Assembly (NCBI RefSeq): GCF_900215505.1
Contig: NZ_LT907844.1
Location: 4,232,001 to 4,296,000 of the forward strand
Reading direction: 5' to 3'
Origin: Cohaesibacter sp. ES.047
GTDB lineage: Bacteria > Pseudomonadota > Alphaproteobacteria > Rhizobiales > Cohaesibacteraceae
DNA: 64,000 bases
Position 1 is the stretch's first letter, and every line of letters starts with the position of its first letter. The notes under the pieces are model-generated. The model saw only the letters and a program-made list of their open reading frames with translations. It did no database searches and was not told the origin of the DNA. Below are positions 1 through 64,000 of the stretch, one piece after another. Position numbers and translations under genes: made by a program.

Positions 1-422
1 ACTTGTCGCTTGAGGCCCTTGAGGCCATCAATTGATTGATCCGAAACCACAGCAAAATTTCGCGCAAGATCAGGGGCACCTTTCGGCCATTCAATCTGTC
101 CCACTTTGTGGTTGGGAGGAATGGAGACTGAGTATTTCGAGAATTCCAGTTTGTCACTTCGCTCCGCGCTGAAATCACCCTTGCCGCTTGGTTTGCGGCT
201 TGTCGCCACGAGAATGGTTTCAGTTTCAATGGCAGCCAGAGTTGCTGAGGAGGCCTTGGTCGGATCGGCAAATTGGACGCTCTTGGGCGATGCACAGCCA
301 GCGAGCACGGCGCATAAACACAGCATCATCAGCCAAGCCGTGGATGCTTTTCTCCAGATCACCTCAGAGGCTTGTGGACCCTCCAAGCACACGGTGCAAA
401 CTGAAACACGCTCTTCAATCAT
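1..422 (-). CDS. Lipoprotein alpha/beta hydrolase (DUF900/COG4782-type), 5' part only
   Basis: The reverse strand is open from the left edge to an ATG at 422 and gives about 140 residues. A lipoprotein signal is visible: a short positively charged segment (WRK), a hydrophobic core WLMMLCLCAVLAGC, and a lipobox LAGC, followed by a Ser/Lys-rich linker. The stretch after that (SIPPNHKVGQIEWPKG) resembles the N-terminal region of the DUF900 esterase/lipase-like lipoproteins common in alphaproteobacteria. The alpha/beta-hydrolase catalytic part would lie outside the window. A GTG at 363, closer to the signal peptide, is an equally good start. The family assignment rests on the N-terminal pattern only; activity and substrate are unknown. 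Confidence 0.6.
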   Translation of the reverse strand, partial: MIEERVSVCTVCLEGPQASEVIWRKASTAWLMMLCLCAVLAGCASPKSVQFADPTKASSATLAAIETETILVATSRKPSGKGDFSAERSDKLEFSKYSVSIPPNHKVGQIEWPKGAPDLARNFAVVSDQSIDGLKGLKRQ

Positions 423-766
423 CAAAGTAAGGATCCGGTTGAACTATGGCGTCATCGAAATCGTCTTCATTCATTCGATGGTTTTCTAAACCAAAACCTT
501 TAAATTTCCCTTTTCTATCAAAGAGTAACTAATATAAATGGCCCGAAGTTATGCAAAAGTAGTGTGTCACTACCAGTCTGGTGCTGGAGACCTTTGCCTG
601 TGCGAGGGCCCCAAAAATCGCGGTCCATTGCTGCCGGATGAGCCACGATGGGCTTGCGCTGCGGCTGCGCCAGCAGTCGTATTTGGATGGTCTTGCACGC
701 GATATTTCTAATGGCATGAAGAGACAAAGCTCGATGCGGCGGTGACGTAAATGCATGACTTTCCTG
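423..766. other. Intergenic region without a convincing gene
   Basis: About 340 bases separate the lipoprotein start from the promoter of the cation-efflux gene. A 57-codon frame on the plus strand (538-711) and a longer minus-strand frame are open, but neither resembles a known protein nor has a clear ribosome binding site. I see no transposon ends. The stretch could be the remains of a decayed gene; nothing firm can be said. Confidence 0.4.
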
Positions 767-802
767 TTGACAGATCGATATATGAACACATATACATATG
801 TT
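767..802 (+). promoter_or_regulatory. Promoter and probable ArsR/SmtB operator of the cation-efflux operon
   Basis: A -35 TTGACA (767-772) and a -10-like TATACA (791-796) are 18 bases apart. An imperfect inverted repeat AACACATATACATATGTT (785-802) covers the -10 box, the usual place and A/T-rich type of operator for SmtB/CzrA-family repressors. The repressor encoded downstream in the same operon is the natural ligand. The promoter also rules out the upstream ATG at 751 as translation start of the efflux gene. Confidence 0.55.
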
Positions 803-828
803 GTATCCAAAAGAGGCGAAGTATTCCA

Positions 829-1818
829 ATGACTGGTTCCCCACATAATCACAGCGCAGATACCGGACATGTCCATAGTCATGATCACGGCCATTCTCAT
901 GTGCCCGCTGTAACTAAGGACAATGAACACAATATCCTTGTGTCCTTCCTGGTCATTTTGTCCTTCATGGTGGTCGAGGCTGTGGGGGGGATTCTTTCCG
1001 GCTCCCTCGCTCTTTTGGCGGATGCAGGACATATGCTGACCGATGCAATCGCGCTTGGTCTGGCGTATCTGGCTTTCAGACTGGGGCGTAGAAAGCCGGA
1101 CGCAAAGCGCACATTCGGTTACGCACGGTTTGAGGTTGTTGCCGGACTTGTCAATGCGGTCACGCTCTTTGGTATTGTGGGCTGGATCATTTACGAAGCC
1201 ATTGGGCGGTTTGGGGCACCGCAGCCGGTGATGGCAGCGCCAATGCTCATCGTTGCCATAATCGGGATGATCGTGAACCTGTTCGTGCTGTGGTATCTGA
1301 CCCGGGGCGATACCGAGCATGTGAATATCAAAGGCGCAGTGTTGCATGTGATGGGGGATTTGCTTGGCTCTGTCGGGGCAATTCTTGCTGCGATTGTCAT
1401 CTGGCTGACCGGTTGGACCCCGATTGATCCGATCCTGTCGGTCTTTGTTGCGATGCTGATCCTGCGTAGTGCCTGGGGACTTCTCAAAAATACCCTGCAT
1501 ATTCTGTTCGAAGGCGCACCCGCCAATGTAAATTCGGATATGGTCATCCAGCATATCCAGGATAATGTGCCGGATGTCGCGAGTGTCCACCACGTCCACG
1601 TTTGGTCGCTGACCTCGGGCCGCGTCCTCGCAACGCTTCAGGTACAACCCACGGCGCAGGCAGATATTCGCGCCCTGATCAAGCAAGTGGAACATGAACT
1701 GGAAACGAAATTCAATATCGAGCATTCGACCATCGGGCTTGACTTGGAAGGCGACGCGAGCTGTAGCCTTGAAAATCCTCCCCAGTTGAACGCGGCGCAT
1801 ATCGGCCACAACCACTAA
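829..1818 (+). CDS. Cation diffusion facilitator, Zn2+-type efflux pump (CzcD/ZitB-like)
   Basis: A 329-residue inner-membrane protein of the CDF family, which exports divalent metal ions in exchange for protons. The N-terminus is rich in histidine (HNHS, HVHSHDHGHSH, residues 7-24), followed by six predicted membrane helices and a cytoplasmic C-terminal domain. The transport site has the Zn-type pattern HxxxD in both TM2 (H68/D72) and TM5 (H173/D177), and the FGYARFE signature follows TM2. The ATG at 829 is chosen because the promoter (-35 at 767) lies downstream of the other possible start at 751. The stop is 13 bases before the ArsR gene, so the two form an operon. Zn2+ is the most likely substrate by family; Cd2+ or Co2+ are possible. 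Confidence 0.9.
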   Translation: MTGSPHNHSADTGHVHSHDHGHSHVPAVTKDNEHNILVSFLVILSFMVVEAVGGILSGSLALLADAGHMLTDAIALGLAYLAFRLGRRKPDAKRTFGYARFEVVAGLVNAVTLFGIVGWIIYEAIGRFGAPQPVMAAPMLIVAIIGMIVNLFVLWYLTRGDTEHVNIKGAVLHVMGDLLGSVGAILAAIVIWLTGWTPIDPILSVFVAMLILRSAWGLLKNTLHILFEGAPANVNSDMVIQHIQDNVPDVASVHHVHVWSLTSGRVLATLQVQPTAQADIRALIKQVEHELETKFNIEHSTIGLDLEGDASCSLENPPQLNAAHIGHNH

Positions 1819-1831
1819 ATGAGCGAAAACC

Positions 1832-2221
1832 ATGACGTCGGCGAACATAAAGCCAAGCCCCGCGGGACAATGCCCGGCAGAAAATGCCAATAAAGAAGAG
1901 ACCCAGCCTCTTGATCACAGCGCACTATCGCAAAACGAGTTTACAATTCTTGCCGAGACGTTCCGGCTGCTTGGCGACTCGTCGCGATTGAGAATTCTGC
2001 TGTGTTGCCTGCCCGGTCCGATTTCTGTCGGCGATATAGCGGATAAGTTGGACTTGTCGCATTCTCTTGTCAGCCATCATTTGCGACTGCTGCGCGGTGC
2101 CCGCCTCGTGAAGGGTGAGCGGCGCTCCAAGCAAGTCTTTTATGAAATCGCTGACCACCACGTCAGCCATGTCCTTCAAGACATGGCAGTTCATATCGTG
2201 GAGGACCATGCGGAGGACTAG
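1832..2221 (+). CDS. ArsR/SmtB-family metal-responsive repressor
   Basis: A 129-residue winged-helix repressor. The HTH spans about residues 60-95 (SVGDIADKLDLSHSLVSHHLRLL), followed by a beta-wing and a C-terminal helix. That last helix carries D108, H110, H121 and E124, which exactly fits the alpha-5 zinc-sensing pattern DxH-x10-HxxE of SmtB/CzrA. Binding of Zn2+ by this site in family members releases the repressor from DNA. It is encoded directly behind the cation-efflux gene and should act on the palindrome at 785-802. The N-terminal 30 residues are polar and variable. Function as zinc sensor of the neighbouring efflux pump is inferred with good confidence. Confidence 0.9.
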   Translation: MTSANIKPSPAGQCPAENANKEETQPLDHSALSQNEFTILAETFRLLGDSSRLRILLCCLPGPISVGDIADKLDLSHSLVSHHLRLLRGARLVKGERRSKQVFYEIADHHVSHVLQDMAVHIVEDHAED

Positions 2222-2289
2222 AAGGTTGAAGGAGCCATGGCAAAGTTTGAAATGCACCGGCTCTGCCTAGAAGAGAGTTGGGCGTGCAG

Positions 2290-3390
2290 TCACCTGTATC
2301 GCAGGGCTTCGGATAGCTCCTCACTCAAGATTTCAAGAGCCTTGGTGACACCTTTCATGCCTTCTGCCGCCAAGGCGTAAATCGGCAACCTGCCAAGCAT
2401 CACGGCTCTCGCTCCCTTTTCCTGATAGCGCAGGACATCCAGTCCTCTGCGTATCCCGCTATCGGCCATGACAGTTACCCGACCAGCACAGACAGACGAG
2501 ATGTCTGAAAGCACGTTGATCGGTGCGGGAGACGCATCGAAATTACGCGCACCATGGGAGGAAACAACAATCCCATCAGCGCCCATAGAGATGGCCTTTT
2601 CGGCGTCGTCAGGTGCCAGAATGCCCTTCAGGACCAGAGGCCCTGACCATTTATCTCGTAACCACGCGACATCGTCCCAAGACAGCCCACGTCTCATGGT
2701 CAGTCCGGGATGTATTTTACGACCAAGCAGCTTGGGTTGTATGCCGTGTGGAAAGTTGTTCATGGCGGGAAGCCCGCTGCGCAGCATATGGGGCAGGATG
2801 ACCCGCAAAAGCCAGCCGGGCCGTAGCGCAAGATCGCCAACGCTTCTGGGAGAAATGCGAAACGGCATGTCAAAGCCACTTTGCATATTCCATTCCTTGC
2901 GCGATCCCTTGGGTGTATCCACGGTCATCACGGCAACGCGCGCCCCTGCGTCCCATGCCCGCTTTAGCAACTGCTCGGAATAGCTCAGATCCTGCCAGAG
3001 ATAAATTTGCATCCATAGATCAAGATCCGGCACTGCAGCGGCGACCTCATCAACGCTGCTCAGGGACTGGGTAGAAAGACAAAAGGGTATTCCGAATGTC
3101 TTTGCAGCGCGGGCCAGCGCCATTTCGCCGCCTTGATGGATCAGGCCCGCCATGGCGGTTGGCGCTATGATAAACGGTGCTGAATAGCGCTTGCCAAAGA
3201 GTGTCGTCGATAGCTCTGGCTCGACAAGTCCGGAAAGGATGCGCGGGACAATGACGGTCTCGTTCAGAGACTTGCTCAGAGCCTTTAGAGAGGCTTCTTC
3301 GCCCACACCGCGATCAATATAGTCGAACAGGCCCTTGGGCAGACGGCGCTTGGCGGCCGTGCGTGCTTGCGCGTAGTTCAGAAATCCCAT
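2290..3390 (-). CDS. FMN-dependent alpha-hydroxyacid dehydrogenase (LldD/mandelate dehydrogenase family)
   Basis: A 366-residue TIM-barrel flavoprotein that oxidises L-2-hydroxyacids to 2-oxoacids. Residues matching the family active site are all present: Y24 (FDYIDRG), Q128 and Y130 (MQIY), D158 (VDTP), K255 (VLKG), H279 and R282 (SSHGARN). The family covers L-lactate dehydrogenase, mandelate dehydrogenase and glycolate oxidase; sequence alone does not pick the substrate. It starts 5 bases after the XRE-cupin regulator and is probably co-transcribed with it, divergent from a TRAP operon that ends with a D-hydroxyacid-type dehydrogenase. The substrate is probably a 2-hydroxyacid brought in by that transporter. 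Confidence 0.88.
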   Translation of the reverse strand: MGFLNYAQARTAAKRRLPKGLFDYIDRGVGEEASLKALSKSLNETVIVPRILSGLVEPELSTTLFGKRYSAPFIIAPTAMAGLIHQGGEMALARAAKTFGIPFCLSTQSLSSVDEVAAAVPDLDLWMQIYLWQDLSYSEQLLKRAWDAGARVAVMTVDTPKGSRKEWNMQSGFDMPFRISPRSVGDLALRPGWLLRVILPHMLRSGLPAMNNFPHGIQPKLLGRKIHPGLTMRRGLSWDDVAWLRDKWSGPLVLKGILAPDDAEKAISMGADGIVVSSHGARNFDASPAPINVLSDISSVCAGRVTVMADSGIRRGLDVLRYQEKGARAVMLGRLPIYALAAEGMKGVTKALEILSEELSEALRYR

Positions 3391-3394
3391 CGGT

Positions 3395-4024
3395 TCAGGT
3401 ACTCATGACCCAGATGACTTCGGCATCCTGTTCGCTGACAGAAGTCCAGCAATGCTCGCTGCTGGCGTCATAGTAGACAGAATCGCCTGCGGACAGCTCA
3501 AGGGGCTCATAGACCTTTGAATGCACGACCATCTTGCCTGAGACAACGAACAGGAAGATCTCGTTGTCGCTCTTTGGCCAGACCCCGTAATCGTCGGGGT
3601 GGCGAGCAGTTACCAAGGTGCGGATGGGGATCATGCGCTTGTTCATGAGCTCGCCGCACAAGAGGGCATTCTCACAGGAATAGGATGTATGCGGGCGGCC
3701 TTCTCCCTTGCGGGAAATGGAGCGGCGGCCGGGAGAGAAAACCGGGCGATTGGAATTGAGAAGATCCGTCAATTCCATGGAAAAGCCCGCGGCAATCTTC
3801 TGTAGCGTGGAGATTGTGGGCGAGAGATCCCGGCGCTCGATCTTGGACAGGGTAGATGCGGCAACGCCGGACAGCTTGGCGCATTCCTGAAGGGTCAGTT
3901 TGCGTTCTTTGCGCAAGGTGACGATGCGCTCGGCGAGCGCTTCTCCCTCTTCTTCAAGACCGGCTTCTCGTGCTTTGATTTGCCCCATTAGCGGCGTGCC
4001 CTCCACCAATTTTAAACTAGACAC
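3395..4024 (-). CDS. XRE-family regulator with C-terminal cupin domain
   Basis: A 209-residue protein with an N-terminal helix-turn-helix at about residues 40-90 (LTLQECAKLSGVAASTLSKI) and a C-terminal cupin barrel from about residue 135 to the end (EPLELSAGDSVYYDASSEHCW). Regulators of this class sense small metabolites through the cupin and control adjacent catabolic genes. The start is a GTG at 4024 preceded by GGAGG five bases upstream. It lies in front of the FMN dehydrogenase and divergent from the TRAP operon, so it is the likely local regulator of both. The palindrome at 4043-4058 just upstream of its start is a candidate site. Confidence 0.85.
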   Translation of the reverse strand: MSSLKLVEGTPLMGQIKAREAGLEEEGEALAERIVTLRKERKLTLQECAKLSGVAASTLSKIERRDLSPTISTLQKIAAGFSMELTDLLNSNRPVFSPGRRSISRKGEGRPHTSYSCENALLCGELMNKRMIPIRTLVTARHPDDYGVWPKSDNEIFLFVVSGKMVVHSKVYEPLELSAGDSVYYDASSEHCWTSVSEQDAEVIWVMST

Positions 4025-4042
4025 ACGATCCTCCGTAAAAAA

Positions 4043-4058
4043 TTTTCTTATAGGAAAA
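4043..4058. promoter_or_regulatory. Palindrome in divergent promoter region (candidate XRE-cupin operator)
   Basis: TTTTCTTATAGGAAAA is a near-perfect inverted repeat about 20 bases upstream of the XRE-cupin start codon. The octamer GAAAATCT occurs here (from 4054) and again at about 4251, closer to the TRAP operon. The 317-base divergent region is very A/T-rich and also contains a TATAAT at 4227-4232 pointing toward the TRAP genes. Ligand and binding are inferred only from position. Confidence 0.35.
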
Positions 4059-4341
4059 TCTATGCATCATTATATACTCCGTATAAAATCTCAGTAAGCG
4101 GCCATAACCGCAAGATATAAATTTTAGATCCCTCGCCTTAAAGTTGGGCATTGGCAACTTCTAGCGAACCTCGGGAATGTATGCCATTGCAAAGCCAAGA
4201 GCAATTCAATACGACAATATTTTTCGTATAATATAAATTATTGACTAAGCGAAAATCTCCTGCCAGACTTGATGCAATAAGGTCAGACCAACTGGCCAAT
4301 AAAAAACATGCACCTTCAGGCCAAATCAAAAGGGGATACAA

Positions 4342-5367
4342 ATGAATTTCATGAAAAAAGCGCGCCTTGGCGTGACACTCTCGGCTGCCCTGCTTCTGGG
4401 CGCGGCCAATGCACAGGCTGATACGGTTCGGTTCGCTCACGTAGACGGTGAAGGCGATCTGCTCAACAACACCTACTGGACCTGGACCGAGGTTTTCTCC
4501 TCTGATCTCAGCGTCCTGTCGAATGGTAAATTCGATGTCGAGGTCTTCCCGAACGGTCAGATGGGGGATCTGGAATCGCTGGCCGAGCAGAATGCGCGCG
4601 GCACCTTGCAGATGGTCGGCGGTCTGAATGCTGGGCACATTGCTTCCTATGCTCCGATTGCCTCCGTGCTGGAGCTGCCTTATTCCTTCCCGTCCACTGC
4701 GGTCGCCCGTGAAGTGCTTGATGGCAAGTTTGGCAAGTCGCTCTCCGACAAAATTGCAGAGCAATCCGGCATCCGCATTCTCAACTATCTGCCAGCAGCT
4801 TTCCGCAACTTCTCCAGCTCCACAAAGTTGATCAAGTCACCCGCAGACATGGTTGGCATGAAAATCCGCACCCAGCAGATTCCGATCCATGTTGAAATGG
4901 TCAAGGCTCTTGGTGCGTCCCCAACCCCGATCGCATGGGCCGAGCTCTACAGCGCCCTGCAGACCGGTGTTGTCGACGGTCAGGAAAACGCACCCTATAC
5001 CATCTTGATGGCAAACCTTCAGGAAGTGCAGAAGTACTACACGCTCGACCACCATCTGGTGAATATGCCACTCATCACCATCAACGAAGACTATTGGCAG
5101 GGCCTGTCTGATGAAGACAAAACGTCCTTTGAGCGTGCCGCTGCCAACGCGACTTTTGCGATGCTGGGTGTGATTACCGCCAAGGAATCTCAGGATCTGG
5201 CAAAGATCCGTGATGCTGGTGTCGAGATCTATCAGCCCAACGCAGAAGAATTCCAGCAGTTTGTCGACGCGGCGCAGGCCCCTGTCGCCAAGATTCTTGC
5301 CAAGGAAATCGGGCAGGACATCATTGATGAGCTGAAAGCGTCCGTGGCTGAAGCCACCGCTGACTGA
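4342..5367 (+). CDS. TRAP transporter periplasmic binding protein (DctP family), cluster 1
   Basis: A 341-residue secreted binding protein. It has a Sec signal peptide (KKARLGVTLSAALLLGAANAQA, cleavage near residue 26) followed by a DctP fold with the family pattern PNGQMGDLESLAEQ and the conserved region WAELYSALQTGVVDGQENAP, where the arginine-centred carboxylate site forms (KIRTQQ just before it). TRAP binding proteins deliver organic acids to DctQM. The start has AAGGGGA upstream. It heads the operon dctP-dctQ-dctM-dapA-like-glcD-like. The substrate is likely a carboxylate such as a hydroxy- or sugar acid, as the following enzymes suggest. Confidence 0.92.
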   Translation: MNFMKKARLGVTLSAALLLGAANAQADTVRFAHVDGEGDLLNNTYWTWTEVFSSDLSVLSNGKFDVEVFPNGQMGDLESLAEQNARGTLQMVGGLNAGHIASYAPIASVLELPYSFPSTAVAREVLDGKFGKSLSDKIAEQSGIRILNYLPAAFRNFSSSTKLIKSPADMVGMKIRTQQIPIHVEMVKALGASPTPIAWAELYSALQTGVVDGQENAPYTILMANLQEVQKYYTLDHHLVNMPLITINEDYWQGLSDEDKTSFERAAANATFAMLGVITAKESQDLAKIRDAGVEIYQPNAEEFQQFVDAAQAPVAKILAKEIGQDIIDELKASVAEATAD

Positions 5368-5473
5368 GCCGTGGACCGTCTGTGATCTGGTGGGCCTTGC
5401 GTGCCACGGCCCACCATTTCCCTGATCAGTCCTTCTTTCAGATCACAATTCTCCTGGATTAGTGAGGGCGCTC

Positions 5474-5989
5474 ATGATTGCGATTATCGACAAAATCTCC
5501 TCTGCCTTGGCATTCATAGCCGGATCGATTGCGCGGGTCCTGCTGTTGGCCATTGCCGCCATGTTGTTTGTGCAGGTTGTTCTGCGCTACGGCTTTTCCT
5601 CCTCCCTGCCCTGGCCTGAAGAAGCCTCCCGTTACCTGATGATATGGGTCGTGATGCTGGCGGGCAGCTTGCTCGTGCGCGACGATCAACTCGTTCGGGT
5701 CGATTTTTTCGATGCTTTCTGGCCCAAAAAGATTCTTGGCTATCGCAATGCACTGTTCCGGCTCTTACTGGTCGGTCTGCTGGCGGTTCTGGTCTGGAAA
5801 GGCCTCGACAACGCCATGTTCGGCATGCGGCGCAAGTCGGTGACCATCGGAATTTCCTTCTTCTGGATCTATCTTGCCGTGCCCGTTGGCGCGGGACTGA
5901 TGATGGTGCAGATGCTGGCACTGGCGATCAAGGATTTCCGCCACGGCCCAACCAACACCGGTCCTTCCATTCTCAATTCGGAGCTGTGA
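5474..5989 (+). CDS. TRAP transporter small permease (DctQ), cluster 1
   Basis: A 171-residue four-helix membrane protein with the DctQ signature LPWPEEASRYLMIWVVMLAGSLL at about residues 38-60. DctQ associates with the large DctM permease. The ATG at 5474 has GAGGG a few bases upstream and is preferred over the in-frame GTG at 5462. It lies between dctP and dctM, ending three bases before dctM. Confidence 0.9.
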   Translation: MIAIIDKISSALAFIAGSIARVLLLAIAAMLFVQVVLRYGFSSSLPWPEEASRYLMIWVVMLAGSLLVRDDQLVRVDFFDAFWPKKILGYRNALFRLLLVGLLAVLVWKGLDNAMFGMRRKSVTIGISFFWIYLAVPVGAGLMMVQMLALAIKDFRHGPTNTGPSILNSEL

Positions 5990-5992
5990 TCC

Positions 5993-7294
5993 ATGGAACA
6001 GCCGCTTTTCGCCGTCATCGGCATCCTGTTGTTGCTGATGTTTCTGGGCAGCCCGGTCATCTTTGCGATCGGCTTCGCCTCGTTGTCGTACTTTTTCATA
6101 AAGCCGGGCATGTTCGACATGCTCCATATCTATGCCCATAAATTCTTCACCGGCATGGATGTGTTTATCTGGCTTTCCATTCCGCTCTTCATCATTGCTG
6201 GCGAGATCATGAGTTCGATCGGCATGACTGAGCGCCTTGTCACGTTGTCACGGCTAATGGTTGGTCGCCTCCGTGGGGGGCTTGCCTATGTCAACGTCGT
6301 TGGCTCGATGCTCTTCTCAGGTGTATCCGGCTCGGCTCTGGCCGATATTTCCGCTCTTGGTCCAATCGAGATGAAGATGATGGAAAAAGACGGATATCCG
6401 AAGGATTTCGCCGCTGCCTTGACCGTTAGTTCCGCCATTCAGGGCCCGATCATCCCGCCTTCTATCCCGCTCATCATGTTCTCGGCTCTGACCAACGTGT
6501 CTGTGGCAGCGCTGTTTCTGGGCGGGGCTATCCCGGGCATGATGCTGGGCATTGCTCAGATGTCCGTCATTTATGTGATGGCCCGTCGCCGCGGCTTCAA
6601 AGCCAACCCGATTGCCGGACTGACCCTGTCTGTAGCATTGCACATTTTCTACAACGCCTTCTTTGCCATCTTCATGCCGCTGATTATTCTTGGCGGGATA
6701 TTGTCCGGTGTTTTCACCGCCACAGAGGCCGCTGCAATTGCCGTCGCCTATGCCCTGCTTGTGGGATTTCTTGCCTATCGCAATCTGACTTTGAAGACCC
6801 TTTGGGCAATCCTTGACCGTTCCGTGCGGACATCGGCCTCCGTTTATCTGATTGTCGGCTTTGCCACCATCATCTCATGGATCCTCGCCAACGAGCGCCT
6901 GCCGTACCAACTGCGTGAATTGATCATCCAGTATGACCTGCAGCCTTGGGTGCTGCTGCTGATGCTCAACGTCTTCTTCCTCATCAATGGTTTGTGGATC
7001 GGCGACTCGGTTCAGTTGTTGCTGTTCGCTCCGCTGTTCACACCAATTCTGGCGTCCATGGGTGTGGATCCGGTGCATTTTGGCGTTGTGATGGTACTCA
7101 ATGTGATGATCGGGTTGATGACGCCGCCCTATGGTCTGGCGCTTTATCTGGGGTCATCAATATCCGGGGTGCCATTGGGGCGCATCGTCGTGGCGGCCCT
7201 ACCGTTTCTCATCTCCAATCTCATCGTTCTGGGGCTCGTCACCTATGTGCCGGCACTGTCCCTGACGCTGCCAAGACTGTTCGGATTTCTCTAG
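5993..7294 (+). CDS. TRAP transporter large permease (DctM), cluster 1
   Basis: A 433-residue inner-membrane protein with about 12 hydrophobic segments. It shows DctM-family landmarks: IPLFIIAGEIM, GSMLFSGVSGSALAD, GPIIPPSIPLIM and the C-terminal MTPPYGLALYL. It forms the sodium-coupled translocation path with DctQ. The gene begins three bases after dctQ and is followed after about 70 bases by the dapA-family gene, so the transport and catabolic genes appear to be one transcription unit. Confidence 0.93.
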   Translation: MEQPLFAVIGILLLLMFLGSPVIFAIGFASLSYFFIKPGMFDMLHIYAHKFFTGMDVFIWLSIPLFIIAGEIMSSIGMTERLVTLSRLMVGRLRGGLAYVNVVGSMLFSGVSGSALADISALGPIEMKMMEKDGYPKDFAAALTVSSAIQGPIIPPSIPLIMFSALTNVSVAALFLGGAIPGMMLGIAQMSVIYVMARRRGFKANPIAGLTLSVALHIFYNAFFAIFMPLIILGGILSGVFTATEAAAIAVAYALLVGFLAYRNLTLKTLWAILDRSVRTSASVYLIVGFATIISWILANERLPYQLRELIIQYDLQPWVLLLMLNVFFLINGLWIGDSVQLLLFAPLFTPILASMGVDPVHFGVVMVLNVMIGLMTPPYGLALYLGSSISGVPLGRIVVAALPFLISNLIVLGLVTYVPALSLTLPRLFGFL

Positions 7295-7365
7295 GAGGCA
7301 AGTGCGGGCGTCTCCCGGCTCGCGTTTCCATGTCTCACAAGGTTTCAACAATAAGGACACCTTCC

Positions 7366-8265
7366 ATGTCTATCACCAAGGCCGATATTACCGGTTTGTT
7401 CACTGCAATCGTCACCCCGTTCAAGGACGACAAATCCGTTGATCACGACGCGTTGAAAGCGCTTGTCAAACGCCAGCTGGCAGCAGGTGCCACCGGCATT
7501 GTGCCCATTGGGGGGACAGGGGAATATCCCTCACTGTCCCGCGCCGAACGCGGCGAAGTCGTGGCCAGTTGCGTTGAGGCCGCCGGCGATGCCCCTGTCA
7601 TGCCGGGCGTTCTTTCCACTGGCTATTATGATGCGCTTGATGCGGGGCACGACTTCAAGCAGGCTGGCGCTGCGGGCCTGATGCTTGTCACGCCCTATTA
7701 TGCGGTCGGACCTCAGGACGGTATGCGCCGCTATTTCAACAACTATCGTGAAGCGATTGATCTGCCATTGCTCGCTTATGAGATCCCGAGACGCACCGGT
7801 GCGGCCCTCTCACCGGATACCTATCGTGCATTGGCCGATGATGGCGCGATCATAGGCATGAAATATTCCAACTATGACATGCCGCAGTTCATCGCAAGCC
7901 TGCGCGAGTCAGGCGACAAGCTCGCCATTCTCTCCGGCGAGGAACCGCTGTTCGCAACTCATATTGCTCAGGGCGCCGTGGGCGGTGTGCTTGCCTCGGC
8001 GAGCATCTATCCGGAATATTGGCTAAAAATCTTCGAACTGGCCAAGGGCGGTGACCTCAAGGCAGCGCTGGCGCTGCAGAACAAGATCGATCCGGTCCTG
8101 AGCGCCATCTATGCCGAGACCAATCCGGGTCCTTTGAAGAAATATATGAGTCTGGCGGGTGCTGATGTCGGCGGCGTCCGTCTGCCGCTTTGTGACCCGA
8201 GCGAGGAAACGCTCGCCATGCTGCGAGCAGCGCTTGACGGTTTCAACGGGGATCTGGAAGCCTGA
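7366..8265 (+). CDS. Dihydrodipicolinate synthase (DapA)-family aldolase/dehydratase
   Basis: A 299-residue class I aldolase-fold enzyme. The Schiff-base lysine is K166 (IGMKYSN) and the partner tyrosine Y138 (YEIPRRTG), spaced as in DapA. The substrate loop reads IGGTGEYPSLS where true DapA has GTTGES, and the location in a TRAP/dehydrogenase operon argues against a role in lysine synthesis. More likely it is a retro-aldolase or dehydratase acting on a 2-keto sugar acid or 4-hydroxy-2-keto acid. The start ATG at 7366 matches the family N-terminus. It ends five bases before the GlcD-like gene. The exact reaction cannot be read from sequence. Confidence 0.85.
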   Translation: MSITKADITGLFTAIVTPFKDDKSVDHDALKALVKRQLAAGATGIVPIGGTGEYPSLSRAERGEVVASCVEAAGDAPVMPGVLSTGYYDALDAGHDFKQAGAAGLMLVTPYYAVGPQDGMRRYFNNYREAIDLPLLAYEIPRRTGAALSPDTYRALADDGAIIGMKYSNYDMPQFIASLRESGDKLAILSGEEPLFATHIAQGAVGGVLASASIYPEYWLKIFELAKGGDLKAALALQNKIDPVLSAIYAETNPGPLKKYMSLAGADVGGVRLPLCDPSEETLAMLRAALDGFNGDLEA

Positions 8266-8270
8266 ATGCG

Positions 8271-9683
8271 ATGAAACACAAAGATCTGATAGATGAACTG
8301 GTCGACATCCTTGGTCCCAAGGGTGTCCTGACCGCCCCGGACGATGTGGCGCCCTACGTGACGGACTTCCGTCACCGCCGCACCGGGTCGGCCCTTGCGG
8401 TGCTGTTGCCTGCCAACACCGAGGAAGTCTCCCGCGCGGTTGCCGCTGTTACGAGCCGCGGCATTGCCGTCTATCCGCAAGGGGGCAATACCGGTCTCTG
8501 TTATGGTGCGGTCCCTGACAAGGGCGTCGTCATTTGCCTCAGGCGCATGAGAAAACTCCGGAACGCCGACCCCCTCTCCGGACTTCTCACCGTTGATGCT
8601 GGCCTTACCCTTGCCGAGGTGCATCAGGAAGCTGAAAAACTCAACATGCAGTTCCCGCTCTATCTCGGGTCTGATGGCACAGCCCAGATCGGCGGTCTTG
8701 TCTCGACCAATGCCGGAGGAACCGGCGTGTTGCGCTATGGTTCCATGCGGGATCTCACTGCGGGGGTAGAAGTCGTTCTTGCCGATGGCAGCATCCTCAA
8801 CGAGATGCAAGGCCTGCGCAAAAACAACACCGGCTACAATATCACCCAGCTCGTTGCGGGCGCTGAAGGGACGCTGGGCATCGTCACCGGGGCGGTTCTT
8901 CGTCTGGCTCCTCGCATGACCAGCCGAGCTGTCGCATGGCTAGGGTTCGAAGATATCGACGCGGCCCTGAAAGTGGGCAGCAAGGTGCGAACAACCTTCG
9001 GGGCCGATGTTGAGGCGCTGGAACTTGTTGACGATGGCGAGATAAACTGCGTGCTTCGCAACATGTCTGAAGTGCGTATGCCGCTTTCTGAAGTCCCGGC
9101 CTATTCTCTCATCATCGAAATCGCAACGCCGCGCGTGACAGACAATCTCAATGACTTGCTCGAAGAGGTCCTCGTTCCACCGATGGAAGAAGGTCTCATC
9201 AGCGACGCCGTCATAGCCCAAAACGAAACGCAAGCCGCTGAAATCTGGCACTTCCGCCATTCTGTGACGGAGGCAAACCAACTCAACGGCGTTGGCGTTG
9301 TTCTTGACACATCTGTGCGACCATCCGCCGTGGAGGAATTTGTCAGGCAGGCCGACATTGTCACCGCGGAAATGTTTCCGAAGGCAAGCCGACAGATCGT
9401 GGCCCATCTTGCCGATGGTAACGTCCATTATATCGTCATGTTCCCCCGAGATATTTGGGACACCTACCCGGACAAGCCCGCCAAGGAACTTGAAGTGGAA
9501 GAAGCCATCCACAATGTCGCTCAGGCGGTGGGTGGGACATTCTCTGCTGAACATGGCATCGGTCGCAAGCTCACCGATGAAATGACGCGCCTGATAGATC
9601 CTATTCGCCTCGATGTCATGAAGCGGATCAAAACGGCACTGGATCCTGACAATCTGATGAATCCAAGCATCTTGATCCCGTGA
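8271..9683 (+). CDS. FAD-binding D-2-hydroxyacid dehydrogenase (GlcD/D2HGDH-like)
   Basis: A 470-residue flavoprotein of the FAD_binding_4/FAD-oxidase C family. The PP-loop region PQGGNTGLCYG (about residues 68-78) and NNTGYNITQLVAGAEGTLG (about 185-203) bind FAD. The C-terminal signatures HLADGNVHY and SAEHGIGR are typical of D-2-hydroxyglutarate, D-lactate and glycolate dehydrogenases. It is the last gene of the TRAP operon. Together with the divergent FMN-dependent L-hydroxyacid enzyme the cluster encodes oxidases of both stereo-types, suggesting catabolism of a hydroxyacid of mixed or convertible configuration. Confidence 0.88.
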   Translation: MKHKDLIDELVDILGPKGVLTAPDDVAPYVTDFRHRRTGSALAVLLPANTEEVSRAVAAVTSRGIAVYPQGGNTGLCYGAVPDKGVVICLRRMRKLRNADPLSGLLTVDAGLTLAEVHQEAEKLNMQFPLYLGSDGTAQIGGLVSTNAGGTGVLRYGSMRDLTAGVEVVLADGSILNEMQGLRKNNTGYNITQLVAGAEGTLGIVTGAVLRLAPRMTSRAVAWLGFEDIDAALKVGSKVRTTFGADVEALELVDDGEINCVLRNMSEVRMPLSEVPAYSLIIEIATPRVTDNLNDLLEEVLVPPMEEGLISDAVIAQNETQAAEIWHFRHSVTEANQLNGVGVVLDTSVRPSAVEEFVRQADIVTAEMFPKASRQIVAHLADGNVHYIVMFPRDIWDTYPDKPAKELEVEEAIHNVAQAVGGTFSAEHGIGRKLTDEMTRLIDPIRLDVMKRIKTALDPDNLMNPSILIP

Positions 9684-10054
9684 GGACTACCCATGATGCC
9701 GGTTTCAACATAAGGCCAGACCTGGGCCCCGACTCTCTCCTGTCGTTGGGGCTCAGAGCATCACGTTCAGGCGCCCACGCGGCATTGTCCGCTTCTAACT
9801 GAACCTATTGTTGACAATGCCATCCTCGGAAAGAAGCTATCGATGACCACCTGCGGTGTGCCATGGCCCAGATACGTCATGATTTAATGTTCCGTGTCTG
9901 TGAGCTCGACAAGAAATAGGCATAAAGGCCCCTCACCTTCCCACGGTTTCGAGACATGACAGTTTTTGGCGGAGGATGCATTATTCGGGCTTTTCGCGCC
10001 TTTCAGAATGATAGTATTGTGAACGCTGAACTATCATAGCGGCGGTCGGAAAGC
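9684..10054. other. Intergenic region with a weak hairpin
   Basis: About 370 bases between the GlcD-like gene and cardiolipin synthase. A GC hairpin with GCCCC at 9726-9730 pairing with GGGGC at 9748-9752 may end the upstream operon, but no T-run follows it. No reading frame with a credible start or known motif is present in the rest. Confidence 0.4.
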
Positions 10055-11413
10055 ATGAGCTGGTTGATAACGCATTTGGCAATCGTCGCGATCAGCTTGG
10101 TGATCGCGGCAAGTGCACTTGTCATTCTTGGGCAGAAGCGAAGCCCACAAGCCACCCTCGCATGGCTTCTGTTCCTCATTCTCCTGCCTTATGTTGCGTT
10201 GCCGCTCTATCTGACGTTCGGCTTTCGCAAGAGCACGTCCAGCGCCCATCAACTGGCCGATCGTGCCGGTGCGCAGCCGAAACCCGATCATCCGGAAAAA
10301 CGGGTAATCAACCTGCTCCAAAATAGCGGATTTTCTGGTTCCGCTGGCAATTCCTTCAAGATGCATGAAGATGGCATTAAGGCTTGGGAAAGCCTTCGCG
10401 ATATCATCGCGAATGCCGAAATCTCATTGGACATCACGTTTTATCTCCTCGCATCGGACCCGGTCGGTGAAGCCTTTTGCGCGCTCTTGGAAGAAAGAGC
10501 AAAAGCAGGCGTTTCCGTGCATCTCATTCTCGACAGGTTCGGTTCGCTTCAAGCGCCGTGGACTGCCTTGAGGCGGCTTAAGGCAGCTGGCGCCGAGGTC
10601 AGGCTCTACTCGCCCTTCACCGATTGGGCCAAGGGTGTGAACATCAGCTTGCGAAACCATCGAAAGATGGTGATTGCTGACGGGCAACGGGTCTGGGCCG
10701 GAGGCCGCAATGTGGCCACCCATTATCTTGGGCCCCAAAGCGATGAACAAAGATGGATCGATTTTTCATTCGTGGTAGAAGGCCCGGTTGTCGAACAATA
10801 TATCGCTGTTTTCTCTGCAGACTGGACGTTTGTCGGCGGGAGCCATCGGCCTGAAAGCCCTGTACTGAGAGAAGAGAAAGGCAGCTCTAGCCTCAATCTC
10901 ATACCTTCAGGCCCCAACATGGCAGACGATTTACTCTACGATGCTGTGGTTCTGGCCTGTCATCAGGCAAATGCGCGCATATGGATCTTCACGCCCTACT
11001 TCACTCCCACCCCAAACCTTACACAGGCGCTTTCCATCGCTGCCCGGCGCGGGGTGGACGTTCGTATTCTGCTGCCAGAAAAGTCTAACCAATGGCTCGC
11101 CGATCTGGCGAGAGGCCCCGCGCTGCGATCCCTTGGCTGTGACGGTGTCCGCATCCTGACATTGACGAAGATGATTCACGCAAAGGCCATCCTGATCGAC
11201 GACAGCGCATTTGTCGGCTCTGCCAATTTCGATTCCAGAAGCCTCTTGCTAAACTACGAGACAATGCTGTTTGTCCGGTCAGTTGAGGACATCTCTGCCC
11301 TCACCTGCTGGATGAATGGTGTCATGACCGACGCCTCAGAGGAGCTCGCCAAAAGCAGCCTATGGAGGCGGTTCTCAGAAGGTGTTTTCAGGCTCATCTC
11401 GCCGATCCTTTGA
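10055..11413 (+). CDS. cls: Cardiolipin synthase (phospholipase D family)
   Basis: A 452-residue membrane-bound PLD-superfamily enzyme. Two N-terminal membrane helices (about residues 5-26 and 34-55) precede two HKD catalytic motifs: H202-x-K204-x4-D209 (HRKMVIAD) and H375-x-K377-x4-D382 (HAKAILID), the latter followed by GSANFDSRS. The enzyme condenses two phosphatidylglycerol molecules into cardiolipin. The length fits bacterial ClsA-type proteins. The gene stands alone and is convergent with the pox-like gene downstream. Confidence 0.9.
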   Translation: MSWLITHLAIVAISLVIAASALVILGQKRSPQATLAWLLFLILLPYVALPLYLTFGFRKSTSSAHQLADRAGAQPKPDHPEKRVINLLQNSGFSGSAGNSFKMHEDGIKAWESLRDIIANAEISLDITFYLLASDPVGEAFCALLEERAKAGVSVHLILDRFGSLQAPWTALRRLKAAGAEVRLYSPFTDWAKGVNISLRNHRKMVIADGQRVWAGGRNVATHYLGPQSDEQRWIDFSFVVEGPVVEQYIAVFSADWTFVGGSHRPESPVLREEKGSSSLNLIPSGPNMADDLLYDAVVLACHQANARIWIFTPYFTPTPNLTQALSIAARRGVDVRILLPEKSNQWLADLARGPALRSLGCDGVRILTLTKMIHAKAILIDDSAFVGSANFDSRSLLLNYETMLFVRSVEDISALTCWMNGVMTDASEELAKSSLWRRFSEGVFRLISPIL

Positions 11414-11463
11414 AGGGACACACCCACTGAGAATGCCAACACAGACAATTGTTTCCTGATGTC

Positions 11464-13179
11464 CTACTTGATGAAATTGTCGCGAAGCAGGGAAACAACT
11501 TCCTTAGTCCGTCCGTCCAGCACAGCTTTCATGCCGAACATGGCGGTGGAGAAGACTTGAGAGGCCTCGATTTTTGGCGGCATAACAAGCTCCATCCGGT
11601 TGACCTTGACGTCGAGCAAGGCCGGACCGCTTGCTGCCAGCCATTTTTGCATCGCGGGCTCCAGATCATCGCTGTTCTCAACCCGCCAGGCATCCAGACC
11701 GCATGCATCGGCCAGTTTGGAAAAGTCGGGGTTCTTGAGGTCCGTGAAGGAATCCAGAAGACCTTCCACGCGCTGCTCCATCTCAACAAACCCGAGGGAG
11801 CCGTTGTTAAAGACCAACAGCTTGACCGGTATGTCATGTTGCACCAGCGTTAGCAGATCCCCCATCAACATCGTCATGCCGCCGTCACCGCAAAGCGCAA
11901 TGACCTGCCGTTCCGGGTAGGCGGATTTGATACCGATGGCTTGCGGGTAGGCGTTCGCCATGGTGCCATGCAGAAGGCTGGTGAGGAAACGGCGGTCACC
12001 CTTGGCGGTCAGGTAACGCAGAAGCCAGACCATGGGCGAGCCACCGTCAGCGGTAAAAATGGCATTGTCCTCGGCCAGACGGTCAAGCATGCGTGTCACC
12101 GTCTGAGGGTGGATAAGCTCGGGATCATGAATTTCGGCATCGTCTTCATAGGTGGCCCGATCTCCCTTCCACTCTTTCAGGATCTTGCTGAGGTGTTCGT
12201 CCTGCGCGCGGTCCTGTAGTTTCGGGAGCAGCGCATCAATCGTTGAGGCGACATCGCCAACGAGCCCCATTTTGACCGGAGCGCGGCGACCAATATGAGT
12301 GTGGTCACTGTCAATCTGGATGACCCGCTCAGCGGAGGGATAATATTGCGTCCAGGCGAAATCCATTCCAAGGCAAAGCACAATGTCGGCACTTTCAATC
12401 GCATTTGCGCCAGCGCGATTGCCCAGAATGCCTGTCATGCCCACATTATAGGGGTTATCCGGCTCGATGAATTCCTTGGCCCGGCTGGTGTGAGCCACGG
12501 GTGCCTTCAGTTTTTCGGCCAGAGCGACAACCTGATCATGGGCCGCACGCGCGCCGAACCCCGCATAGATGGTCACACTTGTGGCGTCATTGAGGATATC
12601 GGCCAAAGCGTCCAGTTCATCATCGGACGGAAGCAATCGGGGTTTTGGCCGATGAACGAACCATGCCAGATCATCGTCAGTCTTTTCACGGAACATATCG
12701 CCGTTGACAATGACCACCGCGACACCGCCGCGGGTCAGTGCGGCCTGTGCCGCAAGTGTGGTTATCCTGCGCGCTTGGGAAGGATGGGAGATATATTCGC
12801 AAAAGACGCTGCATTGCTCATAAATCCGGCGCTGATCGACCTCCTGTGGGAAGTTGAGGCCAACTTCTGCCCTCGCCACGTCCGAGGCAATCAGCACGAC
12901 GGGCGCGCCGTTGCGGTGACTTTCAAAAATGCCGTTGAGGAAATGAAGGCTACCGGGCCCGCAGGTTCCGGCGCAAACAGCCAGCTCACCGGTCATGTAG
13001 GCCTCGCCGCCAGCTGCAAAGGCGCCGACTTCCTCGTGACGGACACCAACCCAGTTCAAGTCCGATGTGCGAACCGCATCCGTGAAGTGGTTGATCGTAT
13101 CGCCAACGATACCCCAGCAGCGCTTTGCACCAGCTTCAACGAGCGTATCAACGACGATTTCAGCGACGGTATTCTGCAT
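11464..13179 (-). CDS. Thiamine-diphosphate enzyme, pyruvate oxidase/dehydrogenase (PoxB-like)
   Basis: A 571-residue protein with the three-domain layout of the POX/AHAS family. The N-terminal glutamate that activates ThDP is in VRHEEVGAFAA, and the ThDP/Mg site is GDGGMTMLMGD followed by NN. It resembles quinone-dependent pyruvate dehydrogenase, which decarboxylates pyruvate to acetate at the membrane, but another 2-oxoacid is possible. The ATG at 13179 has GGAG six bases upstream and is preferred over an ATG at 13194 that overlaps the stop of the upstream gene. The close spacing with the glutamate-synthase-like gene indicates co-expression. Confidence 0.85.
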   Translation of the reverse strand: MQNTVAEIVVDTLVEAGAKRCWGIVGDTINHFTDAVRTSDLNWVGVRHEEVGAFAAGGEAYMTGELAVCAGTCGPGSLHFLNGIFESHRNGAPVVLIASDVARAEVGLNFPQEVDQRRIYEQCSVFCEYISHPSQARRITTLAAQAALTRGGVAVVIVNGDMFREKTDDDLAWFVHRPKPRLLPSDDELDALADILNDATSVTIYAGFGARAAHDQVVALAEKLKAPVAHTSRAKEFIEPDNPYNVGMTGILGNRAGANAIESADIVLCLGMDFAWTQYYPSAERVIQIDSDHTHIGRRAPVKMGLVGDVASTIDALLPKLQDRAQDEHLSKILKEWKGDRATYEDDAEIHDPELIHPQTVTRMLDRLAEDNAIFTADGGSPMVWLLRYLTAKGDRRFLTSLLHGTMANAYPQAIGIKSAYPERQVIALCGDGGMTMLMGDLLTLVQHDIPVKLLVFNNGSLGFVEMEQRVEGLLDSFTDLKNPDFSKLADACGLDAWRVENSDDLEPAMQKWLAASGPALLDVKVNRMELVMPPKIEASQVFSTAMFGMKAVLDGRTKEVVSLLRDNFIK

Positions 13180-13190
13180 CAACTTCTCCT

Positions 13191-14825
13191 TCATTGCTTT
13201 GCCTCTTCTTTTGACTTGGTCGCCCGGGTGGAAACCAGATCGATCACGGGGCGGAAACTTTCTGCGCTGGCAGCATTCCACCAGTCTGCAAAGATCGTTT
13301 CTTCTGGCGCATCCAACAGGATGCCTTCTGGCAGGAAGGTGTGAACGCGGTCCATAGGCACGGCCTTTTCAGGGCCGACGCGGTGCATCAGATGATGCGC
13401 TTCCAATTGTGACGGATGCTTCAAGCCTGCCGATGCGATGATTTCGGAAAGGGCTTCCAGCGTTTTGGCATGGAAGCGGGCGGCGCGCTCTCCTTGCACT
13501 TCTGGGATAAGGCCGCGCTGACGCCATTGGTCCTGAGCCGTCACACCAGTTGGACAGGTGCCCAAGTGGCAGCGCTGGGCCTGAATGCAGCCGATGGAAA
13601 ACATAAAGGCCCGGGCGGCGTTGCACCAATCCGCACCTTGCGCGATGTTGCGGGCCAGCCCCATACCCGAATAGACCTTGCCGCTGGCTGCAAGCCTGAT
13701 TTTGCCTTTAAGGCCCGCCCCCACAAGGGCGTTGCGCATAAGAACCAGCCCTTCGGACAAAGGCATTCCGACCCAATCTGAAAGCTCAAGCGGGGCTGCA
13801 CCCGTGCCGCCTTCGCCGCCGTCGACCACAATGAAATCAGGTGTTATGCCGGTCTTGAGAATAGCCTTGATGATGGCAAAGGGTTCATGCGGCTGGCCAA
13901 CACAGAATTTCAGTCCAACGGGCTTACCGCCAGAGAGGTCACGCATGTGTGCCGCGAATTCCAACATCTCAATTGGAGTGGAAAATGCCGAATGTCCGCG
14001 CGGCGACAGACAGTCCTGATGGACAGGAACGTTTCGGATCTTGGCGATTTCCTCGGTCACCTTGGCAGCGGGAAGCAGGCCACCATGGCCCGGCTTTGCC
14101 CCTTGGCTGAGCTTGATTTCGGTCATCTTGACGGCATCATGGCTCGCGTTATGGCGAAAGAGCTCGGGATCAAAATGTCCGTCCTTGTCCCGCGCTCCGA
14201 AATAGCCAGACCCCAGCTCCCATACCATATCGCCGCCGTGCTCAAGATGATGGCTGCTTAAACCGCCCTCGCCCGAGTCATGATAAAACCCGCCCTTTTT
14301 CGCACCAATGTTCAACGCCTTTACCGCATTGGCAGAAAGGGCGCCAAAGCTCATGGCTGAAATATTGAGGAGTGAGGCCGAATAAGGTTTGCTGCACTGA
14401 TCGCTGCCCACCATAACCCGCGGTGACGTATCCGGCTCCGGCTCAGGCGCAATCGAATGGCCAACCCAATGATATTCCTCGGCGTCCACATCGCGCTCGG
14501 TGCCGAAAGGATGCGTATCGGTTTCATTCCGCGCCCGGGAATGGACCAGATTTCGAGCTTCAAATGAATAAGGCTTGCCGTTCAGATCATCTTCAACGAT
14601 ATAGACCCGCAGATAGGGGCGCAGTTGATAAAATAGCCACCTGATGCGCCCTGCAACAGGAAAATTGCGGGTGATGGTCCAGCGCTCTTGCGTCCAGTCA
14701 TAGACGCCAAGCGCCAGCACCAAGGCCGCCAACACCGCAACGAGATACCATCCCATAATCAAAGCGACGACCGCCAGAATGCCGCCCGCAATCGGGATGA
14801 TCCCTCTCTTCATTGTATCAAGCAT
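13191..14825 (-). CDS. Membrane-anchored FMN-binding glutamate-synthase-like protein
   Basis: A 544-residue protein with one or two N-terminal membrane helices (residues 8-40) and a GltS-type TIM barrel with FMN-binding features: SFGALSANAVKALN, GEGG, KPGHGG, and VDGGEGGTGAAP. A cysteine cluster CIQAQRCHLGTC (about residue 405) matches the 3Fe-4S ligand region of glutamate synthase. It lacks the glutamine amidotransferase domain of GltB, so it is not a complete glutamate synthase. Its stop nearly touches the PoxB-like gene, which suggests a joint redox function. The substrate is unknown; members of this family are usually annotated only by domain. Confidence 0.85.
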   Translation of the reverse strand: MLDTMKRGIIPIAGGILAVVALIMGWYLVAVLAALVLALGVYDWTQERWTITRNFPVAGRIRWLFYQLRPYLRVYIVEDDLNGKPYSFEARNLVHSRARNETDTHPFGTERDVDAEEYHWVGHSIAPEPEPDTSPRVMVGSDQCSKPYSASLLNISAMSFGALSANAVKALNIGAKKGGFYHDSGEGGLSSHHLEHGGDMVWELGSGYFGARDKDGHFDPELFRHNASHDAVKMTEIKLSQGAKPGHGGLLPAAKVTEEIAKIRNVPVHQDCLSPRGHSAFSTPIEMLEFAAHMRDLSGGKPVGLKFCVGQPHEPFAIIKAILKTGITPDFIVVDGGEGGTGAAPLELSDWVGMPLSEGLVLMRNALVGAGLKGKIRLAASGKVYSGMGLARNIAQGADWCNAARAFMFSIGCIQAQRCHLGTCPTGVTAQDQWRQRGLIPEVQGERAARFHAKTLEALSEIIASAGLKHPSQLEAHHLMHRVGPEKAVPMDRVHTFLPEGILLDAPEETIFADWWNAASAESFRPVIDLVSTRATKSKEEAKQ

Positions 14826-15079
14826 AATGTCTCCCGATTTCTTCCATCACACAGAACGCATAATGAACCACCCCACATTTTTTCGGAGGCTGTGTGGCTT
14901 AAGTTATGCTGCCATTGCCGGCTCGTCCAGCACGTCAGAGTATTGTTCCTTATCTTCTGACGTAGAAATACGTGCGATGGGCTTTATCAAGTGGCGGTGA
15001 ATGACCCTTCCGATCCACTTGGACCTTGCCATAAGCTATCTTGCATGCACCTTGCACGCAAAGTTATAGCGGACTGCCA

Positions 15080-15514
15080 ATGAGCCAGGATGCAAAATAC
15101 AACAGCCATTCGAAGCTGAATTGCGTGATCCGCTGCTTTCAGGCAGAGCAGGCCGGAGCAGACGAAGCGCTTATGCTTGATCCCCATGGTTTTGTGAACA
15201 CCACCAACGCCTGCAACTTCTTCATTGTCCGCAAGGGTGAAGTTTGGACGTCAACCGGCGATTACTGCATGAATGGCGTCACCCGCCAGAAGGTGACCGA
15301 TATCTGCAAGGCAAACGACATTCCCGTCTATGAAAAAAACTATTCGCTTTATGAGGCGGTTAGCGCTGACGAGGCATTTCTGACGGGCACGTTTGGCGCG
15401 CAAACCCCTGTGGCCGAAATTGATGGAAAGCCGATTGGCGACAAAGGCGCAGGGCCAGTGACGCGCAGGATACGAGACCTCTACAAGCAGCTCATCGCGA
15501 AGACTGTGAAATAA
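15080..15514 (+). pseudogene. Class IV aminotransferase, N-terminal half missing
   Basis: The reading frame encodes the C-terminal half of a branched-chain/D-amino-acid-type aminotransferase. It begins just before the PLP-lysine segment (NSHSKLNCVI) and continues with EQAGADEALMLDP, TNACNFFIVRKG and AFLTGTFGAQTPV to a normal C-terminus. An in-frame stop lies at 15032 and the previous gene starts divergently at 14825, so there is no room for the 130 or so missing N-terminal residues. The ATG at 15080 (MSQDAKYN) is the best possible start of what remains; a TTG at 15041 is also in frame. It is most likely a decayed gene, although the reading frame is still intact. Confidence 0.7.
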
Positions 15515-15612
15515 CGCACCGATTTTTGGTGAACATGCACCAGATAGGGCGCGAAATCTCGAATATCGCGTGATATTGTGCGATCTTCGATTGAAAGAAT
15601 GAGTGTTTGAGA

Positions 15613-16629
15613 ATGACCAAAACCGTGCAACTCGCCCTGGATGACATCAAACCATTTTGCGTAAAGATCCTGCGCCATCATGGCTATGGCAACGCACATG
15701 CCGACGCAATTGCGGATATGCTCTATACCTGCCAGCTCGATGATTGCCAGTCACATGGTCTATTCCGGCTGTTCATGGCAATCGACACAATTAGCAACGG
15801 CAAAATCGATGGCAACGCCGAACCGGTGATTGCCTCCTCCTCCAATGCCATTGTCAAGGCAGATGCCTCAAATGGCATGTCACAATTGGCCTTTGAGCAA
15901 GCGTCGCCCGAGCTGATCGCCAAGGCAAGACAGCATGGCATAGCGGCTTTGGCGATCAACAACTGCTATCACTTCTCCGCACTTTGGCCGGTGGTGGAGC
16001 AGCTGGCATCGCTCGGTCTTGCGGCTATGTCCATGGTGCCCAGTCAATCCTGGGTCGCGCCAGCAGGTGGAACCCGCGGAAGCCTTGGGACCAATCCATT
16101 CGCATTCAGTTGGCCAAGACAGGGGAAAAATCCTTTCACCTTTGATTTCGCGACAAGTGCCTTTGCCCGCGGAGAAATCGAACTCTACAGGCGCGAGGGA
16201 AAGCCGCTGCCTGAAGGCGTGGCAGTCGACAAGGACGGCAAGCCAACAACAGATCCGCAAGCCGCCATGGATGGAGCAATGCTCACATTTGGTGGCTACA
16301 AAGGCTCGGCGCTGTCGATCATGATTGAGCTGCTGGCCGGCCCCCTTATTGATGATCTGACCAGTTTGGAAAGCATGGATCACGCTGAAGGAAGAGGCGG
16401 CGCACCCTATCATGGGCAAGTGATCATTGCGTTCGATCTTGCTCAATTCAATGGCTCGCACACGGATCAGAACGACGCAAGGGCTGAGCGCCTGTTCGCA
16501 GATATCGTCGATCAAGGGGCACGCCTGCCATCACAGCGCCGCTATGCCGCAAGAGCGCGCAACCTCGAGCGGGGCTTTGTTGAAATTTCAAAACAACTGC
16601 ATGACGATATTCTCAAGCTGCAAGAGTAA
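15613..16629 (+). CDS. Ldh2/MDH2-family NAD(P)H-dependent reductase (imine or keto-acid reductase)
   Basis: A 338-residue member of the malate/L-lactate dehydrogenase-2 family, which also includes delta1-piperideine-2-carboxylate and delta1-pyrroline-2-carboxylate reductases. Family signatures: HGLFRL near residue 50, the active-site histidine region NNCYHFSALWP, GTNPFAFSWP and FDFATSAFARGEI, then GGYKGSALSIMIELLAGPL. The glutamate/histidine pattern does not tell malate from cyclic-imine activity. The neighbouring aminotransferase remnant points to amino-acid catabolism, where a cyclic-imine reductase would fit. The start at ATG 15613 is preferred over the TTG two codons upstream. Confidence 0.82.
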   Translation: MTKTVQLALDDIKPFCVKILRHHGYGNAHADAIADMLYTCQLDDCQSHGLFRLFMAIDTISNGKIDGNAEPVIASSSNAIVKADASNGMSQLAFEQASPELIAKARQHGIAALAINNCYHFSALWPVVEQLASLGLAAMSMVPSQSWVAPAGGTRGSLGTNPFAFSWPRQGKNPFTFDFATSAFARGEIELYRREGKPLPEGVAVDKDGKPTTDPQAAMDGAMLTFGGYKGSALSIMIELLAGPLIDDLTSLESMDHAEGRGGAPYHGQVIIAFDLAQFNGSHTDQNDARAERLFADIVDQGARLPSQRRYAARARNLERGFVEISKQLHDDILKLQE

Positions 16630-16806
16630 CCCCGCTCACGCGCTCTGTTTGACCCCATCTCAACAAGGGTAGCGGGGCTGCCGATAGCGCAAGTGTGGCC
16701 GGTTGGAACCATGAAGCCGGTTTGCCGATCACAACGCAGGCTTTTCAGATCGTTGCTGTTCTGATTGGCGAAGGTGAAGCGCTGCTGGACGTGAAGCCGC
16801 CATCTG

Positions 16807-17547
16807 CTATTCAATCCACCCCGTCGCCAAGGCTCTGGCCCACTCGTCCCGGCCGTTCGACCGGGCGTGCTCAATCATACGCGAAGGATCATACGGCACC
16901 GATCGAAAGGTGAAGGACCAATCATCACCCGCTTTCTCAGCGATCGCATAGGAAGCGTTGGGCGTCCCGGTTTGCATGAGGTGGAAAACAGGCACATCGT
17001 CGTCGTAAGCCGGGCAGCCCACACTCCCCGGGTTGAGGATGATGCGGCCGTCACGAAGCCTTACAAGCCTTGGAATATGGGTATGCCCGCAAAGGATAAG
17101 GGATGCGTTGATGCCGTCCGCACGGGCCTCGATGTCATCAAAGCCGGCGCTTCTAACGGTGCCCTCCGGATCAACCTGTTCCAACCAATAGGTCGCATCA
17201 CTATCTGGCGTACCATGGCACGCAAAGACCTCATCCTTCCAATAAAAGGACGGGCGAAGGTTTCGGAGCCACTCCAAATGGGATTGCTCAAGTTGCTCGA
17301 ATGCGACCCGGTCAGATGGGCCCATATCTTCAGGGGCGGTCTCGATCAGCCATCGGTCATGATTGCCACGGATGGAGGGGAAGTCCCGCGCGATCAGAAG
17401 ATCTGCCGTTGCGGCTGCATCCAGCGGGCCGCTGAAATGATCGCCCAGATTGATCACGTCCGCAACACCGAGATGGTCCATATCCGCGAGAACCGCTTCA
17501 AGCGCAGAGGAGTTCCCATGGATGTCGGCGATTATGGCAAATTTCAT
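16807..17547 (-). CDS. Metallophosphoesterase (calcineurin-like, YfcE-type)
   Basis: A 246-residue protein with all metal-binding motifs of the calcineurin-like family in order: DIHGN (residues 8-12), LGDHFSGP (36-43), GNHDRW (about 61-66) and GHTHIPRL (about 153-160). The C-terminal part has the NPGSVG motif of YfcE-type phosphodiesterases. The natural substrate is unknown for most members. It is a single gene, convergent with the reductase gene upstream and separated by nearly 300 bases from the next gene. Confidence 0.85.
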   Translation of the reverse strand: MKFAIIADIHGNSSALEAVLADMDHLGVADVINLGDHFSGPLDAAATADLLIARDFPSIRGNHDRWLIETAPEDMGPSDRVAFEQLEQSHLEWLRNLRPSFYWKDEVFACHGTPDSDATYWLEQVDPEGTVRSAGFDDIEARADGINASLILCGHTHIPRLVRLRDGRIILNPGSVGCPAYDDDVPVFHLMQTGTPNASYAIAEKAGDDWSFTFRSVPYDPSRMIEHARSNGRDEWARALATGWIE

Positions 17548-17742
17548 GGCGTCTGGATCCCAATCTCTCTTTGGCCGAAATCGTCATGGCAAGAGTGGCT
17601 ATGAAACCCGGTTATTGAATTCTCCGGCTCGGCAGGTCAGATCTCGCTTTCTTACTGATTGAAACAGCGATGGGTTCGAAAAACAACTGCGCATTTGATC
17701 AGTTGAAGCGGCGAAGCGCCTGCCCCCCCTAAACGCACAACG

Positions 17743-17790
17743 CCCCCGCTATCGGTCCTGAAGAAGGAGCAACAGCGAGGACGCTGGGGG
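17743..17790. other. Structured intergenic element (nested inverted repeats)
   Basis: Two nested arms can pair: CCCCCGC (17743-17749) with GCTGGGGG (17783-17790, T bulged) and GTCCT (17755-17759) with AGGAC (17778-17782), leaving an 18-base loop. On the minus strand CAGCGTCCTCGCTG can form its own small hairpin. It lies downstream of the first deglycase gene. It might be part of a complex terminator, a repeat element or a small RNA; no family match is evident. Confidence 0.35.
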
Positions 17791-17801
17791 ACTTACCCGG
17801 T

Positions 17802-17839
17802 GACTGTGCGGATGGTCGAGCTGGACCGACCGCGCAGTC
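17802..17839 (-). terminator. Stem-loop after the first deglycase gene
   Basis: GACTGTGCGG (17802-17811) pairs with CCGCGCAGTC (17830-17839) with one G-U pair, and GGTC/GACC extends the inner stem. It lies four bases beyond the stop codon of the deglycase gene. There is no U-run behind it on the minus strand, so it may act as a stabiliser or a factor-dependent terminator. Confidence 0.45.
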
Positions 17840-17842
17840 TGA

Positions 17843-18826
17843 TTAGTATTCCATGCGCCACATGTAGCGACGAACGCTCAGCGGATGACCACGAGAATCG
17901 CTGAGAGCAACGGCATAGGTGCGCAGCAGAGCGGTGAACATAATCGGAACCAGATATTCCGCTGCATCACCGGCAACTTCTTCAACGCCAAATTCTTCAG
18001 CATCAAGAACCAGCAGGCGCTTGGAGTATTTCTCAGCAAATGCCAGAGCGCGTTCGTCCATCTTGCGGGAATTTGCAAGGGTTTTCAGAACGATGAACGG
18101 CGTGTCGAAATCGGTGATTTCGAAAGGACCGTGGAAATATTCGCCAGAGTGGATGGCCGCAGAATGGACCCACTGCATTTCCTGCAGAAGACAGATAGCG
18201 AAGGAATAGGCGATGGAGTGGCAGGAACCAGAGCTCATCGTGTAGATGACAGGTTCGCGCTTGTAGGATTCGGCCCAGGCTTTTGCATTGTCTGCATGAG
18301 CGGCTTTGACTTTTTCAGCCTTGTCATGAAGCGTCGGCAGAGCGGCTTTGACCTGATCGATCTTGGTGTTGCCTTCCAGCTCTTTCAGGGAGCCAAGAAC
18401 CAGCTGAACCAGCAGCAGAGCGTTGTGTTTTTCGCCAACGGTCAGCGGATCGAATTCATAGTAGATGGCTTTTTCAGCAGCTTCATCAAGCTCGGATTCC
18501 GGCTTGTGGGTGAAGCAGATCGTCAACGCACCAGCTTCGCGGGCATAACGGGTAGCCGCGATGGTTTCAGGCGTGTTGCCCGAATGGGAACAGGTGATGA
18601 CAACAGAGTTCTTGCCAAGACGGACCGGAGCACGCGCAATGAATTCAGCGGAGCTGTAGGAATATGCAGCGATGCCCTTGGCTTCGCGGTCCATGACATA
18701 CTGGCCCTGCATGAGAAGGGCGTTGGATCCCCCACATGCGACAAAATAGAATTCCGTGACTGACTCGCGTGCTGCAACGGCAGCAATAGCCTCATCAAGG
18801 CCGGTATTTTTTACTTGATCATTCAT
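17843..18826 (-). CDS. SIS-domain sugar-phosphate deglycase, FrlB/FraB-like (copy 1)
   Basis: A 327-residue protein with two SIS domains (about residues 22-150 and 190-310). CGGSNALL and TCSHSGNTPET form the phosphosugar-binding loops. E216 (LLQEMQW) and H232 (GEYFHGP) have the same 16-residue spacing as the catalytic pair reported for Salmonella FraB. FrlB and FraB split 6-phosphofructosyl-amino acids (Amadori products) into glucose-6-phosphate and the amino acid. The C-terminus RRYMWRMEY is shared with copy 2 at 28512. The operator at 18875-18890 overlaps its -35 region. The GntR-UTRA gene is divergent. The substrate may be a fructosyl- or glucosyl-amine phosphate; the exact amino acid is unknown. 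Confidence 0.85.
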   Translation of the reverse strand: MNDQVKNTGLDEAIAAVAARESVTEFYFVACGGSNALLMQGQYVMDREAKGIAAYSYSSAEFIARAPVRLGKNSVVITCSHSGNTPETIAATRYAREAGALTICFTHKPESELDEAAEKAIYYEFDPLTVGEKHNALLLVQLVLGSLKELEGNTKIDQVKAALPTLHDKAEKVKAAHADNAKAWAESYKREPVIYTMSSGSCHSIAYSFAICLLQEMQWVHSAAIHSGEYFHGPFEITDFDTPFIVLKTLANSRKMDERALAFAEKYSKRLLVLDAEEFGVEEVAGDAAEYLVPIMFTALLRTYAVALSDSRGHPLSVRRYMWRMEY

Positions 18827-18874
18827 GATGAGATCCTTATGACGTTATATGACGTCTCTATACTTAGGCCACTA

Positions 18875-18890
18875 TTGAGACCGGTGTCAA
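18875..18890. promoter_or_regulatory. Shared regulon operator, site 1 (upstream of deglycase copy 1)
   Basis: TTGAGACCGGTGTCAA, an almost perfect palindrome with a central CG typical of LacI-family sites. On the minus strand it reads TTGACACCGGTCTCAA, so its first six bases form a -35 box TTGACA for the deglycase gene, with TAAGTA about 18 bases on as a weak -10. Near-identical sites occur at 24204, 28448 and 31716. Confidence 0.75.
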
Positions 18891-19130
18891 CACGGTGTTT
18901 TCATTTGCCGCCCCAAAAAGCGGAAATAACTGGCCTACGCTTTTGCAGCACGTCACCCGTTCGGCTAGTCTGTCGGCGAGTGAGCCGTCGTCTGCGGCGG
19001 CAAGTGACAAGGACCTTGGTTTTTCTGTCTGCGCACCTTTGGGTTGCCGCATCAGGAAACACTGGGATTGATTGGGGACCCCTGCCCTGGGAATATCCGA
19101 AAGGGGAAGATCCGAAAGAGAGGCACGCGA

Positions 19131-19871
19131 TTGTCTGAGAATGCGAACACACTTGCAAAAAACGCAGCAGTTCCGCTCTACGAACAGCTTAAATTCGCGC
19201 TCAAGGAGATGATCTCCACGCGTGCCCTTGGTCCCGGAGACACCATTCCCACCGAACCGGAGCTGTGCAAGCAATATAACGTCAGCCGCATCACCGTGCG
19301 ACGCGCGATCGCGGATCTTGAGGCCGAAGGTCTTCTGGAGAAACGGCATGGCAAGGGCACCTTCGTCACAGTACCAAAGATGGAAACCAGCCTGTTGAAT
19401 CTCGGCGGCTTCTCCGAAAGCTTCGGTCTGCGTCGCTTTCACGTCGAGAAATCGATTATGGAACTGGGAGAAGAGATTGCGGGCGAGAATTTGGGCCAAA
19501 AGCTGGGCATTGATCCGTCTGCCACAGTGCTGCATGTCAGTCGCCTGATCACCGCAGATGGCACGCCCTTCACGATCGAAAGCTCCTACTTCTCTCTGGA
19601 CCTTTTCCCCGGATTGGTGAGCGAAATTCACGATGACACCTCGCTTTACCACCTGCTGCAGACCAAATATGGCCGTGAGGTGAAGCATGCCAAGCGTGTC
19701 ATCAGCTGCCGGGTTGCCACCCCCAAGGAGAACACCATCTTCCACTGCAAAAGCGGAGATATCATCTTCGAGGTGGAAAAGACGGTGTATGGCGATGATC
19801 GCTCGATTCCGCTGCAATATTCGATGCTGCTGACGCCCAGCACCCGCATGAATCTCGTGATCGAAGTCTGA
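19131..19871 (+). CDS. GntR-family regulator with UTRA ligand domain (FrlR-like)
   Basis: A 246-residue regulator. The N-terminal GntR winged helix occupies residues 10-80 (PLYEQLKFALKEMI, GDTIPTEPELCKQYNVSRIT, KRHGKGTFV). The UTRA effector domain covers about residues 95-240. UTRA domains bind phosphosugars or amino-acid derivatives; FrlR of the fructoselysine operon is of this type. The TTG at 19131 has AGAGAGG seven bases upstream and matches the family N-terminus; an in-frame TTG at 19044 is less likely. It is divergent from deglycase copy 1, its probable target. It could also control the convergent hyuBA operon, but no site for it can be named. Confidence 0.85.
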   Translation: MSENANTLAKNAAVPLYEQLKFALKEMISTRALGPGDTIPTEPELCKQYNVSRITVRRAIADLEAEGLLEKRHGKGTFVTVPKMETSLLNLGGFSESFGLRRFHVEKSIMELGEEIAGENLGQKLGIDPSATVLHVSRLITADGTPFTIESSYFSLDLFPGLVSEIHDDTSLYHLLQTKYGREVKHAKRVISCRVATPKENTIFHCKSGDIIFEVEKTVYGDDRSIPLQYSMLLTPSTRMNLVIEV

Positions 19872-20014
19872 GGCAAAGCCTCGCAAAAGTTTAATTCCAT
19901 TCCCCGTCCGGTCCGGCCATCGGGCAGCGGGATGTGCCTCCCCGTTGCCACTGTTTGATAAATGCGAAAAAAAGGCGGGATCTCCAGCCAGGCCAGAGAT
20001 CCCAAGGCTGCTTA

Positions 20015-21637
20015 TCAAAGGGAATAGCCGTAAACCCGTTTCGCAAAGTCTTCAGAGATACGATCTTCTGCAAGATCCTTATTGATGGCCTCGACCGGTC
20101 GTTTGGAGGGGTCACCATAGCCCCCGCCACCGGGGGTCACGATTTCAACGATCTGGCCGGGTTTCAGGTCAGTCATGCCCTTGAAGTCGTCACGTCCATC
20201 GCCATAGTCGAGATGCGTCATCTCACCCGGCGTGCCGCCTTGCAGCCCCCAAGCGCGAGAGCTGACCCGAGATCCTTCCACAGTGAAACGGCAAGGTTTC
20301 TCAACGCGGTAAACGCGCCTGATCCCCATGCCGCCGCGATATTCTCCACCACCTGCAGAATCATCCACCAGTTCATAGCGCAGCAGTGTAAGCGGATATT
20401 CCAGCTCGAGCGCCTCGACAGGCAGGTTGGACGTGTTGGTCAGATGCACCTGAATACCCGAAAGGCCGTCCTTGGTCGGACGAGCACCGCCCCCACCGCC
20501 GATGGTTTCGAGATAGACCCAGATCGACCCATCCTCATGGGCACCATTGAAGATGGCACCAGTGCAGCAGCCGTTGCCCGCCGCAGCGACCTTGCCGGGA
20601 ATGGCCTTGGCAAGAGCACCCTGAATGATATCTGCGACGCGCTGACAGGCCGCGATGCGCCCTTCAACAGCGGCTGGATGCTTGCAGTTGAGGATCGACC
20701 CCTCTGGCGCGGTCACCGTCAACGGACGAGCCAGACCGGCATTGGGCAGGATGCTGGGGTCAACCACCATCTTCACCGCGTAATAACAGGACGCAAGCAG
20801 CGAAGTGTAGATCATATTAAGACCACCACGCACCTGTGGCGGGCCGTCGAAGGCAAGCGTCATCTCGTCGCCAGCAATCGTGATATCAACGGAGAATGTC
20901 ATTTTCTCCTGCCACTGGTTGCTGTCAAAGATGTCGGAGAAGGAATAGGTGCCATCGGCAATGGCGGCAATGCCGGCCCGCATCTTGCGCTCGGCATAAT
21001 CCTGCAATTCATCACCGGCCGCGAGCACCTTCTGGGTGCCGTATTTGGCACAGAGATCCTGCATCCGCTGCACGCAGAGCCGGTTGGCTGACATCTGCGC
21101 CCGCAGATCGGAAATCCGCTCATGGGGCACCTGACAGTTCAGGAGGAACATGTTCTGGATGTCTTCCTGCAACTCACCGGCCTTGTAGAGCCGAACAGGC
21201 GGAATGCGGATACCTTCCTGATAGATATGCTCGTGACCAAGGTCTGCAAAGTCGGAATGATGCGCGGTATTGACGGCCCAGGCGATCAGTTGATCATCAA
21301 CAAAGATCGGCTCGGCCATCACGATATCGGGCAGATGCGTCGCCCCGCCTTCATAGGCGTCATTCCCCATAAAAACGTCACCGGGCTTGATATCTTCAAG
21401 CCTGAAACGCTTCATGATGTTGGGCAAGATGCCGATGAAACTGCCCAGATGCATCGGGATATGTTCAGCCTGACAAAGGGTGTTGCCCTTATTGTCGAAC
21501 AGCGCAGTCGAGCAATCGCGTCGTTCCTTGATGTTGGTGGAATAGGAGGCACGGACCAGTGCCTCGCCCATTTCTTCCACGATCGAGGACAGCGCGGAGC
21601 CGATGACTTCTACGGTGATTGGATCGATCTGGCTCAT
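20015..21637 (-). CDS. hyuB: Hydantoinase/oxoprolinase subunit B (HyuB family)
   Basis: A 540-residue subunit of the ATP-dependent hydantoinase/5-oxoprolinase family. Typical features: DPITVEVIGSALSSIVEEMGEAL at the N-terminus, SADFSTALFD-like RRDCSTALFD, HIPMHLGS, GDVFMGNDAYEGGATHLPD, and a glycine-rich C-terminus GGGGYGDPSKRPVE. With HyuA it hydrolyses a cyclic amide (hydantoin, N-methylhydantoin, 5-oxoproline or similar) at the cost of ATP. Its start overlaps the hyuA stop by four bases (ATGA), so the two are translationally coupled. It lies inside the deglycase/kinase island, which may mean the substrate is a cyclised amino-acid derivative. Confidence 0.88.
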   Translation of the reverse strand: MSQIDPITVEVIGSALSSIVEEMGEALVRASYSTNIKERRDCSTALFDNKGNTLCQAEHIPMHLGSFIGILPNIMKRFRLEDIKPGDVFMGNDAYEGGATHLPDIVMAEPIFVDDQLIAWAVNTAHHSDFADLGHEHIYQEGIRIPPVRLYKAGELQEDIQNMFLLNCQVPHERISDLRAQMSANRLCVQRMQDLCAKYGTQKVLAAGDELQDYAERKMRAGIAAIADGTYSFSDIFDSNQWQEKMTFSVDITIAGDEMTLAFDGPPQVRGGLNMIYTSLLASCYYAVKMVVDPSILPNAGLARPLTVTAPEGSILNCKHPAAVEGRIAACQRVADIIQGALAKAIPGKVAAAGNGCCTGAIFNGAHEDGSIWVYLETIGGGGGARPTKDGLSGIQVHLTNTSNLPVEALELEYPLTLLRYELVDDSAGGGEYRGGMGIRRVYRVEKPCRFTVEGSRVSSRAWGLQGGTPGEMTHLDYGDGRDDFKGMTDLKPGQIVEIVTPGGGGYGDPSKRPVEAINKDLAEDRISEDFAKRVYGYSL

Positions 21638-23688
21638 TGGGCGATCTCCACGATAAGATTGAGATAGGCATCGACGACAGCGGTCATGCCGGGCAGGAGA
21701 ACACTGGTTGTATCCATCTGCTCGATAATGGCCGGGCCGGTAATCTGGTTGCCGTGCTTGAGGAGCTTGCGGTCATACACCGGGCAGTTGACGAAATCGC
21801 CAGCCTCTTTCAGCCAAACGTCCCGCTCCCCGATCCGGGCAGCATCTGATGCAGCGCCCTCGAGCGGATAGGACTGGAGCTGGGCCTTCTTGACTTCCCC
21901 GACAGCCTCGAGCCTCAAGGTGACCAACTGGATCTTTTCGCCCTTGGCGATAAAGCCGAAGCGCTGTTTATGGACGGCTTCAAAGCCTTCTTCCAGTTGC
22001 TTGAAGGTCTCAAGACTGATCGGACCTGCGGGGACAGGAACGGACAATTCATAATTCTGACCGGCGTAACGCATGTCGACCGTGCGCACTTCCTTGCGGC
22101 GGCTTTCGGGGATGTTGTCGGCAAGGAACCAGTCCTGCGCCTGAGACGACAATTCCGCAAAACCGGCCTCGACGGCGTCAAGCGAATGAGCCTCAAGTTC
22201 AGTGAGCCGCGAGATCGCAAAGTCGGCACGCAGATCGGTCAGCAAAAGGCCAAGCGCACAAAGGGCACCCGGCGTGAGCGGGATGATCATGCGCGAAATA
22301 TCAAGTTCCTTGGCAAGCCGGGCTGCATGCAAGGGACCGGCTCCGCCGAACGCCATCAGCGTATAATCGCGCGGGTCATGGCCACGCTGCACAGAGATCA
22401 CACGAATGGCCTTGGCCATGTTGGCGATCACCACCTGCAGAATACCGTCTGCGGTTTCCATCACCCCAAGACCGATCTGGTCAGCCAATCGCTGCACAGC
22501 CTCAACGGCAAGATCCCGGCGCACTTTCATACGGCCACCAAGGATCTCAACCGGGTTGAGGGTCTGCAAAACGATGTTGGCGTCGGTCACCGTCGGTTCT
22601 TCATTGCCGTTGCCATAACAGACCGGCCCCGGATAGGCCCCGGCAGAACGCGGCCCCACCTTGAGCAGACCACCGCTATCAACATGGGCGATCGAGCCGC
22701 CACCCGCTCCCACTGTGTGAATATCGAGCATCGGCGCCTTGATCGGATAGCCATGGACATCCGCTTCGCCCGTCAGATGACACACACCATTTTGCAGCAA
22801 AGCCACATCCGAGGAGGTGCCCCCGACGTCAAAGGTGATGATGTTGGGGAAGCCAGACATCTTGCCGATTTCCTGTGCGGCAACCACACCGGTGGACGGC
22901 CCGGAGAGCACGGTGCGCACCGGCAGGTCCGCTGCGGCATCAAATCCGATCACGCCACCATTGGACTGGGTCAACTGCGGCGCGACCTTCAGACCAACCT
23001 CGTCAAGACGCTTGCGCAGCCTCTCGATATAGCGCTTCATCACCGGCCCAAGATAGGTATTGACCACGGTCGTGGAGAGGCGTTCGAACTCTCGGAATTC
23101 CGGCGCGACGGCATGACTGGTTGACACGAAGACATCCGGCAGCATGTCCGCAACCACCTTCTGCGCCATCACTTCATGGTCTGTATTGAGGAAGCCATAC
23201 AGGAAGCAGATCGCGATTGCCTTGACATCCTGCTCCTTGAGCAGGGCGACTTCGCGCTTCAGGGCTTCCATATCAAGTGGCAGATCCACTGTACCGTCTG
23301 AGCGCATCCGTTCGGGCACCTGTCGGCGCAGATCACGACTGACCAGCTGCTCGGGCTTGTCGACATTCATGTCGTAAAGGCTTGGACGTTTCTGGCGGCC
23401 AAGCTCCAGCAAGTCACGGAAGCCGTCTGAAATCAACAATCCGGTCTTCACTCCGCGCAACTCGATCAGCGCGTTGGTGGCAACGGTCGTCCCGTGACCA
23501 AGGAAGCCCAGTTCGCTGGCGGACGCATCAACCTGCTCCAGTCCCTCGACAACCCCTTGCGCAATCGCACGGGACGGATCGTCAGGAGAAGATGACAGTT
23601 TCCAGATCTCCAGTCGCCCGGTCTCTTCCTCAAACAAGCAGATATCGGTGAAAGTGCCACCAGAATCCACTCCAATTCTCCAAACCAT
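21634..23688 (-). CDS. hyuA: Hydantoinase/oxoprolinase subunit A (HyuA family)
   Basis: A 684-residue ATPase subunit. Its N-terminus GVDSGGTFTDICLFEE is the phosphate-binding motif of the ASKHA-type hydantoinase N domain. FLGHGTTVATNALIE, DVGGTSSDVALL and VGAGGGSIAHVD follow in the usual order, with the C-terminal hydantoinase A domain after residue 500. The ATG at 23688 has AGAGAGAG upstream and fits the family; the frame extends 50 codons further up but with no similarity. It forms an operon with hyuB. Members act on N-methylhydantoin, 5-oxoproline, or acetone (distant carboxylases); which one applies here is unknown. Confidence 0.88.
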   Translation of the reverse strand: MVWRIGVDSGGTFTDICLFEEETGRLEIWKLSSSPDDPSRAIAQGVVEGLEQVDASASELGFLGHGTTVATNALIELRGVKTGLLISDGFRDLLELGRQKRPSLYDMNVDKPEQLVSRDLRRQVPERMRSDGTVDLPLDMEALKREVALLKEQDVKAIAICFLYGFLNTDHEVMAQKVVADMLPDVFVSTSHAVAPEFREFERLSTTVVNTYLGPVMKRYIERLRKRLDEVGLKVAPQLTQSNGGVIGFDAAADLPVRTVLSGPSTGVVAAQEIGKMSGFPNIITFDVGGTSSDVALLQNGVCHLTGEADVHGYPIKAPMLDIHTVGAGGGSIAHVDSGGLLKVGPRSAGAYPGPVCYGNGNEEPTVTDANIVLQTLNPVEILGGRMKVRRDLAVEAVQRLADQIGLGVMETADGILQVVIANMAKAIRVISVQRGHDPRDYTLMAFGGAGPLHAARLAKELDISRMIIPLTPGALCALGLLLTDLRADFAISRLTELEAHSLDAVEAGFAELSSQAQDWFLADNIPESRRKEVRTVDMRYAGQNYELSVPVPAGPISLETFKQLEEGFEAVHKQRFGFIAKGEKIQLVTLRLEAVGEVKKAQLQSYPLEGAASDAARIGERDVWLKEAGDFVNCPVYDRKLLKHGNQITGPAIIEQMDTTSVLLPGMTAVVDAYLNLIVEIAQ

Positions 23689-24348
23689 TGTATTCTCTCT
23701 CTTAAACGGAATTATGCTGCCACTTGCAGCTTCGGTGATTGGGTTTTGCCAAATCGGTTGAAGCGAAACTGTCCGGTTTCCCCCGTTGGCTTCACTCCCA
23801 TGGCGATCTGCGCACTTAGCGCGTGCGCGCCGCCCCATTCCTCAGCGCTCTTCCTATCAGATGCGACAAACCTACCAAAAAGTATCACTATATCGGACAT
23901 ACCATGAAGGTTTCCGAGCATCGTCGCGTCACCCGCGCGGCGCGAAAAATGATAGTCACGAGATCTTAGGCAGCGCACGTTTTCTGCTTCATAGCTCCGA
24001 TTCCTGCCACTTACGAGAGCAATCTTAGCGTTCCCACCATCATTCATGGAGACTGCACCTCGTGATAGAATTGTTCCTTAGCGAGAGGATATAACCAGAA
24101 ATGTTGCTCCGTAAACCTAATTTCTATCATTTTCTATCGTAACCCACCACGAAAACGTGCAAACCATGACAATTATCTGGGCAACTGAATTATTTTTAGG
24201 CTTTTGACACCGGTATCAATTCGAGAGCTTGACAATATTTGGAATTTTATGGCTGCATGTGAGAGATATGAGAGAAAACTCTTTCATTTCACCGTTAACA
24301 AATACCCGGAAGCGGGATCACTGGGTCGATTGCCGACTGGAGGATTAC
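23689..24348. other. Divergent regulatory region between hyuA and the second TRAP operon
   Basis: 660 bases without a convincing gene. A 111-codon minus-strand frame (23712-24047) has an ATG with a distant GAGG, but its product resembles nothing I know and its composition is not gene-like. The right part (24050-24240) is A/T-rich, with the regulon operator at 24204 and the TRAP leader up to a strong GGAGG before 24349. I saw no second copy of the operator near hyuA. Confidence 0.45.
24204..24219. promoter_or_regulatory. Shared regulon operator, site 2 (upstream of TRAP cluster 2)
   Basis: TTGACACCGGTATCAA, a 16-base near-palindrome, identical to the other regulon sites except at one or two positions. 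It begins with TTGACA, so it could again contain the -35 box. It lies 130 bases upstream of the binding-protein start codon. Confidence 0.75.
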
Positions 24349-25362
24349 ATGACAATTTCGAGACGCGACGTTCTTAAATATTCAACCATACTGGGCGCAG
24401 CCACTCTGGTTGGAACACCGTCCTTTGCTGCAGGCGCACGATGGGACTTGGCTGACGAGTATGGGGCTCAGTCGCTCACAGGTCAGGCCTGCAAGTTCTT
24501 TATCAATGAATTGAAGAAGAAAGTCGGCGACGCGCTGCAGATCACCTATCAGGGTGGTGGCGCACTTGGTTACAAGTCTGCCGATCATTTCGACGCGGTT
24601 GAAGATGGCGCCGTGCAGATTGCGATCACGCTGCTGACTCAGTTGGGCGGCATCGATCCACTGTTCAACCTCACCTCCCTGCCCTTCATGGCCCGTTCGC
24701 CCGAAGAAGCGCTCCTTCTTTGGAAGACCGCAAAACCCGAATACTCGAAGATCTTTGAAGATCACGACATGAAGCTGTTGTGGGCCATGCCAAACGCTCC
24801 GTCCGGCATTCACGCCAAATTGCCAATCACATCTGTTGATGCCATCGAAGGACTGCGCATCCGTACCTATGATGTGAACGGCACCCAGACACTGGTCAAT
24901 GCAGGGGCCTCGCCGCTGCAGATCTCCTGGGGTGATCTGATCCCGCAGCTGTCGACCGGCGGCATCGATGCGGTGCTCACCTCGGCAGATGGCGGCATGC
25001 AGCTCTCCATCTGGGACTATGTCTCCGATTTCACCGAAATCAACTATGCCATGGGGCTGTTTGTCTGCCACGTCAACAAACCAGCCTTTGACGCCCTGCC
25101 CGAAGATGTCCAGAAAGCGATCATGGATATCTGCGATGAGTGCGACACCTACAGCTGGAAGATCGTCGTGGACTCCATCGAGAAGTCCTACAAGGTCATG
25201 AGTGAGAACGGAATGACCATCACCCATGATGATGACGTACCCAGCGAAGTCTTCGACCTGCTTCAGAATGCAGGCAAGCCCGTACGTGAAGACTGGCTTG
25301 CCCAGACCGGAGAGAAAGGCAAGACCGTTCTCGATGCCTTCGAAGCCAAGAAGTCCAGCTAA
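24349..25362 (+). CDS. TRAP transporter binding protein (DctP family) with Tat signal, cluster 2
   Basis: A 337-residue periplasmic binding protein. The N-terminus reads MTISRRDVLKYS followed by a hydrophobic stretch ending in FAAGA, a twin-arginine signal (S-R-R-x-V-L-K), so it is probably exported folded by the Tat system encoded at 57-59 kb. The body shows the DctP pattern: GALGYKSADHFDAVEDGAVQ, the region ITSVDAIEGLRIRTYDVN, and WGDLIPQLSTGGIDAV. The start is decided by GGAGG seven bases upstream of ATG 24349. It heads the operon with dctQ and dctM. Its promoter carries the regulon operator, so its ligand should relate to the deglycase pathway. Confidence 0.9.
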   Translation: MTISRRDVLKYSTILGAATLVGTPSFAAGARWDLADEYGAQSLTGQACKFFINELKKKVGDALQITYQGGGALGYKSADHFDAVEDGAVQIAITLLTQLGGIDPLFNLTSLPFMARSPEEALLLWKTAKPEYSKIFEDHDMKLLWAMPNAPSGIHAKLPITSVDAIEGLRIRTYDVNGTQTLVNAGASPLQISWGDLIPQLSTGGIDAVLTSADGGMQLSIWDYVSDFTEINYAMGLFVCHVNKPAFDALPEDVQKAIMDICDECDTYSWKIVVDSIEKSYKVMSENGMTITHDDDVPSEVFDLLQNAGKPVREDWLAQTGEKGKTVLDAFEAKKSS

Positions 25363-25420
25363 TCCGGCGTCCGGTATCCGGGTCTTGCCGGGTACTGGAC
25401 CTTTTTAAGGTCACCAATCG

Positions 25421-26023
25421 ATGTCCACGAATACTGGCTTCGACTCATCGGAAGCAGACGCGATCTCCGACGGGTCACCTTTCAAATTCCCCTCTCATCC
25501 CGATGATCCGGTTTGGCTCGCCATGCTGAGCCGCATTTCGAGCAGCCTGAATCTGTTCTGTGCAGTGATTTCGGCGATCTTTGTGTCCCTGATGACCCTG
25601 TTGATCATCGTCGAGATTGGTTTGCGCTTCTTCTCGCTCTCGACATTCATGGCAGACACGCTGGTCGGATATGGGGTCGCGGCGACGACCTTTCTGTCGG
25701 CCGCCTGGGCGCTCGAGCACGGTGCCATGATCCGCGTCACCGCACTCACCAATATCATGCCCTCCTTCGCGCAGCGCGTCGCAGAGCTCTTTTGCCTTGT
25801 TGCCACTGAGGCCATCTTCCTCTTCCTCATCAGCTACCAGTGGCACTCGGTTTATAAATACTGGTCGCGCGGAACGGTCGGCCAGCATTACGTCAAGATC
25901 CCGCTCTGGATACCGGAAAGCTTTTTCCTCATCGGACTGGGGCTTCTGGCCCTGCAGGTTTTTGTGAGACTGCTTCGCGTTCTCGCTGTCGGACATACAT
26001 CGGAAGGATCGCTCAAGATCTGA
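25421..26023 (+). CDS. TRAP transporter small permease (DctQ), cluster 2
   Basis: A 200-residue membrane protein with four hydrophobic helices after a polar N-terminal segment of about 35 residues. The DctQ-like region FMADTLVGYGVAATTFLSAAWALEHGAMIRV sits between helices 2 and 3. It lies 58 bases behind the binding protein and 18 bases before dctM, in one operon. The long N-terminal extension is somewhat unusual; a later start is possible, but no better start codon with a ribosome binding site is seen. Confidence 0.87.
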   Translation: MSTNTGFDSSEADAISDGSPFKFPSHPDDPVWLAMLSRISSSLNLFCAVISAIFVSLMTLLIIVEIGLRFFSLSTFMADTLVGYGVAATTFLSAAWALEHGAMIRVTALTNIMPSFAQRVAELFCLVATEAIFLFLISYQWHSVYKYWSRGTVGQHYVKIPLWIPESFFLIGLGLLALQVFVRLLRVLAVGHTSEGSLKI

Positions 26024-26041
26024 GCATGAAAGGTTAGAACC

Positions 26042-27346
26042 ATGTCTGTTGCGCTTTCCTCCATTCTCCTGCTCGCCCTGCTGGCCCTGTTTCTGGGAGC
26101 CGGTACCTGGATCTTTGCCGGCCTCATGCTATCGGGCGCAGGGGCCATGTGGCTCATTCTTGATTTTCCCTGGGTCCGGGTCGGTGCGATCGCCACGAAA
26201 GTGATCTCCTCCTCCGCCGTATCCTGGGAATTGGCCGCTGTGCCGATCTTTGTCTGGATGGGCGATATCATCTTCAGAACGGATATATCCGAACGCCTGT
26301 TTCGCGGGCTCGCCCCTATCGTCGCCAAGATCCCGGGCGGTCTGTTGCATACCAACGTCTTCGGCTGCACCCTGTTTGCCGCAATCTCGGGCTCTTCGAC
26401 CGCAACAACGGCAACGGTTGGCAAGATCACCGTGCCAGAGCTCAAAAAGCGCGATTACAGCATGTCGCTGGCAGCCGGATCCCTCGCCGGCGCAGGCAGT
26501 TTCGGTTTGCTGATCCCTCCCTCCATCGCCATGATCATCTATGGTGTGTTGGCCGAGGTCTCGATCTCGAAACTCTTCATCGCAGGGATTGTCCCCGGTG
26601 CGATGATGGCGCTGCTGTATTCGGGCTACATCGCCATCATCTCGACCTTCTTCCCGCATATGGCCCCCAAATATGAAGGCGAAATCTCTCTGCGTGTCGT
26701 CCTGAAGGGGCTTTGGGAACTGGCCCCCCTCGCCGTCTTGATGTTCGTCGTCCTCGGCTCGATTTATTCGGGCCTTGCCACACCGTCTGAAGCAGCAGCA
26801 GTGGGCGTTTTCTGCGCCATCCTGATCACGATAGCCACCCGGCAGTTCAGTATCAGGATGCTTGTCGAAAGCCTGATGAACACCCTGCGGATTTCGTCCA
26901 TGATCTGCATGCTGATTGCAGCATCGGCCTTCCTGTCCGCAGCGATCGCCTATATGCATCTGCCTACGATGATCACCGAAATGATTGCCAGCCTCGATCT
27001 CTCACCTTATGGGGTCCTGTTGATTCTGGCTGTACTCTATATCGTACTCGGCATGTTCCTGGACGGCACATCGATGACCGTGATGACCGTGCCGATTGCC
27101 GTGCCGTTGATCGTTCAGGCTGGCTACGATCCGCTCTGGTTCGGCATCTATCTGGTCATCATGATCGAAATGAGCACGATCACGCCACCCGTCGGCCTCA
27201 ACCTTTACATCCTGCAGGCGCTGACCGGGCGAAGTTTGGGAGCCACAATTCTCGCCGCGGCCCCCTTCTTCCTGCTGCTCTGTCTCGGCACGGCCCTTCT
27301 GGCCACATTCCCCCAGATAGTTCTGTGGTTGCCGTCGGCACTATAG
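26042..27346 (+). CDS. TRAP transporter large permease (DctM), cluster 2
   Basis: A 434-residue polytopic membrane protein with DctM landmarks: VPIFVWMGDIIF, NVFGCTLFAAISGSSTATTATVG, GLLIPPSIAMIIYG and the C-terminal EMSTITPPVGLNLYILQ. It is the ion-coupled transport subunit. It is the last gene of the operon: a hairpin CCCCGA/TCGGGG (27382-27402) and a longer inverted repeat follow before the DeoR gene. Confidence 0.92.
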   Translation: MSVALSSILLLALLALFLGAGTWIFAGLMLSGAGAMWLILDFPWVRVGAIATKVISSSAVSWELAAVPIFVWMGDIIFRTDISERLFRGLAPIVAKIPGGLLHTNVFGCTLFAAISGSSTATTATVGKITVPELKKRDYSMSLAAGSLAGAGSFGLLIPPSIAMIIYGVLAEVSISKLFIAGIVPGAMMALLYSGYIAIISTFFPHMAPKYEGEISLRVVLKGLWELAPLAVLMFVVLGSIYSGLATPSEAAAVGVFCAILITIATRQFSIRMLVESLMNTLRISSMICMLIAASAFLSAAIAYMHLPTMITEMIASLDLSPYGVLLILAVLYIVLGMFLDGTSMTVMTVPIAVPLIVQAGYDPLWFGIYLVIMIEMSTITPPVGLNLYILQALTGRSLGATILAAAPFFLLLCLGTALLATFPQIVLWLPSAL

Positions 27347-27413
27347 TGACATTTCGACTGGAATTTGTTTATTCATCCATTCCCCGAGTGAGGTTTTCGG
27401 GGTAAGTTCAAGT

Positions 27414-27458
27414 CAGGGTTGATAGATCTGTGTAGTAACATTCAATCCATCAACCCTG
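27414..27458. repeat. 10-base inverted repeat upstream of the DeoR regulator
   Basis: CAGGGTTGAT (27414-27423) is repeated as ATCAACCCTG (27449-27458) with a 25-base spacer. It ends 27 bases before the TTG start of the DeoR-family gene. The arms could be two half-sites for the regulator itself (autoregulation) or the stem of a hairpin that ends TRAP-operon transcription; no T-run follows. Confidence 0.45.
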
Positions 27459-27485
27459 CCTATTGAGAAACTACTGGAGTGTATC

Positions 27486-28292
27486 TTGGTCGAAATAACT
27501 GTATCTCAAGGGGAAGAGCTGTTGCCCGCAGAAAGACGGGAACAACTGATTCAGTGGTTTCAGACCAATGTCTCCGGCACCAATCAGGAACTCGCACGCA
27601 TGTTCAACATCTCCGTCTCGACAGTGAGACGAGATCTGGACTCGCTGGCAGCCGAAGGCATCGTACGCCGCACCCATGGCGGCGCAGTGAGGATTCGCTC
27701 GCGCACCAATTTCGAACCATCAACCGATCTGGCGCGGCGGACCGCGGTCGAAGAAAAGAACTCGATCGTCCGGCTCACCTGCAAGATGATTGAACCCAAG
27801 CAGAGCATCATCATCGATTCCGGTGCCGTGATTGCCCATATGCTTGCAGAGGAAATCGCAGCCAATGGGATCCCCCTGACTGTCATCACCAACGACCTCT
27901 ATGTTGCCACCACCCTCGCCTACAAGGAGCATATCAAGCTTATCGTACCGGGTGGAACCTGTCGCTTCGGCTCCTACGGCCTGCTAGGAGAGCCCGGGCT
28001 CGAGTTTTTCGATGATATCCGCTGCGACTGCTTCTTCATGTCAGCTCAGGCACTCGACATAGAGTGCGCATCGGAAACCTTGCTGGATGTGATGTTGATG
28101 AAGCGGGCGATGATCAAGGCGGCCGAACGCACCGTCCTGATGCTCGATAGCAGCCGCTTCTTTGACCGCGCCATTTATCGCACCGTGCCGATCGAGACCT
28201 TTGACACCATCATCACCGATGAAGGTCTGTCCCACGAGGCAGCCGAGAAAATCCGCCTGCGCGGTGTCAATCTCGAGATTGCCCGTTTCTGA
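27486..28292 (+). CDS. DeoR-family transcriptional regulator
   Basis: A 268-residue regulator with an N-terminal DeoR HTH (residues 15-70: RREQLIQWFQ, TNQELARMFNISVSTVRRDLDSLAAEGIV, RTHGGA) and a C-terminal DeoRC sugar-phosphate-sensing domain with the D-S-G-A motif (IDSGAVIAHM) and the SR/D pattern MLDSSRFF. It starts with TTG at 27486, with GGAG seven bases upstream. DeoR proteins usually respond to phosphorylated sugars, matching the neighbouring phosphosugar deglycase and kinase. It lies 140 bases after dctM and 220 bases before deglycase copy 2. Confidence 0.88.
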   Translation: MVEITVSQGEELLPAERREQLIQWFQTNVSGTNQELARMFNISVSTVRRDLDSLAAEGIVRRTHGGAVRIRSRTNFEPSTDLARRTAVEEKNSIVRLTCKMIEPKQSIIIDSGAVIAHMLAEEIAANGIPLTVITNDLYVATTLAYKEHIKLIVPGGTCRFGSYGLLGEPGLEFFDDIRCDCFFMSAQALDIECASETLLDVMLMKRAMIKAAERTVLMLDSSRFFDRAIYRTVPIETFDTIITDEGLSHEAAEKIRLRGVNLEIARF

Positions 28293-28447
28293 AGCTCCCC
28301 CCCTACGAGACCATAGCCTCAGCCCCTTCCGGACCTGCGCTACAAGCGCTTTTTGGGGCACCTGCACCCACACCTGCCTTCCATCGCGAATTTCTGAATA
28401 GGGAAAAAACCTCTTTTTTCTTGCCAAAAAACGTCCGTTTTGCAATA

Positions 28448-28463
28448 TTGACACCGGTCTCAA
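28448..28463. promoter_or_regulatory. Shared regulon operator, site 3 (upstream of deglycase copy 2)
   Basis: TTGACACCGGTCTCAA, exactly the minus-strand sequence of site 1. It lies 48 bases upstream of the second deglycase start and begins with a -35-like TTGACA, so a bound repressor would block RNA polymerase. Confidence 0.77.
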
Positions 28464-28511
28464 TATAAGATTCCATTCAAAACATCCCATCACGTAATCA
28501 AGGATCTCAGG

Positions 28512-29495
28512 ATGAACGATCAAGTTAAGGCCTACGGTCTGGATGAAGCCATCGAGGCTGTCGCGGCCCACGGCTCCATCTCCGAAATTTATTTTGTAGC
28601 CTGCGGTGGATCCTATGCGCTCCTGCAGGAAGGGCAGTATGTGGTGGACTGTGAGGCGAAATCCATCGCCTCTTACGCATACAGCTCAGCCGAGTTCATC
28701 TCCCGCGCACCGGCGCGCCTTGGCAAGAATTCACTGGTCATCACCTGCTCGCATTCCGGCAACACCCCCGAAACGGTTGCAGCAACCGAGTATGCCCGCA
28801 AGGCCGGAGCGCTGACCATTTCCCTGACCAATCTGGCCGACTCCCCGCTGGACAAAGCCACAGAAAACACGGTCTTCTACGAATGGGATCCGCTGTCTGT
28901 CACCACCAAGCACAATTCGGTGATGCTGCTCCTGTTGGTGCTTGGCATTCTCAACAAGCTTGAAGGCAACAGCAAATATGATCTGGCGAACAAGGCTATC
29001 CCCGCGCTGCACGATATCGGTGAAGGCCTGAAAGAAAAATATGCTGCCGCGGCTGCTGAATTCGGCGAGTCTCACAAGCGCGAACCGGTCATCTACACGA
29101 TGGCGTCCGGCGCGAACCATTCAACCGCTTATGCCTTTGCAATCTGTCTGCTGCAGGAAATGCAGTGGGTGCATTCCGCCTGCATCCATTCGGGCGAATA
29201 TTTCCACGGGCCGTTTGAAATCACCGATTTCGATACCCCGATCATCATCCTCAAAGGCCTCGGCAATGCCCGCAAGATGGATGAACGCGCTCTGGCATTT
29301 GCACAGAAATACTCCAAACGTCTTTCTGTTCTCGATGCGACCGACTTCGGTCTCGAAGCAGTGGCTGGCGAGGTTGCAGAATATCTCACGCCGATCATGT
29401 TCAATCTGGTCCTTCGGCTCTATGCCGTTGAACTCGGCGACAAGCGCGGCCATCCGCTGACCGTCCGCCGCTACATGTGGCGCATGGAATACTGA
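28512..29495 (+). CDS. SIS-domain sugar-phosphate deglycase, FrlB/FraB-like (copy 2)
   Basis: A 327-residue paralogue of the protein at 17843. The two align end to end without a visible gap and share most residues in the core. Both SIS loops (CGGSYALL, TCSHSGNTPET) and the putative catalytic pair E216/H232 are kept. Differences cluster at residues 105-125 and 170-190, so substrate preference may differ. Family role: hydrolysis of 6-phosphofructosyl- or 6-phosphoglucosyl-amino acids to a hexose phosphate and the amino acid. It is followed after a hairpin by an FrlD-like kinase, which would make its phosphorylated substrate. The ribosome binding site AAGGATCTCAGG precedes ATG 28512. Confidence 0.86.
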   Translation: MNDQVKAYGLDEAIEAVAAHGSISEIYFVACGGSYALLQEGQYVVDCEAKSIASYAYSSAEFISRAPARLGKNSLVITCSHSGNTPETVAATEYARKAGALTISLTNLADSPLDKATENTVFYEWDPLSVTTKHNSVMLLLLVLGILNKLEGNSKYDLANKAIPALHDIGEGLKEKYAAAAAEFGESHKREPVIYTMASGANHSTAYAFAICLLQEMQWVHSACIHSGEYFHGPFEITDFDTPIIILKGLGNARKMDERALAFAQKYSKRLSVLDATDFGLEAVAGEVAEYLTPIMFNLVLRLYAVELGDKRGHPLTVRRYMWRMEY

Positions 29496-29502
29496 TCAAA
29501 CT

Positions 29503-29536
29503 CGGATCGGAGGCCCTTTCGATTGTCTCCGATCCG
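29503..29536 (+). terminator. Strong stem-loop between deglycase copy 2 and the kinase
   Basis: CGGATCGGAG (29503-29512) pairs perfectly with CTCCGATCCG (29527-29536); a run of six T follows eight bases later. It could attenuate transcription into the kinase gene or protect the deglycase mRNA from 3' decay. Confidence 0.55.
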
Positions 29537-29659
29537 CCCTCACTTTTTTGAATAGTCAAAAATCAATAATCAGAACGCACCAAATTTTCGGCCTCATTTC
29601 CAAAAGGGAAGCGATCTCACCGAATTTTCGCGAAAAGACAACAATAGAAAGTCCTAGAA

Positions 29660-30508
29660 ATGGCTCGCTCCAACAACAAGGCCTCCCTGCTCGGCATTGG
29701 CGACAACGTGGTTGATTTCTACAAAGACCGGAATGAATTTTTCCCCGGCGGAAACGCGCTCAACGTCGCAGTGCTGGCCAAACGCTTTGGCCTCGAGAAA
29801 GCCGGCTATATCGGACTTGTCGGCAATGATGAAGAGGGCAAGCATGTGGTCAGAAGCCTTGAGGCCGAGGGCCTCTGGATCGACCGCATTCGTCAGGCTT
29901 GCGGCGAGAATGGCAAGGCCGTCGTCCATCTCGACGATCAGGGAGACCGCGTCTTTCTGGGGTCCAACAAGGGCGGCATCCAGCGCCAACTGACCCTGAA
30001 AATGGAAGAGGTCGACCTTCAGGCCGTAGAAGATTATGGCTGCGTTCACACATCCATCTTCAGCTATCTGGAGAATGAACTGCCCCTGATCAGGGAGCGG
30101 GCGAATGCGGTGGCGTTCGATTTCTCCTCCCATCTGGAACTGGACTATGTGAAACGTATCGCCCCTTCTATCACGACGGCTTTCTTTTCCGGATCTGCGC
30201 TGAATGAAAGCGAGGTTGACGACCTGATCGAGACCGTCGCAGGGCTGGGTGTTGACACAATCGGCGTGACCCGCGGCTCCGACGGTGCCTATTGGCAGGT
30301 TGGCGGCAAACGCTATCGCCAGGGCATCAAGCCGGTTGAAGTCGTCGACACGCTCGGCGCGGGAGATTCCTTCATCGCCGCGTATCTGAGTGGCATCCTG
30401 ATGGGCCATTCTGTTGAGGAATCTCTGGATGGTGCCGCGACTTTCGCAGCCGACACCTGCACCCGCCTCGGTGCCTTCGGTCATCCCTATAAGGTTTCCG
30501 CGAGCTGA
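29660..30508 (+). CDS. PfkB-family sugar kinase, FrlD-like (fructosyl-amino-acid 6-kinase candidate)
   Basis: A 282-residue ribokinase-fold kinase. The N-terminal substrate motif is PGGNALNVAV (residues 29-38) and the C-terminal signature DTLGAGDSFIAAY (230-242), with D236 as catalytic base. It has the compact length of FrlD rather than the 310 or more residues of ribokinase. FrlD phosphorylates fructoselysine on C6 before FrlB cleavage. Placement directly behind an FrlB-like deglycase makes the same two-step order likely here. A bidirectional terminator separates it from the convergent LacI gene. The amino-acid part of the substrate is not known. Confidence 0.86.
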   Translation: MARSNNKASLLGIGDNVVDFYKDRNEFFPGGNALNVAVLAKRFGLEKAGYIGLVGNDEEGKHVVRSLEAEGLWIDRIRQACGENGKAVVHLDDQGDRVFLGSNKGGIQRQLTLKMEEVDLQAVEDYGCVHTSIFSYLENELPLIRERANAVAFDFSSHLELDYVKRIAPSITTAFFSGSALNESEVDDLIETVAGLGVDTIGVTRGSDGAYWQVGGKRYRQGIKPVEVVDTLGAGDSFIAAYLSGILMGHSVEESLDGAATFAADTCTRLGAFGHPYKVSAS

Positions 30509-30562
30509 GGCTGCAAGACGACAGGATTGCTTCATCGAAGCCAGATCTGGTCACAAATTGAC

Positions 30563-30591
30563 AAAAGGGCGAGATTTGATCTCGCCTTTTT
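30563..30591. terminator. Bidirectional terminator between kinase and LacI genes
   Basis: AAAAGGGCGAGAT and ATCTCGCCTTTTT form a stem with a TTG loop, flanked by A and T runs on either side. It lies between the convergent ends of the kinase (plus) and LacI-type (minus) genes. Confidence 0.85.
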
Positions 30592-30592
30592 G

Positions 30593-31660
30593 TCATTTCG
30601 CAGTCTCGACTGACTGTCTGTCGATCATCTGCATCTTCATCACATGCCGCAATGGCGGCTCGGTTACGCCTTCAATCCGTTTGATGAGTTGTTCGGCACA
30701 CCAGCGCCCCATCTCCGCGACAGGTTGGTCAATCACCGTGATTGTCGGGTTCGTGACTTCCGTCCAGTCGGCATTGTGAAACGCGATCAGCGACAAGTCG
30801 GACGGCATATCTATATCGCGCCGCTTTGCCTGCTTGAAGATCTTCAGCGCCACATGACTGTCCGATGCAAGCATCGCGGTCGGACGGTCCGCCTGATCAA
30901 GCACCTTGCTGATCGAGGCACTAAGACCACGATCGGGATCGGCATTGAGTACGATAATGCTGTCCTCCTGCGGAATTCCGCCAGCACGGCAGGCTGAGAG
31001 GAATCCCGAGATACGGCGTCCGACCGACGAGGTGGGAATCAGCAATTCACCATTTTCATCCATCCCGCTTTCCAGCGTTTCGGTCACGAATGCCAGCCGA
31101 CGGTGGCCAGCCTCGATAAATTGCTCAGTCGCCTTCGAAGCTGATTCGAAATCATCGCTGACAACCGTATCGACTTCCAGACTGGGAACCTCGCGGTCGA
31201 ACAGAACCATCGCACAATTGAGGGATTTGAGATTCTCAAGGTGGGCCGTTTGATAGCGATTGGCCGGCGCAATGATCAAACCGTCAACCTGCTTACCCAC
31301 CAGAACGTTCACAGCCTCTCGTTCCACATCGAAATTCTCATCCGAGTTGGTCAAAATCACATTGAATCCGCTCGCATTGGCAACGTCGGTGATACTTCTC
31401 ACAGCAATACCAAAGAATGAGTTTTCGATGTCACCCACCACAACACCGATGGTTTTCGATTTTCCGGTAGTCATCGAACGAGCCAACTCATTTGCTCTAT
31501 ATTTCAGAGACTTGGCAGAGGCTTGCACGCGTTCGCGGACTTTTTCGCTTGTCACGCCATAGCCCCCAAGCACACGCGCTGCGGTCGACTTGGAAACATG
31601 TGCATGTCGGGCAACGTCGGCAACGGTGACGGCAGGAGACTGAAGTTTCTTTTTATCCAT
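30593..31660 (-). CDS. LacI-family transcriptional regulator
   Basis: A 355-residue regulator with a LacI HTH and hinge at residues 10-60 (VTVADVARHAHVSKSTAARVL, YRANELARSMTTGKSKTIGVV) and a periplasmic-binding-protein-like effector domain after it (PTAMLASDSHVALKIFKQAKRR, DLSLIAFHNADWTEVTNPTIT). It is divergent from the ABC transporter, with a perfect 14-bp palindrome TGAGACCGGTCTCA between them. LacI proteins favour such CG-centred palindromes, so this is the prime candidate for the regulator that binds all four regulon operators, including its own promoter. The inducer is probably a sugar-amine or its phosphate. Confidence 0.9.
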   Translation of the reverse strand: MDKKKLQSPAVTVADVARHAHVSKSTAARVLGGYGVTSEKVRERVQASAKSLKYRANELARSMTTGKSKTIGVVVGDIENSFFGIAVRSITDVANASGFNVILTNSDENFDVEREAVNVLVGKQVDGLIIAPANRYQTAHLENLKSLNCAMVLFDREVPSLEVDTVVSDDFESASKATEQFIEAGHRRLAFVTETLESGMDENGELLIPTSSVGRRISGFLSACRAGGIPQEDSIIVLNADPDRGLSASISKVLDQADRPTAMLASDSHVALKIFKQAKRRDIDMPSDLSLIAFHNADWTEVTNPTITVIDQPVAEMGRWCAEQLIKRIEGVTEPPLRHVMKMQMIDRQSVETAK

Positions 31661-31715
31661 AATTTAAATGCCTACAGACGAGTTGACGGTCAGTCAAGAT
31701 CATTATAGTCTTTCA

Positions 31716-31731
31716 TTGAGACCGGTCTCAT
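31716..31731. promoter_or_regulatory. Shared regulon operator, site 4 (LacI/ABC transporter divergent promoter)
   Basis: TTGAGACCGGTCTCAT, with a perfect palindromic core TGAGACCGGTCTCA (31717-31730). It lies between the LacI-family gene and the ABC binding-protein gene and so can control both. It is the most symmetric of the four sites. Confidence 0.8.
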
Positions 31732-31834
31732 TAATAAGGATCGGAATAAAATTCGCCAAAATCACTCACTTTCGATTTTGTCGGTTCAAACACCAAATAA
31801 GCCAGATAACCGGCAAGCCCCCATGGAGAACAGC

Positions 31835-32668
31835 ATGAAGATTACCAATCTTTTCGGCAAATTCACCCGCCGTTCCTACCTGGCAATGATGTCAGGTCTA
31901 GTTGTATCCTGTCTCGTTGCTCCCGCCAACGCTGCAGATGACAATCCCTACGGACTTTTGGATACTGACTCCATTATGGTAGGCACCATGTCCGATGCGA
32001 AACCATATGCGTTTGTGACTGCAGACGGCACATTTTCCGGTTTCGACGTTGAGTTCTTCCAAAACATTGCCAAACGGCTCGGCTTCGAAAAAGATCAGGT
32101 CACCTTTGTTGGTCAGGATTTCGCAGCACTTATTCCTTCCGTTGTCAATGGCCGCTTTGACGTGGCCGTCGGCGCGATCGGCACCACCGCGCAACGTCAG
32201 AAAGTCGCTGACTTCACGGATGGTTATCTCGCAGGCTTCCTCTCGGTTCTCAGTTCCGATGAATCGCTGTCCACCATCGAAGCCCTGGATGACAAGCGCC
32301 TCGGCATCGTGCAGGGCACTTTGCAGGATGACTATGCGCAGAAGCATTTCCCCAAAGCTCAGCTGGTTCGTTTCCCAGACAACAACAGCGCCGTTGCTGC
32401 CCTGAACAATGGCATGGTCGACGCTCACTTCCTCGATTTCGAAGCAGCCAAACAGTTCGGTAAAAACTATCCGGGCCTGAAAGTCATGCAGAACTTCGCA
32501 TCCTTCGATGCACCCGCAGGTTTCGTTGTGCGTAAAGGAAACAGCAGGCTGCTTGACGCACTCAATGAAAAGATCCACGAAGCCATGCAGGATGGCACTT
32601 GGAAAGAACTGCACAGCAAGTGGTTCCCAGGCAGCCCGATGCCTAAACAGTATCTCCCGCAGAACTGA
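31835..32668 (+). CDS. ABC transporter substrate-binding protein, polar-amino-acid type
   Basis: A 277-residue SBP_bac_3-family protein. The signal peptide (residues 1-33, KFTRRSYLAMMSGLVVSCLVAPANA) is followed by the family core: SDAKPYAFVTADGTFSGFDVEF, ALIPSVVNGRFDVAVGAIGTTAQRQKVADFT, and GIVQGTLQDDYAQKHFP. Proteins of this type bind amino acids, opines and related compounds in the periplasm. The ATG at 31835 has GGAG seven bases upstream; in-frame starts at 31778 and 31823 lack one. It lies behind regulon operator 4. A stable hairpin (32705-32728) separates it from the fused permease/ATPase gene, as often seen when the binding protein is made in excess. Confidence 0.88.
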   Translation: MKITNLFGKFTRRSYLAMMSGLVVSCLVAPANAADDNPYGLLDTDSIMVGTMSDAKPYAFVTADGTFSGFDVEFFQNIAKRLGFEKDQVTFVGQDFAALIPSVVNGRFDVAVGAIGTTAQRQKVADFTDGYLAGFLSVLSSDESLSTIEALDDKRLGIVQGTLQDDYAQKHFPKAQLVRFPDNNSAVAALNNGMVDAHFLDFEAAKQFGKNYPGLKVMQNFASFDAPAGFVVRKGNSRLLDALNEKIHEAMQDGTWKELHSKWFPGSPMPKQYLPQN

Positions 32669-32704
32669 TTACTCGTCATTGCAAAACCAGCAATTCAAGA
32701 AGCA

Positions 32705-32728
32705 TGGGGGCGGAGCATTCCGCCCCCA
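32705..32728 (+). terminator. Strong intercistronic hairpin behind the binding-protein gene
   Basis: TGGGGGCGGA (32705-32714) pairs perfectly with TCCGCCCCCA (32719-32728) around a GCAT loop. There is no T-run; A-rich sequence follows. Hairpins of this kind after binding-protein genes usually stabilise the upstream message or cause partial termination. Confidence 0.65.
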
Positions 32729-32858
32729 AAGGCAAAAAGTAAAAAAGTCGAGGTGTTTTAGCGTGCCCTATTACCTTCCCATACCTGAAGGACACGCCGC
32801 ATCTCCATCGACCAAACAGGGCTTTCTCGCCAGACGGTAACAAACAGGACAACAGCAG

Positions 32859-34376
32859 ATGGAGTGGTTAGAAACCCTAAGACGTAGCTTTCTCGATTTC
32901 GACGCTATGGCTTCAGTTCTGCCCAGTATGTTTTACATCGGGCTCAAGAACACACTAATTCTCGCAGCATTTTCAACATTCTTCGGCGTTCTTATCGGCA
33001 TTGTGCTGGCGGTCATGGGCATCTCCCGGTCCCCTTGGCTTAAGCTGCCCGCGCGTATCTATACCGATATTTTCCGTGGTCTCCCCGCAACCGTAACCAT
33101 CCTGTTGATCGGTCAGGGCTTTGCCCGCATCGGTCGCGAGCTGTTCGGCCCCTCCCCCTTTCCTTTGGGAATTGCCGCACTCAGCCTGATTGCTGGCGCT
33201 TACATCGGCGAAATCTTTCGCTCGGGTATCCAGAGCGTTGACAAGGGCCAGATGGAAGCCAGCCGCGCTCTTTCCATGAGCTACGGTCAGGGAATGCGTC
33301 TTATCGTCATCCCGCAGGGTATCCGCCGCATTCTCCCCGCCCTCGTCAACCAGTTCATCGGCAACGTCAAGGATTCGAGCCTTGTCTACTTCCTTGGCTT
33401 GCTTACCTACCAGCGCGATCTGTTCCGCGTTGGTCAGGATCAGGCTGTGGTCACAGGCAATCTCTCGCCGTTGCTCCTTGCAGGCGTCTTCTATCTGATA
33501 ATCACGGTGCCGCTCACCCATCTGGTCAACTATATCGACGACAGGCTCCGCACCGGCAAGGTCACCAAGTCAGGCCCGGTCTCAGGCCTTGAGGAAGTAA
33601 CCGAACAAGCCTCTGTCCCCAACCTTCCTGCGGTCGAGAAACCGGCCTTCAGGGGCGGCAGCCTGAAAATCTCGAACCTGACCATGGCCTATGACGACAT
33701 CGATGTGCTCAAGGATATCTCGCTCGAGGTTCCCGCTGGCTCCGTGACCTGCGTCATCGGACCCTCCGGCTCGGGCAAGTCCACCCTGCTGCGCGGTCTG
33801 AACCGTCTGGTCGAGCCCAAGTCCGGCGCGGTCACTCTGGACAGCAGCGATGTGCTGACCATGCATCCCGAGAAGCTTCGCCGCCGCATCGGAATGGTCT
33901 TCCAGCACTTCAACCTGTTCCCCGACCATACTGCACTGCAGAATGTCAGTCTGGCGCTGAACAAGGTCAAGAAGATGCCGATTGCCGAGGCTCGCAAACT
34001 TGCCGAGGAACGCCTCTCTGAAGTGGGGCTTGCCTCCCGCATGAATCATCGGCCTGCCAACCTGTCTGGCGGCCAGCAACAGCGTGTTGCCATCGCCCGG
34101 ACACTGGCCATGGAACCGGAAGTCATCCTCTTTGATGAGGTGACAAGTGCGCTTGACCCTGAACTCGTCAAGGGCGTTCTGGAACTGATGACAGATCTTG
34201 GCAAGCGCGGCATGACAATGCTTGTCGTCACCCACGAAATGGGCTTTGCCCGCAAGGTGGCCGATCAGGTCGTTTTCATGGATGAGGGCCGCATCGTCGA
34301 GGCGGGTACGCCCGAGCAGATCTTCGATCATCCCAAGAATGACCGTCTCCAGCACTTCCTGCAGGAAGTGCTCTGA
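32859..34376 (+). CDS. Fused ABC permease-ATPase, polar-amino-acid (HisM/GlnQ) type
   Basis: A 505-residue protein that joins two normally separate subunits. Residues 20-228 are a HisM/GlnP-type permease with about five helices and the EAA loop ([30 protein letters not shown] region, 133-161). A polar linker covers about 230-265. Residues 267-505 are an ABC ATPase with Walker [10 protein letters not shown] (301-309), Q349, signature LSGGQQQR (402-409), Walker B ILFDE (423-427) and the H-loop VVTHEMGF. A homodimer would supply both permease and both ATPase halves. With the upstream binding protein it forms a complete importer under regulon operator 4. Substrate by context: glycated amino acids or opine-like compounds. 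Confidence 0.9.
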
Positions 34377-34416
34377 CAAGCAGCGGCGCACATCATGGCG
34401 CTGCACATCACCAAGT

Positions 34417-34454
34417 AAAAAGGGGAAGCAACCAAGGTTGCTTCCCCTTTTTTT
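34417..34454 (+). terminator. Rho-independent terminator of the ABC transporter operon
   Basis: AAAAAGGGGAAGCAACC and GGTTGCTTCCCCTTTTT pair around a two-base AA loop and end in a run of seven T. It lies 40 bases after the permease-ATPase stop and closes the island. The A-run on the left side would also let it work for minus-strand transcription. Confidence 0.9.
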
Positions 34455-34528
34455 GTGTGCATCAGTCGGCTCCGGATTGTTTCTTTGCCTTCGTTTCGAG
34501 TGACCCAGCGCGATCCCTTGAAATCCCG

Positions 34529-35014
34529 CTACATCGCTGACAAGGTTGCGAAGATAACGATGCCAATTCCAACTGCGCTGAGGACAAAGAGCAATCCTCT
34601 AGAAAGCCCGCTCGGAACGCCTCCCCTGTCTCCTTGTGAAGCGGAAACAGACCGGATGCTTGCGACGATAAGCATCACCCCAAGGACCGTGCCAACGCTC
34701 TCCAATGTGGTTAGCACTGTCGACATTGGATTTTGTGATACGGGGAAAATATGCAGGAGATCCGCCACATAAACCGCAACATACGCAACACCGGCTACTA
34801 CCGGCCACATACCGGTTCTGCCATAGCGTAAGGCAGCGTAGGCAAGGATGAAACTGCCCAGTCCCAGGATGGTCAAAAAGACATTGAAAGCGGCCAGAAC
34901 AGAAACGGAATAGTGCGGAAAGACTCTGGTTTCAACGAACCCGCCCGGCACCATCAGGGCCAGATTGAGGGCGCTTAACAGAACGAGGATTCCAACGATA
35001 CGAGAATGAGTCAT
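34529..35014 (-). CDS. Small integral membrane protein of unknown function
   Basis: A 161-residue protein with four or five hydrophobic helices (about residues 6-25, 38-62, 68-88, 103-120 and 140-160) and no recognisable catalytic motif. Its start overlaps the stop of the upstream TetR gene by four bases, so the two are translationally coupled and the regulator probably controls its synthesis. Similar small four-helix proteins are often annotated only as DUF or hypothetical. I do not recognise the family. Confidence 0.75.
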   Translation of the reverse strand: MTHSRIVGILVLLSALNLALMVPGGFVETRVFPHYSVSVLAAFNVFLTILGLGSFILAYAALRYGRTGMWPVVAGVAYVAVYVADLLHIFPVSQNPMSTVLTTLESVGTVLGVMLIVASIRSVSASQGDRGGVPSGLSRGLLFVLSAVGIGIVIFATLSAM

Positions 35015-35667
35015 GAGTTTTTTCTATCGGATTGATGCGTGGGGAATTGTTGAGGCGGAAGAAGGGGTGCTATCAGCATGCCAAAGGCACGTTGGGACAA
35101 GATGGTTTCTTCTTCGCTGGATAGGTCTTGAGCGTAATTTGCAAACCAGCGATCAATCGTTGTCGCAAGGTCTAGCGTGACGCTTGTCAGAAGCGTGTGC
35201 GGAACGTCATCTCGAATGGCACCAACAGATTGACCTACGCCGACGAACTTTTCAATTTGGGTCTGCAGCCGAGTAAGCGGCTCTTCGAACGCACGCTTTG
35301 CAGCGACTTCGTGGTGCAGGATCCGAACCAACTCCGCAAGACTTTTGTCTTCGTTGAGCGCTGTCGTCACCTGTTCAACCAAGCCAGAAATACCTAGCCA
35401 GAATGCCCGTGCATCCGTGGCTTGAAGCGGAACCGACAGCGTAGACTCATCGATATGAGGCAGGCGAGCTTCGAGAGTGGCACGATACAATTCGCCCTTA
35501 TTGGCAAAGTAGTGATAGGTGCGCCCTTTGCTCACGCCAGCGCGCTTCAAAATCCGGTTCAGGGAAGCCCCTTCCAGCCCATATGCGCAGAATTCATCTT
35601 CGGCTGGTTCCAGCCAAAGCAGGCGATCTTGTTTGCTCAGCGCCAGAAATCGGTCTCGTGGGGTCAT
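35011..35667 (-). CDS. TetR-family transcriptional regulator
   Basis: A 218-residue regulator. The N-terminal TetR HTH covers residues 15-65 (FCAYGLEGASLNRILKRAGVSKGRTYHYFANKGELY). The remainder is an all-helical ligand domain without recognisable specificity. It is coupled by an ATGA overlap to the membrane-protein gene behind it. Two palindromes sharing the half-site TAGAC(C/T) lie 25-75 bases upstream of its start and are the likely autoregulatory operators. The ligand is unknown. Confidence 0.88.
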   Translation of the reverse strand: MTPRDRFLALSKQDRLLWLEPAEDEFCAYGLEGASLNRILKRAGVSKGRTYHYFANKGELYRATLEARLPHIDESTLSVPLQATDARAFWLGISGLVEQVTTALNEDKSLAELVRILHHEVAAKRAFEEPLTRLQTQIEKFVGVGQSVGAIRDDVPHTLLTSVTLDLATTIDRWFANYAQDLSSEEETILSQRAFGMLIAPLLPPQQFPTHQSDRKNS

Positions 35668-35691
35668 GATGATGTCTTCTCAAACACTCCA

Positions 35692-35706
35692 TAGACTACT
35701 AGTCTA
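35692..35706. promoter_or_regulatory. TetR operator 1
   Basis: TAGACTACTAGTCTA, a palindrome broken only at its central base, 25 bases upstream of the TetR start codon. It shares half-site TAGAC with operator 2. Its last three bases are the stop codon of the ATPase gene read on the minus strand. Confidence 0.65.
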
Positions 35707-36303
35707 AATCGTTGAGAAGGAATTAGACCACTGGTCTAATTTTGTCAAGACGAGCTCAGCCCGTTCCGTCACCGACACTTTGGGTAGCACATGCAGAGTA
35801 TAGCCGAGCTTTTCCAAAGTGCGGGTGATGCGCAGATGTTCCTGAACCGCCGCATCAAAGTCATGCCTGCGTTCATCGTCCCCAACGAACAGCTCTTGCC
35901 ATGGCGGAACGATGAAAACACGCTTCGCATATGGCGGAGTTTGACCAAGGGTTTCGCTTGCTGTCGGCCCGCCGGAATGCTCCAAAGCAACAGCGGCATC
36001 GATCAGCCCCCGGTCGAAGAAGACGGGACCATCCAGACGCTTCGCCCTCTCCAGATCGGCCTTGGCCACCTCGATGGCTCGGAGCGCGAATGCGTTCATA
36101 TCCACCCATGGCAGGGCCTTACCGTCTCCCGCCAACTCATCCGCAACGATGCGACGACCCGGCTCTGGCATAGTTGCAAAGCCACGGTCGGCCAAGGCAT
36201 CGAGCAGGGTCGATTTTCCCCCACCCGAACACCCCGTTAGCAGTATCAATCGATCGTTCAATGCATTTCCCTTTCTTTTGGCTCTTTGAACCTGATCCAG
36301 CAC
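35704..36303 (-). CDS. Small P-loop ATPase (AAA_28-like)
   Basis: A protein of up to 199 residues. Walker A is GCSGGGKST near residues 24-32 and a Walker-B-like FFDRG lies at about 96-100, the latter typical of AAA_28/nucleoside-kinase-like ATPases. The start is uncertain: the GTG at 36303 has poor spacing to AGAAGG, while a TTG at 36261 (MNDRLILLTGCSGGGKST) has AAAGGGA before it and fits the family better. The gene follows the quinone reductase by nine bases and may be in its operon. The function of this family is largely unknown. Confidence 0.8.
   Translation of the reverse strand: MLDQVQRAKRKGNALNDRLILLTGCSGGGKSTLLDALADRGFATMPEPGRRIVADELAGDGKALPWVDMNAFALRAIEVAKADLERAKRLDGPVFFDRGLIDAAVALEHSGGPTASETLGQTPPYAKRVFIVPPWQELFVGDDERRHDFDAAVQEHLRITRTLEKLGYTLHVLPKVSVTERAELVLTKLDQWSNSFSTI
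35721..35741. promoter_or_regulatory. TetR operator 2, inside the 3' end of the ATPase gene
   Basis: A 21-base palindrome with core TTAGACCACTGGTCTAA, perfect except the central base. It encodes the last residues (KLDQWSN) of the upstream ATPase gene and at the same time is a good TetR-type site, 29 bases (centre to centre about 32) from operator 1. Confidence 0.65.
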
Positions 36304-36311
36304 CTTCTAAC

Positions 36312-36920
36312 TCAACGTGCGGTTTGAGCGAATTTTCCAACCTTGGTCAGCCACTTCTCGCGAACCTGCGCGGTCGAGGCCTTGGTGGTGGCGAAGTTGG
36401 TGACCTGCACCGGCGAGAAGCCGACATAGCCCAGAATTTGCTTCTTGATCTGCTTGGCGATGGCAGCACCCAAAAACAATTTGAAGTACCAGTTGGGCGT
36501 ATCTGATGTGATGAACACATGCGCGGTTTTGTTGGTGAGTAGTTTTTTGGGAAGTGGTGCCCCCTTTTGTTGCGCGAAAGCTCTTCCGGGCAGCAGGATC
36601 CGATCAAACAGCCCCTTCAGCTTGGCAGGCATTCCACCCCACCACAAAGGATGCGTCAGGACGAAGTGGTCACATTTTTCAAGCGCATCCCAGAACGCTT
36701 GTAGATCGGCTTCCAGCTTTGGCGCGTTCTTATAGGTCGCTTGCCCGAAGTCGCTGTTAAACTGCATATCTGCCAGGTTGAACCGCGCGACATGATAGCC
36801 CGCATTCTGCGCTTTTTGTTCATATCGGTCTGCGATACCTTTAGACAAACTGCTCCCGGCAGGATGTCCATTCAGAATCAAGATATGGTTGCCTTTGTTT
36901 TCTTTGTTGCCGATTGCCAT
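36312..36920 (-). CDS. Flavodoxin-fold NAD(P)H-quinone oxidoreductase
   Basis: A 202-residue protein of the Flavodoxin_2 family (MdaB/KefF/YwrO type). It begins with LILNGHPAGSSLSKG, the FMN/FAD phosphate-binding region, followed by HFVLTHPLWWGGMPAKLKGLFDRILLPG (about residues 83-110), the flavin/dimer loop typical of the group. These enzymes reduce quinones by two electrons and protect against electrophiles. The ATG at 36920 has GGAG six bases upstream and is chosen over starts at 36932 and 36950. Expression is probably repressed by the divergent TetR through the operators at 36934 and 36990. Confidence 0.87.
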   Translation of the reverse strand: MAIGNKENKGNHILILNGHPAGSSLSKGIADRYEQKAQNAGYHVARFNLADMQFNSDFGQATYKNAPKLEADLQAFWDALEKCDHFVLTHPLWWGGMPAKLKGLFDRILLPGRAFAQQKGAPLPKKLLTNKTAHVFITSDTPNWYFKLFLGAAIAKQIKKQILGYVGFSPVQVTNFATTKASTAQVREKWLTKVGKFAQTAR

Positions 36921-36933
36921 TTGAGTCTCCATA

Positions 36934-36953
36934 AAATTGACCGCGGTCAATTT
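36934..36953. promoter_or_regulatory. TetR operator A, perfect 20-base palindrome
   Basis: AAATTGACCGCGGTCAATTT, perfectly symmetric, 14 bases upstream of the quinone-reductase start codon. Its half-site TTGAC(C/T)G recurs in operator B. The position would let the divergently encoded TetR regulator block the oxidoreductase promoter. Confidence 0.75.
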
Positions 36954-36989
36954 CTATATAGAATGGTTAGGGCCATATGCAATATCAAA

Positions 36990-37007
36990 AATTGACTGCG
37001 GTCATTT
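36990..37007. promoter_or_regulatory. TetR operator B
   Basis: AATTGACTGCGGTCATTT, an imperfect copy of operator A with two mismatched pairs, immediately before the Shine-Dalgarno AGGAG of the TetR gene at 37014. It probably mediates autoregulation. Confidence 0.7.
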
Positions 37008-37025
37008 TTTCTTAGGAGAGAGCCA

Positions 37026-37622
37026 ATTCAAAAGAGAAGCTATGAGACGAGAGCGAACATTCTGGAAGCAGCTCGGAAACTGACAAAAGGGAAATCATTT
37101 GACGATGTGTCCATGGATTCGATAGCGAAAGAATCCAGCGTCGCCAAAGGATCGCTCTTCGCACATTTTGGCGACAAGAACAGCTTGTTCTCGTACCTTG
37201 TTGCAGAGCGCATTCAGGCAATTGTTGACGATTGGGAAAAGGAGTCTGCTGGCGTAGAAAGTCCGCAGGACTATCTTGTTCGTCAGAGTATGAAGCTGAT
37301 CCGTCTTCTCAGTGCTGACAGAACAGTTCTTCAAATCTATCTGGATTTTTCGGGAGCAACGTCCCACAAAACATCCGAACAGTTTCTGGCGGCACTCGAC
37401 GCGCTGGAGACCAAATTGCTGTCATTTCTGGAAGACTGGAGCAAGGATGCGACTGAAGGAATCAGGACGGATCTTGTCCCCGCAGACCTTGCGGCCGGCA
37501 TTTCTGCCTTCGTCACGACGGCTGCCATCTATCGATCATGCAGCAAGATCGGCTCAGATTCCGAGTGCCAAACGCTATTGGCTCGCCAGTTCCAAGCATG
37601 GCTATCTCCCGGCTGTCTTTGA
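37026..37622 (+). CDS. TetR-family regulator, probable ATT start codon
   Basis: A 198-residue TetR protein. The HTH occupies residues 10-55 (ETRANILEAARKLTKGKSF, SMDSIAKESSVAKGSLFAHFGDKNSLF). Only a GTG at 37107 is a standard start, and it would cut off the first helix of the HTH (NILEAARKL), which is plainly present in frame upstream. The only start with a ribosome binding site is ATT at 37026, with AGGAG (37014-37018) seven bases before it. ATT starts are rare but known (infC). Alternatively a sequence error hides an ATG. It is divergent from the quinone reductase and shares the two TTGACCGCGGTCAA-type sites. Confidence 0.75.
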   Translation: MQKRSYETRANILEAARKLTKGKSFDDVSMDSIAKESSVAKGSLFAHFGDKNSLFSYLVAERIQAIVDDWEKESAGVESPQDYLVRQSMKLIRLLSADRTVLQIYLDFSGATSHKTSEQFLAALDALETKLLSFLEDWSKDATEGIRTDLVPADLAAGISAFVTTAAIYRSCSKIGSDSECQTLLARQFQAWLSPGCL

Positions 37623-37645
37623 TGGCGACAGTTCGGTTTTGAAGA

Positions 37646-37673
37646 CCGCGTGGTTCGGGAAGATACCACGCGG
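37646..37673. terminator. Hairpin between convergent TetR and hflX genes
   Basis: CCGCGTGGT (37646-37654) pairs with ACCACGCGG (37665-37673) around a ten-base loop. It lies between the stop of the TetR gene and the stop of hflX and may terminate either. There is no pronounced T-run. Confidence 0.5.
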
Positions 37674-37682
37674 CCAATTGCT

Positions 37683-39086
37683 TTAATCCACGATGAAACG
37701 GTTGCGGAGTTCGCTTTGAACCTTGTCGGCAGCGCGAACCTTGAGGTCGATGCCGTCCTCGCTGTCGAGACGGTCCAGAACATCGCAGTGACGATAGAGC
37801 CAGGCGAGGCCCTCGCCGTCCTCGACGGCCAAATGCAGCTTGAGGATATTGTCATTCTGGGCGAGCTTGGCTTCGATCTCGTCGAGCAGGATATCCGTCC
37901 CCTCGCCGCTGACCGCAGACAGAGCGACCGGTTGCAACTGCTCTGTCGCCTTTGATGGCTGCTGGCTCGCGGCACGCTCGATCACCTTCTGCCGATCATC
38001 GTCTTCAAGCAGATCGATCTTGTTCCAAACCTCGATCACACGCGGATCTTCATCGATCTCAATGCCCAGATCGTGCAGCACATTGGCCACATCCTCGGCC
38101 TGCGCGCCTGTATCCTCATGGGCAATATCGCGCACATGCAGAATAACGTCGGCCTCGAGCACCTCTTCAAGCGTCGCCTGGAAGGCCGCAATCAGATGGG
38201 TCGGCAGATCGGAAATGAAGCCCACAGTGTCAGACAGGATTACCGGCCGACCATGGGGCAGTGTCATGGTGCGAAGGGTTGGATCGAGCGTAGCAAACAG
38301 CAGATCCTTGGCAAAGATCCCCGCCCCCGTCAGATGATTGAACAGCGTCGACTTGCCAGCGTTGGTATAGCCGACCAGAGCCACGATTGGATGCGGAACC
38401 TTCTGGCGGTTACTGCGATGCAGCCCGCGCGTCCGGCGTACCTGTTCAATATCCTTCTCAAGACGTGTGATCTTTTCCTGCAGGGCCCTGCGGTCGGCCT
38501 CGATCTGGGTTTCACCGGGACCACCCATGAAGCCGATCCCGCCGCGCTGGCGTTCAAGGTGCGTCCAACTGCGAACAAGTCGGCCTTTCTGATAATTCAG
38601 ATGCGCCAGTTCGACCTGAAGCCGCCCTTCCTTGGTGCGGGCACGACGACCGAAAATCTCAAGAATGAGGCCGGTTCGGTCGAGAACCTTTGAGTCCCAT
38701 TCCTTTTCGAGGTTGCGTTGCTGGATCGGAGTGAGCGGATAATCTATGATGATCAAGTCGACCTTTTCGCGGTCAATGATATCCCAGATATCCTCCAGTT
38801 TACCCTTCCCGATGAGGGTCGAGGGGCGAAGCGCATTGAGCGGAATGCGGATGACATCGACGACATCAAGCTCGATGGCAGCGGCCAGACCGGCGGCTTC
38901 CTCCAGACGTGAATCATCGGTCCGCCGAACGATCTTTCCTTCGGCAGCCGCCTTGTTTTGCAAATTCTGCGATAGAATGGGAACCAGAACAAGCGAACGG
39001 GTCGCAACCGTCTCTCGCTTGATCATCTTCTTCTGCGATCGCCGTTTGGCTCCGCTTTCTTCTAGATCTTCTTTATCTTCTGACAA
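37683..39086 (-). CDS. hflX: GTPase HflX
   Basis: A 467-residue ribosome-associated GTPase. The N-terminal HflX domain (to about residue 200) ends with the conserved RRTRGLHRSNR helix. The G domain follows with G1 GYTNAGKST, G3 DTVGFI and G4 NKIDLL. HflX splits stalled or hibernating 70S ribosomes under stress. The frame starts with TTG at 39086, directly after the hfq stop, with GAGAAGG upstream; an ATG at 39026 is the alternative. The hfq-hflX order is a standard proteobacterial operon. A variable C-terminal domain of about 80 residues is present. Confidence 0.93.
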   Translation of the reverse strand: MSEDKEDLEESGAKRRSQKKMIKRETVATRSLVLVPILSQNLQNKAAAEGKIVRRTDDSRLEEAAGLAAAIELDVVDVIRIPLNALRPSTLIGKGKLEDIWDIIDREKVDLIIIDYPLTPIQQRNLEKEWDSKVLDRTGLILEIFGRRARTKEGRLQVELAHLNYQKGRLVRSWTHLERQRGGIGFMGGPGETQIEADRRALQEKITRLEKDIEQVRRTRGLHRSNRQKVPHPIVALVGYTNAGKSTLFNHLTGAGIFAKDLLFATLDPTLRTMTLPHGRPVILSDTVGFISDLPTHLIAAFQATLEEVLEADVILHVRDIAHEDTGAQAEDVANVLHDLGIEIDEDPRVIEVWNKIDLLEDDDRQKVIERAASQQPSKATEQLQPVALSAVSGEGTDILLDEIEAKLAQNDNILKLHLAVEDGEGLAWLYRHCDVLDRLDSEDGIDLKVRAADKVQSELRNRFIVD

Positions 39087-39341
39087 TCAGCCTTCAGCCT
39101 TCTCGCCATTTTCTGCCGCTTCGAAGAGCGACAATGGCCCATTTGGCATAATGGTGGAAATGGCATGTTTATAAACCAGCTGCGAATGCCCATCGCGCCG
39201 CAACAACACACAAAAATTATCAAACCAGGTCACAACACCCTGCAACTTAACCCCATTGACCAGAAAAATGGTCAGCGGTGTTTTAGTTTTGCGAACGTGA
39301 TTGAGAAAGGTATCCTGGAGGTTCTGGGCTCTTTCTGCCAT
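39087..39341 (-). CDS. hfq: RNA chaperone Hfq
   Basis: An 84-residue Sm-like protein. The N-terminus [17 protein letters not shown] carries the conserved Q residue of the proximal RNA face; Sm1 is [26 protein letters not shown] and Sm2 is [12 protein letters not shown]. The C-terminal tail is short (about 15 residues), as usual in alphaproteobacteria. The hexamer pairs small RNAs with mRNAs. hflX starts immediately after its stop codon. Confidence 0.96.
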
Positions 39342-39689
39342 AGGTCCTGCCTTATTGTTGTCGTTTATCTCGTAAGATGTTGCTTTAATGGAACCACCAT
39401 TATGACCTAGTCACAAGAATTAGACCAGACCGGCAAACCCCATAAACTCGCCACCAGCCTCACTGGCAGTGATATTTTCCACATGTCTGGGGATATCGGC
39501 AAATTGCTACGACAAAACCGAGTCCCCCAACAACACCGGCCGCGCAATTTTATTCCTGAACCATCGAGTACCGATAAGATCGATTCTCGGAGGAACAGTT
39601 TACCCATATTGAGACACTTGCCAAGTCTCAAACGCAACCATTCTATGCACTAAAACTGAAAACCACTCTAAAATGAAGTCATAAACGGA
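39342..39689. other. Intergenic region: trkH 3' end and hfq promoter region
   Basis: About 350 bases without a credible gene. An imperfect hairpin (39611-39629, ACTT/AAGT with flanking GAG/CTC) may end trkH transcription. The hfq promoter must lie in the lower part; I can pick no box with confidence. A 76-codon minus-strand frame (39407-39637) has no recognisable product and overlaps the hairpin. Confidence 0.45.
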
Positions 39690-41150
39690 TCACCGGCGCC
39701 AGAAGTTCACATTAAACGCACCAAACAGAACGATAATTTCAATTCGCCCGAGGATCATTGTGACAACCAGCGCATATTTGATAACCAGCCCCATCTCCGC
39801 ATAAGGCGGCCACTCGCCAGTTTGGCTCCATCCTGATTGATAGAGTGGGCCGATGTTCGAAAAGCTCGATATGGCCGCAACGAGACCTCCGTCAAAGTGA
39901 CCGATCTCATAGGTCACCATACCGGTGACAATGGCAATCAGGATCATCGACAACAGGAACGAAGCCCAAATCGCCTTCATCAACTGAATGGTATATTCGG
40001 TTCGGCCAAGGCGGCCTCCACGGATCGAATGCGGATAGATCAGGCGCCCCACCTCGCGCGTTGCCTGAAGGATCATGGCGCCAATCCGATAAAGCTTGAG
40101 CCCTCCCGCCGTTGAGAAAGGCGTCGCACCAATGAGGGCCACACAGATGACGAGAATGCCCGGCAGAACTGTCACGTCCGCATGACGCAATTCAAACCCG
40201 GTCGTGGAGACCAGAGACGCCGCCGCAAAGAACCCCTGCCGCAGAGCGGACAAAGGCGGCAACACAGATGCACTGCCCGCCAGTTGGAACAGCGTAATGG
40301 AATAGAAAAGCCCCAAGACCCCGATGATGGCCAGAAGGGCGTAGCTTTCACCCTGTTCGTACGAAAGCTGAAATTTGCCGCGCACCGCCATCCGGTGCCA
40401 CAAAATGCTGGACGCTCCGATCACCATCCCCACCGCAACAATCAGCTCGGCGAAACGATTGTCATAGACAGACAGGGGGCCATCAACCGGCATGAAACCG
40501 CCTGTTGAAATGGTTGAAAAGGCAAGACAAAGGGAATCAAAAGGAGGCAGCCCTGAAATGATCAAAAGCCACGCCAGCCCCATCGTCACAAGGCCGTAAG
40601 CACCTCCAACCTGCCGAATGACATAGAAGGTGCGCCCGGACTCGTCGCCCAGATTGCGCTCTGTGATCCCGGTCTGGTGATCAGGCAATCCGCCCACCCC
40701 GCCGGGGGCCAGAATAAGCAGGAAGCTCAGCAACGTAAGAAAGCCGCCAAACCATTGCAAAATGGCCCGCCAGAAGATCAGCGCACGCGGCACGGGTTCC
40801 AATACCGTGAAGACCGTGGATCCGGTCGTCGTCAGCGCTGAGGCTGCCTCAAACAGCGCATCAATGCCGGAAAGCTGTCCTGACAGAATGAAGGGAAACG
40901 CACCGGCGAACGGCAAACCAAACCACGCAAGCACACACAGAAGGAAGGTTTGCGCATTGACCAGATCTTTCTTCTGCCCACGAAGGGCAAAATAGACCCC
41001 ACCCGACAGAAAGCCGGTCAGGCCCGCAACGAGCAGAAACCCGCCTGCCAGTTCCGTATTTCCCGAACTGAGTGCAACGAGCGCCGTAGGCAGCATGAGT
41101 GCGCCCAATGCTCCAAGCAGGATCGACAGGAAATAGAGGATTGCGGTCAT
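39690..41150 (-). CDS. trkH: Potassium uptake protein TrkH
   Basis: A 486-residue membrane protein with the four-fold M1-P-M2 architecture of TrkH/KtrB channels. Selectivity-filter segments with conserved glycine are visible: TTTGSTVF, STISTGGFMP, STTGFE and SNIGPL. With cytosolic TrkA it takes up K+. It lies 23 bases after trkA in the same operon, between the nitrogen two-component genes and hfq. Confidence 0.93.
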   Translation of the reverse strand: MTAILYFLSILLGALGALMLPTALVALSSGNTELAGGFLLVAGLTGFLSGGVYFALRGQKKDLVNAQTFLLCVLAWFGLPFAGAFPFILSGQLSGIDALFEAASALTTTGSTVFTVLEPVPRALIFWRAILQWFGGFLTLLSFLLILAPGGVGGLPDHQTGITERNLGDESGRTFYVIRQVGGAYGLVTMGLAWLLIISGLPPFDSLCLAFSTISTGGFMPVDGPLSVYDNRFAELIVAVGMVIGASSILWHRMAVRGKFQLSYEQGESYALLAIIGVLGLFYSITLFQLAGSASVLPPLSALRQGFFAAASLVSTTGFELRHADVTVLPGILVICVALIGATPFSTAGGLKLYRIGAMILQATREVGRLIYPHSIRGGRLGRTEYTIQLMKAIWASFLLSMILIAIVTGMVTYEIGHFDGGLVAAISSFSNIGPLYQSGWSQTGEWPPYAEMGLVIKYALVVTMILGRIEIIVLFGAFNVNFWRR

Positions 41151-41173
41151 CCGGTGACAGCCCTTTTCGTGCC

Positions 41174-42550
41174 TTAGAAGAACTCGAAGCTGACACGGAA
41201 CAGCATTTCAACCTGTTTGACGCGATCAGCCAAAGCAAACAGGATGACACGGTCCCCCGCCTCGATCTGAACGTCGCCGTTGGGCATGATCACCTGCTTG
41301 TCACGGTAGATTGCTCCAACACGAACCCCTTCGGGAAATTCGACACTGCGCAAAGGCCGACCGACAAGCGGTGACGTCTCCAGCGCTTCTGCCTCGATGC
41401 CTTCTGCCGCACCATCCTCGACCGCGTGTACTCCGCGAATACGGCCGCGGCGAACATGCTGCAGGATTTTGGAAATCGTCACCGAGCGCGGGTTCACATA
41501 GGCATCAATGCCCAGATCATGCGCCAAATCGGGATAATGGGAATCATTGAGCAGGGCCATGGTGCGCGTACAGCCCAGACGCTTGGCCATCGCACAGGAC
41601 AGGATATTGACCTGATCATTGTTGGTCAGCGCAATCAGCGTATCCGCGTCCCGCACATCGGCTTCCTTCAGGATATCCTGATCAAGCGCACTGCCCTGCA
41701 GAACAATCGTGTCCTTGAAATCATTGGCAATCTTGATCGCCCGGTCGCGGTCCAGCTCGATCACCTTGGCGCGTGTGCGCGCACGTCTTGCTTCAATTGC
41801 CATGGCGACATACCGACCGATGTTCCCGCCACCCGCGATCACGACGCGGTTGGCAAGCCCCTCGTCATGCCCGAAGATATTGAGCGTCCGCCAGACCTGC
41901 TGGCGATCCACCACCACATAGGCAAGATCGCCGGCCAGCATCTGGTCCTCGGCATGGGGAACAAACAGCCGTGAATTGCGGCGGATCCCGACAACCACCG
42001 CCTGAAGATCAGGAAAGAGTTCAGTCAATTGCCGCAAGGGCGTATCGACAACCGGACATTCTTCCTCGCACAGAACCGCAATCATCAGCACTTCACCATC
42101 GGCAAAGCGCACTGTGTCCTCGGCGCCAGGCATCGCCATGCGCGACAGCACCATCTCGCCCACTTCCACCTCGGGCGAAATCACCACGTCAATGGGCAGA
42201 TGCTCCCGAGAGAAGAGGTTTGCCCAATGCTTCTCCAGATAGGACTGGGCCCGCACGCGCGCTACCTTGGTCGGCACGTTGAAAAGCGAATGGGCCACCT
42301 GACAGGCGACCATATTGACTTCGTCGTAAAGGGTAACGGCGACGATCATGTCCGCTTCATCGGCCCCTGCCCGCGCCAGCACGTCCGGATGGGCACCATG
42401 GCCGACATATCCACGCACATCGAGCGTGTCGCGAATGGCAGAAACCAGAGCCGGAGAACTGTCGATCACCGTAACGTCATTCTGCTCGGAGGATAGATGT
42501 CGGGCAATACCGTAACCGACCTGACCCGCACCGCAAATCACCACTTTCAT
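41174..42550 (-). CDS. trkA: Potassium transporter regulatory subunit TrkA
   Basis: A 458-residue cytosolic protein with two RCK repeats. The first NAD-binding site is VICGAGQVGYGIARHLS at the very start and the second VIAGGGNIGRYVAMAIE at about residue 235; each is followed by a TrkA_C domain (about 145-225 and 370-455). It gates TrkH in response to nucleotides. trkA directly behind ntrYX is the common alphaproteobacterial order; trkH follows. Confidence 0.95.
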   Translation of the reverse strand: MKVVICGAGQVGYGIARHLSSEQNDVTVIDSSPALVSAIRDTLDVRGYVGHGAHPDVLARAGADEADMIVAVTLYDEVNMVACQVAHSLFNVPTKVARVRAQSYLEKHWANLFSREHLPIDVVISPEVEVGEMVLSRMAMPGAEDTVRFADGEVLMIAVLCEEECPVVDTPLRQLTELFPDLQAVVVGIRRNSRLFVPHAEDQMLAGDLAYVVVDRQQVWRTLNIFGHDEGLANRVVIAGGGNIGRYVAMAIEARRARTRAKVIELDRDRAIKIANDFKDTIVLQGSALDQDILKEADVRDADTLIALTNNDQVNILSCAMAKRLGCTRTMALLNDSHYPDLAHDLGIDAYVNPRSVTISKILQHVRRGRIRGVHAVEDGAAEGIEAEALETSPLVGRPLRSVEFPEGVRVGAIYRDKQVIMPNGDVQIEAGDRVILFALADRVKQVEMLFRVSFEFF

Positions 42551-42775
42551 ATCTTGCAGCTCTCTTTCTCAATACCAAGCTGGCGGCAAGCCCAACGCGT
42601 TTCGCAATTCGCTCCAAGGGAGCATCGCAACGAGCGGAACGACAGCAGACTCAAACCTCTTGTTCAGGCACTTTCGAAATTTATTGCACAAATTTCGCTT
42701 AAGCCCAATCACTTATCGGCGCTTGCGAAAAAGTGGGGCCATCCGTAATCGCGTTTTCGGGCGGCCGACATGCGA

Positions 42776-44146
42776 TCAAACAACGCCAAGGCTTTTGAGC
42801 TTGCGGTGCAGTGCGGACCGCTCCATTCCGACGAATTCTGCGGTGCGTGACACATTACCACCAAACCGGGCAATCTGAGCCTTCAGATACTCCCGCTCAA
42901 ACACCTCACGCGCTTTCTTGAGAGGCAAAGACATGATCTGCTCGCTGGCTTCCCCACTGCCCGGAACACTTGGGGCGGTTTCCCCAACTTCGCTGGGCAA
43001 AAGATCTGCCGTGATGATCGCGTCTTCATCCCCTTTGGTCAGGATCAGGAGGCGCTCGATATTGTTTTTCAGCTGGCGAATGTTTCCCGGCCAGTTATGC
43101 GCCTGCAATATGGCCATCGCGTCTTCACCGATTTTGCGGGATGGAAGCCCGGCGGTACTAGACAGAAGCTCCATGAAATGCAGCACCAGCTCAGGGATAT
43201 CCTCACGCCGGTCAGCAAGCGGCGGAACAGCGAGGGGCACGACATTGAGGCGGTGGAAAAGGTCTTCCCGGAACCCGCCAACCTCGACCAGGCTATCCAT
43301 ATTGCGCGAGGTGGATGAAATGAAACGAACATCCACTTGCACAGGTTTCTGCCCGCCGACACGCACGAACTTGTTGCTGGTCAGCACACGGGTCAGTTTG
43401 CTCTGCGTTTCCATCGGCAGATCGGAAATTTCTTCCAGATAGAGCGTCCCTCCGTGAGCTTCTTCCAGCGCCCCGATCTTGCGGGGTGTGGTGCCATCGG
43501 CCTCGGTGCCGAACAGTCCGATTTCCAGATCCGTCTCGGTGAACTGGATGGCCGAAAAGGACACAAAAGGCGAAGACGAACGATGGGACTCCAGATGGAT
43601 GCAGCGCGCGACCAGCTCTTTGCCACAACCAGAAGGGCCGGATATCAGCACGCGACTGTTGGTTTGAGAGATCCTCTGGACCAGTTGGCGCAGATTGTTC
43701 ATGGCGCTGGAGGAGCCGATCAGCCGGTTGGTCTCACCGCTGCGCGATTGCAGATCCTTCACCTGCCGCTTAAGCGTTGAGGCCTCGAGCGCCCGCTCCG
43801 CGACGAGAATAAGCCGGTCGGCCTTGAAAGGTTTTTCAATGAAGTCATAGGCCCCGCGCTTGATGGCCGCCACCGCCGTTTCGACGCCACCATGGCCCGA
43901 GATCATCACCACCGGCAATTCCGGATGCTTCTGCTTGATCACTGCGAGCAACGCAAGCCCGTCAAGGCGGGATCCCTGAAGCCATATATCCAGAAAAATC
44001 AGGGACGGCCGTCGTTGTTCGATCAGCTCGAGCGCTTCATCGCTATGGGACGCCATGCGCGTATCATAGCCCTCATCCTCTAGAAGACCGGCGACGAGTT
44101 CGCGAATATCGACTTCATCATCAACTACAAGAATATCCGCTGACAT
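42776..44146 (-). CDS. ntrX: Nitrogen assimilation/redox response regulator NtrX
   Basis: A 456-residue NtrC-family response regulator. The receiver domain is residues 1-120 (VVDDEVDIRELV, phosphoacceptor D in FLDIWLQ). An AAA+ domain follows (Walker A GPSGCGKEL), with a C-terminal Fis-type HTH (FGGNVSRTAEFVGMERSALHRKLKSL). The sigma-54 contact loop GAFTGA is missing; the position reads GTTPRKIGAL, as is usual for alphaproteobacterial NtrX, which acts without sigma-54. ATG 44146 has GGAGG nine bases upstream; a GTG at 44152 overlapping the ntrY stop is the alternative. It pairs with NtrY. Confidence 0.93.
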   Translation of the reverse strand: MSADILVVDDEVDIRELVAGLLEDEGYDTRMASHSDEALELIEQRRPSLIFLDIWLQGSRLDGLALLAVIKQKHPELPVVMISGHGGVETAVAAIKRGAYDFIEKPFKADRLILVAERALEASTLKRQVKDLQSRSGETNRLIGSSSAMNNLRQLVQRISQTNSRVLISGPSGCGKELVARCIHLESHRSSSPFVSFSAIQFTETDLEIGLFGTEADGTTPRKIGALEEAHGGTLYLEEISDLPMETQSKLTRVLTSNKFVRVGGQKPVQVDVRFISSTSRNMDSLVEVGGFREDLFHRLNVVPLAVPPLADRREDIPELVLHFMELLSSTAGLPSRKIGEDAMAILQAHNWPGNIRQLKNNIERLLILTKGDEDAIITADLLPSEVGETAPSVPGSGEASEQIMSLPLKKAREVFEREYLKAQIARFGGNVSRTAEFVGMERSALHRKLKSLGVV

Positions 44147-44148
44147 GT

Positions 44149-46509
44149 TCACTCTCCTCCTGCCTGTCGCAGATTATCCAGCGACAGCCCTGAATTATGG
44201 TGTCCTTCTGCGGTGCCATCGGCACCATCCATAGACGCTACAGCATCCTTGAGAAGCCGCATCTCGATGCAGGCCCCATGCTCAAAATCGGAAACTTCCG
44301 CGGCATCCCGCAACTGGATCGAACCGCCATGCTCATTCAAAATCTTGCGCACGATGGCGAGTCCTAGACCCGTGCCCTTTTCTCTCGTCGTCATGTAAGG
44401 CTCCAGCAAGCGCTGACGATTGTTGACGGGAAACCCGATGCCATTGTCAATCACCCGGACGCAATAGGTGTCGTCCTCGACCGTGGCAACGACGAGAACT
44501 TTTCCTGCTTCTTCGTCTCGGTCCTCTCCACCATCGCGGCCACTGATCGCTTCGGTTGCATTTTTCACGATATTGGACATCGCCTGAGACAGAAGACGGT
44601 GATCAAAGGATCCGGGCATTTCTTCCGGCAGATCCGTTTCGAACGTGATGTCGTGATTGGCGACTTCAATCAGAAACACGGATTGCTTGACGACTTCCGA
44701 CAGGTCTCCCGGCTCAAACACCGGTTTGGGCATGCGGGCAAACGAGGAAAACTCATCGACCATGCGTCCGATGTCACCGACCTGACGGACGATCGTGTTG
44801 ACGCACTGGTCAAACACCTTGCGGTCATCATCGGCGACCTTTTTGCCATACCGACGGCGCAACCGTTCCGCTGACAACTGGATGGGAGTGAGCGGATTCT
44901 TGATCTCATGAGCAATCCGCCGCGCAACATCCGCCCACGCGGCCGAACGCTGGGCCGAAACCAGATCGGTGACATCATCAAGCGTAACCACATGGGAATG
45001 CAGGTCATCATCTCCACTTTCAGAGGTGATACGCGCCCGCAACGCCAGTTCCAAACCGCTCCGGACAACAGAAATCTGTTCTTCCAGATGCTGGGACCCG
45101 TCGGCATAGATCGCATTTTCGAAAAGATCCGCAATCTCGGGCAGCACCGATGTCAGTTTCTTGCCCAGCAACTCGCGCTCGCGCATGTTCAGGAGCTTCT
45201 GAACCGAGGGATTTGCGAGAGTGATCTGCCCCAACTCGTCAATGCCCAGAACACCGGCGCTGACACCCTCCAGCATCGCCTCGGTGAAGCGCCGCCGGGC
45301 GTCCATGGTGTCGCGAGCAAGGATGAGTTCATCCCGCTGAGAGCGCAGCTCGGTTGTCATGGTGTTGAAGGTCTGGTTGAGGCTCGAAAAATCCGATGAT
45401 CCGATCTCGTTGGGCAGCCGCACAAACAGATCACCGTGACGGACCCGCTCCGCTGCGCTGATCAGACGCCGGATCGGAGCAACCAGCGTATTGGCAAAGC
45501 CGATGGCAAACCAGGTCGTCGAGAGAAGCACGATCAGCCCCGCACCGATATACAGCATGGCGAAGGCTGCCAGAATGTTTGATCGGCTGTCAAAAAAGGC
45601 CTGATATTCCTGCGCATTCTCCGATGTCATGCGCAGGAAGTTCGACACGACCGGATCGATGACCCGCACCACGAAAAGATAGGCATCGCTGAATTCGTCA
45701 AGACGCAAGATTCCGGCGACAAGGTTGGAATCCCCAAGCGCGATCAACTCTGGCTCGCTACGGGCTCGTTCGAGCAATTCGGGGGTCGGCATTCTGGGCA
45801 AGGGCTGATCAAGTCGGCTCGGACTCGCCATCATCTCCTTGCCATCTCCGCTGACGATGAATGCCGCAGGAATGCCGCGAATGCGCGCCTGACGGGCGAA
45901 GATGGCCCGGAACCGGTCTTCGGCCAACAAAAAATAGGGCTCGGAGTCGTTCAACGCCCGTCCCATCCCGAGCAGTTCGTTGCGCAGAACGCGGGCATGT
46001 TCCTTGGTGTAAGCGGTTGCGACCGTCTGCGAGCTGTTGATGATCGCCATGGTGCGCGATGAAAACCAGCGATCAAGACCGCGATCAAGGGTGATAGACG
46101 CGAAAATGGCCACCAGCACAGTCGGCACGGTCGCAACAAGGGCGAACAACCCCATGACCCGAATATGCAGGCGCGCGCCGGCCTTGCCTTTGTGGCGGGC
46201 CAGAATGATGGAACTCGCTTCCCAAGAAATCAGAAACGCCAAGCCGACCAGAATGATGCCGTTGACGATCATTGCGATGCGAATGACATCATCGGTCGGT
46301 TCGATTGAGGTAAGACCGAGCAGAACCACAAATGTGGTAACGCCGGAGACAACCGCCAGAATGACGACAGCAAGACCAACCAGCCGCACCTTGCGCTGCA
46401 TGTCCGGCATCTCGCCCACCATCGACAATCCTTCAGCGAGCAAACCCGTACGTCTGCCGCTCCGGTCACTTTGGCCGGGCTCTAAATCCTTTTCGGAACG
46501 ATCATTCAC
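44149..46509 (-). CDS. ntrY: Sensor histidine kinase NtrY
   Basis: A membrane sensor kinase of about 786 residues. Four hydrophobic helices lie in the first 350 residues, enclosing a periplasmic sensor part. Then come HAMP (ANTLVAPIRRLISAAERV), PAS, HisKA with phosphoacceptor in HEIKNPLTPIQLSAERL, and HATPase with NIVKNATEAI, NGIGF and GTGLGLAIV. It phosphorylates NtrX and is linked to nitrogen metabolism, redox response and envelope functions in alphaproteobacteria. The GTG at 46509 has GAGG upstream; the frame also allows a TTG at 46542 or an ATG at 46422. Confidence 0.92.
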   Translation of the reverse strand: MNDRSEKDLEPGQSDRSGRRTGLLAEGLSMVGEMPDMQRKVRLVGLAVVILAVVSGVTTFVVLLGLTSIEPTDDVIRIAMIVNGIILVGLAFLISWEASSIILARHKGKAGARLHIRVMGLFALVATVPTVLVAIFASITLDRGLDRWFSSRTMAIINSSQTVATAYTKEHARVLRNELLGMGRALNDSEPYFLLAEDRFRAIFARQARIRGIPAAFIVSGDGKEMMASPSRLDQPLPRMPTPELLERARSEPELIALGDSNLVAGILRLDEFSDAYLFVVRVIDPVVSNFLRMTSENAQEYQAFFDSRSNILAAFAMLYIGAGLIVLLSTTWFAIGFANTLVAPIRRLISAAERVRHGDLFVRLPNEIGSSDFSSLNQTFNTMTTELRSQRDELILARDTMDARRRFTEAMLEGVSAGVLGIDELGQITLANPSVQKLLNMRERELLGKKLTSVLPEIADLFENAIYADGSQHLEEQISVVRSGLELALRARITSESGDDDLHSHVVTLDDVTDLVSAQRSAAWADVARRIAHEIKNPLTPIQLSAERLRRRYGKKVADDDRKVFDQCVNTIVRQVGDIGRMVDEFSSFARMPKPVFEPGDLSEVVKQSVFLIEVANHDITFETDLPEEMPGSFDHRLLSQAMSNIVKNATEAISGRDGGEDRDEEAGKVLVVATVEDDTYCVRVIDNGIGFPVNNRQRLLEPYMTTREKGTGLGLAIVRKILNEHGGSIQLRDAAEVSDFEHGACIEMRLLKDAVASMDGADGTAEGHHNSGLSLDNLRQAGGE

Positions 46510-46678
46510 GCGCAACACATCCTCTGCAAAGGGCCTGATCAAACGATTGAAGCAGGCCCCTCTATTGAACTGAAATGTTGCTTAAATGTGACAGCTATCG
46601 CAATGACTGTCCATGCCCCACAGTTTGTTGTGTTAAATTAGCCACATCAAACCGGGAAAAATCGCCAAAGTCTGCCGG

Positions 46679-48112
46679 TCAGGCACCCCGCACCACCTGA
46701 ATATCCAGATCCTTTATCTTCTTACGCAGGGTATTGCGGTTGAGTCCCAACAACTCCGCGGTCTTGATCTGGTTGCCCTTGGTCGCGGCAAGCGACGTGC
46801 AAATCAGGGGATATTCGATTTCACGCAGCAGTCTGTGATAGAGACCGGGGGGCGGCAAGCTGTCGCCGAATTCCTTGAACAATTGCTCCAGATAGGATTC
46901 CATAGCAGCAGCCAGATTCTGGACCTTCTGCTCTGGCTGAACATCCGTGGTCAGACTGATCTGATTGAGCTCATTTTCGATCTGCGCTGCCGTGATTGTT
47001 TCTTGTGGGTAAAGCGCAGCAAGACGACGCACCAGATTCTCAAGCTCGCGGACGTTGCCCGGCCAGCGATAGCGCAGCATGACATCAAGCGCATCTGGCT
47101 GGATGGTCTTGACCGGCAAGCCCTCGCGTTCGCCGACAGCGAAGAAGTGCCGCATCAGATCCTTGATATCCTCGGACCGCTCGCGCAAAGGCGGCAAACG
47201 CATCGGAACCACGTTGAGCCGGAAAAACAAATCCTCTCGGAACAGGCCCTGATGAATGAGGGACTGAAGATCCTTGTTGGTTGCGGCGATAATGCGCACA
47301 TTCGTCTTGATCGGCGTGCGTCCGCCGACAGTGGTATATTCTCCCTGCTGCAGGACGCGAAGCAGACGGGTCTGCGCTTCCATCGGCATATCGCCGATCT
47401 CATCGAGGAACAAAGTCCCCCCTTCAGCCATTTCGAACTTGCCCGCCGAGCGACCAAGCGCCCCGGTGAAAGAGCCTTTCTCGTGGCCAAACAACTCCGA
47501 CTCAATAAGGTCCTTGGGGATCGCCGCCATGTTGATGGCCACAAATGGTCCCTTGCGGCGTTTGCCATAATCATGCAAGGCCCGGGCAACCAGCTCCTTG
47601 CCCGTTCCGCTCTCGCCGGTGACCATAACCGTGAGATCATTTTGCATCAGGCGCGCCAGCATCCGGTAGATGTCCTGCATCGCAGCAGAGCGACCAATCA
47701 ACGGAATATCCATGCCGTCGTCTTCGGTCGTCTTAAGGCTCGGGCGTGGCTCGGACAGCGCTCGTCCGGCAATGTTGATCAGTTCCTTGAGGTCGAACGG
47801 CTTGGGCAGATATTCATAAGCACCGCGCTCGGACGCCTTGATCGCCGTCATGAACGTGTTTTGCGCACTCATCACAATGACTGGCAAATTGGGTCTGGTT
47901 TTCTTGATCCTTGGCAGAACATCAAAAATATTCTCATCCGGCATCACGACATCGGTGATCACAAGATCGCCTTCCCCTTGTGAGATCCAGCTCCACAAGG
48001 TCGTCGCGTTGGATGTCAACCGAACCGTATATCCGGCGCGGGACAGCGCCTGATTGAGCACGGTGCGGATGGCAGTATCATCATCAGCCAGCAGGATTGT
48101 CCCTTTGGTCAT
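46679..48112 (-). CDS. ntrC: Nitrogen regulation response regulator NtrC
   Basis: A 477-residue sigma-54 activator. The receiver is residues 1-120 ([12 protein letters not shown], phosphoacceptor in VITDVVMPD). The AAA+ domain has Walker [14 protein letters not shown], an intact sigma-54 loop GSFTGA (inside [13 protein letters not shown]) and Walker [13 protein letters not shown]. The C-terminal Fis HTH is [23 protein letters not shown]. It activates glutamine synthetase, transport and other nitrogen genes when phosphorylated by NtrB. It follows ntrB by 14 bases. Confidence 0.96.
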
Positions 48113-48126
48113 GGTACAATCTCCTA

Positions 48127-49233
48127 TTATAGTTCCATGTCGCTGGGTGGCAGCATGACGCGGAAAATGGTTTGACGGCCAGTTCCGTCATACTCAATCA
48201 CACCTCCATGATCGCCAATCAGCTTGGCAACCAGAGCCAGTCCCAGACCGGATCCGTTCGTCTTGGAGGTGACAAAGGGGTCGAACAGACAATCTTCGAT
48301 TTCCTTGGGAATGCCCGGCCCGTTGTCCTTGACGCAAATTTCAAGCGGCAGGGATGTTTTCTCGGTCGATCCTGGCACCTGAATGCGGATGCCGGGACGA
48401 AATGCAGTGCTCAGAACAATCTCAGGTCCGGGTACTTCCAACACGGCTTCTGCAGCGTTCTTGACCAGATTAAGGAAAACCTGAACCAGTTGATCCTGAT
48501 TGGCATGCACGAAAGGCAGGGACGGATCATATTGTTCCCCGAAGTGGATGCGGTCGCCGAATTCAGCCTGTGCCAGCTTCTTGACCCGATCAAGCACCAC
48601 ATGAATATTGACGGCCTCTCGCTCAACGGGGCGTTGGTCGGAAAAGACCTCCATACGGTCGATCAATCGGACGATCCGGTCTGTCTCGTCAGTGATCAGC
48701 CTCGTCAATGCGCGGTCATCGTCGGACACCGAGCTCTCGAGCAGCTGGGCAGCACCGCGAATGCCCGAAAGCGGGTTCTTGACTTCGTGGCCGAGCATGG
48801 AGGCAAGGCCCGTAACGGAGCGAGCCGAATCCCGATGGGTCAACTGCCGATCCATCTTGTCTGCAATCGTGCGCTCCTGCAGCATCAGGGTAACAGCGCC
48901 CGTGCGATCCTGTACCGGTGCGGCATAGACATCCACCACCTTGTCTATTCCGATGCGCGGATTGGAAATATCGACCCGATATTCATTCACCGGCGCAAGT
49001 CGCTCTCTGGCCTGATCCACCAGAGCCAGAACGGGGCTACCAAAGGGAAGAAGCGTTGTCAGCTTTTGCTTGGCAAGAACCGCCGCGCTTGTCTGAAAGA
49101 AAAACTCCGCCATATCGTTGGCCGCAACCACATAGCCGTCCCGATCAATCATGACGATCGGGTGCGGTAAGGCACTGAGCATCAGTTGATAGGGAACGTC
49201 CTTGGGATTGCTGCGTCTTGGCTTGTCATTCAT
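48127..49233 (-). CDS. ntrB: Nitrogen regulation sensor kinase NtrB
   Basis: A 368-residue cytosolic histidine kinase without membrane segments. PAS domain at residues 15-125 ([24 protein letters not shown]), phosphoacceptor histidine in [19 protein letters not shown] (about residue 150), and the HATPase boxes [18 protein letters not shown] and GSGLGLALV. In enteric homologues PII controls its kinase/phosphatase balance. The start overlaps the dusB stop by four bases, giving the classic nifR3-ntrB-ntrC operon. Confidence 0.96.
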
Positions 49234-50267
49234 GCTACCTGCCTCGCCGCAGCCAAATCGAAAAAGTCGCGCAGCCCCGCGCGAACGCGTTCCGGTTCAT
49301 TTGCGGTCAAAATTGTCTTTTTCAGATCGGCCAGTTCGGAGGAATAATAGCCGGTCCGTTCAATTTGATAATCCATATACCACCCCAGATGTTTGCGGGC
49401 GCAACGCACGCCCACCACGTCCGGATAATAGTCAATCATTCGGTCATAATGCTCGAGCACGAGAGGGAGCAAAGTCTCTCCTTCGGGCTCGTCAAGCTTT
49501 TCCCCGGTCGCCAGATAGTGCGCCACATGACCCGGCAGCCAGGGGCGCCCGTAGGCACCGCGCCCCACCATCAGCCCATCGGCACCCGACTGGCCGAGAA
49601 TTTCCATGCTGTCCGCTTCACTCATTACATCGCCATTGGCAATGACCGGAATGGACACGGCCTCTTTTACGGCGTGGATCGCAGTCCAGTCAGCCGTTCC
49701 CTTATAGAACTGGTTGCGGGTGCGTCCATGGATGGTGACCAGCGCAACACCGCTCTCTTCAGCTCTGCGCGACAACTCCGCCGCATTGTGGGATGCATCG
49801 TCCCAACCCAGTCGCATCTTAACGGTGACAGGCACCGACACCGCGCCGACAACCGCATCGATCAATCTCAGCGCCTGATCCAGATCCCGCATCAACGCCG
49901 ACCCCGAATAACCTGAAATGACCTTCTTGGCCGGACACCCCATATTGATATCAATGATCGAGGCCCCGGCGCCTTCACTCAGGCGTGCTGCCTCGCCCAT
50001 CCAGTCCGCTCTGTTACCGGCCAATTGAACAGCATGGACCTCAAGCCCCTGCCCTTCTGCCCGAAGGCGCATTTCTTCCTTGCCAACAGCAAAGGCTTTG
50101 CTGGCAACCATTTCGGAAACCACAAGCCCGGCTCCGAATCGACGCGCAAGGGTCCGAAACGGCACATCCGTGATACCGGACATGGGTGCAAGAAAGACGC
50201 CGTTTGGAACGACGACGGGTCCGATAGCAAGGCTGGAGGCGGCCTTATGTAGGGAGCTGGACTTCAT
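49230..50267 (-). CDS. dusB: tRNA-dihydrouridine synthase (DusB/NifR3)
   Basis: A 345-residue FMN-dependent TIM-barrel enzyme that reduces uridines in the tRNA D-loop. Signatures: [13 protein letters not shown] near the N-terminus, the catalytic cysteine in [47 protein letters not shown] and [10 protein letters not shown]. Length and position upstream of ntrB match NifR3. The start is not certain: ATG 50267 lacks a clear Shine-Dalgarno and a TTG at 50297 is in frame. Confidence 0.94.
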
Positions 50268-50554
50268 AAGGAGGTCATCTTTCAAGGCATTCTTCAAAAA
50301 CAGTATAGAGATGCCTAATAAATGTGCAAGGGAATTTAGTGTCTACAATTTGGTCATTAACACCCTTTGTGCACGCATGCGATCTCACATGGGCAAAAGC
50401 GGCTCAGATTGCTTTGGCAAAAAACAGGAATTTTCAATTGGTCAATTCCCAAACAGACCGCCCCCTGCTAAAGCAATGAGCATGGTGGTAATCCAGAATG
50501 ATCTGCCAAACGCAAATGGATCCGCCCTTAAAGCAAAAGCACAAACGCACAAGG

Positions 50555-51802
50555 ATGGCAACGAACATCATGACATGCGCCGCAATCATCGTGGCTGCCG
50601 GAGTTGGCAACCGCGCCAAGCGAAGCAGCGACACTGTTGCCAAACAATATGTCCGAATTGCCGGAAAACCGGTCCTTTGCCACACGCTGATACCCTTCCT
50701 GGAATCAGAGGATATCGATTTCGTCAAAGTGGTCATCGCCGAGGGGGACAGGTCGCTTTATGATTGTGCCATCGAGCCGCTGCTGTCCGATTATCCGGAA
50801 AGCCTTCTGAAAGCCAAACTCCTGCCGCCAGTCATAGGCGGGGACACGCGACAATCATCCGTCCTGAACGGCCTTGATGGTCTTGCCGATCACAAGCTGG
50901 ACAACGTTCTTATCCACGATGCCGCCCGCCCCTTTGTCACCAGACAAATTCTGAGACGCTGCCGCAGTGCCCTGCAACAGCACAAGGCCTGCCTCGTCGC
51001 CACCCCGGTCACCGATACTATCAAGCGCGTATCGCAAGACGGCGTGATCGAGGCAACAATCGACCGCTCGACACTCTGGGCAGCCCAAACACCACAAGGC
51101 TTTCATTTCGACTTTATCCTTGAAGCCCATAGGCGCGCCGCCCAATCCGTCACCGCCGCATTCACCGATGACGCAGCCGTGGCCGAATGGGCGGGTCAGC
51201 CCGTTCGCATTGTAGAAGGCAGCCCCAGCAACACCAAACTGACAAACCGGGAAGATCTAGACATGGCAGAACAGGCCCTTAGCGGCATCAAGCCCGCCAC
51301 CCAACCTCTGACCGACGCAAGAATGGGCACGGGATACGATGTTCACGCCTTCGAGCCGGGCGACGGCGTGATCATCGGTGGTATATCCATCCCCCATGAC
51401 CAAAAGCTCAAGGGGCATTCGGATGCCGATGTCGGCCTGCATGCCATCACCGATGCGTTGCTGGGCGCCATAGCAGATGGCGATATCGGGACCCATTTCC
51501 CGCCCTCCGACCCCAAATGGAAGGGCGCATCCTCGGATCTTTTCCTCAAGGACGCAATGCGGCGCGTTGCGGATCGAAACGGAAAGGTCTCCAACATCGA
51601 CCTGACGATCATTTGCGAAGCACCCAAGATCGGACCGCATCGCCCTGCCATCCGCGCCCGCATTGCTCAGATTTGCGATCTTGACCTTGAGCGTATCAGC
51701 GTCAAGGCGACAACGAGCGAGCGGTTGGGCTTCACGGGCCGCAAAGAAGGAATTGCGGCCTTGGCAAGCGTCTGTGTCCGATTGCCCGAACCGCAAGACT
51801 AG
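50555..51802 (+). CDS. ispDF: Bifunctional IspD/IspF enzyme of the MEP isoprenoid pathway
   Basis: A fused enzyme of about 415 residues. The N-terminal half is IspD (CDP-ME synthase): AAIIVAAGVGNRAKR nucleotide loop, IHDAARPFVT and AAQTPQGFHFD. The C-terminal half is IspF (MEcPP synthase), beginning at GTGYDVHAFEPGD with metal ligands in GYDVH and KGHSDADVGLHAITDALLGAI, then ATTSERLGFTGRKEGIAA. The fusion is common in alphaproteobacteria. The start could be ATG 50555, ATG 50570 or the more distant ATG 50498; none has a clearly superior ribosome binding site. It is divergent from dusB. Confidence 0.95.
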   Translation: MATNIMTCAAIIVAAGVGNRAKRSSDTVAKQYVRIAGKPVLCHTLIPFLESEDIDFVKVVIAEGDRSLYDCAIEPLLSDYPESLLKAKLLPPVIGGDTRQSSVLNGLDGLADHKLDNVLIHDAARPFVTRQILRRCRSALQQHKACLVATPVTDTIKRVSQDGVIEATIDRSTLWAAQTPQGFHFDFILEAHRRAAQSVTAAFTDDAAVAEWAGQPVRIVEGSPSNTKLTNREDLDMAEQALSGIKPATQPLTDARMGTGYDVHAFEPGDGVIIGGISIPHDQKLKGHSDADVGLHAITDALLGAIADGDIGTHFPPSDPKWKGASSDLFLKDAMRRVADRNGKVSNIDLTIICEAPKIGPHRPAIRARIAQICDLDLERISVKATTSERLGFTGRKEGIAALASVCVRLPEPQD

Positions 51803-51890
51803 AGTATCACTGGTATAGACCTGTTGCGTGCAGCCGGACGAATGCGCAACTCACGCGGCCCTATGATCAAACAAGCGGCAAGGATTCGCC

Positions 51891-52409
51891 ATGTATGTTC
51901 CCTCCGATGCAATCGAACTGTCGAACGAGTTGCTCGATATCGCCAAAAAGAAGGGATACACGATCGCGGCAGCCGAATCCTGCACCGCCGGCCTGATTTC
52001 AGCCACCCTCACCGAAGTCCCCGGCTCTTCGCAATTCTTTGATCGAGGCTTCGTCACCTATTCCAATGAAGCCAAGATAGAGATGTTGGACGTGCCCAGC
52101 GAAATGATCGAGGATTGCGGTGCCGTGAGCGAAGAGGTTGCCCGCGCCATGGCAGAGGGCGCGATCCTTCATTCGCGCGCCGACTTTGCAGTGGCCGTGA
52201 CCGGTATCGCCGGTCCCGCAGGCGGCACAAAGGAAAAGCCGGTCGGGCTTGTCCATTTTGCCGTATCGTCGCGCCACTATCCCCAGGCCCACAATCACAA
52301 GATCTTCGCCACCATGGAGCGCGAAGACGTCAGGGCGGCAACGGTTGAGCACGCTCTGATCATGCTGATCGAAGCAATGACGCAGAAACCTTACGTAGCG
52401 ATTGAATAA
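51891..52409 (+). CDS. Nicotinamide-nucleotide amidase (CinA C-terminal domain, PncC-like)
   Basis: A 172-residue protein consisting only of the CinA C-terminal domain. TIAAAESCTAGLISATLTEVPGSS carries the conserved serine/cysteine region, and VAVTGIAGPAGGTKEKPVGLVHFAV is the second signature. PncC deamidates nicotinamide mononucleotide for NAD recycling. The N-terminal MoaB-like domain of full-length CinA is absent, as in PncC of many proteobacteria. AAGGA precedes the ATG. A strong terminator follows, shared with the convergent nlpD-like gene. Confidence 0.9.
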   Translation: MYVPSDAIELSNELLDIAKKKGYTIAAAESCTAGLISATLTEVPGSSQFFDRGFVTYSNEAKIEMLDVPSEMIEDCGAVSEEVARAMAEGAILHSRADFAVAVTGIAGPAGGTKEKPVGLVHFAVSSRHYPQAHNHKIFATMEREDVRAATVEHALIMLIEAMTQKPYVAIE

Positions 52410-52448
52410 CCAGCGCAAACAATCATCAAAAAAAGCCCGTGAGGGCAT

Positions 52449-52480
52449 AAAAAAAGGGCTGCACAGGCAGCCCTTTTTTT
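52449..52480. terminator. Bidirectional rho-independent terminator
   Basis: A run of seven A, the stem GGGCTGC/GCAGCCC with loop ACAG, and a run of seven T. It lies between the convergent pncC-like and nlpD-like genes and can work in both directions. Confidence 0.9.
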
Positions 52481-52504
52481 GTGGTATCGCATGTCTTCAA
52501 GACA

Positions 52505-54409
52505 TCAACTGCTGACCAGATACGGCACCGGATCCACTGGATCGCCCTTGATTCTGAGTTCGAAATGCACTTGCGGGGCTTCCACATTGCCGCTCTTGCC
52601 GGCCTGCGCGATGATCTGTCCGCGCCGCACCTGCTGCCCTTTGGACACCATCACTTTTTCATTGTGCGCATAGGCCGTTACCCAGCCGTTTGAATGCTGC
52701 ACGAGCACAAGATTGCCATATCCCTTGAGCTTATCACCGGCATAAATGACCGTACCGCTCTCCGCAACGCGTACCGAGGTTCCTCCAGGCACCGCAAGAT
52801 TGATCCCGTCATTGCGGCTGCCATCCCGCTTGCGACCATAGCTTGAAATGATCCGCCCCCGAACCGGCCAGCGGAATTTCGGCGTTTGCGACGCGTTTTG
52901 CTTCTTGACGGAACCCGTGTGGTTCACACTATTCGCACTGCTGGAATCGGGACCGGGAAGCCCAACCGTCTGCCGGATACTCGCAACCTGATGGCGGCTT
53001 TTCGCCTTAGGCAAAGCTGCCAAAGGACGGGCGTGCGTTTGCTGAATCTGCTGAGATGCCTGCTGCACCAATTGGCGTGGCTTCGAGCGCGGCACTTTAT
53101 TCAGCCGCACTGATGGCATCGCATCAGGACTGCTGACCGGAACCCTGCTGTAGGTTGGCTGCCGGTTGACCGAAGCGGTTGACGTATAATCGACCGGACT
53201 GGACTGCCGCGCCTCCGGAATATGAAGCCGCCGCCCCATCCGCACATGTGATTTTGTTGTCAGGCCATTGGCATTCGCAAGCGCCGCGATAGACACGTTA
53301 TAACGACTGGCAATCCCGCTCAAAGTATCACCCGGCATGACCATGTGACGACGTTCGGCATTCGCGCTTTGCTGCATGCGCGTCACCTGCTGGGCGTACG
53401 GCGTCTGGCTTTGAAGGCGCAATGGATTAGCTTCGGGCATTTTCGAGATCGGCGGCACATAACCCTGATTAGCCACATAGCCCTGACTATTTAGGGAGGC
53501 AACCTGTTGCCGTGCCGGATAGGTCTCGTGTCGCTGCTGCTGATAGACTGGAATCAGAATGCGTTGTCCGGAGACAAGCGCGCCATTGCTCGGCAGATTG
53601 TTTACCTCGGCAATCGCCTTTTCGGGAACGCCATAGCGCTGGGACAAAAGCTTGATATTTTCACCCGGCAGCACACTCACCATGGTTCCACCGGCGCTCG
53701 TCCACTGACCGCTCGTGCGCGGAGATTGCCCGGACGATGGAGCGACGGATGCAACCTGTGTCCGGGTCGGCTGATTGACCGGAACCGAAGCCGTCGTGGG
53801 GATCGGCGCAGGCGGCGTTACGGATGCTGTCTGCGTGTTGTCGATCCGCTTCGACTTGGGAGCTGCTTTCGGTAGCGCTTCAAACCGCGAATTCGTGTTC
53901 GGCTGATAGACCGGCGTTCGTGAGGACTGCTTGATCGAGCTGGTTGCCGTATAATCGATCCCTTGCGGCGCATTTGATGCCAAAGGCGGCATGGGCTGCG
54001 AGGACACAGGAACCGGTGTCCTTTGGGTATTCACAGAATGGGTCGGAAAATTAGACACAGACTGCTGTGCTGACGCGACCTGCTGCCGTTGCACATTGAC
54101 CGGCTGATAACTGACCGATTGGGAACTGACGGGCTGTGGATTGACATAAACTGTCTGAGGCTTGTTGTAGGTCGGCTGAGGCGCAGAATAAGACGCCTGC
54201 TGAGACCACGTGTTCGGCATCGGCTGAGCCGCCGATTGCTGCACAGGAGCCCTGGCAGTCGAATTCGTAAAAACGTCTTTTTGATTCGCAGTATATCCCG
54301 ACCCGGGAGTGCCAAATCGCTCTATCTCGCCACTGCACGCGCCAAGCACAGCTGCGACTGCAAGCAAAGACGTCGTGGACAGAAACTTACGCAATACTGA
54401 ATAGTTCAT
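52505..54409 (-). CDS. NlpD/DipM-like lipoprotein: two LysM domains and a degenerate M23 peptidase domain
   Basis: A 634-residue lipoprotein. Signal peptide with lipobox LGAC (residue 25 is the lipidated cysteine), then a long Gln/Pro/Ser-rich region. LysM 1 is at about residues 240-290 (VSVLPGENIKLLSQRYGV) and LysM 2 at about 350-400 (MVMPGDTLSGIASRYNV). A C-terminal LytM/M23 domain follows (FRWPVRGRIISSYG to VHFELRIKGDPVDP). The zinc-ligand motif HxxxD of active M23 enzymes is replaced by NDGIN, so it is probably not a peptidase but an activator of amidases in cell separation, like NlpD, EnvC and DipM. It lies downstream of surE on the same strand. Confidence 0.9.
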   Translation of the reverse strand: MNYSVLRKFLSTTSLLAVAAVLGACSGEIERFGTPGSGYTANQKDVFTNSTARAPVQQSAAQPMPNTWSQQASYSAPQPTYNKPQTVYVNPQPVSSQSVSYQPVNVQRQQVASAQQSVSNFPTHSVNTQRTPVPVSSQPMPPLASNAPQGIDYTATSSIKQSSRTPVYQPNTNSRFEALPKAAPKSKRIDNTQTASVTPPAPIPTTASVPVNQPTRTQVASVAPSSGQSPRTSGQWTSAGGTMVSVLPGENIKLLSQRYGVPEKAIAEVNNLPSNGALVSGQRILIPVYQQQRHETYPARQQVASLNSQGYVANQGYVPPISKMPEANPLRLQSQTPYAQQVTRMQQSANAERRHMVMPGDTLSGIASRYNVSIAALANANGLTTKSHVRMGRRLHIPEARQSSPVDYTSTASVNRQPTYSRVPVSSPDAMPSVRLNKVPRSKPRQLVQQASQQIQQTHARPLAALPKAKSRHQVASIRQTVGLPGPDSSSANSVNHTGSVKKQNASQTPKFRWPVRGRIISSYGRKRDGSRNDGINLAVPGGTSVRVAESGTVIYAGDKLKGYGNLVLVQHSNGWVTAYAHNEKVMVSKGQQVRRGQIIAQAGKSGNVEAPQVHFELRIKGDPVDPVPYLVSS

Positions 54410-54440
54410 ACCAACACCGGATTAAACGCACTACACCCCG

Positions 54441-54752
54441 TTACTCAGTTTGATTAGAACTCAGTAACCTTTCTAAACCTTTAAAACGGGTTGGATTCCG
54501 CGCAAGGATTGCCAAAAAGATTGCAAATTGGCTTGGATAGAGAGCGCGCAACGTCCCCAACCCACCGCGCGACAAAGACCAGTAGAGCAGCATGAGATGA
54601 TGAGCGAGGGCTGACGAACCAAGGAGCGCCCTCACCCGGATCGGCATAAATTGACCGAACAACCTCTCAATGAGATGCCCTGTTCCAATAGGACACACAC
54701 GAAAACGGCCCACCACATTGTGATGAGCCGCAATCACTCTGATTTGTTGCAC
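54441..54752 (-). CDS. Hypothetical small protein, doubtful
   Basis: A 103-codon frame with a GTG start between surE and the nlpD-like gene. The product is basic with one or two hydrophobic stretches and matches no family I know. In other alphaproteobacteria pcm (protein-L-isoaspartate methyltransferase) lies at this place, but neither this frame nor the others here look like intact pcm. It is either a lineage-specific gene or a chance frame in the 373-base gap (54410-54782), which otherwise holds nothing recognisable. Confidence 0.25.
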   Translation of the reverse strand: MQQIRVIAAHHNVVGRFRVCPIGTGHLIERLFGQFMPIRVRALLGSSALAHHLMLLYWSLSRGGLGTLRALYPSQFAIFLAILARNPTRFKGLERLLSSNQTE

Positions 54753-54782
54753 GACTTTGGTCGGTAAGCAGCCTTGGACGGC

Positions 54783-55535
54783 CTATAGAGCGGAGAGTTT
54801 CTTCAAGGTTTCACGATCTGTCATATCCAGATGCAACGGCGTGACCGAGATCTGCTTGTGGTAGATCGCATAAAGGTCTGTACCCTCCTGCGGCTCAAAC
54901 CGGCGCCCCTCGAACCCGAGCCAGAAATAGGACTGGCCTCGTGTATCTTCGCGGGCTTCCACGCTCAACTGTGCCTGATCCCGGCGTCCCTGACGGGTGA
55001 GCACCACATCCTTGACGTCCGCAGGATCACAATCAGGAAAGTTGACATTGAGCAGGGTCTGGAACGGCAGCACATGCTTCAGCAGATCCTTGACGACGCG
55101 GGCTCCATGCTCGCGCGCGCAATCCCAGCTGATGCCGTCCTTGGACTCCCAGCCATAAGCTTGACTGAGCGCGATGGAGCGTACACCGAGCAACGCCCCT
55201 TCCATGGCCCCGGCCACCGTGCCCGAGTAGGTCACATCCTCGGCCATGTTCTGACCACGGTTCACGCCGGAGAGCACGAGATCCGGTTTCTCCGGCAGCG
55301 CATGCCCTGCCCCCATGATCACGCAATCCGTGGGCGTTCCCTTGACCGCAAAGCGCTTCTCGTCAATCTGGCGCATCCGCAAAGGATCATGCAGTGTCAG
55401 AGAATGCGACATGCCAGACTGTTCTGTTTCGGGCGCAACCACCCAGACATCATCGGAGAGGGAATGCGCGATTTCTTCCAGAACCTTCAGGCCCGGCGCG
55501 TTGATACCATCATCATTGGTCAGCAGAATACGCAT
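54783..55535 (-). CDS. surE: 5'/3'-nucleotidase SurE
   Basis: A 250-residue metal-dependent nucleotidase. It begins with MRILLTNDDGINAPG, whose Asp-Asp pair binds the metal, and continues with VAPETEQSGMSHSLT, GTPTDCV, DLVLSGVNRGQNMAEDVTYSGTVAGAMEGA and LLNVNFP. The ATG at 55535 with GAGGGA upstream is the family start; the frame extends 23 codons further without similarity. It follows serS by about 100 bases, the standard order. Confidence 0.95.
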   Translation of the reverse strand: MRILLTNDDGINAPGLKVLEEIAHSLSDDVWVVAPETEQSGMSHSLTLHDPLRMRQIDEKRFAVKGTPTDCVIMGAGHALPEKPDLVLSGVNRGQNMAEDVTYSGTVAGAMEGALLGVRSIALSQAYGWESKDGISWDCAREHGARVVKDLLKHVLPFQTLLNVNFPDCDPADVKDVVLTRQGRRDQAQLSVEAREDTRGQSYFWLGFEGRRFEPQEGTDLYAIYHKQISVTPLHLDMTDRETLKKLSAL

Positions 55536-55641
55536 CTTTTCCCTCTTCAAATCTCGGTCAAGAGCTGCGCGGGCAAAAGTCCCCCGTAGCGACAAAAAAG
55601 CCAACAGAACGTTTGGCGTTCAGATCGACCCGAAGCGAATC

Positions 55642-56925
55642 TCAGCTCTTGGCCGAAATCTTTTCAAGTCCACCCATGTAGGGTCGCAGAACCTCGGGGA
55701 TCACGATGGACCCATCCTCGGTCTGATAATTCTCCACCACGGCAATCAGGCAGCGTCCAACCGCAACGCCAGAGCCATTCAGCGTGTGCACGAATTTCAC
55801 AGCCTTTTCGCCGGTGGGGCGATAGCGGGCATTCATGCGGCGAGCCTGAAAGTCACCACAGGTGGAAACAGACGAGATTTCCCGATAGGCGTTCTGCCCC
55901 GGCAGCCATGCTTCGATATCGAATGTGCGGCGGGCTCCAAAGCCCATATCGCCGGTACAAAGCGTCATCACGCGGTAAGACACACCAAGTTTCTGCAACA
56001 CCGCTTCAGCGCAAGACAACATGCGTTCCTGCTCGGCAACCGAGCTGTCCTCATCGGTGATGGAGACCATCTCGACCTTTGAGAACTGATGCTGGCGCAG
56101 CATGCCGCGCGTATCGCGCCCGGCGGATCCTGCCTCGGAACGGAAACACTGCGACAGCGCCGTGACGCGCATTGGCAGCTGATCGCCATCAACAATGGAG
56201 TCGCGCACAAGGTTGGTCAGCGGCACCTCCGAGGTCGGTATCAGCCAACGGTCATCGTCCGTGTGAAAAGCATCTTCGGCAAATTTCGGTAGCTGGCCGG
56301 TTCCAAACATAGCTTCGGACCGAACGAGCGTTGGCACGGATACTTCCTCATAGCCATGCTCGTTCGTGTGCAAATCGATCATGAACTGACCGATTGCACG
56401 CTCAAGGCGGGCCAGCTGGCCCTTGAGCACAACAAAGCGCGAGCCGGAGAGCTTTGCCGCGCTTTCAAAGTCCATCTGGCCGAGCGCTTCACCCAGCTCG
56501 TAATGCTCCTTGGGCTCAAAGGCCATCTCTGGCTTGTCACCCCAGAGATGGTGAACCACATTGTCCTCTTCGTCCGCACCTTCAGGCACGTCATCAAGTG
56601 CAATATTGGGCAGCTTGCTTAGAATATCTGCGATCGTGTCCTGCAATTCGCGGGTCTTGGCTTCGCCATTCTGGATGACGCTCTTGAGGTCACTGACCTC
56701 CGCCATCAAAGCCTGTGCCTTGTCCTCATCGCCCTGCCCCTTGGCCTTGCCAATCTCCTTGGAGGCAGCATTGCGGCGCTGCTGAGCATCCTGAAGGATC
56801 TGCACCTGCGTAACGCGTTCATCGTCAAGTGCGATCAGGCGAGATGAGGATGCCTCGGCTCCACGAGCAATCTGAGCCTTATCGAAGCTGTCCGCATTGT
56901 CGCGAATCCATTTGATATCAAACAT
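55642..56925 (-). CDS. serS: Seryl-tRNA synthetase
   Basis: A 427-residue class II synthetase. The N-terminal coiled-coil arm (residues 28-105, charged and Ala/Gln-rich) binds the long variable arm of tRNA-Ser. The catalytic core shows motif 1 around [24 protein letters not shown], motif 2 [21 protein letters not shown] and motif 3 near [19 protein letters not shown]. It is placed between tatC and surE as in most alphaproteobacteria. Confidence 0.97.
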
Positions 56926-57114
56926 AACGATGATCCGAATCTACACTGGTCGGTGGGAAGGGTTGTTAGACGGGCGGAAAAATAGGAGAGCGCGCGCCCG
57001 GACGCAAGCCCAGAGCAGCAGCATGCTCCCAAACGGGGGACTAACCCACAAACTCTGTTGATTAAGCCACCACAATCACCCCGGAACGAAGCGAAATCGA
57101 TGCGACAGAACGCA

Positions 57115-57912
57115 TCAGTCAGCCGCTTCGCGTTCCTGATCGCGCTCGCGCCGCATCTTCTCAACCCTTTTTACCGACAGGATCGAAATCTCGTAGAGCA
57201 GCAACGTCGGGATAGCCAAACCGAGCTGGCTGATCGGATCGGGCGGCGTCAAAACCGCAGCCATAACGAAGGTGGCAACAACGGCATATTTCCGCTTGGT
57301 CTTCAGCCCTTCGGAATTCACGAGGCTCGCCCGAGCCAGAAGGGTCAGGACCACGGGCAACTGAAAGACAAGCCCGAAGGCGAAAATCAGCGTCATGATC
57401 AGCCCGAGATATTCACTCACCTTGGGCAGATGAATGATCTGGGCAACCCCCTCACCGGTCTGCTCCATGGACAGGAAGAAATCCATCGCAAGCGGCATGA
57501 CAACAAAGAAGACAAGAGAGGCCCCGATTGCGAACAGAATCGGTGTGGCAATCAGGAACGGCACAAAGGCCTGTCGCTCATGACGATAGAGCCCCGGAGC
57601 CATGAACATGTAGATCTGGCTTGCAATCACTGGAAAGGCAATGAACAGGGCCCCGAACAACGCCAGCTTGAGCTGAGTGAAGAAATATTCCTGCGGCGCA
57701 GTGAAAATCATCTCCACCTGACGACCCGAACCCACCGCTTGCTCATAGGGAATGATGAGGATGTTGAAGATATCGCTGGCAAAGAAGAAGCAGACCAGAA
57801 AAGCAATAAACACCGCGATGACAGTCTTCATCAGGCGACTGCGCAGCTCGATCAGATGCTCGATTAGGGGGGCCTTCGAGGACTCGACGTCGTCCAATTC
57901 ACTGTCACTCAT
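57115..57912 (-). CDS. tatC: Sec-independent protein translocase TatC
   Basis: A 265-residue inner-membrane protein with six helices. TatC hallmarks: APLIEHLIELRSRLMKT at the N-terminus (signal-binding E in HLxELR), TAPQEYFFTQLKLALFGALFIAFPVI, and FAFGLVFQLPVVL. It recognises twin-arginine signals such as that of the TRAP binding protein at 24349. It starts two bases after tatB. Confidence 0.97.
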   Translation of the reverse strand: MSDSELDDVESSKAPLIEHLIELRSRLMKTVIAVFIAFLVCFFFASDIFNILIIPYEQAVGSGRQVEMIFTAPQEYFFTQLKLALFGALFIAFPVIASQIYMFMAPGLYRHERQAFVPFLIATPILFAIGASLVFFVVMPLAMDFFLSMEQTGEGVAQIIHLPKVSEYLGLIMTLIFAFGLVFQLPVVLTLLARASLVNSEGLKTKRKYAVVATFVMAAVLTPPDPISQLGLAIPTLLLYEISILSVKRVEKMRRERDQEREAAD

Positions 57913-57914
57913 GA

Positions 57915-58457
57915 TCAGGCCTTCTGGCTCGCGTCATCTTCAGAGGATGACGATCCTTTGTCTTCGCTCGGCGTTTGGTCATCTGACACCGCAGCGACCG
58001 GTCCGGGTTCGACCTCCAGAGGTTCCTTGTCGGCGACCTCCGGCTCTTTGGACTTGTCTTTGTTGTCTTTTTTCACTGAGCTGGCAGCGCTGTCTGTCCC
58101 GCCCGATTTAACCTTGGCATCGGAAAGGGCCGAATTGATATCGCGGCTGCTCTGGCTAACCTGTTCGGTCAGGTCATCCGCAAAATCATCGTCAAAGCCG
58201 AGCTGTTTTTGAACAGCATCCTTGACCGCGGTCCTCGGATTGAGGTTGCGCACATCACCAATGGCGTTTTTCACGTCATCCAGCTCTGCCTCTCGCAAGG
58301 CTTCATTGAACTGGTTCTGAAAATCACCAGCCATCCGGCGCAAATTGCCTATGGTCTTGCCGACTGTTCGCAACAGACCAGGCAATTCCTTGGGACCGAC
58401 CACGAGAACCGTGATGATCGCAATGACGAGGATTTCACTCCAACCGATATCAAACAT
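57915..58457 (-). CDS. tatB: Sec-independent protein translocase TatB
   Basis: A 180-residue protein: one N-terminal helix (MFDIGWSEILVIAIITVLVVGPKELPGLL with the family E in SE and the GPKELP hinge), an amphipathic helix, and a long acidic disordered tail. It forms the substrate receptor with TatC. It is the middle gene of tatABC. Confidence 0.94.
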   Translation of the reverse strand: MFDIGWSEILVIAIITVLVVGPKELPGLLRTVGKTIGNLRRMAGDFQNQFNEALREAELDDVKNAIGDVRNLNPRTAVKDAVQKQLGFDDDFADDLTEQVSQSSRDINSALSDAKVKSGGTDSAASSVKKDNKDKSKEPEVADKEPLEVEPGPVAAVSDDQTPSEDKGSSSSEDDASQKA

Positions 58458-58512
58458 TCAGGCGCACGAGCTCCGCTGTTGACCCTGTTCAGCACTTCAA
58501 AAACAGACTGGC

Positions 58513-58737
58513 TCAGCTAACCTTGTCTTTCTGCTTGTCTTCGGCGGAAACTTTTTCTGCGGGCTGATTTTCGATCTGCTCGGCGTCTTTATCTTTTTCC
58601 TCGCCGGTAAGACCCTTCTTGAAGCTGTTGATGCCCTTGGCGACGTCGCCCATCAACTCGGGGATCTTGCCCCGACCGAACAGCAGCACAACAACGACTG
58701 CGACGATGACGATTTGCCAAATTCCGATCTGACCCAT
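58513..58737 (-). CDS. tatA: Sec-independent protein translocase TatA
   Basis: A 74-residue pore-forming Tat component. One helix ([18 protein letters not shown]), the [24 protein letters not shown] hinge plus amphipathic helix, and a charged tail. It is first in tatABC, 90 bases downstream of the ABC ATPase gene. Confidence 0.95.
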
Positions 58738-58828
58738 GGATCAATTCCCTGTTTTGTGTACGCACACTGTGCAATCTATGATGACGATCGCACCTTTTTT
58801 TGTTCATTTTGCGAAAGAGATAAGCTGT

Positions 58829-59956
58829 TTAGTCCTCTTTGGCAAACATCAACATATCTTTTTTTCGGAAAGATACACCAATATTCTCTCCCGGAGAAAA
58901 AGTCTTCCCCATGCGGGATCGCACTATAAATGGATGCTCGACACCCTTGATCGACACTTCATAAAGATCGACTTCGCCCAGAAACATCCGTCGCTTCACC
59001 CGCGCAGCAAGTGCCGAAACATAGCCGTCCGTGATGGCTTCATGCAGAATCACGCCCTGCTCCCGGACACAGACCCGCACTGCCTGCTGGTCCTGAAACC
59101 CCTCGCAATCGAAAATGCCGATCGGTGAGCGCACCTTGCCGCCCTCTACCACCCCATCGACTTCGTTGAGATCGGAGAAAAAGCGCGCAGCCCAATAGTT
59201 CGCCGGCTGAAAGTAGAGCTCCTCGGGGCGTGCATATTGAACGATGCGCCCATCCTTCAACAGCACAATCCGGTCGCTCATCCGCAAGGCCTCTTCGGGA
59301 TCGTGCGTGACGATCATGCACGTTGCGCCAATCTCGCGCAGCACCGCGAGCGTTTCATCCCGCACCCGATCGCGCAGCCGATTGTCTAGGCCCGAAAATG
59401 GCTCATCCATCAGCAAGATACTCGGACGGGGCGCAAAGGCTCGCGCCAGTGCCACGCGCTGCTGCTGGCCACCGGACAACATATGCGGAAAGCTGTTGGC
59501 CCTGTCCTCCAGCCCCACACGCCTGAGCGCCGCACGCGCTTCAATCTCGGAAGCCTGGGCCGGTAGATCAGTGAGGCCAAACATCACATTCTTGAGGATG
59601 GAAAGGTGCGGGAAAAGTGCATAATCCTGAAACATCAGACCGACGCTGCGCTTTTCAGGCGGAACAAACACGCCGTCTGCGGCAACCTCACGATTGTTGA
59701 TCAGAACCGAGCCGCGGCTTTGGCGTTCAATGCCCGCAGCAATGCGTAACAGCGTCGTCTTGCCGGACCCGGATTGACCAAGCAGGGAAACCACTTCTCC
59801 CGGCTCGATAGAAAAGGCAATATCGCTAAGAACCTCTTTTTCATCAAAGCTTCGGGAGATCGAATCGAAACGCAGTCCAGCAGCAATCGACGCTGCCGCG
59901 GTCCCTCGGTTGCCCCATCTGGAACCCCAATCCATCGGTCCTTCTTGCACGCCCAT
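58829..59956 (-). CDS. ABC transporter ATP-binding protein (FbpC/PotA-like) without adjacent permease
   Basis: A 375-residue ATPase of the iron/spermidine/sulfate importer class. Walker A GQSGSGKTT, signature LSGGQQQR, Walker B ILLMDEPFSGLD and H-loop VTHDPEEA, followed by a C-terminal TOBE-type domain (after about residue 255). The ATG at 59956 has AAGGGA upstream; a TTG at 59986 is the longer option. No permease or binding protein is nearby. It lies between scpB and tatA, which are normally adjacent, so it looks like an inserted gene that serves a transporter encoded elsewhere. The substrate cannot be read from the ATPase. Confidence 0.88.
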   Translation of the reverse strand: MGVQEGPMDWGSRWGNRGTAAASIAAGLRFDSISRSFDEKEVLSDIAFSIEPGEVVSLLGQSGSGKTTLLRIAAGIERQSRGSVLINNREVAADGVFVPPEKRSVGLMFQDYALFPHLSILKNVMFGLTDLPAQASEIEARAALRRVGLEDRANSFPHMLSGGQQQRVALARAFAPRPSILLMDEPFSGLDNRLRDRVRDETLAVLREIGATCMIVTHDPEEALRMSDRIVLLKDGRIVQYARPEELYFQPANYWAARFFSDLNEVDGVVEGGKVRSPIGIFDCEGFQDQQAVRVCVREQGVILHEAITDGYVSALAARVKRRMFLGEVDLYEVSIKGVEHPFIVRSRMGKTFSPGENIGVSFRKKDMLMFAKED

Positions 59957-60055
59957 TCCAATCCCTTCACTGTCTTCTAAAGGCAACTCTTATCCTGTCC
60001 TCGCTGACAAACTCAATGGAAACTTTCGTCTTTTGGGTGGGAGCGTAAACAACCG

Positions 60056-60766
60056 CTATGGTTTCTCATCTTCAAGCGCGACGGCCTCAAGCGCCTCAAG
60101 ATCCTCAATCGGGTCTTCATCAGGCGCGAGATCCTCATTGTCATCCGGCTCAGGCATGGAGAAGGCCGGAGGCAGGGCAGAATCCAGCATTCCCGCGCCC
60201 TTCAACTCCTCAATACCCGGCAAATCCTTGATCGATTCGAGATCGAAATGAACAAGAAACTGATCGCTCGTACCATAGGTGACGGGACGTCCGGGAACCC
60301 TCCTACGTCCGCGCACACGCACCCATTCGGTCTGAAGCAACACGTCCAGCGTTCCGCGCACCGTCGACACGCCGCGGATCTGTTCCATTTCTGCGCGGGT
60401 GACCGGCTGGTGATAGGCGATGATTGCAAGGGTTTCCAGAGCCGCGCGTGACAGTTTCTTCGGCTCCAGAGCTTCGGCCTGCATGAGAAAGGACAAGTCC
60501 TTGGCCGTGCGAAACAACCACTTGTTTTCGATCTGGATGAGATTGACCCCGCGGTCGGCATAGTCCTTCTGCAATTGCGCCAACAGCGCCACGACATCAA
60601 TGTGATCGGGCATCCGTGCGCTGATCTCAGACAGGCTCAGCGGCTCGGCACTGGCGAAGAGAAGGGCCTCCAACATGCGTTTAAGCTGCAGGCGGGCTTC
60701 ACTGGCCAGAGCGATAAGCTCGTCGTCATCGCCGATTTCCAGCGCCTCGGTTTCGTCCTTGCTCAT
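60056..60766 (-). CDS. scpB: Segregation and condensation protein ScpB
   Basis: A 236-residue protein with two winged-helix domains (about residues 28-185) in the order typical of ScpB: MLEALLFASAEPLSLSEISARMP, ALETLAIIAYHQPVTRAEMEQIRG and a C-terminal acidic tail. It bridges the SMC heads through ScpA. Its start overlaps the scpA stop (ATGA). Confidence 0.94.
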   Translation of the reverse strand: MSKDETEALEIGDDDELIALASEARLQLKRMLEALLFASAEPLSLSEISARMPDHIDVVALLAQLQKDYADRGVNLIQIENKWLFRTAKDLSFLMQAEALEPKKLSRAALETLAIIAYHQPVTRAEMEQIRGVSTVRGTLDVLLQTEWVRVRGRRRVPGRPVTYGTSDQFLVHFDLESIKDLPGIEELKGAGMLDSALPPAFSMPEPDDNEDLAPDEDPIEDLEALEAVALEDEKP

Positions 60767-61665
60767 CCCTCTCCCCGTTGCTTACCGCGCATATAAATCG
60801 GGCCAAATGCATCCGTCTGCCGCAATTCCAACTGCCCTTCTCGCACCAGCTCCAGCGCAGCGGCAAAGCTGCTCGCTGTTGCGGTGACACGCACATCACG
60901 CAGCTTAAGATAGCTGCGCAAGATCTCATCAATCGGCGTCCAGTCGGCCAATCCCCCCACCAGACGGACCAGCACATCCCGCGCCTCCTGCAAGGACCAG
61001 ACCTCACGTTTGCGGACATGAACGAGCGACACCGATTGCCGTTGCCGCAGCCCGGCATAAGAGGTCAGAAGATCATAAAGCGTTGCTTCAAAATGCGGCT
61101 TGCGATTGAGTGACATGTCTTCTGGTGCCCCGCGCAGGAAGAAATCCTTGCCGCATTGCTCTCGCTGCATCAGCTTGGCTGAAGCCTCGCGCATTGCCTC
61201 TAGCTTTCGCAGCCGGAAGGCAAGCAGCGCCGCGAGTTCCTCACCACTGGGCTCATCCTCGTCTTCCATATCCGGTATGAGAAGGCGCGACTTCAAGTAG
61301 GCAAGCCAGGCTGCCATCACCAGATAGTCCGCAGCCAATTCGAGCCTTAAAGCCTGCGCTTTTTCAATGAAGGCAAGATACTGATCCGCGAGTGCCACCA
61401 TGGAAATCTTGGTCAGGTCGAGCTTCTGCTGCCGAGCAAGCGCCAACAGAAAATCCAAAGGCCCCTCGAAGCCTTCGACGTCAACGATCAGCGTCGGCTC
61501 GCCAATCCCGGCCTTGGGAACCAGATCAATGCCTTGCATATGAGTCCAGCTGTCAGGCTGCGCAAGATCCTCTTTTGACAAGGAACCCGGCACGACCTCG
61601 ACCTCAACGACCTTTGAAGCCTTGTCCTTGGGGGAATCGGTGCTGGGATCGTCCGTGTCTGACAT
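60763..61665 (-). CDS. scpA: Segregation and condensation protein ScpA
   Basis: A 300-residue kleisin. After a polar N-terminal extension of about 60 residues come the conserved FEGPLDFLLALARQQKLDLTKISM helix and YLVMAAWLAYLKSRLLIP, with the C-terminal winged helix (about 225-295) that contacts the SMC head. ATG 61665 is used; an adjacent ATG at 61668 is also possible. It is overlapped by scpB. It follows the SPOR gene directly; the nagZ gene that commonly precedes scpA in this order is absent. Confidence 0.94.
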   Translation of the reverse strand: MSDTDDPSTDSPKDKASKVVEVEVVPGSLSKEDLAQPDSWTHMQGIDLVPKAGIGEPTLIVDVEGFEGPLDFLLALARQQKLDLTKISMVALADQYLAFIEKAQALRLELAADYLVMAAWLAYLKSRLLIPDMEDEDEPSGEELAALLAFRLRKLEAMREASAKLMQREQCGKDFFLRGAPEDMSLNRKPHFEATLYDLLTSYAGLRQRQSVSLVHVRKREVWSLQEARDVLVRLVGGLADWTPIDEILRSYLKLRDVRVTATASSFAAALELVREGQLELRQTDAFGPIYMRGKQRGEG

Positions 61666-61771
61666 CATCCATCCAGATCAGCAGAGAGCGACTCATTCGC
61701 ACGCACCAAAGGTGCGCATGGCTTGTCGCAGGAGCCTAGCGCCAAACGCTCCATGATCCAAGCAGGCAAAC

Positions 61772-61799
61772 AAAAAACCCGGCTGAAAAGCCGGGTTTT
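61772..61799 (-). terminator. Rho-independent terminator of the SPOR-domain gene
   Basis: On the minus strand AAAACCCGGCT and AGCCGGGTTTT form a stem with a short TTTC loop and end in six T. It lies just after the SPOR gene stop, before scpA. Confidence 0.85.
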
Positions 61800-61821
61800 A
61801 AGTGCATCAACTGAGCGAGGC

Positions 61822-64000
61822 CTACTTGCGGGCAACCAGACAGTCGCCGCCGGCAGCCTTGATCGAACTACAGAAGCTCGTCGCGCTGGCCCGGTCCGCA
61901 AACGAACCGACACGAACGCGGTAGTAGGTCCCACGTTCACCCAGATCAGCCTCCTTGATATCAGGCTGATAGCCAGAGAGAACGCTTGGAAGCTGTGCCT
62001 GAATGCTGGCATAGCTTGCCCTTGCCTGGTCTCGCGAGCGCTGGGATGTAACCTGAACCGTATATTGCCCATTGGCCACATTGTTGATCGGCACCTGTGG
62101 CGTCGGCGCCTGCAGCGTCGGCGTATTGCCCGGAGACAGCACAAGCGGACCAGAATTGGTCTGAGCGTTCTGATTTGTCTGTGGTGCAACCGTATTCTGA
62201 ACAGCCTGCTGCGTGCTTTGAGCGGCCTCTTGCAAGGCAACGAGTTCAGCCGGTTTGGACCGCGGCAACGGAGCCGTCGCGGGCGCGGTTGTCAGATCAG
62301 GCTGATTGTTCGCACCATTCACGTCAGAATTGAGGGTTTGCTGCAAAGCAGACTCGGACGGGGTCGCCTGCAGCAGGGGATTAGTCTGTGCAGTCCCGGA
62401 CTGGTTGCTCTGCGGCACGATCGTTCCATCAGGACGAACGATGACCGTACGAACTTCCTTGGGAGCGATCGATCCCGGATCGGCTGGGTTATTCGACTTG
62501 CCCGAAGACATGTCGATGACCCTTGGAGATTGACCATTGTTATCAATCGCCATCGGCGTTTCCGTCGCCGGCATCATGCTGCTCGGCGCTTCGTCGGTCT
62601 CGGTTCCATCGATCCGGTTGTAAACGGTCTTGTTCTGATGCGGCACGACCTTGCCGCCCGGATCCTCAGGGGCTTCCTTGACAGGATCGGTATCCGCAGT
62701 GATCACTGGCGTTTCGGTGCTGCCATTGTCACCACCAAAGAAACTCCAAGCAGCGACACCACCGAGAAGAACAACCGCGACCGCAGCCACGATGGGCACC
62801 AGCTTCTTGCGGCTTTTCTCGCGTCTCTGGGCAGCGGCAGCAGAAGCCGCAGCGGCGGCTTCGACATCGGCAGCGGAATACTCATCATCATGGACATAGG
62901 GAGACCCTTCCATGGCCGCCTGCGCCACCGCCGGGTCCGCATAGGTTCCATGCGCATAATCTGACTGATAGGCCGGATCATAGGCCGCGTAGTTGGGATC
63001 ATGGGCCTGCGGTGAATGGGGATCCGTATAAATCTGCGGGTCATAGTTCTGCTGGTCATAGTAACGCGGATCTTGGGCCGCATAATCGCCACCCTGCCCC
63101 GTCACATCAACACTGGGTGCAGCACCGTAGCCCAGCGCGGGATCATATCCTTGCTCTGGCTGCGCCCCATGCTGATTGAAGGCAGCATAGGGATCGGACG
63201 CCAGATCACTGGCAACAGGAGCCGCCACTTCCGGCACATACTGAGCGGGCGCGGGATCATAGGCCGGCACATAACCGGGCTGTTGGCCATGATCGACATG
63301 ACCCGGATCCGTGTAAGAAGAATAATGGCGATTATCAACCGGTGCAGTATCACGCGCAGATGTCGCCTGCGGGCGATAGTCGCGGGCCGGGTCAGGATAA
63401 CTCGGTGAAGGAGTAGCAACCTCTTCATCCCATGTCGAGGACACAGGCGGCACCGCGGGGGACGCTTCCCGGTGATCATAAGATGGTGCTGTCGATCGAT
63501 CTGGACGATAGGCTCCGAGCCTGTCGTCAGTCTGCTGATCGCGGGTTGACGAGCGTTTCAACTGCCCGTAGCTACCGCTAACCGCGCCTCCAGCATCAAC
63601 ACTCGGAGCTGAAACGCCAGATGTCGCTCCCCCTCGCTCAGATGCAGTCGCAGGATCATCATAACTGGTATCCGGCGTATCATCGGTGAATAGGTTGCTC
63701 CAGTCATCAAGGCTGGGGGCAGCAAAGCTGCTCTTTGCGGCATGATCCGAGCTTGGCATGGCCGCCCGTGGCTGAGAAGGCTGGGGCGTCTGAGGCTGGG
63801 TCGCCAGTCTCTCTTCAGGCCGATGGCCAACAGGTTCGGGCGCATAGCGCGAACCGGGCTGGGATGGTTGTTCAGGCCTCGCGGCAGGATAGTCCGGCGC
63901 ATTGATCGTCGGACCATTGCGAGGTTCAGCAGCAGGCTGACGAGGAGCCGCTGGTGATTGCGCTGCAGACGCACTGGGTGAAAGGGGATGAGGACGGCTC
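61822..64000 (-). CDS. SPOR-domain membrane protein, 5' end beyond the window
   Basis: The minus-strand frame is open from the right edge to the stop at 61822, about 725 residues. The N-terminal part seen here is a long disordered region rich in Pro, Tyr, Asp and Gln (repeated AYDP/YDP-type units). One transmembrane helix (KLVPIVAAVAVVLLGGVAAW) is followed by a periplasmic Thr/Pro/Gln-rich linker and a C-terminal SPOR domain (about the last 80 residues, NGQYTVQVTSQRSRDQARASY to GGDCLV) that binds denuded peptidoglycan at the septum. A start at 63759 would be internal: the upstream frame stays open and has the same composition. Confidence 0.88.
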   Translation of the reverse strand, partial: SRPHPLSPSASAAQSPAAPRQPAAEPRNGPTINAPDYPAARPEQPSQPGSRYAPEPVGHRPEERLATQPQTPQPSQPRAAMPSSDHAAKSSFAAPSLDDWSNLFTDDTPDTSYDDPATASERGGATSGVSAPSVDAGGAVSGSYGQLKRSSTRDQQTDDRLGAYRPDRSTAPSYDHREASPAVPPVSSTWDEEVATPSPSYPDPARDYRPQATSARDTAPVDNRHYSSYTDPGHVDHGQQPGYVPAYDPAPAQYVPEVAAPVASDLASDPYAAFNQHGAQPEQGYDPALGYGAAPSVDVTGQGGDYAAQDPRYYDQQNYDPQIYTDPHSPQAHDPNYAAYDPAYQSDYAHGTYADPAVAQAAMEGSPYVHDDEYSAADVEAAAAASAAAAQRREKSRKKLVPIVAAVAVVLLGGVAAWSFFGGDNGSTETPVITADTDPVKEAPEDPGGKVVPHQNKTVYNRIDGTETDEAPSSMMPATETPMAIDNNGQSPRVIDMSSGKSNNPADPGSIAPKEVRTVIVRPDGTIVPQSNQSGTAQTNPLLQATPSESALQQTLNSDVNGANNQPDLTTAPATAPLPRSKPAELVALQEAAQSTQQAVQNTVAPQTNQNAQTNSGPLVLSPGNTPTLQAPTPQVPINNVANGQYTVQVTSQRSRDQARASYASIQAQLPSVLSGYQPDIKEADLGERGTYYRVRVGSFADRASATSFCSSIKAAGGDCLVARK

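Follow-up and report, generated by a model that had tools for sequence, protein, structure and literature searches.

A predicted operator of a SocR-like LacI-type repressor at four promoters of a putative Amadori-compound island in Cohaesibacter sp. ES.047

Results

The window analysed here is a stretch of 64,000 nt from Cohaesibacter sp. ES.047 (GCF_900215505.1, contig NZ_LT907844.1, positions 4,232,001–4,296,000 of the forward strand). It contains an island of transport, catabolic and regulatory genes (Table 1), in which a LacI-family regulator stands divergent from genes for a SocA-like binding protein and a fused SocB-like permease/ATPase. Beside these lie a deglycase and a kinase, and then a second module comprising a further deglycase, HyuAB and TRAP transporter genes (the frames 25421–26023 and 26042–27346 were called permeases by position and length).

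Table 1. Coordinates of genes and predicted sites in the window (strand '.', no orientation assigned; identities are to the protein named)
Feature	Position	Strand	Remarks
Deglycase 1 (SIS domain; deglycase 2 paralogue)	17843–18826	−	70% to deglycase 2
Candidate GntR element	18839–18855	.	In the gap between operator 1 and deglycase 1
Operator 1, TTGACACCGGTCTCAA	18875–18890	−	Read towards deglycase 1; matrix score 18.1
GntR/UTRA regulator	19044–19871	+	True start probably later; faces deglycase 1 across operator 1
HyuB	20015–21637	−	Pfam Hydantoinase_B
HyuA	21634–23688	−	Pfam Hydantoinase_A; start 23688 inferred from congener L098
Operator 2, TTGACACCGGTATCAA	24204–24219	+	Intergenic, TRAP operon versus remnant-SDR/HyuAB side; matrix score 17.2
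TRAP transporter genes	24349–27346	+	Pfam DctP for the binding protein
DeoR-family regulator	27486–28292	+	Between TRAP genes and operator 3
Operator 3, TTGACACCGGTCTCAA	28448–28463	+	48 bp 5′ of deglycase 2; matrix score 21.5
Deglycase 2 (SIS domain; MocD-like)	28512–29495	+	58% over 306 aa to the pAoF64/95 mocD-place SIS protein
PfkB-type kinase (MocE-like)	29660–30508	+	49% to the mocE-place kinase
LacI-family regulator (SocR-like, 355 aa)	30593–31660	−	Pfam LacI, Peripla_BP_3
Operator 4, TTGAGACCGGTCTCAT	31716–31731	.	Intergenic, LacI (55 bp) and SocA-like gene; matrix score 29.6
SocA-like solute-binding protein	31778–32668	+	Likely start 31823; 61% to the SocA-position protein
Fused ABC permease/ATPase (SocB-like)	32859–34376	+	Pfam BPD_transp_1, ABC_tran; 77% to the SocB-position protein

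The LacI protein carries both domains expected of its family (PF00356, 36.0 bits against a cut-off of 27; PF13377, 92.9 bits against 26.5). The genome has 25 places that match the LacI query, the island LacI and 24 others; among them the protein at the SocR position of pAtC58 finds the island LacI first (317 bits, 49% identity), the next paralogue reaching 152 bits. The top two PDB matches of the SocA-like protein (5l9o and 5lom, 368 bits) are both deoxyfructosyl-amino acid transporter binding proteins.

A review places socR and socABCD, the genes for deoxyfructosyl-glutamine, beside repABC on pAtC58 (PMC4231840). The pAtC58 record lacks soc names, and SocR, SocA and SocB were assigned by position, which fits the placement in that review. 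The likeness extends to the divergent arrangement of regulator, SocA-like and fused SocB-like genes, and to a 12-bp core, GAGACCGGTCTC, found in the intergenic region of both. The two also differ: pAtC58 has two exact cores, 21 bp apart, where the window has one operator, and its SocB gene is followed by two oxidoreductase genes, whereas the window offers a deglycase and a kinase and carries the operator at two further promoters. At 1e-10 neither of these oxidoreductases, which we take to be SocC and SocD, is matched in the window or in any Cohaesibacter locus tested, and the window is therefore not filed as a complete soc system. At a threshold of at least 200 bits, SocD is matched in 74 and SocC in 22 of 78 loci of other genera (see below).

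Deglycase 2 and the kinase adjoin (28512–30508) in the manner of the MocD/MocE pair. Both resemble the SIS and PfkB proteins encoded 3′ of the transporter genes in the moc region of pAoF64/95, where, as the record is without names, MocD, MocE and MrtR were assigned by gene order. The moc transporter is of another type than the window's, and the moc regulator is the GntR/UTRA repressor MrtR; between the window's GntR and the one encoded there identity is 27%. MrtR is reported to respond to deoxyfructosyl glutamine, and not to mannopine, as inducer (PMC6341043). The best NCBIfam match of both deglycases is fructoselysine 6-phosphate deglycase, which recalls FrlB and FraB, but they fall far under its cut-off (136 and 126 of 430 bits); records annotated as fraB are 40–43% identical to deglycase 2 among the matches listed. 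The kinase likewise has fructoselysine 6-kinase as its best NCBIfam match, under the cut-off. The pair would, by these resemblances, act on a phosphorylated Amadori compound. A class-wide search with deglycase 2 (E 1e-60, 385 genomes) matched the window genome alone. No literature pairing Cohaesibacter with Amadori compounds was found.

The original prediction held that near-identical 16-bp palindromes stand at four promoters of this island, and all four 16-mers are indeed present (Table 1). Each is an even palindrome with a CG centre, 48 bp (operator 1, from its end to the ATG of deglycase 1), 48 bp (operator 3), 55 bp (operator 4) or 129 bp (operator 2, to the ATG of the TRAP operon) from a start. 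LacI-family factors typically use even palindromes centred on CG, mostly placed 30–140 bp upstream of starts, and regulate themselves (72%) (PMC4052901). The copy at LacI had been described as the most symmetric. By count it is not, every site having one mispaired position; in the LacI copy, however, this is the outermost pair (1/16) and the inner 14 bp are perfect, whereas in operators 1, 2 and 3 the sole mispair is at pair 5/12.

That three of the sites begin with TTGACA was also borne out, at deglycase 1 (on the minus strand), TRAP and deglycase 2, but the promoter scan paired this hexamer with a −10 at none of the three. It did pair a hexamer of the site in two cases: at operator 4 in the direction of LacI (ATGAGA-18-TATAAT, 10/12) and, on the minus strand, at operator 2 in the direction of HyuAB (TTGATA-16-AAAAAT, 9/12). 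Promoter-like sites are no commoner in the region than expected by chance (10 found, 8.2 expected); one of the two best matches across these 17.8 kb has its start within operator 4 and is directed at LacI.

With the first site as query and up to three mismatches allowed, the window has nine matches, counted by strand; shuffled sequence averages 0.51 and gives 3 at most. In the whole 5.11-Mb genome TTGASACCGGTNTCAW occurs at 0–1 mismatch in these four places only: the frequent unrelated matches named beforehand as evidence against a regulon were not seen at this stringency. Allowing up to two mismatches raises the count to 40 on the forward and 35 on the reverse strand, while a reversed control pattern gives 4 and 8. 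A related palindrome, CTGACACCGATGTCAT, has another of the places matching the LacI query directly downstream.

Specificity was also assessed with a matrix of 20 columns built from 157 sites 5′ of LacI homologues at 78 loci, all of other genera. The four operators take ranks 1–4 of the window (29.6, 21.5, 18.1 and 17.2 bits), the next places scoring 14.0 and 6.2 bits. The 14-bit place, at 39895, lies inside a reading frame (39690–41150) and was set aside. Operators 1–3 score 8–12 bits under the LacI site. A background of 1.35 Mb from the same 78 loci holds one place of at least 17 bits, a rate at which about four chance places of this strength are expected in 5.1 Mb; the case for the weaker sites therefore leans also on clustering, promoter position and conservation. 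Palindromes internal to ORFs score 23.3, 21.7 and 19.0 bits in G015 and G014, both without the LacI of interest. Exact 16-mers in G014, G015 (two) and G059 were set aside, all four being inside ORFs of 167–728 codons.

If the LacI protein reads the motif, then the two should travel together. An alignment-query scan of contigs gave 289 LacI relatives (a query with a single LacI sequence gave none), of which the best 80 were kept: 46–80% identical, two from congeners and 78 from other genera, the species of G042 included. The exact core lies within 250 bp 5′ of LacI in 80 of the 80 fetched loci and in none of 5541 control blocks from the same loci. Among the 18 same-genus genomes, intergenic exact copies occur in eight, which are those with LacI, and all eight have the core at the operator 4 position. 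In the other ten (one only 64% complete) no copy was found outside long reading frames. Conservation of the self-promoter site with the regulator is thus complete in the fetched loci and in the congeners. In G042, TGAGACCGGTCTC, with its core, is kept between LacI (50%) and a SocA-like gene. As the binding protein and ABC genes, its conserved neighbours, accompany LacI, the motif's link is to the LacI–transporter pair.

The eight congeners come in two arrangements, and Cohaesibacter itself comprises three clades. In six congeners the second module is separate and reads kinase 2, deglycase 1, GntR, HyuBA, oxidoreductase, SDR, TRAP and DeoR; in the window genome and G013 it adjoins the SocR-like locus, and the oxidoreductase gene and kinase 2 are gone. 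In two Pleomorphomonas loci a single cluster holds GntR, deglycase, kinase and LacI genes together with SocAB-like ones. Operator 3 is an identical 16-mer in all eight congeners and, in the six split ones, both conserved sites (operators 3 and 4) stay at the LacI locus. Only the window genome and G013 have full-strength operators at deglycase 1 and TRAP, which makes the predicted four-promoter regulon lineage-specific. G013 has the operator 1 16-mer unchanged and operator 2 with one change (TTGACACCGGTTTCAA); its flanking bases differ. In the six split congeners the TRAP site is degenerate (TTGGTACCGGTGTCTA, score 8.0), and operator 1 was not found at deglycase 1 in these or in the two Pleomorphomonas loci.

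In all six split congeners a palindrome, GTGAGACCGGTATCAC (16.8–20.2 bits), lies inside the oxidoreductase gene. At first sight an accident, it falls within eight successive codons that do not differ among the six, whereas of 367 codons with a shared residue 153 (42%) are identical. The gene has two other runs of at least five such codons. An intragenic operator is possible, and the kept palindrome makes it less certain that in the split congeners this module stands outside the regulon.

Operators 1 and 3 belong to paralogous deglycases whose promoters share 18 bases. A plain copy made at gene duplication is unlikely, because the deglycase 1 flanks group together, the deglycase 2 flanks do likewise and, in a tree that includes five of the eight congeners, the paralogues form separate clades. 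A very short conversion may lie behind the shared bases.

Discussion

The four palindromes are very probably operators of the island's SocR-like LacI repressor. From the computed sites, their specificity and their conservation with LacI we infer binding and, with it, repression rather than activation: the ligand-free LacI dimer would occupy TTGAGACCGGTCTCAA-type sites, which overlap promoter elements or lie close to them, and block RNA polymerase. In 2003 Baek and colleagues reportedly found that SocR regulates socR and socABCD negatively. A deoxyfructosyl-glutamine-type Amadori compound, or a product of one, would release the repressor. The core regulon would consist of the LacI gene, the genes of the SocAB-like importer and the pair of deglycase 2 and kinase. 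Where full operators also stand at the deglycase 1 promoter and in the TRAP/HyuAB region, as they do in the window genome and G013, the neighbouring module would come under this repressor too.

The original prediction had pointed to the one LacI gene as the reader of all four sites. It is not the island's only regulator gene, as GntR/UTRA and DeoR genes are also present, each near one site, but the attribution itself is strongly supported by the core at 80 of 80 homologues and by matrix ranks 1–4. GntR adjoins operator 1, DeoR is the nearest gene 5′ of operator 3 and lies downstream of the TRAP genes that operator 2 precedes, and both have the same distribution as LacI among the congeners (8 of 18). 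Were GntR the reader, the copy at LacI would merely place LacI in the GntR regulon. Yet the operator is absent from the deglycase 1 promoter beside GntR in six congeners, and only two of the 78 operator-bearing stretches of other genera hold a homologue of GntR that reaches 150 bits. Moreover, a different conserved element stands at the GntR-side deglycase promoter in all ten such loci scanned (of 18 sequences, it occurs once in each of eight Cohaesibacter deglycase 1 loci and in both Pleomorphomonas loci), those of Pleomorphomonas having no LacI operator there; this element is lacking from six separate LacI loci, pAtC58 and pAoF64/95. In the six split congeners DeoR is away from the locus of the two conserved sites, and none of the 78 stretches holds a homologue of it that reaches 150 bits. 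G042 has no match to either regulator at E 1e-30. On locus separation, rarity at operator loci and the separate GntR-side element both are rejected as readers of the motif: GntR is highly improbable in this role, and DeoR slightly more so.

A narrower reading deserves more weight, though we consider it unlikely: that LacI controls operators 3 and 4 only, 1 and 2 being weak or chance likenesses on a TTGAC element, and unused. These two are at full strength in only two genomes and score lowest, TTGACT is retained at this deglycase 1 position in the split congeners, and ORF-internal palindromes elsewhere match their scores. Both are, however, kept in G013 despite differing flanking bases and, with one 17-bit place per 1.35 Mb of background, chance would hardly have put two at promoters of the same island. 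Operators may have been relocated and captured when the two loci came together, leaving deglycase 1 and TRAP under double control by LacI and by the GntR and DeoR that the module retains. We put this forward tentatively, as somewhat short of an even chance; the intragenic palindrome lowers the odds of relocation.

Searches of the literature on SocR, on Amadori regulons in Rhizobiales and for the core sequence itself gave no description of this operator among the matches listed; RegPrecise may record one. The present analysis supplies a sharply defined predicted operator for the SocR-type repressors that stand beside SocA/SocB-like genes in many genera, with which Amadori-compound regulons become predictable in genomes. 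It also shows that SocR–SocAB import genes need not be accompanied by SocD: at the loci of Cohaesibacter and Pleomorphomonas they are joined to a moc-like deglycase–kinase pair and the operator is single, not double, whereas a SocD-like protein replaces such a pair, or is added to it, at 74 of the 78 loci from other genera. With two arrangements among eight congeners, the way in which operators are added to a regulon or moved is directly testable and, if relocation is true, these eight genomes would present both states of a growing regulon.

The four proposed operators and their genomic setting

The original prediction held that four 16-bp palindromes form a regulon read by one LacI-type protein, and checking the window confirmed all four at the positions it had assigned (operators 1–4). 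A search of the window with the first site, allowing up to three mismatches, returned 9 matches counted by strand, where shuffled sequence would give 0.51. Across the 5.11-Mb genome (one contig) these are the only four places matching TTGASACCGGTNTCAW at zero or one mismatch; at up to two mismatches the pattern matches 40 times forward and 35 times in reverse, and its reversed control 4 and 8 times, respectively. Every palindrome is broken at a single pair, which is the outermost one in the LacI copy and pair 5/12 in the other three. In these three the first half-site, read towards the downstream gene, is TTGACA, which would fit adjustment to a -35 element. For none of the three (deglycase 1, deglycase 2 and TRAP) did a promoter scan pair this TTGACA with a -10; its 10 promoter-like matches were overall not above chance (8.2), and the two best fell on operator 4, facing LacI, and within HyuB.

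Pfam and NCBIfam place in the island two SIS-domain deglycases (top NCBIfam match fructoselysine 6-phosphate deglycase, far below cut-off), a PfkB kinase (fructoselysine 6-kinase, below cut-off), HyuA, HyuB, a DctP binding protein and, beside LacI, a family 3 solute-binding protein and a fused permease/ATPase (the ABC protein). The island's regulators, one GntR/UTRA, one DeoR and one LacI-type, each lie near a site and thus constitute three candidate readers of the motif. 3′ of the ABC gene, two perfectly matching 17-bp arms separated by 2 bases form an inverted repeat that is likely a terminator.

Positions of features in the window unless stated otherwise, with scores from the matrix built from other genera
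Feature	Position	Strand	Score
Operator 1 (deglycase 1)	18875		18.1
Operator 2 (TRAP)	24204		17.2
Operator 3 (deglycase 2)	28448		21.5
Operator 4 (LacI/SocA-like)	31716		29.6
LacI gene	30593-31660	minus	
Deglycase 1 gene	17843-18826		
Interval lacking kinase 2	17548-17842		
Remnant: start of SDR gene, end of FAD-dependent oxidoreductase gene	23715-24161	minus	
TTCTATCATTTTCTATCGTAACCCACC, upstream of TRAP	~24120-24150		
TTGAC-N5-GTCAA, between operator 4 and LacI	~31684-31698		
Inverted repeat	34417-34452		
CTGACACCGATGTCAT	G000:C1:3988591-3988606 (window genome)		
GTGAGACCGGTATCAC	10133-10148 of locus L099		

A LacI-type protein as the probable reader of the sites

LacI is found at 77% identity or more in 8 of 18 same-genus genomes (window genome counted), and exact intergenic sites are present in these eight; the exact 16-mers in G014, G015 and G059 (the last of another genus) lie inside reading frames. 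GntR and DeoR share the eight-genome distribution of LacI, so presence fails to separate the three candidates, but gene position does discriminate among them. Six of the eight carry two loci, on different contigs or megabases apart: one comprises deglycase 2, kinase, LacI and the SocAB-like genes, the other kinase 2, deglycase 1, GntR, HyuBA, oxidoreductase, SDR, TRAP and DeoR. In all six split congeners both conserved operators are at the LacI locus; at the second locus deglycase 1 has no operator (6/6), and TRAP has a degenerate TTGGTACCGGTGTCTA (matrix score 8.0). The split is less clean than this implies, because the second locus also harbors a palindrome, GTGAGACCGGTATCAC, inside the oxidoreductase gene in all six (L096–L101; score 16.8–20.2). 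It lies within an eight-codon run identical in all six (42% of comparable codons are identical) and is possibly an intragenic operator.

A profile search with the LacI alignment gave 289 relatives, of which the best 80 (two of them Cohaesibacter) were taken. Every one of these 80 has an exact GAGACCGGTCTC within 250 bp upstream of LacI; it is absent from all 5541 control blocks (250 bp each, same loci), six of which come within one base of it. In the 78 stretches from other genera (fetched at up to 21 kb, not as whole genomes), homologues of at least 150 bits were found for GntR in two, for DeoR in none, for the binding protein in 70 and for the ABC protein in 77. Since the LacI gene is regularly accompanied by the transporter genes, the motif might in principle serve any regulator of the transporter; against this, LacI alone among regulators recurs in all the fetched loci.

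The scoring matrix was built from 157 sites at the 78 non-Cohaesibacter loci only, which avoids circularity. After the four operators, the next scores in the window are 14.0 and 6.2. A single place scores at least 17 in the 1.35 Mb of background, so that about four are expected per 5.1 Mb, and exact-pattern places within G015 and G014 reading frames score 23.3, 21.7 and 19.0; operators 1 and 2 are therefore unproven by score alone. Together, the comparisons within and beyond the genus support the prediction that one LacI-type protein reads all four sites, where it would act as a repressor, judging by its family and their position.

Upstream of LacI two core places (up to two mismatches) occur in 76 of the 80 loci, 20–23 bp apart in 75 of these; the four single-core loci are two from Cohaesibacter and two from Pleomorphomonas. 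The imperfect palindrome TTGAC-N5-GTCAA keeps its arms, with a variable spacer, in nine aligned genomes including G042; it may serve as a -35 element or bind a different regulator.

For GntR, a better candidate site than the palindromes is a ACGTCATATAACGTCAT-like element, always at the deglycase promoter adjoining GntR: of 18 sequences scanned, it occurs once in each of eight Cohaesibacter loci with deglycase 1 and, in variant form, in two Pleomorphomonas loci, and is absent from the remaining eight. In neither Pleomorphomonas locus does the deglycase promoter carry a LacI-type operator. TTCTATCATTTTCTATCGTAACCCACC, strongly conserved in eight congeners with a few changes in some, is a putative DeoR site. 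A related palindrome, CTGACACCGATGTCAT, precedes by 39 bp the region matching a further LacI-type gene (L191) and is perhaps that protein's own operator.

A SocR-like regulator and its import module

The review PMC4231840 describes socR and socABCD, deoxyfructosyl-glutamine genes, as adjoining repABC on the Agrobacterium plasmid pAtC58. Soc names were given by position to the order found there: repABC, FAD-binding oxidoreductase, Gfo/Idh/MocA oxidoreductase, fused permease/ATPase, binding protein and divergent LacI-type gene. Among 25 LacI-matching places in the genome, the SocR-position protein matches the window LacI first (317 bits, 49%; next 152). The SocA- and SocB-position proteins are 61% and 77% identical to the window binding protein and ABC protein, and two exact cores lie between the SocA- and SocR-position genes. 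Among proteins of solved structure, the two best matches to the window binding protein both bind deoxyfructosyl-amino acids. These similarities place the window LacI as SocR-like.

At 200 bits or more the 78 non-Cohaesibacter loci include SocD-like proteins in 74, SocC in 22, MocD-like in five and MocE-like in two; SocD is missing from four, among them the two Pleomorphomonas loci, the only two to combine MocD with MocE. The window has no match to SocC or SocD at 1e-10, and its deglycase 2 shares 58% and the adjoining kinase 49% identity with the proteins encoded at the mocD and mocE positions of pAoF64/95, a plasmid with a moc mannopine system; a SocR-SocAB import module is thus joined to a deglycase-kinase route. 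Judged by family, this system would import its substrate, phosphorylate it and cleave it to glucose 6-phosphate and an amino acid.

A lineage-specific extension

Full-strength copies of operators 1 and 2 are confined to the window genome and G013; in both, the two loci adjoin each other and kinase 2 is absent. In split congeners kinase 2 lies 3′ of deglycase 1; in the window tblastn at 1e-3 returned only the other kinase. The SDR and oxidoreductase genes, longer and open in split congeners (L098, L099), are reduced to a remnant in the window, with similar remains in G013, hence the absence of the intragenic palindrome from both genomes. Operator 1 is missing from six congeners and from both Pleomorphomonas loci, which favors its gain, with loss as a possible alternative. 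Deglycase 1 DNA is 92–93% identical to G002, G003 and G009 (G002 93%) and 86–87% to G001, G004 and G006 (G004 86%); over the first 123 bases identity to G002 is 99%, while the upstream promoter differs. Exchange of deglycase 1 between lineages is likely and complicates this history. Across the genomes compared, the proposed regulon has a core kept in eight congeners and an extension reaching full strength in two of them.
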